Source: a virus. Taken from it: 26,342 nucleotides of DNA. The notes below the pieces were generated by a model, which was not told where the DNA came from, searched no databases, and worked only from the letters and a program-made list of their open reading frames with translations. The stretch covers positions 1 through 26,342 of the IMG/VR virus record IMGVR_UViG_3300009130_000116; one strand, given 5' to 3'. Shown here one piece after another: positions 1-26,342 of this stretch (positions are counted from its first letter, which is position 1; each line of letters starts with the position of its first letter). A program made the position numbers and the translations under genes.

Positions 1-1895
1 ACTTTCAAACAGGTCCTGTTTTTAATAGAGGAAAAGGAATTCCAGGATCTACATCCACACCAACAGGAGATAACCATTTTGCAGCTTTAACTTATGCTGG
101 AGAAAGAATTAGAAGTATTTATCCTGATGGTGTTGTAGAGGAACCTATTACAACTAAAGTTTTAGATGAACCTACTTATGTTGTTTATACTACTAATAGT
201 ACTATTGATGGGGAAATAATCTTCACCCAACAAGAAGAAGGATATGGAGGAGAATTATACTTAACAAACTTCCCAGATGACATTTATGTTGATACTAATG
301 AAAAAGGGAATTATTTTATTTATACAGATTTTATAGATGAAGCTAATTTTGATATTTTAAAAAATGATCTTCTAAAAAAAGGTCAAAAATGGTTAGATGA
401 ATTAAGTGATTTTGCTGGAAATGAAAGTGTAGATGTAGGTGAACTTAAAATAGGGGTTGAAAATGGAGTTAGATATCAAATAACAGGAATAATAGTAGAC
501 CAATCAACACAATTAGAAATCTCAGAAGCTCTTATTAAAGATAATACTAAAAACCCAAGCTCAACAAAATCCCAAGAAGATGGTTCTTTTATATTAAATG
601 GTTATTATAAAAAATCAAACCTAGTACCACCAAAGAATTTAAATTCAGGTTCTTTTCAATTTGAGGGTGAGTTTGAAATATATAATCAATATGACCCTAA
701 TAACCTAATGTTTGATAGCTTAGAAGATTGGGAAGAAAATAGAGAACTTGCAATACAACAATTATCTCCTGATTTGCAAATTCAAGCAAGAAAATCTATT
801 CAAAAAGAAAAAATATTTGGAGTAGAATTAATTAATTTACCTCCATCCCCTGAATTTACTCTAAATATTTCAGCAAAAGGTTATGGACAAAAAAGTAATT
901 TATCTCCTTTTACTTTAGATGGGAAAATTAAATCAACAATGGGGGTTATAAACTTATTATCTAATAAATTAGAGTTACAACAAACTATTTTAGAAGAAAC
1001 ACCCCTAACTGAACCCCAAATGAAGGCCATTGAATTATCTAAAATGTCCCCTGAAATGGCTGTTCAAAAAGCATTAAATAGGATTATATTAGAAGCAAAG
1101 ACTAGATTACTCCCTTCAGTATTAGTTATGATAGGAGAATTTGGAATTACAAATATTCAATCAGTTTTAGGTAAACCCTATGAAGATATGAATGCTACGT
1201 GTCCTATAGATCCAAGTGAATCGGGGGATAGTTTAGCAAAATTAAATGAATTAATAGAAAGAAAAAACAATTTAACTAGGGCTTTAAATAAAATGTACAA
1301 TGCTCTACAAAAAGTTGAGTTAGGGGTTTCAATAGTTGATAAAGTTTTAGTAGCTTCTGAAGTTGTTGTAATTACACTACAGGCATTAACAGCAATTCCT
1401 TCAACAATTGCATCACCCCAACCTTCAATTACATCTAATATTGTAGAAGAAATAAAAAGACAAATAAAAAAATTCAAACTAATAACAGGTTCAACCTTGA
1501 TGGTATTAAATATATTAATTCAAATAATTGAAAAAATATTACAATATTTAGCTTTGTTAGATACTTTATTAAATGGGTGTATCCAAGACTTTTTAGATTT
1601 TAACCCAGATGCGGATTTAGCTATTCAACAACAAATTAGCAACGATTTACTAGAAGCAACTAAAAAACAAGCAGAACAATTATCCCCTGTAGTTACAAAT
1701 GTAAATGGATTTGATATGGGGGTTATAACTGAAGATGGTAAAACTGAATTTGACCTTAAAAGAAGAAGAGCAATAGCTAAAAATAAAGCAGGAATAATTA
1801 TGCTTAAGGGAGAACCTTCATTTTCTTCAAATGATCAAATATTAATCGATGAATTAGTATTTTATATTAAACAAAATGATTTAAAAGCCGAATAA
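1..1895 (+). CDS. Virion structural protein with carboxypeptidase-regulatory-like domain (5' partial)
   Basis: The reading frame is open from base 3 to the TAA at 1893-1895 (630 codons), so the start lies before the window; the first internal ATG, at 708, is not a credible start. Around bases 474-610 the translation has the pattern of a carboxypeptidase-regulatory-like beta sandwich (ITGIIVDQST, then SQEDGSFILNG). The C-terminal half has two long hydrophobic helices (about bases 1325-1420 and 1480-1590), and the end reads RRRAIAKNKAGIIML then SFSSNDQILIDELVFYI. I recall that ending as conserved among uncultured marine phage structural proteins, but cannot check it. It sits directly upstream of the baseplate genes gp25 and gp6, which suggests a tail or baseplate-hub role. 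The hydrophobic helices could also fit membrane penetration at infection. The exact function is not recognised. Confidence 0.7.
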   Translation, partial: FQTGPVFNRGKGIPGSTSTPTGDNHFAALTYAGERIRSIYPDGVVEEPITTKVLDEPTYVVYTTNSTIDGEIIFTQQEEGYGGELYLTNFPDDIYVDTNEKGNYFIYTDFIDEANFDILKNDLLKKGQKWLDELSDFAGNESVDVGELKIGVENGVRYQITGIIVDQSTQLEISEALIKDNTKNPSSTKSQEDGSFILNGYYKKSNLVPPKNLNSGSFQFEGEFEIYNQYDPNNLMFDSLEDWEENRELAIQQLSPDLQIQARKSIQKEKIFGVELINLPPSPEFTLNISAKGYGQKSNLSPFTLDGKIKSTMGVINLLSNKLELQQTILEETPLTEPQMKAIELSKMSPEMAVQKALNRIILEAKTRLLPSVLVMIGEFGITNIQSVLGKPYEDMNATCPIDPSESGDSLAKLNELIERKNNLTRALNKMYNALQKVELGVSIVDKVLVASEVVVITLQALTAIPSTIASPQPSITSNIVEEIKRQIKKFKLITGSTLMVLNILIQIIEKILQYLALLDTLLNGCIQDFLDFNPDADLAIQQQISNDLLEATKKQAEQLSPVVTNVNGFDMGVITEDGKTEFDLKRRRAIAKNKAGIIMLKGEPSFSSNDQILIDELVFYIKQNDLKAE

Positions 1896-1906
1896 TATTA
1901 TATTTA
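1876..1906 (+). promoter_or_regulatory. Candidate promoter upstream of the baseplate genes
   Basis: TATATTTA at 1899-1906 lies just before the start at 1920, with ATG at 1876-1878 exactly 20 bases upstream, where a Bacteroidota-type -33 TTG would be (one mismatch). The -33 part lies inside the preceding gene. The element reads on as TATATTTATAAA, like the one at 11878. Any transcript would have a leader of about 10 bases or fewer. Weak on its own; supported by recurrence of the same layout at five other gene starts. Confidence 0.35.
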
Positions 1907-1919
1907 TAAAAAACAGTAT

Positions 1920-2267
1920 ATGAAAACCGAAGCACTTAAAAAGTTAATAAAAGAAGCAGTTAGAGAAGCAATACAAGAAGAATTAAAAGAGGTTTTATTA
2001 GAAGCAGTTAAAGCGCCTAAAGTTCAAACCCCACAACCAATTCAAGAAAGTAAAACTATTACTTCAACTACACCACCACCTGTATCACAAGCAGATAGGA
2101 GACAATCTTATTTAGATATTATTGGTGAAACAAAATTAAATTTAACAAGTAAAGACGCACAAACATTTAATCCAAGAGGTACAGTAGATACAACTTCCCC
2201 AAATGGTCAATTACCCGCAGGAGAAGTAGGAATGGATCAAATAATGGGATTAATGACAAATAGATAA
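1920..2267 (+). CDS. Small helical protein, probable tail assembly component
   Basis: This 115-residue protein starts with a strongly amphipathic, Lys/Glu-rich helix (residues 2-33, including LKKLIKEAVREA). A Pro/Thr/Gln-rich linker (33-58) follows, then a C-terminal part without a recognised fold (YLDIIGETKLNLTS, GEVGMDQIMGLM). No catalytic motif is visible. Its stop overlaps the start of gp25 (TAATG), so the two are probably translationally coupled, and its position suggests a baseplate or tail accessory role. The N-terminal helix resembles those at the starts of many genes in the 16.8-25.8 kb region. It contains IKE|A and LLE|A, which fit the T4 prohead-protease pattern (L/I)xE, although a capsid role would be odd for a gene inside the baseplate cluster. 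The start codon has no Shine-Dalgarno sequence. Confidence 0.75.
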   Translation: MKTEALKKLIKEAVREAIQEELKEVLLEAVKAPKVQTPQPIQESKTITSTTPPPVSQADRRQSYLDIIGETKLNLTSKDAQTFNPRGTVDTTSPNGQLPAGEVGMDQIMGLMTNR

Positions 2268-2674
2268 TGGCATTTGGGGCACAACAAATATATCCAATTG
2301 ACTTTAACAAAAGTGCAGCCGTAGGGGTAGATATACCTTTTAATGCTCCTGGTGTATTTAGATCTAATTATACTACATCAGCTGCTATTAAAAATAACTT
2401 AATCAATTATTTCTTAACCAATCCCGGAGAAAGACCACTTAACCCAACATTTGGAGGAGGATTAAGAGCATTTATTTTTGAACAAATAACAACAGATAAT
2501 TTAGATTTTTTAGAAGAAAGGATTCAAAGTGATTTAAATAATTTTTTCCCTAATGTATCTGTAGGTGAATTAGAAATACTTAGACAAGAAGATACAAACA
2601 CAATTACAGTATCATTAACCTATAGTGTAATTAATACTAATATTAATGATACACTAGCAATAGATTTTGCATAA
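2267..2674 (+). CDS. 25: Baseplate wedge protein gp25 (GPW/gp25 family)
   Basis: The protein is 135 residues, the usual size for T4 gp25 and phage P2 gpW-type wedge proteins (T4 gp25 is 132). Residues 52-66 carry the family signature NPGERPLNPTFGGGL, followed by the typical helix LRAFIFEQ and a C-terminal alternating beta segment (ITVSLTYSVIN). Family members bridge the tail-tube/sheath initiation region and the wedge proteins in contractile baseplates; the old lysozyme annotation for this family is not supported by structural work. The gene sits between TAATG overlaps with the upstream small protein and downstream gp6, matching the gp25-gp6 adjacency common in contractile phages. The identification is secure. 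Confidence 0.95.
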   Translation: MAFGAQQIYPIDFNKSAAVGVDIPFNAPGVFRSNYTTSAAIKNNLINYFLTNPGERPLNPTFGGGLRAFIFEQITTDNLDFLEERIQSDLNNFFPNVSVGELEILRQEDTNTITVSLTYSVINTNINDTLAIDFA

Positions 2675-4533
2675 TGGCAACACCAATAAATAGAGATATA
2701 AAATATTTAGATAGAGACTTTTCAGACATTAGGGCTAGGTTAATAGAGTTTTCTCAAACTTATTTCCCTAACACTTATAATGATTTTTCTCCTACATCAC
2801 CAGGTATGATGTTTATGGAACAAGCAGCTTATGTAAGTGATGTAATGTCTTTTTATTTAGATAACCAATTACAAGAAACTTTCACTCAGTTTGCTAGACA
2901 AACAAACAACCTATATGAATTAGCTTATATGTTTGGTTATAAACCAAAAGCAACAGGTGCAGCTCAAGTAGATATAGAACTATATCAACAAGTCCCAGCT
3001 AAAAATGTTGGAGGAAGTATAGTACCTGATTTTGATTATGCTTTAACTATAGGGGAAAACTCAACAGTAGGTTCAAATTCTAATAGTGCTATTTCATTTT
3101 TAATGGAAGATAAATGTGATTTTTCATTCTCAAGCTCATTAGACCCAACTGAAATTTCGATATACCAAGTAGCAGGAACAACCCCCCAATACTATCTTTT
3201 TAAGAAAACCAGAAATGCCATTTCAGCTAACATACAAACACAAACTTTTTCATTTGGGGCCCCTGAACAATTCCAAACTATTGATATTCAAGCTCAAAAT
3301 ATAATAGGAATATTAGACATAGTAGATAGTGATGGTAATACTTGGTATGAAGTAGATTATTTGGGTCAAGAAATGGTTTATGATAATATTAAAAATACTA
3401 ACATTCATGATCCTAATGCAACAGATGAAAATGAAATACCATTTTTACTTAAATTAAAAAAAGTACAAAGACGATTTGCAACTCGTTTAACATCTGAAAC
3501 TAATTTACAAATTCAATTTGGAGCTGGTAATCCAAATGATATAGATGAAGAAATTACACCTAACCCTGATAATGTAGGTATAGGTTTACCATTTGAACAA
3601 GATAAACTTACAACAGCATATTCACCTACTAATTTTTTATTTACTAATACTTATGGTATTTCACCCTCAAGTACTACTTTAACTGTAAGATATTTAACAG
3701 GAGGAGGGGTTGAATCCAATGTTCCTGTGGGGACTATTACTTCCATTAATTCTAATAACACATATTTTAATAAAACCAATCTTAATGCAACTACAGCTAA
3801 TTATGTTTTTAGTTCAATAGCTGCAAACAATACAAAAGCAGCAGATGGAGGTAGAGCAGGAGATACAGATGAAGAAATTAGGCAAAATACTTTAATGCAA
3901 ATAGCAACCCAACAAAGAACTGTTACATTAGATGATTATATGGTTAGAGCGTTAAGTATGCCTGGAGAATATGGTATAGTAACTAAAACATATATTGAAA
4001 AACCAAAATTAACAGATGAACAAGTTTCTACAATAGAATCTTTAAATATGTTTATTTTATCTCAAAATTCCGCAGGCCAATTATCCCCAGCATCAACTAC
4101 CTTAAAGAAAAATTTAAGAACTTACCTGAATCAATATAGAATGATAGGGGATAATATTGAAATAAAAGATGCTTTTATAATAAACATAGGTATAGATTTT
4201 GAAATAGTAGTATTACCAAATTTTATTAATAGTCAAGTAATATTAGATTGTATAGATTCATTACAAGAATATTTTAATATTGATAATTGGCAAATGAATC
4301 AACCTATTTTAATTAGAGATTTATATATTAGATTAGATAGAATAGAAGGGGTTCAAACCGTAAAAAATATTTTATTTTCAAATAAAGCAGGAACATCTTC
4401 AGGCTATTCAGAATATTCATATGATATAGATGGAGCAACCCAAAACCAAGTAATATATCCAAGTTTAGATCCTTCTATATTTGAAATTAAATACCCTCAA
4501 CAAGATATTAAAGGTAGAGTAGTACCATTATAA
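2674..4533 (+). CDS. 6: Baseplate wedge protein gp6 (Baseplate_J-like)
   Basis: At 619 residues this is close to T4 gp6 (660). The N-terminus (DRDFSDIRARLIEF, then DFSPTSPGMMFMEQAAYVSDVMSFY) is the typical start of phage J-like wedge proteins, in which an early helix mediates wedge dimerisation. The Baseplate_J core is visible around residues 385-440: a Gly-rich turn (AADGGRAGDTDEEIRQN), then RTVTLDDYMVRALSMPGEYG. The C-terminal part (IGIDFEIVVLPNF, then QPILIRDLYIRLDRIEGVQTV) matches the alpha/beta repeats that end this family. In contractile baseplates, gp6 homologues form the ring that changes conformation when the sheath is triggered. The start overlaps the gp25 stop (TAATG). No anomalies seen. 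Confidence 0.93.
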   Translation: MATPINRDIKYLDRDFSDIRARLIEFSQTYFPNTYNDFSPTSPGMMFMEQAAYVSDVMSFYLDNQLQETFTQFARQTNNLYELAYMFGYKPKATGAAQVDIELYQQVPAKNVGGSIVPDFDYALTIGENSTVGSNSNSAISFLMEDKCDFSFSSSLDPTEISIYQVAGTTPQYYLFKKTRNAISANIQTQTFSFGAPEQFQTIDIQAQNIIGILDIVDSDGNTWYEVDYLGQEMVYDNIKNTNIHDPNATDENEIPFLLKLKKVQRRFATRLTSETNLQIQFGAGNPNDIDEEITPNPDNVGIGLPFEQDKLTTAYSPTNFLFTNTYGISPSSTTLTVRYLTGGGVESNVPVGTITSINSNNTYFNKTNLNATTANYVFSSIAANNTKAADGGRAGDTDEEIRQNTLMQIATQQRTVTLDDYMVRALSMPGEYGIVTKTYIEKPKLTDEQVSTIESLNMFILSQNSAGQLSPASTTLKKNLRTYLNQYRMIGDNIEIKDAFIINIGIDFEIVVLPNFINSQVILDCIDSLQEYFNIDNWQMNQPILIRDLYIRLDRIEGVQTVKNILFSNKAGTSSGYSEYSYDIDGATQNQVIYPSLDPSIFEIKYPQQDIKGRVVPL

Positions 4534-4542
4534 AATTAAATC

Positions 4543-5685
4543 ATGGCAGTTTACAAATTATTTCCATATAAAGACACAACCCTATATTCATTATACCCTG
4601 ATATGAATACAGGGATAGATGCTATTACTTCAATTACAAACTTAAATATAGCTATAGATACTCTCCCTCAAGTATCTAGATTTCTAACAGCATTTTCACA
4701 GGATGAAATTGAAAGTGTTATAAATGAAAAAATTAATGGGGCCCAATGGGATGTAGATTTAAAATCTTATATAGCAACAGCACAAGGAATAGTTGAATCA
4801 ACAGATTTAGAAGTATACCCCCTAGCTCAATCTTGGTATAATGGAACAGGAATGTTTTTAGATGTACCACAAACAACAGATGGGGCAGCATGGTATACTC
4901 CAAATTTTAAAGGATCAGTAGCTTGGTCTTCAAGTGGATTAGATGCATATAATAATAAGGTAACAGGATCCTATGATTCAAACTCAGTAGGAGCAGGAGG
5001 GGGATCTTGGTTATATGAAACAGGTAGTACAAGTTTTAGAGTAACTCAATCATTTGATACAAGATCTACAAAAGATTTAAGTATTAATGCTAAAGAAGTA
5101 GTATCACGTTGGTATAGTGGTTCTATGGATAACAATGGTTTTATTATAAAATGGGAAAACTCAGTAGAATTTAGTACAAGCACTCAAATCCAACCTGTAA
5201 TGCAATTTTATAGTGTTGACACTAATACAATATACCCTCCTGAATTAGAATTTAAATGGGATGATTATTCAAGTGTTTTAACAGGGTCAGCTACAGCAAG
5301 TATACTTACTACAACTAATATAGTTTCCTCATTAGCTGAAAACCCAGGAGAATTTTTACCTGAATCCGTTCATAGATTTAGATTTAATGTAGCAGATAAA
5401 TACCCAATTAGAGTTTGGACCACAGCTTCTCAATTTACAGGAGTAAGTTATTTACCAACTGCTTCATATTATGCTGTAAAAGATTTGGATACTAATGAAT
5501 TTGTTATTAATTTCGACACTACTTATACAAAATTAAGCTCGGATTCTCAAGGAAATTATCTTGATTTATATATGAATGGGTTAGAACCGGAAAGATATTA
5601 TAAGATTTTAGTAAAAACTACTATAAATGATTCTACAATGGTTTTAGATGATAGTTATTATTTTAAAGTTGTAAATGGATTTTAA
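4543..5685 (+). CDS. DNRLRE-like tail/baseplate structural protein
   Basis: This 380-residue protein begins with YKLFPYKDTTLYSLYPDMNTG. The pattern of a 'dead/active' strand followed by aromatic-Pro-Asp-Asn-Gly resembles DNRLRE-type beta domains, with a matching segment around residues 85-125 (LEVYPLAQSWYNGTG, then AWYTPNFKG). The rest is beta-rich and Ser/Thr/Gly-rich, typical of phage surface or fibre modules. It lies between gp6 and a coiled-coil protein in an unbroken baseplate operon, so a wedge-peripheral or fibre-attachment role is likely. It starts 9 bases after the gp6 stop; the next gene overlaps its stop (TAATG). The DNRLRE comparison is by eye only; I do not recognise a T4 counterpart. 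Confidence 0.75.
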   Translation: MAVYKLFPYKDTTLYSLYPDMNTGIDAITSITNLNIAIDTLPQVSRFLTAFSQDEIESVINEKINGAQWDVDLKSYIATAQGIVESTDLEVYPLAQSWYNGTGMFLDVPQTTDGAAWYTPNFKGSVAWSSSGLDAYNNKVTGSYDSNSVGAGGGSWLYETGSTSFRVTQSFDTRSTKDLSINAKEVVSRWYSGSMDNNGFIIKWENSVEFSTSTQIQPVMQFYSVDTNTIYPPELEFKWDDYSSVLTGSATASILTTTNIVSSLAENPGEFLPESVHRFRFNVADKYPIRVWTTASQFTGVSYLPTASYYAVKDLDTNEFVINFDTTYTKLSSDSQGNYLDLYMNGLEPERYYKILVKTTINDSTMVLDDSYYFKVVNGF

Positions 5686-6029
5686 TGGCAAGAGTAAATT
5701 TAAATAAAGGGGTTTTCAACAAAAAAGATTACGAAAAAACAATCAATACAAAATTTACCCAATTAGGAGTAAAATCTGTTCAAGAACAAATAGATGAACA
5801 GCCTACAATTGAGGAATTTTTTCAAATGTATAATGATCTTTTTTATCAAATCCCCGAAATAGGTAATGTAAATTCACATGCTTTTTTAGTTAAAACTAGT
5901 GGAGAATATATTAATTTTAATGAAAATGATGAATTAATAGAAGCACTTCAAAATGAGATAGCTCAATTAAGACAAGAACTTTTAGAAGCTCAACAACAAT
6001 CAGTTGAACCACAAACACCTCAATCATAA
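5685..6029 (+). CDS. Small coiled-coil baseplate-associated protein
   Basis: The 114-residue product has an N-terminal polar segment, a central helical region (residues 30-60, with many Gln, Glu and Phe), and a clear C-terminal heptad-like coiled coil (about residues 80-105, ELIEALQNEIAQLRQELLEA) ending in a Pro/Gln tail. It is bracketed by TAATG overlaps with both neighbours, so it is very probably co-translated with the 380- and 1938-residue tail proteins. A coiled coil of this kind could bind wedge proteins or trimerise a fibre adaptor. No homologue recognised; the function is inferred from position only. Confidence 0.75.
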   Translation: MARVNLNKGVFNKKDYEKTINTKFTQLGVKSVQEQIDEQPTIEEFFQMYNDLFYQIPEIGNVNSHAFLVKTSGEYINFNENDELIEALQNEIAQLRQELLEAQQQSVEPQTPQS

Positions 6030-9000
6030 TGGCAGTAAATCAGATAGATTATAAAGATTATGTATTTCAATTTTATGAAAGTAATGATGAGGCTCTTATA
6101 CCTACTTTTGAAGTAGATACATTTTTAACTTCTTCTAGTTGTATTGAACTTATAATATATGATAATACTAAAACACCTTTATATTCTACCTACAATTTTA
6201 ACAATTATAATTTAGATTCAAATTCCCAATCTCCAGGCACAGACCCTCTAATTTCCCAATTTAATATAAATCCAGAGGAAGATACCATAGCTGCAGGTTT
6301 TGATGTTGGTGAATATGTGGCTTATTATAATTTTTTAACTAAAAGAATAGGTGATAATTTTTCAACTTTATTCATTAAGGAAATTTCCTCAGATAGAACT
6401 GAAATTTTATTAGATAGTACATCTTTATCTAATTTAGATATAATTGAACAAACTAACAATTTTATTGAATTTAGAGAAAATTCTACTTATTTTGTTGACT
6501 TTTACCTTAATTTTGGAGATAATCAATTAGTTATAGCTAATAATATTAAAATCCAAAATGAAACAACTAATAACCCCCAAATATTAGTTAAATTATATGA
6601 ACCCTTACCTCCCCAATTTAACTTAAAGGCCCAATCCTGGATTGTAACTCAATTAAATGAACCCGAGGCATTCCAAATATCATACCCTGTTGAACCTGTT
6701 TTTATAATAGATTCTACCCCTCTTCAAGGTCCTAACTTTAATATTCCTATAAAGGGACAGGTAAATAATTCTTCCCAAAACCTCTCAGAAAATGATATTT
6801 TATTAGGGGCTCCTACAAGTTCATTAGATCATGTAGAAAGTTTATTAAATGAAAAATCAATAAATATAAGTGTTGATTATACAGATTTTTCAGATTTTAT
6901 TCATTTTAGTTCAGGAAAAACAAGATTAGAAAATTTTTATTATAAAGCAAGCTTAATTGAAGGATACTCAGCTTCAATTTTCGATTTGTTTACAACAACA
7001 TCATCAGCCACATCAACTTTAATTCTACAAAATAAAATTTCAGAAATCATCAAAAATTTTGATGGTTATGATAGGTTTTTATATTACACAAGTGGTTCTG
7101 ATCAAACCTGGCCTAAAACAACAACTGAACCTCCTTATTTGTTAGCCAAAACAGGAAGTGCAGCTGTTGTAAACTGGCTAGGGAGTGATAATGAAGTTAG
7201 TGCTTATTATGGAGGTATGATATTATCTGCTTCTAATTATGATAATGAGAATAATAACCAATTACTTAAATCAATCCCAGAATATTTAAGAGAAGATGCA
7301 GCTAACCAACAATATGAACTTTTTGTTGATATGGTTGCTCAATATTATGATAATGTTTGGTTATATACTAAAGATGTTACTCAAAAATACAATGCTGATA
7401 ATAGATTAGATTTTGGTATATCAAAAGATTTAGTAGCAGACGCAATAAAAGATTTTGGATTAAAATTATACCAAAACAACTTTTCCAATTCAGAATTATA
7501 TACAGCATTTTTAGGATTAACTCCAAGTGGTAGTTTATTTCCCTTCCCAAATATTACAGGATCTACACCAGTTCCTTCAGGTTATGAGTTAGTAGACACA
7601 ATGATCTCAGCATCTAATGATGTTATATCAATGGATGACACAAATAAGTCATTATATAAAAGAATTTACCACAACATACCCTATTTACTTAATACTAAAG
7701 GTACAATACCAGGCTTAAGAGCTTTAATTACTTCTTATGGTATTCCAGATACTATACTTAAAATATCTGAATTCGGAGGTAAAGATAAAGTAAACGAAAA
7801 TGATTGGGATTATTACTTCAATAAATTTAATTATGCATGGAAAGCAGATGGTACTAATTATATTAGAACTCCTTGGCCAATAAACGCAGATTTTAATTCA
7901 CCTAATAATAAACCCTCTACATTAGAATTAAGATTTAAAGCAGAAAAATTCCCACCTACTAATCTTTCTCAATCTATATTTAGTTTATATAATGCAGGAG
8001 GTAACCTTACATCAGACCTAATATTAGAATATTCAGGTTCAGGATTTGATTCTGGTTCAATAGTTAATACTAGTGGTTCATATAGTGGTTCAATTAAAGA
8101 TCCATATTACCAATATGCTAACCTAAAATGGATCCCAGATGTTACTGCAGGTGATTCAGCTAGCGTATATTTACCATTTTTTGATGAAGGTTGGTGGTCA
8201 GTGATGATAACAAGTGGTAGTTCAAATGGGTATGATTTATATGCTGCTAATAAAATATATAATGGAAATGATGGTACTTCTATAGGATATTTTTCCTCAT
8301 CCTCAGTTACTCAAACCTTCTGGAATTCAGGTTTTTTGGCTTATTACGCAACTTCTTCTACTCATGAAGCATTTTCCGGATCTTTACAAGAAATAAGATA
8401 TTATACTACAATTTTAAGTGAAAGTGTATTTAAGGATTACACAATGAACCCATTATCTATTGAGGGTAATGGTATTAATTCTTCACCAAATCAATTAATA
8501 TTTAGAGCAGCTTTAGGAAGTGAATTAGATATAACAACAACATCTTCCATTCATCCTAAAGTAACAGGATCTTGGACTACAACTTCATCTTTTTCTAGTG
8601 ATAGTAATTATACATTCGGATCAACCCCTTCATATAACCCTAATACAGAATATTACTTCTTAGACCAATTCCCGGCAGGCATAAAAAATAGAATTACGGA
8701 TAAAATTAGATACGAAGATTCTACTATACCATCAGGAAATGTATTATCACCTATTAGAAGTTTATCCCAAACAGTAGAAGCAAGTGCTTCATACACAGAT
8801 AGTATTAATTATTTAGAAGTAGCATTTTCACCACAAAACCAAATTAATGATGATATTATATCTCAAATAGGATATTTTAATATTGGAGACTATATAGGTG
8901 ACCCAAGACAAAGATCATCCTCAGCTCAAATATATCCTGATTTAAATGCTTTAAGTGAAGAATATTTTGAAAAATATATAAAAAATTACGATTTAACTGA

Positions 9001-11845
9001 TTTTGTTAGATTAATAAAATTCTTTGATAATTCATTATTTAAAATGATCAAAGATTTTATACCTGTAAGAACAAGTTTAGCATCAGGTTTAGTAGTAAAA
9101 CAACATTTACTAGAAAGAAATAAGTATCCACAACCACAAGTATCATACGAAAATAAGATACACACAGGTTCTATCGATATGGTCGCTATATCAGGAGGAG
9201 CAGGAGGTGTATTTAATGTTTTTAATGGGTTAAATACTTCTCCTTATGGTGTCGATGGTAATGGTCCTGATAATAGATATGATATAACTCAAAGCTGGAG
9301 TGAAACTTTTACAAATTTATCAGGCTCAGTAAGTAAATTACATGATAACCAAGATGAATTCTATGATGGTGAATTTTCAGGATCTGTTATACTAGTTACA
9401 AATGGAGAATTAAATGAAGAATGTAATGGGGTTAAAAATATTCAAGTTTTACCAAAAGTTGAGTATAATGTAAGGTTATATGGATTATCATATGGTGTTG
9501 GGGGTTTTGGAGAAGTTCCTTGGTATAGTGCTCCAGGTGATAATGCGTACGATATAGATACTTTTTTATCAAATAAAAATATTCCTCTTCAAGGTAATAT
9601 TTCTGTCACTAAAATGAAAAGTGGTAGTGTTTTCCCAAACTCAGAAAACCAGTATTATAACCAAATACCTTCAACTGAATGTGAATTTATTAAAATTTCA
9701 AATTTTGATAAAAATGGGATAGATATATCAAATGCTACAACAAATCTTTCACATATCACAATTGTATATAATTCATCTCCACTTACTTATAATATATTAA
9801 AATTAATATCAATAACATCCAATTATACCCTTTATCAGGTAACTAGACCCTCTTCATACCCAGAACCTACATCATCTTCATTACATACTATAGAAATTGA
9901 TATGACAGGGTCTCTTGAAAATAAAGGTGAATTTTTCTCCCCAGGTGGAGGTGTATTTACAGAAGCAACTTATGCACCTATTACTTCCATTAATACTAAT
10001 CCCTATAATTTTTACAACTCCACAACAGGAGAAATTAATATAAATACTTACACCCAAAACCCATCTTCATCTTTAGCTGCAGGTCCTGCTTCATATGATA
10101 TAGAAGTTTCAGGATCTATAACAGTAACTGGGGGCTCAGAACTCTATGCGGGGATTTACCCAAACCAAAGTAATACTCCTATAGAAATTACTCCTTCAGG
10201 ATCTCCAACTGGAAATTTTTCCCTTAAGGTTTCAAATTATGATTCACAATTCCCGGTTACAACAGGTTATAGATTTGGGATATATACCACAGATGCTTTT
10301 CCTTTAACAGCTTCTTTAGATTTAACTTTTTCTTTAGTAAAAATAGAACCTTATCTATCTTCTTCATACTCAGCGAGTGTAGGGTTAGAACCTTTTACAT
10401 TAACAAAATTCCAAAACACAGATTGTGATGTTTTATTAGGGGAAGTTGAAAATGCAAGGTCAAATCCTTATTTACAAGATTTAGATTATGATACTTCTCA
10501 AACAGTACCTGTTAACTATTCTGTAGTATTAACAGATAATGCCACAAGAGCAACAGTACCTGAATCATATTATACTTCACCTTCACAAATAAACAATAGA
10601 TATGTAGGTTCTAAAAATCAATCTAGTGATTTTAATATATATAACCCCTTAGCTAGAGGAACAGATTTTGGAGATCCTATCAATATAGGAACATTTGGAC
10701 AAACACCATCAGTTGAATCTTTAGATACAACTATATATGAATTTAATTGGGGGGGAGGTACTACACCTGAAATTTTAGGGTGGGGGGCAGTAAAAATGGG
10801 TAAATTGCTCCAAGTAAATTCTACAAGTTCAGTTAGAACTATTAACCCAAGTGAAGGACTTAAAGAAATTTTAATCCCTAATAGTATACAATCTTCTTTA
10901 TATTCTCTTTCTAGTGAATGGGGTAGAAGTGCTTCATTATCACAAAGTGTAAGTGATTACTATTATAAGTTAAATTCCAACAACCCATTAAACCATGAAA
11001 TATCAATGAATCTTTATGGTAGTTCTACACCAGGATCTTCCCCTACTTTACCTTCTACAACAAGAATCCTAACAACAGAATATGGGGTTCCAACTAAATC
11101 TACATTTGTAGTAACTTCATCAGCACATGGATCAAGTACTTATGGTTCTGGATATTTATCAACTATAGAATATAATGGTGTTTCATCTTATCCCTTCTTA
11201 AACAGTGGAGTACCAACCACAGCTTCTTATATACGTTTTTTTGATAATAAATCCATAAATCTAATTAATAAAGATTATGAGGTGGGTATGGCATTCCCTC
11301 CCCAATCCCTTCTAATAACAGGATCTTACCCAGTATCAACATATGTAACTGCTTCATTTACTCCTTTAGCAGAACAGTTAAATAATGGAGAAAGATATTT
11401 TGCCACTTTTTATTTAGATTTAGAAGAAGGCTTTGATAGTAGTAATCTTGTTCCATTGCATTATAACACTAGCCCACTTGGACAAAAAGGAGTAGTAGAA
11501 ATTGTGGGAATAGCTCAATCCTCAGGAACATCAGGTACTCCTTTTGATACTTATCTATTATTAAAAGATAATATGGATATGAATGCAGTAATTTCACAAG
11601 GAGCTTTTTATACTGGATCCTGGGATACTGGGGTAACAAAATCCCTTTCATGTAGAATAGGAGCAGGAGATTTAGGATGTTTTATTTGGAAAGCTAGAGC
11701 AGCAGGAGACAACGAGTTTGTAATGGTGCAAGATTCAATAACAGGGGGAGTTAGTGCTGGAGCTTTTACAAGTAAATACGCAACACAAGAAATTACCGAT
11801 AATTTTGAAGATATAACAAAAACATACGGATCTAATAAACAATAA
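6029..11845 (+). CDS. Giant mosaic tail protein in gp7-like position (1938 residues)
   Basis: This is the largest gene in the window and follows gp25 and gp6 in the position of T4 gp7 (1032 residues), but is almost twice as long. Visible modules: a beta-rich N-terminus; a segment near residues 270-320 (ISVDYTDFSDFIHFSSG); a conserved helical block at about 544-580 (RIYHNIPYLLNTKGTIPGLR, then SYGIPDTILK), like the C-terminal helices of tail-fibre-connector proteins; a LamG/concanavalin-like sandwich at about 607-807; and a second conserved helical block at about 985-1032 (FFDNSLFKMIKDFIP, then LLERNK). The last 900 residues are Ser/Thr/Tyr-rich beta structure, typical of exposed fibre-like modules. 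It probably forms the peripheral wedge and carries receptor- or glycan-binding insertions. The start overlaps the previous stop (TAATG). Confidence 0.82.
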   Translation: MAVNQIDYKDYVFQFYESNDEALIPTFEVDTFLTSSSCIELIIYDNTKTPLYSTYNFNNYNLDSNSQSPGTDPLISQFNINPEEDTIAAGFDVGEYVAYYNFLTKRIGDNFSTLFIKEISSDRTEILLDSTSLSNLDIIEQTNNFIEFRENSTYFVDFYLNFGDNQLVIANNIKIQNETTNNPQILVKLYEPLPPQFNLKAQSWIVTQLNEPEAFQISYPVEPVFIIDSTPLQGPNFNIPIKGQVNNSSQNLSENDILLGAPTSSLDHVESLLNEKSINISVDYTDFSDFIHFSSGKTRLENFYYKASLIEGYSASIFDLFTTTSSATSTLILQNKISEIIKNFDGYDRFLYYTSGSDQTWPKTTTEPPYLLAKTGSAAVVNWLGSDNEVSAYYGGMILSASNYDNENNNQLLKSIPEYLREDAANQQYELFVDMVAQYYDNVWLYTKDVTQKYNADNRLDFGISKDLVADAIKDFGLKLYQNNFSNSELYTAFLGLTPSGSLFPFPNITGSTPVPSGYELVDTMISASNDVISMDDTNKSLYKRIYHNIPYLLNTKGTIPGLRALITSYGIPDTILKISEFGGKDKVNENDWDYYFNKFNYAWKADGTNYIRTPWPINADFNSPNNKPSTLELRFKAEKFPPTNLSQSIFSLYNAGGNLTSDLILEYSGSGFDSGSIVNTSGSYSGSIKDPYYQYANLKWIPDVTAGDSASVYLPFFDEGWWSVMITSGSSNGYDLYAANKIYNGNDGTSIGYFSSSSVTQTFWNSGFLAYYATSSTHEAFSGSLQEIRYYTTILSESVFKDYTMNPLSIEGNGINSSPNQLIFRAALGSELDITTTSSIHPKVTGSWTTTSSFSSDSNYTFGSTPSYNPNTEYYFLDQFPAGIKNRITDKIRYEDSTIPSGNVLSPIRSLSQTVEASASYTDSINYLEVAFSPQNQINDDIISQIGYFNIGDYIGDPRQRSSSAQIYPDLNALSEEYFEKYIKNYDLTDFVRLIKFFDNSLFKMIKDFIPVRTSLASGLVVKQHLLERNKYPQPQVSYENKIHTGSIDMVAISGGAGGVFNVFNGLNTSPYGVDGNGPDNRYDITQSWSETFTNLSGSVSKLHDNQDEFYDGEFSGSVILVTNGELNEECNGVKNIQVLPKVEYNVRLYGLSYGVGGFGEVPWYSAPGDNAYDIDTFLSNKNIPLQGNISVTKMKSGSVFPNSENQYYNQIPSTECEFIKISNFDKNGIDISNATTNLSHITIVYNSSPLTYNILKLISITSNYTLYQVTRPSSYPEPTSSSLHTIEIDMTGSLENKGEFFSPGGGVFTEATYAPITSINTNPYNFYNSTTGEININTYTQNPSSSLAAGPASYDIEVSGSITVTGGSELYAGIYPNQSNTPIEITPSGSPTGNFSLKVSNYDSQFPVTTGYRFGIYTTDAFPLTASLDLTFSLVKIEPYLSSSYSASVGLEPFTLTKFQNTDCDVLLGEVENARSNPYLQDLDYDTSQTVPVNYSVVLTDNATRATVPESYYTSPSQINNRYVGSKNQSSDFNIYNPLARGTDFGDPINIGTFGQTPSVESLDTTIYEFNWGGGTTPEILGWGAVKMGKLLQVNSTSSVRTINPSEGLKEILIPNSIQSSLYSLSSEWGRSASLSQSVSDYYYKLNSNNPLNHEISMNLYGSSTPGSSPTLPSTTRILTTEYGVPTKSTFVVTSSAHGSSTYGSGYLSTIEYNGVSSYPFLNSGVPTTASYIRFFDNKSINLINKDYEVGMAFPPQSLLITGSYPVSTYVTASFTPLAEQLNNGERYFATFYLDLEEGFDSSNLVPLHYNTSPLGQKGVVEIVGIAQSSGTSGTPFDTYLLLKDNMDMNAVISQGAFYTGSWDTGVTKSLSCRIGAGDLGCFIWKARAAGDNEFVMVQDSITGGVSAGAFTSKYATQEITDNFEDITKTYGSNKQ

Positions 11846-11854
11846 AAAAATAAC

Positions 11855-11885
11855 GTGATAAAAAAATTAATAATACATATATTTA
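11855..11885 (+). promoter_or_regulatory. Candidate promoter for the tail-fibre genes
   Basis: In the 60-base gap after the 1938-residue gene, TATATTTA (11878-11885) is preceded by GTG at 11855-11857 with exactly 20 bases between, close to TTG-N19-21-TAnnTTTG. The extended element (TATATTTATAAC) resembles the one at 1899. The start codon at 11906 is 21 bases downstream, giving a short leader without a Shine-Dalgarno sequence. This is the first sizeable intergenic space after the baseplate operon, which suits a new transcription start. Confidence 0.45.
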
Positions 11886-11905
11886 TAACATATAATTAAA
11901 CACAA

Positions 11906-12568
11906 ATGGGATATTTAAACAATCAAGTTGTAACAGTTGATGCTATCTTAACGAAAAAAGGTAGAGAGTTACTAGCAAAAAATGATGGTTCTTTTAGAAT
12001 TACACAATTCGCATTAGCAGATGATGAAATAGATTACACACTTTATAATCCTAACCATGCTTCTGGTTCTGCTTTTTATGGTGAAGCAATTGAAAACATG
12101 CCTTTATTAGAAGCATTTCCAGATGAATCTCAAATCATGAAGTATAAATTAGCTACTCTACCAAGAGGTACAGCTAAATTACCTGTATTAGATTTAGGTT
12201 TTTCTGCAATAACATTAAAACAAGGAGCTTCACTAGCTATTACACCTGAAACATTAAATTACTTAGGTAATACTTCATTAAATGAAACTTCAGGTTACAC
12301 AGCTACAATAGCAGATGTTAGAACAATGTCTACTTTTAATGGAGTAGGTATTCAAAGCACAGCAGCAACTGAACAAAATACAACATCAACAACAACATTA
12401 GGTACAAACGTATCATCAACAGTAATAGGTTCTCAAATTAATTTAAGAGCAACTACAGTCAATACTTTATTTGGGTCTAATACTCAATTAAGTACTACAA
12501 TTACCTTTGTAGGTTTAGATAGTGGAGCTAGATTAACAGTACCAGTTACGATAACAAAAACAAATTAA
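11906..12568 (+). CDS. Tail/fibre structural protein
   Basis: The 220-residue protein begins with a helix-rich segment (NNQVVTVDAILTKKGRELLA, then FRITQFALADDEIDYTLYNP) of a kind I associate with conserved structural proteins in marine phages. A segment around residues 75-115 (MKYKLATLPRGTAKLPVLDL, then TPETLNYLG) follows. From about residue 120 on it is Thr/Ser/Asn-rich beta structure that looks like a small Ig-like or fibre module. No enzymatic motif is seen. It lies between the giant tail protein and two related fibre proteins, so a tail or fibre role is likely. The start is the first ATG after a candidate promoter, with an A-rich context and no Shine-Dalgarno sequence. Confidence 0.75.
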   Translation: MGYLNNQVVTVDAILTKKGRELLAKNDGSFRITQFALADDEIDYTLYNPNHASGSAFYGEAIENMPLLEAFPDESQIMKYKLATLPRGTAKLPVLDLGFSAITLKQGASLAITPETLNYLGNTSLNETSGYTATIADVRTMSTFNGVGIQSTAATEQNTTSTTTLGTNVSSTVIGSQINLRATTVNTLFGSNTQLSTTITFVGLDSGARLTVPVTITKTN

Positions 12569-12578
12569 TATATAAAAC

Positions 12579-13631
12579 ATGAGTTTTAAAAGATTAGACG
12601 CTGAAGATTTTGTAGTAAGTGCAGACGCAGTACAAGGAATAGCTTGGTCAACAGGAGCACCAACCTTAACATCTTTCTATACCTCCTCAGTACAAGCTGC
12701 AGGTACCTCAGGTAACTATTATTTAGCAGTATATCAAACTTCTTCTACACTTAGTGAAGCAGCCGTTCAATTTGATATAGCATATGGAAATAAGCATGGA
12801 TCAGGTAGTGAATATTTCAATTCATTATACCCAAGTAGAACACCTTCGTCTACAATTTATGGTCAATATAGATCCATGATTTTAGAAGATGAAAATGCCG
12901 TTTTTCTTACAGGTGTAGGAACAACAGGTCAAACTTCTTTATGTGGAACTACAGTAACCAGTAGTACAGCAGTAGAAATGGAAGATTTTTGGGTGATATC
13001 ACCTGACAGAGCAAGATATAAACAAAGTTTATTCCCAGGTACATTTAATTTAACTTTATCAGGTTCAGGAGGAGAATTAAATTTAACAGATAATTCAAAT
13101 GATGTAACTATACAAACATTTTTAGGTTCCTCCAGAGTATACCAAATTGTATCAGGATCAAATGGTTCAGGAATAACAGGAGGAGGATATACACCTGCTT
13201 CAGGTTCATATGGTTTATTCTTTCCAGACATAGCAACAATTTTATTAAATCCAACAGCTATATCATCTTCAATAAGTGTTACTTCAGACACTACCGCTGA
13301 TTTAACTAATGGAACTAATCAAGCTACTTTATTTGATTCTTTAGTATCTGGATCATCTTTTCAATTAAATTTTGAAGAAACAATAACATCAGATTATATA
13401 TTTGTTAGAGCTAGAAACTCAGAATTTAATTATTCAGAAAATCCATCATTTATATCAGGATCAACAGGTGAGGTAATTTATAGTAATTTTATAAACAATC
13501 CACAAGTTTACCCTACAACAATAGGTATGTATAATGATGCAAATGAATTAATGGCAGTAGCAAAATTATCAAGACCATTACTAAAAGATTTCACAAAAGA
13601 ATCATTAGTAAGGGTTAAATTAGATTTTTAG
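12579..13631 (+). CDS. Tail fibre-like protein A (shares C-terminal domain with next gene)
   Basis: This 350-residue protein is Ser/Thr/Gly-rich and mostly beta. The N-terminus starts SFKRLDAEDFVVSADAVQG, a pattern like the 'leader' of phage appendage proteins. The last 90 residues (SDYIFVRARNSEFNYSENPS, then TTIGMYNDANELMAVAKLSR, ending VRVKLDF) align clearly with the end of the next gene (EFVYSQNPSIISGS, then TTVGLYDNSNQLVAVGKLSQ, ending VNLDL). A shared C-terminus on different N-terminal parts suggests either a common attachment/trimerisation domain or duplication followed by divergence of the exposed part. It starts 10 bases after the previous stop. The role as a fibre or neck appendage is inferred from composition and position. 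Confidence 0.75.
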   Translation: MSFKRLDAEDFVVSADAVQGIAWSTGAPTLTSFYTSSVQAAGTSGNYYLAVYQTSSTLSEAAVQFDIAYGNKHGSGSEYFNSLYPSRTPSSTIYGQYRSMILEDENAVFLTGVGTTGQTSLCGTTVTSSTAVEMEDFWVISPDRARYKQSLFPGTFNLTLSGSGGELNLTDNSNDVTIQTFLGSSRVYQIVSGSNGSGITGGGYTPASGSYGLFFPDIATILLNPTAISSSISVTSDTTADLTNGTNQATLFDSLVSGSSFQLNFEETITSDYIFVRARNSEFNYSENPSFISGSTGEVIYSNFINNPQVYPTTIGMYNDANELMAVAKLSRPLLKDFTKESLVRVKLDF

Positions 13632-13636
13632 GATGA

Positions 13637-14542
13637 ATGAGTGTTTACAAGTCATTAACAACATCAGATGTAGTAGTAACTCCATTTAAAGTAAATAAAA
13701 GTTTTTATTTTCAGAGTGCAAGTGCTATTACTGCTTCAAATGTAGGTATAGATAGGTATTTTGGAACAAATTCCACTTCTTCCCTTTGGGTATCAGGATC
13801 TAATCCTACAGGTCAAATTGATATTCTAAACTCAGACTTAGTATATAATTCTATTAGACAATTATATTATACTAATTTTTTAAGTGGATCTAATGGTTCC
13901 CCCGCTAAAACAGCCTCATTTAATCCTGATGGAACAATAACAGCTGAAGGTGGAGCATATCAACCTATGTATGATAATTATTTAACTAATACTTTAGATG
14001 CAAATAGAACTTTCCCAACTGGATCTGGAGATGTTATAGGAATAATGTCTATACCCTCAAATTTATTTGGAGAATATATTAAACCTGGAACTTTTAGGTG
14101 GAAAGTTGGAGTTTTAGATGTAACAGATGATGGAGAAGGGGGATTATTTTATGGTGGAGTAAAAATAGGAGATATAATTTATGAACATGGTATTGCTATT
14201 TTATCAGATTGGGCTGAAAGTAGAATATCAGATATGGTAACTTTATCCACTATTACTTGTTCTTTTGAAAGCACAATGACAATATATGAATCACAATATA
14301 AATGTACTTTTAACCCAAACGAATTTGTTTATTCCCAAAACCCTTCAATTATATCTGGGAGTTGTGAAAATAAAGAAGGGAAATTATACGATTTTGCAAC
14401 AGGTTCATATTTTGAACCATACATAACCACAGTAGGGTTATATGATAACTCAAATCAATTAGTAGCTGTAGGAAAATTATCTCAACCCCTACAAAGTTCA
14501 AATGTTACTGACACTACTATATTGGTTAACTTAGACTTATAA
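13637..14542 (+). CDS. Tail fibre-like protein B (paralogous C-terminus)
   Basis: The 301-residue product starts with a conserved-looking segment (SVYKSLTTSDVVVTPFKVNK, then FYFQSASAITASNVGIDRYF). The middle has a compact beta domain with IKPGTFRWKVGVLDVTDDGE and GVKIGDIIYEHGIAILSDW. Its C-terminal 90 residues are paralogous to those of the preceding gene, but here there are several Cys residues (ITCSF, YKCTF, GSCEN) absent from the other copy. It begins 5 bases after the preceding stop, with a weak AGGA just upstream. It probably assembles in the same appendage as its neighbour; it ends the structural module. Confidence 0.75.
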   Translation: MSVYKSLTTSDVVVTPFKVNKSFYFQSASAITASNVGIDRYFGTNSTSSLWVSGSNPTGQIDILNSDLVYNSIRQLYYTNFLSGSNGSPAKTASFNPDGTITAEGGAYQPMYDNYLTNTLDANRTFPTGSGDVIGIMSIPSNLFGEYIKPGTFRWKVGVLDVTDDGEGGLFYGGVKIGDIIYEHGIAILSDWAESRISDMVTLSTITCSFESTMTIYESQYKCTFNPNEFVYSQNPSIISGSCENKEGKLYDFATGSYFEPYITTVGLYDNSNQLVAVGKLSQPLQSSNVTDTTILVNLDL

Positions 14543-14561
14543 TATTAACCAAAATTTATTT

Positions 14562-15008
14562 ATGAATTGGACTTACAACGGAGAAGAAATAACCGAATAT
14601 TCTCAATTCCCCCAAAATACCTTTGGTTTTGTATATAAAATCACCCATTTAGCTTCTGGAAAAGCTTATGTAGGTAAAAAAGTACTTATACATAATCGTA
14701 AAGTAAAAGTAACTAAAAAAGATTTAGCAATGTATGAGGGTGTACAAGGTAGAAAACCAACCCACAAACGTGTTAGTAAAGAATCAGATTGGAAAACCTA
14801 TTATGGTTCAAATAAATATTTAAAAGAAGCTATTGAAAAATATGGCAAAGAAGAATTTGAACGTTATATAATAAAGTTGGCTCCAAGCAAAAAATTATTA
14901 ACTTATTACGAGACACAATATCAATTTATGTATCAAGTTTTAATAAAACCTGAAGAATTTTATAACGATAATATTTTAGGTAAGTTTTTCACAAAAGATT
15001 TTGAATAG
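14562..15008 (+). CDS. GIY-YIG endonuclease
   Basis: The 148-residue protein carries a compact GIY-YIG fold: GFVYKITH at residues 22-29 (the GIY half), AYVGKK at 35-40 (the YIG half), an Arg at 46, and the catalytic Glu probably at E117 in LTYYETQY, with KYLKEAIEKYGKEEFERYII as the intervening helix. The family cuts DNA and includes T4 Seg homing endonucleases and phage DNA-degradation or repair nucleases. No separate DNA-binding domain is visible; the insertion between the YIG strand and SDWKTYYGS (residues 41-75) is Lys/Arg-rich and may contact DNA. It stands at the border between the tail genes and the primase, a typical place for a free-standing homing nuclease, but a resident function cannot be excluded. 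Its 3' end contains the proposed -33 element of the primase promoter. Confidence 0.85.
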   Translation: MNWTYNGEEITEYSQFPQNTFGFVYKITHLASGKAYVGKKVLIHNRKVKVTKKDLAMYEGVQGRKPTHKRVSKESDWKTYYGSNKYLKEAIEKYGKEEFERYIIKLAPSKKLLTYYETQYQFMYQVLIKPEEFYNDNILGKFFTKDFE

Positions 15009-15030
15009 TAAATATCTTTTCGTATATTGT
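15001..15030 (+). promoter_or_regulatory. Candidate Bacteroidota-type promoter for the primase operon
   Basis: TTG at 15001-15003, a 19-base spacer, and TATATTGT at 15023-15030 fit TTG-N19-21-TAnnTTTG. The bases TTTCGTATATT (15018-15028) are repeated exactly at 16762-16772 and nearly at 25894-25904. The ATG at 15036 is only 5 bases after the -7 element, so the transcript would be nearly leaderless. Confidence 0.5.
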
Positions 15031-15035
15031 AACAC

Positions 15036-15962
15036 ATGATTAATGAACTGCTAGTTAACCTAGTTAATACGGTTTTAGGAACAAGTAAAAGGACTGCAAG
15101 GGGTAATCAATCCTACCATTGTCCTTTCTGTAACCACCATAAACCAAAGCTAGAAATTAATTTTACTGAAAATAAAAAAGGTCATAATCCTTGGCATTGC
15201 TGGGTTTGTGGTAAAAAAGGTAAAACTATAAGAGGTTTATTTAAACTTATTAAAACCTCACCTGATAAATTTATAGAATTAGGTAAATTAGTTAAAACAG
15301 GAAGTGAAGTAGAAGAAATTATAGTAAAAAATCATGTAGAACTCCCTAAAGAATTCCAACCCATTTTAAACAATCCTGATATTACAGCTAAAAGAGCATA
15401 TAATTATTTAAGAAATAGAAATATCTCAGATGATGATATTTTAAAATACAATTTAGGTTATTGTGATTTTGGAAGATATACTAATATGATTATCATACCT
15501 TCATATGATGAAAATGGTTCATTAAATTATTTTACAGGTCGTTCATTTGAGAAAGACCCATTTGTAAAATATAGAAACCCAGAATATTCAAGAGATATTA
15601 TTCCTTTTGAATTATTCATAAACTGGGATTCACCATTAGTACTATGTGAAGGTCCATTTGATGCTATAGCTATAAAACGAAATGCTATACCATTATTAGG
15701 TAAAAACATACAATCAAGTTTACTTAAACGTATAGTACAGTCAACAGTTAAAAAGATTTACATAGCATTAGATACAGATGCTATAAAACAAGCATTAAAA
15801 CATTGCGAATATTTATTAAACCAAGGTAAAGAAGTATACCTTGTTGAATTAGACGGAAAAGATCCGAGTGATTTAGGTTTTTCTTATTTCACCAAACTAA
15901 TTCAAAATACCAATCCATTAGATGAATATACCTTAATGGAGAGGAAACTATCTCTCATATGA
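15036..15962 (+). CDS. 61: DNA primase, T4 gp61 type
   Basis: The 308-residue protein has the two hallmarks of bacterial-type phage primases. An N-terminal zinc finger has C29, C32, C55 and C58 (YHCPFC, then WHCWVCGKKGKT). The C-terminal Toprim domain has the catalytic Glu in CEGPFDA (E205), the metal-binding pair in DTD (D246, D248) and GKDPSD (273-279 region). T4 gp61 is 342 residues. It makes RNA primers for lagging-strand synthesis, working with a replicative helicase (gp41 in T4) that is not in this window. Its TGA overlaps the start of the next gene (ATGA), so a PD-(D/E)XK nuclease is coupled to it. The identification as Toprim primase is firm; the gp61 symbol reflects size and phage type. 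Confidence 0.92.
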   Translation: MINELLVNLVNTVLGTSKRTARGNQSYHCPFCNHHKPKLEINFTENKKGHNPWHCWVCGKKGKTIRGLFKLIKTSPDKFIELGKLVKTGSEVEEIIVKNHVELPKEFQPILNNPDITAKRAYNYLRNRNISDDDILKYNLGYCDFGRYTNMIIIPSYDENGSLNYFTGRSFEKDPFVKYRNPEYSRDIIPFELFINWDSPLVLCEGPFDAIAIKRNAIPLLGKNIQSSLLKRIVQSTVKKIYIALDTDAIKQALKHCEYLLNQGKEVYLVELDGKDPSDLGFSYFTKLIQNTNPLDEYTLMERKLSLI

Positions 15963-16732
15963 AAAAGAGAAATGTTAAGAAAAAATACAACAGGATACTA
16001 GAAATATCCGAGGATGCAAAACAGATAACATTACCAGACTCCAGATATTATAGAAGAAATGGTAAATATTACCCTTCAATAACCTACGTTTTAAGTTATT
16101 ATCCCAAAGGAAAATTTTTCCAAGATTGGCTTAAAAAAGTAGGATACTCAGCTGATTATATTGTTAGAAAAGCAGCAGATGAAGGTACACAAGTACATGA
16201 AATGTGTGAGGATTATTTAAATGGTAAAGAATTAAATTTCTTATCCCCCACAGGCAATCCTCAATATGATCCAACAGTATGGCAAATGTTTTTAAAATTT
16301 GTTGATTTCTGGGAAGAATATAACCCAACCCTACTAGAAGCTGAAGTACATTTATTTTCAGATGAACTTAAAGTAGCAGGTACATGCGATTTAGTATGTG
16401 AAATAAATGAAGAAATATGGATTATAGATTTCAAAACATCAAACCATTTACAAACAACTTACGATTTGCAGACCGCTGTTTATGCCAAATGTTACGAAGA
16501 GTGTTTTGGTAAGAAAATAGATAGAGTAGGAGTTCTATGGTTAAAATCATCCAAACGTGGACCTAAAGAAGGTAAAATTCAAGGAAAAGGTTGGGAAATG
16601 TATGAATCAAAACGTACACAAGATGAAAATATAGATATATTCCAAACAGTCAAAAAACTATTTGATCTAGAAAATCCAAGACACTCCCCAATATTTACTG
16701 AATTCAGAACGCAAGTTAAGAAAAAAGACTAA
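15959..16732 (+). CDS. PD-(D/E)XK nuclease, RecB/Cas4-like
   Basis: The 257-residue protein has the RecB-nuclease signature in order: H80 in GTQVHEMCEDYL, E129 in EAEVHLFS, D144 in GTCDLV, D157 and K159 in IIDFKTS, then Q171 and Y175 in LQTAVYAKCY. This is the order H-...-E-...-D-...-DxK-...-QxxxY of RecB/Cas4/lambda-exonuclease-type nucleases. No Cas4-type Cys cluster is seen, so an iron-sulphur cluster is unlikely. It overlaps the primase stop (ATGA), which suggests a job in replication, end processing or recombination; single-strand 5'-3' exonuclease activity is known for related phage proteins. The N-terminus is basic (KKRNVKKKYNR). Substrate and polarity cannot be told from sequence. Confidence 0.88.
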   Translation: MKKRNVKKKYNRILEISEDAKQITLPDSRYYRRNGKYYPSITYVLSYYPKGKFFQDWLKKVGYSADYIVRKAADEGTQVHEMCEDYLNGKELNFLSPTGNPQYDPTVWQMFLKFVDFWEEYNPTLLEAEVHLFSDELKVAGTCDLVCEINEEIWIIDFKTSNHLQTTYDLQTAVYAKCYEECFGKKIDRVGVLWLKSSKRGPKEGKIQGKGWEMYESKRTQDENIDIFQTVKKLFDLENPRHSPIFTEFRTQVKKKD

Positions 16733-16743
16733 TGAGTATATAC

Positions 16744-16774
16744 TTGGTTTCCTAAGGGAAATTTCGTATATTTA
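16744..16774 (+). promoter_or_regulatory. Candidate Bacteroidota-type promoter for the kinase gene
   Basis: TTG at 16744-16746, a 20-base spacer and TATATTTA at 16767-16774 lie in the 48-base gap before the ATG at 16781. The element is part of TTTCGTATATTTATA. The start codon is only 6 bases after it, implying a leaderless or almost leaderless mRNA. The spacer also holds a small inverted repeat (TTTCC 16748-16752, GGAAA 16757-16761). Confidence 0.55.
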
Positions 16775-16780
16775 TATCAT

Positions 16781-17578
16781 ATGATTAAATTAGTTGATTT
16801 GTTAAGAGAAGTTCAAGGTAAACCAAAAGCAATTATTTTAGCTGGAGCCCCTGGATCAGGTAAAGGTTCTATTCTAAAGGATTTGGATTTATCTAGTTTA
16901 AAAATACTTAATCTAGATGATACGATAGCAGCTTTATCTAAAATAGAGGGTTTTACTCTAAATCAAAAAGCAGCAGATGCTGAAGATAGAAGTAAATTCA
17001 TGAAAGCAATGCAAGTTGCTTCTAAAAAATTAAAAAACAAACAAATACCACAAGCCATAGCAAATCGCGAATCATTTATACTAGATGGTACAGCAGCATC
17101 CAAAAATCAGACAATTAAATTGCTAGATCAGCTCAAACAAGCAGGATATGACGTTCTTATGTTATATGTTTATACTGACCTGGAAACGTCGCTAAAACGC
17201 AACCAAGAAAGATTTGAAAAATCAGGTGGAAAAGATAGAAGTTTATTACCTGGTGCCATATTAGGCACATGGAAAGATGTAACTAAAAACTTTGGTTTAT
17301 ATAAAGGTATGTTTAATAATTTTGTTTCTGTAGCAAATACAGGCGATTCTGAAACAATGAAAAATATAGAAAACATATTAAAAACATATGTAGATCCTTT
17401 TAAAGTTAAAGATGGTAAACCTAAAACAGATAAAGAATTAGCAAGGTCTAAGGCACAAAAAGATGATTTAAATAAAGAAATCCAAAACATTTTACAATCA
17501 GACCAAGTACAAAACATAATTAATTCCTCAGTTTCAAAAGAAGAAGCACAAGGTACAATAAATGCATTTTTAAAATGA
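16781..17578 (+). CDS. P-loop kinase, zeta-toxin-like
   Basis: The 265-residue protein has a Walker A loop GAPGSGKGS at residues 22-30 preceded by a beta strand (KAIILA), a conserved LDD at 45-47 (likely catalytic or substrate-binding acidic residues), a second strand FILDGTA (D102), and an Arg-rich lid (R140, R144, R153; KDRSLLPGAI then TWKDVTKNF). This is the order of zeta-toxin, AAA_33 and small-molecule kinase families. A P-loop protein that phosphorylates a nucleotide, sugar-nucleotide or polynucleotide end is likely; the substrate is unknown. No antitoxin-like partner is seen. The first 11 residues (MIKLVDLLREV) form a separate amphipathic helix ending in LRE|V, a possible capsid-targeting peptide. 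Its stop overlaps the next gene (ATGA). Confidence 0.82.
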   Translation: MIKLVDLLREVQGKPKAIILAGAPGSGKGSILKDLDLSSLKILNLDDTIAALSKIEGFTLNQKAADAEDRSKFMKAMQVASKKLKNKQIPQAIANRESFILDGTAASKNQTIKLLDQLKQAGYDVLMLYVYTDLETSLKRNQERFEKSGGKDRSLLPGAILGTWKDVTKNFGLYKGMFNNFVSVANTGDSETMKNIENILKTYVDPFKVKDGKPKTDKELARSKAQKDDLNKEIQNILQSDQVQNIINSSVSKEEAQGTINAFLK

Positions 17579-18747
17579 ATGGGTTAAGTGATTTTTTAAT
17601 AGAGAGTATTTTAAATGAAGAAACTGAAAGAGCAGTAGCTTTATTTGGGGGAGGGTTTAAACCTCCTACAAAAGGCCATTTAGAAGTAGTTAATCAAGGT
17701 CTAAAAAACAATCCTGAAGTATCTGAAGTAAAAATATTAGTTGGTGGGGGCAAACGAAATGGCTTCACCCAAGACCAATCAGTAAAAATTTGGAATTTAT
17801 ATAATGACATAGGTTTTATAGATAAACCTGCTACAATCATCCCAGTAAGTTCTCCTTTCACATACTACAAAGAATATTTAAAAGAACATCCAGATGATAA
17901 GGTATATGTTTTTATAGGATCAAGACCAGGAGAAGAAAAAGATCAATTTGATGTTAATCAAAGATCAGAATTTGTAAAAAAATATAGTGATAACGTAATC
18001 CCAGTAGAAGTAGCTACCACAGGAGGTGTAAGTGGAACTAAAGCAAGAGAATTATTTAAAACTGATTTAGATGGTTTTAGAAATATGTTTCCTGAAAATT
18101 TATTAGATCAAGATTTTGATAAAATAGTAGATATATTAAATAATAAAAAAGAAAAATCTAGTAAAGTAACATCTAATAAAACAGAACCACTTAAACCTAT
18201 AAATGAAAATGCCACTTATTCTAACAATATAAACTATAAAAAATATATTAAAGATTTAACAACTCATATGTTAAACAAGGGCATGAACCTTACTCCACTA
18301 CCTAAAGTTATATTTAAAAACGGAGATAAAGAAAATGCTGAAAATTTCTTTGGAAAAACAGCTTACTACCAACCAGACACAATGGAAATTGTATTATATA
18401 CAGAAGGTAGACATCCAAAAGACATAGTTAGATCATTTGCACATGAAATGATCCACCATAGACAAAATTTAGAGGGTACATTAGGTGATATTAATACTAC
18501 GAATACTCAAGAGGATGACCATTTAACAGCTATAGAAGCTGAAGCATATCAAGATGGTAATTTAGCATTTAGAGGTTATACAGATACAGTATTAAATGAA
18601 AAGAAAAACAAAGACCCCTTTGGTCTAAACCAATTTGCAAGAGAGCTAATAGGAGATGATTCCACAGAAGAAAATGTTAATGAACATTTGGCTCCCCAAA
18701 AGGAAGTTCGTATATTTAACCCAAACTGTAATTGTGATAAAACTTAA
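17575..18747 (+). CDS. Fusion of nucleotidyltransferase and HExxH metalloprotease
   Basis: Two different domains are joined in 390 residues. Residues 18-190 are an HIGH-type nucleotidyltransferase: the phosphate-binding loop GGGFKPPTKGH at 25-35 (T/HxGH) and the C-terminal VSGTKAR at 152-158 (the SxTxxR-like motif of NadD/CoaD enzymes). After a Lys/Asn-rich linker (190-215) comes a zincin-like domain: HEMIH at 290-294 with a downstream EAEAYQDGN (E321/E323), the likely third zinc ligand. The end carries a small Cys cluster (NCNCD). The N-terminus (LSDFLIESILNEE) has two (L/I)xE sites resembling capsid-targeting processing sites. It overlaps the kinase stop by ATGA, and its own 3' end overlaps the promoter and start of the phosphatase gene. 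Domain calls are firm; substrates are unknown. Confidence 0.85.
   Translation: MNGLSDFLIESILNEETERAVALFGGGFKPPTKGHLEVVNQGLKNNPEVSEVKILVGGGKRNGFTQDQSVKIWNLYNDIGFIDKPATIIPVSSPFTYYKEYLKEHPDDKVYVFIGSRPGEEKDQFDVNQRSEFVKKYSDNVIPVEVATTGGVSGTKARELFKTDLDGFRNMFPENLLDQDFDKIVDILNNKKEKSSKVTSNKTEPLKPINENATYSNNINYKKYIKDLTTHMLNKGMNLTPLPKVIFKNGDKENAENFFGKTAYYQPDTMEIVLYTEGRHPKDIVRSFAHEMIHHRQNLEGTLGDINTTNTQEDDHLTAIEAEAYQDGNLAFRGYTDTVLNEKKNKDPFGLNQFARELIGDDSTEENVNEHLAPQKEVRIFNPNCNCDKT
18688..18718 (+). promoter_or_regulatory. Candidate promoter inside the fusion gene, for the HAD phosphatase
   Basis: TTG at 18688-18690, a 20-base spacer and TATATTTA at 18711-18718 (within GTTCGTATATTTAAC) lie in the 3' end of the fusion gene, 15 bases before the GTG at 18734. 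The spacing is the same as at 16744 and 25876, and TTCGTATATT is shared with 15019 and 16763. Because it lies in coding sequence, chance is a bigger risk here. Confidence 0.45.
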
Positions 18748-19258
18748 AGAAATATACAACAGAATAATAGAAGAAATAACACCACCCAAATACACATTAT
18801 ATTGTGATATGGATGGTGTATTAGTAGACTTTGAAAAAAGATTCGAAAAATATTCAGGTGGTCTTTCCCCCAATGAATATAGAGATAAATACGATTTAAA
18901 TGCCTTTTGGAAACTAGTAGATGGTGAAGGAGTTGGTTTTTGGGTTGGAATGCCTTGGATGCCTGATGGAGAACAATTATATAATTACATAAAACCTAAC
19001 TTATATTCATTACTATCTTCACCTTCATTTGATAATAGTTCAAGATTAGGAAAAAGATTATGGGTTAAAAAACATATTCCTGGTACTAAATTAATTTTAG
19101 CAGCTAGAAAAAACAAACAAGACTACGCAGAAGAAAATGCAATACTTATTGATGATCTTAAGCCAACCATTGATGAATGGAACGCTAAGGGAGGCATAGG
19201 AATCCTACACACCTCAGCTGAATCAACTATAAAACAGCTAAAAGAGTTAGGATTATAA
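18734..19258 (+). CDS. HAD-superfamily 5'(3')-nucleotidase-like phosphatase
   Basis: With the GTG at 18734 as start, the protein is 174 residues. Motif I is DMDGVLVDF with D25 and D27; LLSSPS followed by RLGKRLWVKKHI is the motif II region; K in RKNKQDYA fits motif III; and LIDDLKPTIDEW gives D140/D141 for motif IV. This is the order of the NT5C/phage 5'-nucleotidase group, which removes phosphate from (deoxy)nucleoside monophosphates. An ATG at 18656 would add 26 residues that look like an out-of-frame shadow of the upstream gene. Starting at GTG gives MIKLKEIYNRIIEE, a helical N-terminus like those of the neighbouring genes. It overlaps the fusion gene by 14 bases. A nucleotide-salvage role is likely. 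Confidence 0.82.
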   Translation: MIKLKEIYNRIIEEITPPKYTLYCDMDGVLVDFEKRFEKYSGGLSPNEYRDKYDLNAFWKLVDGEGVGFWVGMPWMPDGEQLYNYIKPNLYSLLSSPSFDNSSRLGKRLWVKKHIPGTKLILAARKNKQDYAEENAILIDDLKPTIDEWNAKGGIGILHTSAESTIKQLKELGL

Positions 19259-19277
19259 GTTTAACTAAATAATAATT

Positions 19278-19433
19278 ATGAACAAAATTAAATCAATTGT
19301 AAACTCATCATGGTTTAAAGCGGCAGCTGCAGGTGCAGTTGGAGTATTTCTTTTAATAGACAAAGATGTATTATACGCAGGTATAGCATTTGGTATTGGT
19401 ATTAGAGAATTTTTACTAGCTTTTAAAAACTAA
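19278..19433 (+). CDS. Small membrane protein (51 residues)
   Basis: An ATG-to-TAA frame of 51 codons fills most of the gap between the phosphatase and the zinc-ribbon gene. The product has two hydrophobic stretches: WFKAAAAGAVGVFLLI (about residues 12-27) and VLYAGIAFGIGIREFLLAF (about 31-49), separated by a short DKD turn, so a two-pass hairpin membrane protein is plausible. The N-terminus is basic (NKIK). Size and topology would fit a small holin-like or membrane-modifying protein, but there is no endolysin next to it and no family is recognised. It is followed 5 bases later by another small gene. Judged real because of good composition, tight packing and lack of competing frames. Confidence 0.65.
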   Translation: MNKIKSIVNSSWFKAAAAGAVGVFLLIDKDVLYAGIAFGIGIREFLLAFKN

Positions 19434-19438
19434 AAAGC

Positions 19439-19576
19439 ATGGCCAGAAATAAAGCATTAGGTAATGGGAATCTAAATGGTAAAAAAAGAAAAAGACCAGG
19501 TAGACATTCCAAAAAAACCTCCAAACTTAAGTCTTCAATTAATTATAAAAAGAAATATAGAGGACAAGGGAAATGA
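19439..19576 (+). CDS. Very basic small protein (45 residues)
   Basis: This 45-codon frame starts with ATG five bases after the preceding stop and ends in a TGA overlapping the next gene (ATGA), which supports it as a real gene. The product is highly charged, about one third Lys/Arg, with GKKRKRPGRHSKKTS and a C-terminus NYKKKYRGQGK. I recall short basic proteins of the form GRHSKK...YKKKYRGQGK in marine phage genomes, but cannot verify. A nucleic-acid-binding role (packaging or nucleoprotein structure) is plausible from charge; nothing else is visible. Confidence 0.65.
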   Translation: MARNKALGNGNLNGKKRKRPGRHSKKTSKLKSSINYKKKYRGQGK

Positions 19577-20145
19577 AAGATAATATCCTAAAAAAAGAAT
19601 TCAATAAAAAAGACGTTGAACGTTTACGTAACTTGGTTAAAGGAAAATCAAGTGAACGTACGAGTCAAGGTATAGGTTATACTAAAAAAGAAGAATTCCA
19701 TAAAGAAGGAGATATCTGGGAAGAAAATGGCCGAAAATGGACTATAAGGGACGGTGTAAAAGAAAATATTACAAAATTAGATAAATTTAAAAAAACAGCC
19801 GTCCCTTTATTTTGCCCTGAATGTAATAAAATAATGAATAATCAGTTAGATCCCCATTATTTCAAAGCCCACGGAGCTTGTCTAAATTGTGTTAAGAAAA
19901 AAGAAACTAAACTTAAAACAGAAGGCAAATGGGAAAATCATATTAAGGAAACTCATAATAAAGAAATAGATAAAACTATAGAAGAATATACCCAATTCAT
20001 GAAAATGAAAATGAATGAAAGTAATGATGGGTTTGTGACAGAATCAGGCGAAGTTGAAAAATGGGATGGTGGAATTAATATAGAAAGAGCTGAAGAGGCT
20101 CTTCAAGAAGGTATAAAATACTTAGAAGGTCTTAAGAAAAAATAA
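19573..20145 (+). CDS. Zinc-ribbon protein of unknown function
   Basis: The 190-residue protein has a short, very basic N-terminal helix, a conserved-looking segment EGDIWEENGRKWTIRDG (46-61) then ENITKLDKFKK, and a four-Cys zinc site: C81, C84 in CPECNK and C103, C106 in CLNC, with H100 between. The second half is helical and acidic (EAL..GIKYLEGLKK at the end). The IWEENGRKWTI plus zinc ribbon layout is one I associate with a conserved hypothetical of T4-like marine phages. The start overlaps the small basic gene (ATGA), and a GAGG lies upstream. A binding role (DNA or protein) is likely; no enzymatic residues are seen. Confidence 0.75.
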   Translation: MKDNILKKEFNKKDVERLRNLVKGKSSERTSQGIGYTKKEEFHKEGDIWEENGRKWTIRDGVKENITKLDKFKKTAVPLFCPECNKIMNNQLDPHYFKAHGACLNCVKKKETKLKTEGKWENHIKETHNKEIDKTIEEYTQFMKMKMNESNDGFVTESGEVEKWDGGINIERAEEALQEGIKYLEGLKKK

Positions 20146-20171
20146 TACCATAATTTTTCTATTTTTCCCCA

Positions 20172-20180
20172 ATATTTATA
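20172..20180 (+). promoter_or_regulatory. AT-rich box ATATTTATA in intergenic gap
   Basis: AATATTTATA lies in the 97-base gap before the gene at 20243, matching the core of the elements at 1899, 11878 and 16767 except for the first base. There is no TTG at the -33 distance, so it is a weaker candidate. If used, the leader would be about 60 bases. Confidence 0.25.
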
Positions 20181-20242
20181 ATAGTACAAAAGGGTTGTTT
20201 CCAATAAAAGTAAATTAAAAATAAAACTTTTAACAAAAACAA

Positions 20243-20557
20243 ATGGAAAACGAAATATTAATGAGTATCCTAACGGCTATAACAAGTGCATTAGGTATTA
20301 AAGAAATCTGGTTAATCTGGAAGAAAAGAGTTGAGATAAACGAAAAAAGACGTACTAAAGATGCTAATTTAAAAGATAAATTAATGTCTGAAGTTATTCT
20401 AGATTTAAAAGAAAAAATAGAAGAATTAGAAGCAAAAATTGATGAATTAATTGAAGAAAATACAATGCTAAGAGAAAAATTAGCTCGTATGGAAGAAAGA
20501 TTAATGATGTCTGCAGCTAAAAATTCTAATAATAAAAGAGCTAAAAAAGAAGACTAA
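20243..20557 (+). CDS. Membrane-anchored coiled-coil protein
   Basis: The 104-residue product begins with a hydrophobic helix (ILMSILTAITSALGIKEIWLIW, about residues 5-26), followed by a basic stretch (KKRVEINEKRRTK) and then a long coiled coil (about residues 45-90) with repeating Leu/Ile heptads (LKEKIEELEAKIDELIEENT). The end is a basic tail (NNKRAKKED). The layout matches a membrane-anchored, cytoplasmic coiled-coil protein; spanin-like or host-modification roles cannot be decided. No signal-peptidase site or lipobox is seen. Preceded by an intergenic gap and followed 17 bases later by a helical gene. Confidence 0.7.
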   Translation: MENEILMSILTAITSALGIKEIWLIWKKRVEINEKRRTKDANLKDKLMSEVILDLKEKIEELEAKIDELIEENTMLREKLARMEERLMMSAAKNSNNKRAKKED

Positions 20558-20574
20558 ATAAAAAAATAAAGATT

Positions 20575-20916
20575 ATGAGTGAATTTAATGCACGTAAATG
20601 GTTTAAAAATCAATACCTAGAAGAAGGTATGAGCCCTGAAGAATGGGAAGCCGCTAAAGAAGCAGAACGTTTAGAAGATCATCCAGAAAAAGAAAAAATC
20701 AAAGCTATTCAAGCTTTAATGGCTAAAGAAAAAAGTTTAAATGAAATTAGCAGAGACGCTTATAACAGAATGGAAGGTTTAGCTAATGAAAGACATCTTA
20801 ACGAACTAAAAGATTTAATAATGATATTAGGTGAAGAATGGGTAGAAGAAGGGTTTGAAAGTATAGATGTAGCAGGTTATTTAGAATATTTAGTTTATCA
20901 ACTAGTAAAAGACTAA
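20575..20916 (+). CDS. Small helical protein with possible processing site
   Basis: The 113-residue protein is almost wholly helical and acidic. The N-terminus MSEFNARKWFKNQYLEEG aligns by pattern with that of the next gene (MNEFDLRNFLYNNTLLKEE): M-x-EF-x-x-R-x-(W/F), then L-x-E. LEE|G at residues 15-18 fits the prohead-protease cleavage rule (L/I)xE|(A/G). The C-terminus (IDVAGYLEYLVYQLVKD) is a hydrophobic helix. The family is not recognised. The shared start with its neighbour suggests a common targeting or assembly signal. Confidence 0.7.
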   Translation: MSEFNARKWFKNQYLEEGMSPEEWEAAKEAERLEDHPEKEKIKAIQALMAKEKSLNEISRDAYNRMEGLANERHLNELKDLIMILGEEWVEEGFESIDVAGYLEYLVYQLVKD

Positions 20917-20955
20917 AAAAACCGCATAGATAACAACTCCCCACATATTTATCGA

Positions 20956-20963
20956 TATATTTA
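20956..20963 (+). promoter_or_regulatory. TATATTTA box upstream of the acidic protein gene
   Basis: An exact TATATTTA (20956-20963) in the 69-base gap before the ATG at 20986; a second related box (ATATTTATC) lies at 20945-20953. No TTG is present 19-21 bases upstream, so only half of the expected promoter is visible. Confidence 0.3.
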
Positions 20964-20985
20964 AATATTTTTAAAAACAAAAAAA

Positions 20986-21582
20986 ATGAACGAATTCGAT
21001 TTAAGAAATTTTCTTTATAATAATACTTTATTAAAAGAAGAAGAAAAAGAAGTATCTGACAAAGCTCGTAGAGAAGCTGAAGAAGAAGGATACGAAGACG
21101 GATATGATGATGCTGTTGAAGATGCTAAAAAAGCATTAGATGGTATCAAAGATGAATCCGAAGAAGAAAAAGACGAGAAAAAAGAAGTTAAAGAAGCAGA
21201 AGTAACTGAAACTACAAAACTTACTAAAGAAGGTCTTAGAAACATGATCAAAGAAAAAATCACTTCTATTTTAGCTGAAGACTCTATTGAAGAACAAGAA
21301 GATGTTGAAGTTGAAGATGAAGAAGATGTAGATGTTGACGTTGAAAAAGATGTTAATATAGATGTTGAAGATGAAGTAGATATAGATGATGAATCAGTAG
21401 AATCTGATATTGAAGTTAAAACTGAAGTACCAGGTGAAGATGCTGATACAGCAGCTGTATTAGGTCTTTTAACTAAAGCTCAAGAAGAAGCTGTAGCAAT
21501 GGGTGATGAAGTACTAATGGATCAAATTGGTAATACAATTACTTATTTCACAAGAAAACACGTTGTTAAAGCATCAGCGTAA
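20986..21582 (+). CDS. Highly acidic protein with prohead-core-like features
   Basis: This 198-residue protein has a leader (MNEFDLRNFLYNN, then LLKE|E at 15-18), a segment ARREAEEEGYEDGYDD (27-42), an acidic linker, a second helix KEGLRNMIKEKITSILAE (81-98), an extreme Asp/Glu/Val stretch (100-140), and a conserved-looking C-terminal domain (AAVLGLLTKAQEEAVAMGDE, then DQIGNTITYFTRKHV, 156-193). I associate that last domain with conserved phage hypotheticals. The acidic middle and the (L/I)xE sites are like T4 prohead scaffold or core proteins, which gp21 cuts. AEEEGYEDG is shared with the gene at 25274, and the Asp/Val repeat with the end of the gene at 22381. Function is inferred only. Confidence 0.75.
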   Translation: MNEFDLRNFLYNNTLLKEEEKEVSDKARREAEEEGYEDGYDDAVEDAKKALDGIKDESEEEKDEKKEVKEAEVTETTKLTKEGLRNMIKEKITSILAEDSIEEQEDVEVEDEEDVDVDVEKDVNIDVEDEVDIDDESVESDIEVKTEVPGEDADTAAVLGLLTKAQEEAVAMGDEVLMDQIGNTITYFTRKHVVKASA

Positions 21583-21615
21583 GGTTAGTTATTAAAGTAT
21601 TTAAATTAAATTGTT

Positions 21616-21786
21616 ATGAATTCGAATGAAATCTATATGAAAATGGCCGAGTTATGGACTGAGATGTCTTTAGAACACTCAAAACCAAGTAAAGCAGCAC
21701 ATGGCCGAGCAAGAAGTGCCGCTACAAAAATTAAAAAACTGATAGCAGAATACAAAAGAGCATCAGTAGCTGAAGATAAAGCTTAA
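21616..21786 (+). CDS. Histone H1-like protein (Hc1 type), 56 residues
   Basis: The frame (ATG at 21616, TAA ending at 21786) gives a 56-residue protein. Its second half, SKAAHGRARSAATKIKKL then AEYKRASVAEDKA, is the signature of Hc1-type histone-H1-like proteins of Bacteroidota (pattern KAAG.RAR.A...I.KL..E.RK.S). Such proteins are 55-60 residues, helical and basic, and bind or compact DNA. The first half (NEIYMKMAELWTEMSLEHSK) is the usual amphipathic helix. It lies in the 208-base gap between the acidic protein and a TTG-started gene. In a phage it could help order packaged DNA or compact the host nucleoid. The family match is by eye but specific. Confidence 0.8.
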   Translation: MNSNEIYMKMAELWTEMSLEHSKPSKAAHGRARSAATKIKKLIAEYKRASVAEDKA

Positions 21787-21790
21787 TAAG

Positions 21791-22381
21791 TTGAAAAAAT
21801 CAGAGTTAAAAAAATATATAAAAGAAGCTCTAACTCCAGATGAAGCAACCAAAGTAGATTCCAAATATAAGGACATCTACTCAGGTATGCTTAGAGACAA
21901 CCCCCTCAAACTTAAAAAATACAACAACCCAGATGCAGTAGCATATGGTAGGGCTATTAAATTAGTTCAAAAAGAATCAAAATTAGCCAAAGAATTTTCT
22001 TTAGACGAACGTTTAACTTCAATAGTAAAAGAAGTTTATTCTGAAAAACAAAGAAAATGGGCATGTGCTCAAGATGATCCTAAATTTGATGAAATGTGCA
22101 AAGACACAGCCATCTCAAAAAAGAAAACTATGGAAAATACAAGACTACAAGAATTAATTAAATCTGCTTTAAAAGGACCAGTTACAGAAGAAACCCCAGT
22201 AGATGAAGATGTTGTTAAAGGTTCAAATATCAAAAAAGTAGGAGACGATTGGAGAGTATTATCTGGTAAAACAGGTAAAATGTGGAAAGCTAAATATGAT
22301 ACTAAAGAAGATGCTGAAGCAGCATTAAGAGGATATTTTGCAAATCTATCAGAACGTATTCTTAGAGAAATTAAAGGATAA
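21791..22381 (+). CDS. Two-part protein with repeated N-terminal-like helix (TTG start)
   Basis: From the TTG at 21791 the protein has 196 residues; the next ATG in frame would remove the first 32. The TTG start gives KKSELKKYIKEALTPDE, matching the helical leaders of the neighbours with IKE|A at 10-13. Residues 75-112 contain SEKQRKWACAQ then DEMCKDTAISKK, a phage motif in which a Lys-Gln-Arg segment precedes Cys residues. At M114 a second leader-like helix begins (ENTRLQELIKSALKGPV), followed by a compact C-terminal domain (IKKVGDDWRVLSGKTGKMWK, then TKEDAEAALRGYFA). It therefore looks like two leader-plus-domain units fused. Start choice is moderately sure; functions are unknown. The stop overlaps the next gene (TAATG). 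Confidence 0.7.
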   Translation: MKKSELKKYIKEALTPDEATKVDSKYKDIYSGMLRDNPLKLKKYNNPDAVAYGRAIKLVQKESKLAKEFSLDERLTSIVKEVYSEKQRKWACAQDDPKFDEMCKDTAISKKKTMENTRLQELIKSALKGPVTEETPVDEDVVKGSNIKKVGDDWRVLSGKTGKMWKAKYDTKEDAEAALRGYFANLSERILREIKG

Positions 22382-22848
22382 TGACAAAATCAGAGTTCAA
22401 AGAGCGAATTAGAGGTTTAGCCTTTGAAGTCATCAAAGACAGAAAAAAAGCTGAAATAGCAGCTGTCGAATACGATGAGCTAACGAAATTCCCTGAGCTT
22501 AAAGAAATTATAATATCTCTACTAACAGCGGACTTTGATCCATTTTTAGGAGGTATAGACTGGGTAGCACCAAGACCCACAACATTCAGAATCAACTTAA
22601 GAAACGACCAAGAATTTTACCTTATATGGATGGGTAGAAGTTGGATAGCACAAGTTGAAGGTAAAAAATACTATTTATTAAATCTTCCTGAAGAAGAACG
22701 TGCAGTTGAAGCAATTGCTCGTATATTAAGATATGGAGCCCCTGAAAGTGAAGACTCAGCTACAGTAGATGCTGATGAAGATATAGATACAGGTGGAGAT
22801 GAAGAAATAGATGTGGATATAGATGACACAGTAGATGTAGAAATATAA
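22381..22848 (+). CDS. Conserved-looking phage protein with acidic tail
   Basis: This 155-residue protein starts with a helical segment (TKSEFKERIRGLAFEVIKD) resembling the neighbours' leaders, although no clean (L/I)xE site is present. The middle (residues 40-120) is a folded alpha/beta domain with many aromatic residues (FDPFLGGIDWVAPRPTTFR, then EFYLIWMGRSWIAQVEGKKY). The last 30 residues are an Asp/Glu/Val repeat (DEDIDTGGDEEIDVDIDDTV), like the acidic stretch of the gene at 20986. It overlaps the preceding stop (TAATG) and is followed by the nuclease-like gene 3 bases later. No function recognised; a virion-associated or assembly role is possible. Confidence 0.72.
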   Translation: MTKSEFKERIRGLAFEVIKDRKKAEIAAVEYDELTKFPELKEIIISLLTADFDPFLGGIDWVAPRPTTFRINLRNDQEFYLIWMGRSWIAQVEGKKYYLLNLPEEERAVEAIARILRYGAPESEDSATVDADEDIDTGGDEEIDVDIDDTVDVEI

Positions 22849-22851
22849 GTT

Positions 22852-23952
22852 ATGGATATACTAGATAAATTTTTAAAACAGTATTCATATAAATTCGATA
22901 AAGGATATCCTGATTTAGAAAATCCTAAGGATAAAGAAATGTTATTTGAATTAGCTTTTGGATTAACTGAACAAGAAGAGGAGGAGGAAAAGCTAGAAGA
23001 TAAATTAATAAAAATTATCCGTTCAAGTAAATTAAGTGATGATGAGTTAAATGCTTATATTAAATCTATTAGTAATAGAGGATTTAAAGGGGACATAACT
23101 AAAATTCTAACTAATAAAGGATATACATCAGATTCATTTAAAGTTGGTGAAAAAGCAATGGATTATATTATTGATAAAATAACAGATTCAGAAGCTAAAG
23201 AATTCCTTCAATATAAACCCAAAACCTTTAAAAATACTCCTGATAAAGGAAATTTATCCAAAGTAACAGGATTATCTAACCAATTAGTACAAGATTTAAT
23301 TAATATAGAACCAGGTGCAGATGCAGGGGGTTCTTCTATTGGTAAAGGAGAATTATTTTTAGCATTAGCCTTTAGTGATATTGATAATAGAGGGGGTGGT
23401 GGTGATTTAAATTACAATGGAAAAAATTTAGAAGTAAAAGGGACAGGTGGTAGATTAGGACAACAAGCAGGAAGAGGTAGTGATTTTGATTATTTATCGT
23501 TTTTAGGAGAAAAATATTTAGAAGGAGAAGATTTAGAAGAATTTCTAAACGATCCCCAAAATAAAATTATAAATGTTTCTATAAAAAATCTTTATGATAA
23601 AGCTACTGCTAAAGGTGCTAATTCTGCTTCTGTAATTAAAGATATACAAAAATCCTTAGATAGTATTTTCTTTAATAAAGGATTAGCTAAAAAATATTTT
23701 AATAGTCCTACAGATTTTAAGGATTTAGCAGAAATGAAATTAAAACTAACTAAATTAAATGCAGAAGCTTATGCTCAAAAAACAAATGTAGGAGCATTTT
23801 TATTTATGAATTCTAAAACAGGTGATTATGTTTTAGTAGATATTGAAAATTTAGAAGATTCCATTGATGCAGGTTTATTTGGAACTATAGTTAAAAATCC
23901 AATTAGTGGTTATCAATGGAATAACCCACACCCTAATATGGTAATAAAATAA
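22852..23952 (+). CDS. PD-(D/E)XK nuclease-like protein
   Basis: In this 366-residue protein, residues 160-205 carry a restriction-endonuclease-type core: E167 in GKGELFLAL, D185 in GGGGDLNYNG and E194-x-K196 in NLEVKGTGG. This D-x8-E-x-K spacing with a preceding Glu is the classic PD-(D/E)XK arrangement. The N-terminal 130 residues are acidic and helical (EQEEEEEKLEDKL, then LSDDELNAYIK). After the core come helices and an end with VGAFLFMNSKTGDYVLVDI and GYQWNNPHPNMV. Enzymatic activity is plausible but untested; it could act on host or competitor DNA, or be a structural relic. It is unrelated in sequence to the RecB-like nuclease at 15959. The promoter-proximal context is operon-like. Confidence 0.75.
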   Translation: MDILDKFLKQYSYKFDKGYPDLENPKDKEMLFELAFGLTEQEEEEEKLEDKLIKIIRSSKLSDDELNAYIKSISNRGFKGDITKILTNKGYTSDSFKVGEKAMDYIIDKITDSEAKEFLQYKPKTFKNTPDKGNLSKVTGLSNQLVQDLINIEPGADAGGSSIGKGELFLALAFSDIDNRGGGGDLNYNGKNLEVKGTGGRLGQQAGRGSDFDYLSFLGEKYLEGEDLEEFLNDPQNKIINVSIKNLYDKATAKGANSASVIKDIQKSLDSIFFNKGLAKKYFNSPTDFKDLAEMKLKLTKLNAEAYAQKTNVGAFLFMNSKTGDYVLVDIENLEDSIDAGLFGTIVKNPISGYQWNNPHPNMVIK

Positions 23953-23954
23953 AT

Positions 23955-23964
23955 AATATTTATA
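23955..23964 (+). promoter_or_regulatory. AATATTTATA box adjacent to a start codon
   Basis: AATATTTATA occupies most of the 15-base gap between the nuclease-like gene and the ATG at 23968, only 3 bases before that start. It matches the core of the other boxes, and the arrangement (box, T/C-rich bases, ATG) copies that at 16767-16781. No -33 TTG is visible, so it may be a translation-start context rather than a promoter. Confidence 0.25.
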
Positions 23965-23967
23965 TCC

Positions 23968-25023
23968 ATGACACGACTAAGATCACTAATAAAAGAAGTA
24001 TTATCAACACCACCAAAGAAAAAAGACTGTAATTGTGGTTGTGGTGGATGTGATAAAAAAGCACCTATCATAACAGAAGGTAGAATTAAAAAAGCAATAT
24101 CAGAAGGCTTAACCTACCACGTTGAAAACAAAATACCATTACACGAATCAGTATACAGAATAGGATCAGAAAAACATTTTGCTTTAATAAACGAAGCTAG
24201 AAAATTATGGGTACGTGGATTAATAGATGTATCTGAAGATGATCAAGCAATATTAGAAACACATTTAGGTAATTTTGGAATGTATGAAGGTGAAAAAGTA
24301 CCTTTAGATTTACCTATGATAGACGAAGGTTTTAAAGATTATTTAGGATACAGCGACCATACAAGAAGTGATAGTGGTTTAAACGTAATACCAAAAGACC
24401 AAATACACGCTAACAAATTATCAGATGCCATTGAAGACTCAGGCATGTACGCTGAATGGAACACTAGAGAAGGTTATTTCTTCTTCCCAGAAGAAGAAGA
24501 TGGATACGATCAACTAGAAATGGATATTCAAGATTTAATGGATGAAAATAATATTCAAGGTTATATTGAAGGTGTATTTGAAGAATCATTAAATGAAATC
24601 CATAAACTACTTAGACAATCTAAACTATCATCTGAAGAATATCAAAAAGCTAAAAAATTAAAAGGATTTAATGCAGACGACTATACATTTAGTTCAGATA
24701 ATAATTTATATGTTAAAAAAGAATCATTAGACGAAGCTGAATTCAAAGGTAAAGACGTAGAATTAAACAAACCAAAACGAGGCGGATCCAAAGCATATTA
24801 CGTATATGTTAGAGACCCAAAAACTAAAAAAATTAAAAAAGTTTCATTTGGTTCAGGTGGTTTAAGAGCTAAAATAAAAAACAAAGAAGCTAGAAACGCA
24901 TTCGCAGCTAGACATAACTGCAAAAATAAAAAAGACAGAACTAAAGCAGGATACTGGTCATGTAATCTACCTAGATATGCTGATCAATTAGGTTTAGGAG
25001 CAAATATGAATACATTTTGGTAG
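23968..25023 (+). CDS. Multi-domain phage protein with Cys cluster and C-terminal basic domain
   Basis: The 351-residue protein starts with TRLRSLIKEVLSTPP, a leader-like helix with IKE|V at residues 8-11, then a tight Cys cluster (C21, C23, C25, C28 in CNCGCGGC). Residues 36-100 contain a second leader-like segment (GRIKKAISEGLTYHV) and a helical domain; residues 115-205 are an acidic alpha/beta region (YFFFPEEEDGYDQLEMDIQD). From about residue 265 comes a basic domain (YYVYVRDPKTKKIKKVSFGS, then RNAFAARHNCKN, AGYWSCNLPRYAD), a unit I recall at the end of several phage proteins. The Cys cluster could bind a metal. The overall function is unknown; the modular layout with leaders fits the rest of this region. 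Confidence 0.72.
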   Translation: MTRLRSLIKEVLSTPPKKKDCNCGCGGCDKKAPIITEGRIKKAISEGLTYHVENKIPLHESVYRIGSEKHFALINEARKLWVRGLIDVSEDDQAILETHLGNFGMYEGEKVPLDLPMIDEGFKDYLGYSDHTRSDSGLNVIPKDQIHANKLSDAIEDSGMYAEWNTREGYFFFPEEEDGYDQLEMDIQDLMDENNIQGYIEGVFEESLNEIHKLLRQSKLSSEEYQKAKKLKGFNADDYTFSSDNNLYVKKESLDEAEFKGKDVELNKPKRGGSKAYYVYVRDPKTKKIKKVSFGSGGLRAKIKNKEARNAFAARHNCKNKKDRTKAGYWSCNLPRYADQLGLGANMNTFW

Positions 25024-25274
25024 AAAATAACCCTTATATTGATAAAAGCAATACAAGAACATTTTCAAAAAATGTAGACAAAATGTCTTTAATATGGCAC
25101 ACAGACCAAGAAGACAGAACAGTAACAGTATTAGAAGGCAAAGGATGGCAATTTCAGCGAGACAATGAGCTACCTTTGGCATTAACAGAAGGAGATAATA
25201 TATTTATACCAAAGGGCCAAATCCACAGGATTATAAAAGGTCAAACGGATTTAAAACTTAAAATAAAAAAGTAA
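25017..25274 (+). CDS. Small cupin protein (TTG start)
   Basis: The 85-residue protein is a single cupin barrel: LIWHTDQEDRTVTVLEGKGW (about 25-44) and GDNIFIPKGQIHRIIKG (59-75) are the two cupin motifs, with H28, E32 and H71 as possible metal ligands. The TTG at 25017 overlaps the previous gene by 7 bases. The only nearby ATG (25083) would remove NTRTFSKNVDK, which looks like part of the fold, so I prefer TTG. Small phage cupins of this form are common and have no settled function; sugar or nucleotide-sugar binding is a general possibility. Its stop overlaps the next start (TAATG). Confidence 0.8.
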   Translation: MVENNPYIDKSNTRTFSKNVDKMSLIWHTDQEDRTVTVLEGKGWQFQRDNELPLALTEGDNIFIPKGQIHRIIKGQTDLKLKIKK

Positions 25275-25810
25275 TGGAAAACTTAAACGAAGGTAAAAAA
25301 GCCAAAGGTTACATGGCCGAACTAGCCGAAATAGACAAGCAATCAGCATTAGTAGCATTAGAAGCTAAAATCAATAAATTAGCTGAAATGGCAGAAGCTA
25401 AAACTAACAGATTATCAATGGTTCATGAAGATGAAAATTTATCAGAACTTATCTCAAAACAAGCTGTTAAAGAAATGCAAAGATCTATAAAAGAAATTGA
25501 AAAATTAAAAGAAAAGTTATTAAAAGAATTCACTAAAAAAGGTGGAAAAATGACTGAAGTTATAGATGAAGATGCTCGTACGGATGCTGAAGAAGAAGGA
25601 TATGAAGATGGTATTAAGGATGAAAAAGAAGATGTAGAAGAAGCATGTAGTTCAACTTATGAAGAAGATGATATTGAAGAAGGAATTGAAGCTGAATTAG
25701 AGAAAAACAAAGGTGTAACTTGGGACGAAGCAGAACCAGCTCAAGTAACTAAAGAAAAAGGTTTAGCTAATGAAGAAGTTTCTAGATGGCAAGAACTAGC
25801 AGGACTTTAA
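25274..25810 (+). CDS. Acidic helical protein, possible scaffold/core component
   Basis: The 178-residue protein starts ENLNEGKK, with LNE|G at residues 4-7 fitting the prohead-protease rule. Residues 15-90 are a long helical region (ELAEIDKQSALVALEAKI, then SIKEIEKLKEKLLKEF). At 101-113 comes ARTDAEEEGYEDG, which repeats a segment of the gene at 20986, and the rest is acidic to the end (VSRWQELAGL). A scaffold, core or virion-internal protein is suggested by composition and the possible cleavage site. It is the last gene before a strong terminator, so it ends the operon. Confidence 0.72.
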   Translation: MENLNEGKKAKGYMAELAEIDKQSALVALEAKINKLAEMAEAKTNRLSMVHEDENLSELISKQAVKEMQRSIKEIEKLKEKLLKEFTKKGGKMTEVIDEDARTDAEEEGYEDGIKDEKEDVEEACSSTYEEDDIEEGIEAELEKNKGVTWDEAEPAQVTKEKGLANEEVSRWQELAGL

Positions 25811-25863
25811 AACATACAGACTGATTCATAGCCAGTCGCTTTAAAAAAATAATTTAGACAGTT

Positions 25864-25897
25864 GTGGCGTCTCTTTTGGAGATGCCACTTTTTTTTT
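25864..25897 (+). terminator. Intrinsic (Rho-independent) terminator
   Basis: GTGGCGTCTC (25864-25873) pairs with GAGATGCCAC (25879-25888) to give a 10-bp stem with one G-U pair and a 5-base loop (TTTTG), followed by nine T residues (25889-25897). It lies 54 bases after the last gene of the long accessory operon. This is the clearest terminator in the window. Confidence 0.93.
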
Positions 25898-25906
25898 GTA
25901 TATTAA
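25876..25906 (+). promoter_or_regulatory. Candidate promoter overlapping the terminator
   Basis: TTG at 25876-25878 (in the loop of the terminator), a 20-base spacer and TATATTAA at 25899-25906 fit the Bacteroidota-type layout seen upstream of four to five other genes here. The first downstream start is ATG 25919, with an AAAGG sequence in between. A promoter directly after a terminator would start the next unit. Confidence 0.5.
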
Positions 25907-25918
25907 TAAAAGGTAACA

Positions 25919-26011
25919 ATGAGCGATACAATGATACAAATAGTAGCAGTACTACTATTCTTAATAATAGGTTACACAATAGATAGTATTGAAAACAAAA
26001 CAAAAAAATAA
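25919..26011 (+). CDS. Tiny single-pass membrane protein (30 residues)
   Basis: ATG at 25919 and TAA ending at 26011 define a 30-residue protein: a short polar start (SDTM), one hydrophobic helix (IQIVAVLLFLIIGYTI, about residues 6-21) and a Lys-rich tail (DSIENKTKK). It has an AGG just upstream, sits between a candidate promoter and the next gene (which starts 5 bases after its stop), and lacks competing frames. Such mini membrane proteins are common in phages and often alter host membranes or assist complexes; no family can be named. Confidence 0.55.
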   Translation: MSDTMIQIVAVLLFLIIGYTIDSIENKTKK

Positions 26012-26015
26012 ATAA

Positions 26016-26342
26016 ATGGAGGTAACAGTAATGGTAGGAGCAGGAGTAGCAAACATAAACGCAGCTACTAAGCTTATAGATAACGGATACAAAGGTAAAA
26101 TAAAAATCATAGATATGGGTAAAGACCCATACAACAGATTACCTGAAGAAGTAATGACAGGAATGTTAGGTGCAGGTGGATGGTCAGATGGTAAATTAAC
26201 TTACCATACTGAAGTAGGGGGTCAATTAACTAAATATTGTGGAGATGAAAAAGCAATGGAATTAATGGATCAAGTCATTAATAATTTTAAACGTTTCCAC
26301 CCTAAACCAGAAGCTGTACAATGTTCTGATCCACAAGCAGAA
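26016..26342 (+). CDS. FAD-dependent oxidoreductase, N-terminal part (3' partial)
   Basis: The frame starts at ATG 26016 and is open to the window end (109 codons). It begins with a beta strand and dinucleotide-binding loop (VTVMVGAGVANINAA; GxGxxN), then KIKIIDMGKDPYNR (the usual acidic end of the second strand at D34) and EEVMTGMLGAGGWSDGKL followed by YHTEVGGQL. The latter segment resembles the COG2509-type FAD-dependent dehydrogenases. ATG 26031 has a better Shine-Dalgarno (GGAGG 8 bases upstream) but would cut the first strand, so 26016 is preferred. The gene is rare in phage cores and would be an auxiliary metabolic gene. The substrate is unknown. Confidence 0.75.
   Translation, partial: MEVTVMVGAGVANINAATKLIDNGYKGKIKIIDMGKDPYNRLPEEVMTGMLGAGGWSDGKLTYHTEVGGQLTKYCGDEKAMELMDQVINNFKRFHPKPEAVQCSDPQAE

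Follow-up and report, generated by a model that had tools for sequence, protein, structure and literature searches.

Does the gene block at positions 16781 to 25810 of an uncultured virus sequence of 26,342 nucleotides (the whole stretch analyzed, hereafter the window) encode proteins that travel inside the phage head and enter the host with the DNA? The sequence-only reading had proposed as much, noting that at least seven genes of the block begin with short amphipathic helices with a (L/I)xE motif, the kind of site after which the gp21 protease of phage T4 trims the capsid-targeting sequences of the internal proteins IPI, IPII, IPIII and Alt (Mullaney and Black, 1996; reviewed in PMC9026906 and PMC9958956). 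We find this idea to be sturdier than the evidence that had been offered for it. With a probability of roughly 80%, as judged from sequence comparisons, the block is a cargo region of a T4-like phage, its leaders serving as propeptides that target proteins to the capsid, in an internal-protein system akin to that of T4 but with several classes of leader and a large repertoire of cargo.

As to the evidence originally offered, all seven of the named N-termini are present at the starts given, the gene at 25274 begins MENLNEG, and the baseplate and fibre genes at 2267-13637 are free of leader-like starts, with the small gene at 1920 carrying a type-B-like one. The (L/I)xE rule itself holds in part. 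The motif is kept in orthologues of the candidate cargo (kinase, 97% of 68 N-termini; nucleotidase, 83%; NMNAT-like protein, 79%; 23968, 96%; 20986, 100%) and is found in 0% of the orthologues of gp25, gp6, gp20, PhoH and 19573 and in 4% of those of the primase. A bare count of it, however, is weak evidence against a high background: (L/I)xE occurs by residue 20 in 22-41% of all N-termini in related genomes versus 15-22% of internal windows, in two nearby genes that lie outside the interval (15036, MINE; 15959, RILE), and in the orthologue N-termini of the exonuclease (85%) and terL (80%), and we dropped the count for these reasons. What lies underneath the motif is a set of recurring leader modules, namely type A (NFDLKKFLxE), type B (KS(Q/E)LKxIIKE), type C (MIKLxxLL(K/R)E) and type D (MQKLAGIITE). 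The amphipathic helix description fits types B, C and D, along with the T4 propeptides, but is not general, with type A falling at the 16th percentile of helical moment and gene 20986 at the 9th.

The modules are confined to protein starts. In scans of viral sequences in which no start codon was required, all 122 matches to leader A sit 2-3 residues past a start, and 140 of 145 matches to leader B sit 2 or 4 residues past one; for leader D, the farthest upstream ATG lies at a median distance of 11 residues. Bacterial and archaeal genomes (257 Gb) gave seven matches to leader A, one of them N-terminal. Tblastn searches of 50,697 phage records yielded no match to leaders A and D beyond Flavobacterium phage immuto and its sister records, and one weak match to leader B, and the literature search found the leader strings in no paper. 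One could argue that low-GC proteins rich in K, E, I and L commonly begin with such helices, so that the pattern reflects chance and composition, and both the 15-22% background of the simple rule and the non-significant enrichment within this one window (below) agree with that argument. The N-terminal placement, the swapping of leaders between proteins (below) and the near absence of N-terminal matches from the 257 Gb of cellular genomes already refute it for three of the classes taken as a whole (A, B and D), and we regard it as highly improbable overall. Since the leaders sit at gene starts and are mobile between genes, they might also be kept at the nucleotide level, as a translation enhancer, a recombination site or an RNA element. 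This is contradicted by the leader A core, which occurs in 68 nucleotide versions with synonymous codons varying freely (for example, GAT/GAC 36/32 and GAA/GAG 36/32), and such an explanation can be given hardly any credence; conservation is at the level of protein.

We scored the genes of the window (Table 1) with leader models from whose training the window had been excluded, taking p values against internal windows. Seven of the 16 genes inside the interval (16781, 17575, 18734, 20986, 21791, 22381 and 23968) score at p<=0.011, and upstream of the interval one of 13 does (1920); with a strict cut, the comparison within this one window is 5/16 versus 1/13, which is not significant (p=0.14). 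Long contigs, in which gene starts were picked mechanically, carry 5-16 strict-scoring leader genes each. The interval also includes genes that are not cargo, with no leader in the window on 19573, on 25017 or on the TM genes. The weak cases, 20575 (which the leader models do not recognize), 25274 and 22381, could individually be due to chance; 22381 has no good N-terminal cut site, and only 25% of its orthologues carry [LI]xE. For the gene at 22852, a conserved E..GD..ExK pattern suggested a PD-(D/E)XK nuclease fold, a candidate that was rejected, as the AlphaFold model (pLDDT 78) gave no convincing match in the PDB.

Table 1. Leader-bearing and doubtful genes of the window (a slash marks the predicted cut).
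Position	Strand	Feature	Remarks
1920..2267	+	Small protein outside the interval	p=0.002
1920-1955	+	Type-B-like leader MKTEALKKLIKE of 1920	
16781..17578	+	P-loop kinase/zeta-toxin-like cargo, predicted	PF06414 6e-18; leader p<0.001
16781-16810	+	Type C leader MIKLVDLLRE of kinase	Predicted cut LLRE/V
17575..18747	+	NMNAT-like nucleotidyltransferase and HExxH metallopeptidase fusion	CTP_transf_like, DUF6782, both weak
17575-17619	+	Leader MNGLSDFLIESILNE of 17575	Predicted cut LNE/E; p=0.008
18734..19258	+	5'(3')-deoxyribonucleotidase (HAD, DMDGV)	GTG start; phrog_2643 1e-24
18734-18775	+	Leader MIKLKEIYNRIIEE of nucleotidase	Predicted cut IIE/E or IEE/I; p=0.0008
20575..20916	+	Small acidic protein	N-terminus conserved in 5 orthologues
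20575-20625	+	Leader MSEFNARKWFKNQYLEE of 20575	Divergent, A-like layout
20986..21582	+	Acidic protein, cargo or degradable core protein	Further internal LxE sites
20986-21039	+	Type A-like leader MNEFDLRNFLYNNTLLKE of 20986	Independent score p=0.010
21791..22381	+	Protein with type B leader	TTG start; leader p<0.001, window excluded from training
21791-21826	+	Type B leader MKKSELKKYIKE of 21791	Predicted cut IKE/A
22381..22848	+	Weak type-B-like start MTKSEFKERI, doubtful member	p=0.011
23968..25023	+	Candidate cargo with leader	Leader p=0.005; C-terminal domain phrog_7595
23968-23997	+	Leader MTRLRSLIKE of 23968	Predicted cut IKE/V
25274..25810	+	Acidic coiled protein, start MENLNEG, marginal leader	p=0.04

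Three of these genes appear to encode enzymes. In the kinase, the predicted cut directly precedes kinase strand 1 (PKAIILAGAPGSGKG), and the orthologue in contig L028 has an A-like leader instead. The protein encoded at 17575 possesses readable TKGH and HEMIHH motifs, its Pfam matches all being below the curated cut-offs; some of its orthologues, mostly long fusions, are truly leaderless, and its relatives (L028, for example) carry a nucleotidase in the same polypeptide as the NMNAT and peptidase parts. In the nucleotidase, the phrog_2643 match starts at residue 19, past the leader. As their tags end in a cut site of the type recognized by phage head proteases, the kinase, the NMNAT-like protein, the nucleotidase and other leader-bearing proteins of the block are probably packed in the head and injected with the DNA. 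The putative set of head-import cargo would include NAD/nucleotide enzymes. The putative fusion of an HExxH metallopeptidase to other catalytic domains, in 17575 and its relatives, would recall the polyvalent proteins, for which delivery along with the phage DNA has been predicted (Iyer et al., 2017; PMC5512222); neither NMNAT nor zeta toxin is named in that paper, and, as far as it was searched, these leaders are not described in it.

By sequence match, other uncultured phages bear the same tags on a wide range of proteins that are not related to one another. Leader A precedes 32 unrelated clusters of protein bodies (E<1e-3), and leader B precedes 71. As 15 of 225 body families bear more than one leader type, the leaders appear to be swappable targeting signals; one example is a body, 80% identical over 145 amino acids, that carries leader A in contig L151 and leader B in contig L373. 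Naming the cargo domains was abandoned, as a Pfam search recognized none of 50 leader-A/B representatives and PHROGs gave almost nothing.

If the leaders are gp21 substrates, then a prohead protease should be encoded in the same genomes. The window, being a fragment, does not encode gp21; in syntenic relatives, including the isolate immuto, a T4-type gp21 (PF03420, E=9e-35), along with gp20 and gp23, is encoded downstream of the same gene block, in the order terL-gp20-core genes-gp21-scaffold-gp23, to be compared with gp20-67-68-21-22-23 in T4. Gp21 is encoded in all seven of the contigs with leader A that are 100 kb or longer and in 16 of 20 leader-B contigs, versus 5 of 20 random contigs, all with weaker matches. 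An HK97-type protease was rejected as an alternative, no S78 protease being found in the leader-B contigs. Genes of type A, B or D adjoin gp21 or sit between gp21 and the scaffold gene, and (L/I/V)xE is found near the starts of gp21, gp22 and gp23 themselves in the relatives. Immuto, when left out of training, encodes 13 leader proteins versus 1.1 expected, nine of them within the 17 kb ahead of terL; some of its leader genes are distant from the head cluster (1.8, 24.6 and 25.1 kb), as are ipII and ipIII in T4. The literature searched contained no virion proteome of immuto or of other phages with these leaders.

The modules might instead be docking helices for the tail or baseplate, a membrane or a host complex, with the (L/I)xE ending incidental: leaders B, C and D are amphipathic, and both gene 1920 and immuto gp114 adjoin the baseplate gene gp25. 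The leader genes, however, cluster with gp21, scaffold and gp23, whose products (gp21, gp22 and gp23) bear such sites too, relatives of gene 1920 adjoin gp21 elsewhere (1920 itself shows weak similarity to a protein with a type-B leader whose gene, in other T4-like contigs, separates gp21 from the scaffold gene), and the E-ending site is the sole feature common to four unrelated leader sequences. We thus judge such other destinations improbable.

A more serious alternative is that the leader proteins are parts of the scaffold or core, the leader docking them and gp21 then degrading most of the protein, so that they aid in building the head but are not delivered. The acidic proteins 20986 and 25274 each have several internal LxE sites, type-B proteins are encoded between gp21 and scaffold, and a site resembling a cut site is conserved inside the proteins of the 23968 family. 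In 23968 this second predicted cut (LDE/A, codon 24733-24735) lies ahead of the conserved C-terminal domain phrog_7595, and in 47 of 47 contexts [LIV]xE precedes the domain by about 11 residues (7% and 30% in control windows); the predicted fold of 23968 is of low confidence (pLDDT 54) and is suggestive only in the leader helix at residues 2-13 and a low-confidence linker after it. Gene 20986 matches the leader A HMM (E=2.5e-7, though it is among the HMM seeds), proteins similar to its C-terminal part carry leaders A, B or D, and 25274 has an acidic segment in common with leader proteins. The product of 20986, and possibly that of 25274, may belong to the core scaffold and be degraded, not delivered. 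As an account of the whole set we consider this unlikely: the kinase, the NMNAT-peptidase and the nucleotidase retain their catalytic motifs, with a single leader right before the catalytic domain, and the cargo is highly variable, which core proteins are not.

The preferred reading, of leaders as gp21-cut capsid-targeting propeptides, finds support in each consequence that could be checked in the relatives, i.e., gp21, modularity, swaps and linkage to head genes. The likeness to the T4 internal proteins extends to a short N-terminal propeptide, an (I/L)xE cut site, one leader on unrelated bodies, and a gp21-type protease within a T4 head gene order. T4, however, has one leader class, versus four interchangeable ones here, and here putative cargo enzymes (kinase, NMNAT-like, nucleotidase) are among the products of the leader genes. 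The T4 targeting sequence MKTYQEFIAEA (the start of ipII and ipIII) has no sequence homology to the leaders, and the layout and the F(I/L)xE ending are common to both; as only layout and cut motif are shared, the leader proteins are better said to work like T4 internal proteins than to be such proteins. No solved structural relative was found for T4 IPIII. The type C leader of the window (MIKLVDLLRE/V) resembles the propeptide removed from T4 gp24 (MAKINELLRE/S), whose mature chains start at residue 11, and the gp23 cut, FLTE/A, aligns with VSE/A, ISE/A and VTE/Q in the relatives; none of gp24, gp23 and gp21, however, is cargo, as they form the shell or act as the protease. Another example is the giant phage SPN3US, whose protease gp245 cuts head proteins (PMC10052503): there, too, a prohead protease trims N-terminal propeptides from head proteins, and some proteins leave the head with the DNA, but the motif is AxE, the propeptides are mostly longer, and the phage is of another lineage.

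In conclusion, we infer that several of the products would be docked on the scaffolding core during prohead assembly by their N-terminal propeptides, about 10-25 residues long, that active gp21 would cleave after (L/I/V)xE with loss of the leader, and that the mature enzymes would stay in the head and then reach the host along with the DNA. It may be conjectured that the kinase, the NMNAT-like protein and the nucleotidase act in the opening minutes of infection, either on the nucleotide pools of the host or on defences that work through nucleotides. We lean slightly toward a broader proposal, of a general head-import code with at least four interchangeable leader classes and hundreds of cargo families, by which strain-specific enzymes and inhibitors would be delivered before phage expression. 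Immuto offers one cultured phage for a direct test of how the leaders are read here. If the reading is true, the injected cargo of uncultured phages would be readable directly from sequence, bearing a leader would mark any protein as a candidate for anti-defence activity or as an effector of the first wave, and many orphan phage genes would gain a function class, along with a path to new counter-defence proteins.

Comparison of the window with metagenomic relatives and with the annotated isolate closest to it, Flavobacterium phage immuto (46% identity in the baseplate wedge), yielded four leader classes, recurring N-terminal modules that end in (L/I)xE. With gene starts in contigs set by rule, and with A and B scanned over 2.9 million viral contigs as degenerate DNA patterns for which no start codon was demanded, a start codon precedes pattern A by 2 or 3 residues in 122 of 122 and pattern B by 2 or 4 residues in 140 of 145 among the matches listed, while pattern D is found at a median of 11 residues downstream of the farthest upstream ATG. 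In bacterial and archaeal genomes totalling 257 Gb, pattern A occurs seven times, once at an N-terminus, on an uncultured MAG contig (L660), possibly a phage contig binned into the MAG.

Leader classes and features of the window and its relatives
Feature	Position	Pattern or observation
Leader A		M.NFDLKKFL(V/K)ENK
Leader B		MK(IT)KS(Q/E)LKxIIKEE
Leader C		MIKLxxLL(K/R)E
Leader D		FxRMQKLAGIITE
Small gene	window 1920-2267	beside baseplate gp25; immuto homologue gp114
Nucleotidase gene	window 18734	GTG start codon
Gene	window 21791	TTG start codon
Protein gene	window 22852-23952	no type A-D leader; E, GD and ExK residues invariant across 13 relatives
Small cupin-domain protein gene	window 25017-25274	overlaps the end of 23968; window copy without leader
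Single reading frame (L253)	G021 36342-37934	homologues of adjacent immuto leader-A genes gp077 and gp076 in one frame, both leaders retained
Putative DNA modification genes (L083)	immuto 18-37 kb	QueC, QueD, QueE, QueF, DpdA

The leaders precede unrelated bodies. Among the matches listed, A-leader proteins form at least 32 body clusters at E<1e-3, merging under looser cut-offs, and B-leader proteins at least 71; the four types pooled give at least 225, of which at least 15 occur with more than one leader type. One example is a body (80% identity, 145 residues) that begins MENFDLRKYLAEGKLLNE in one locus (L151) and MKKSQLKQIIKEEILKVLNE in another (L373), and in the window kinase family most relatives carry a type C leader and one (L028) an A-like leader. 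The 30-nt A core occurs in at least 68 nucleotide versions, synonymous change being free, so selection acts on the peptide. Some NMNAT orthologues genuinely have no leader. The NMNAT-peptidase and the nucleotidase domain form one long fused chain in five loci (L023, L028, L039, L045, L055), without a leader in L028, L039 and L045.

The sequence-only reading had marked a packaged-protein island at 16781-25810 by (L/I)xE motifs near gene starts. The seven N-termini it named are indeed found there, but the rule is weak, with a high background: in related genomes, 22-41% of N-termini contain (L/I)xE by residue 20, versus 15-22% of internal windows. When scored with leader models whose training left the window out, 7 of 16 interval genes reach p<=0.011 versus 1 of 13 upstream, this one being the small gene at 1920, as that reading had it; at the strict cut the contrast is 5 of 16 inside versus 1 of 13 outside (p=0.14). 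The count alone is therefore insufficient, and the case for putative packaging is carried by the leader sequence class, not by the (L/I)xE count; 20575, 22381 and 25274 are doubtful as leader genes. In immuto, 13 of 224 proteins possess a leader versus 1.1 expected (models trained without immuto); nine of these are encoded within the 17 kb leading up to terL, a further one next to baseplate gp25, and the other three at different places in the genome. Each of six additional long contigs (95-176 kb) yields 5-16 matches at the strict cut, many of them also ahead of terL, with secondary groups at other sites.

The prohead protease proposed to cut these leaders, gp21, is absent from the window, a fragment, but is encoded in relatives including immuto (immuto gp21 matches PF03420 at 9e-35, and immuto gp23 matches PF07068). 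Longer contigs repeat the window order (primase, exonuclease, kinase, NMNAT, nucleotidase and so on) and run on to terL, gp20, core genes, gp21, scaffold and gp23, and the gene order of immuto is similar. Among the matches listed, gp21 is encoded in 11 of 14 leader-A contigs (7 of 7 of those >=100 kb) and, at E<=2e-54, in 16 of 20 leader-B contigs, with no S78 protease in the leader-B contigs listed, versus 5 of 20 control contigs (best E 3e-44), an arbitrary 15-mer draw that is not lineage-matched. In G007 an A-like leader gene directly adjoins gp21, as does a type A gene in both G022 and G027; in many contigs, members of a large type B family lie immediately or one gene 3' of gp21. The 1920-2267 protein (or gp114) weakly resembles (E 1e-5 to 1e-3) a type-B protein encoded just after gp21 in other T4-like contigs (L298, L318, L355).

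As to cut sites, two solved mature chains of T4 gp24 begin at residue 11, after MAKINELLRE, a propeptide close to MIKLVDLLRE of the window, and T4 ipII and ipIII start MKTYQEFIAEA, which shares F(I/L)xE with type A leaders. The T4 gp23 cut site, FLTE↓A, aligns in relatives with VSE↓A, ISE↓A and VTE↓Q. All distinct N-termini of the relatives' gp21, gp22 and gp23 possess [LIV]xE within residues 3-22, and none of those of gp20, gp25, gp6 and PhoH. All 47 contexts in the 23968 family have [LIV]xE ahead of the conserved C-terminal domain at nearly fixed spacing (11 residues in 37 cases); this may be a second cut site, or the glutamate may instead be part of the fold. The catalytic motifs of the window enzymes are intact, and cutting is predicted directly ahead of the catalytic domains.

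Other genes deserve mention. The invariant residues of the 22852-23952 protein resemble those of PD-(D/E)XK nucleases; its AlphaFold model gave no convincing match against the PDB. The Que and DpdA genes of immuto point to 7-deazaguanine DNA modification.

The T4 capsid-targeting sequence has no sequence relationship to these leaders, and thus the claim is that the proteins would work like T4 internal proteins, not that they belong to them. Most likely, the leaders would dock cargo onto the scaffold during prohead assembly, gp21 would cut them off, and the mature proteins would remain in the head and then enter the host; T4 provides experimental precedent (PMC9026906, PMC9958956, PMC9391042), and for the window phage we infer docking, cutting, retention and injection. 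No immuto virion proteome was found in the open literature. Searches (tblastn) of 50,697 phage records gave no match for leaders A and D beyond immuto and sister records, and one weak match for leader B. The principle is already known from T4; what is new, as far as found in the literature, is the set of leader classes, the swapping of one class for another, and how wide a range of cargo uncultured phages carry.
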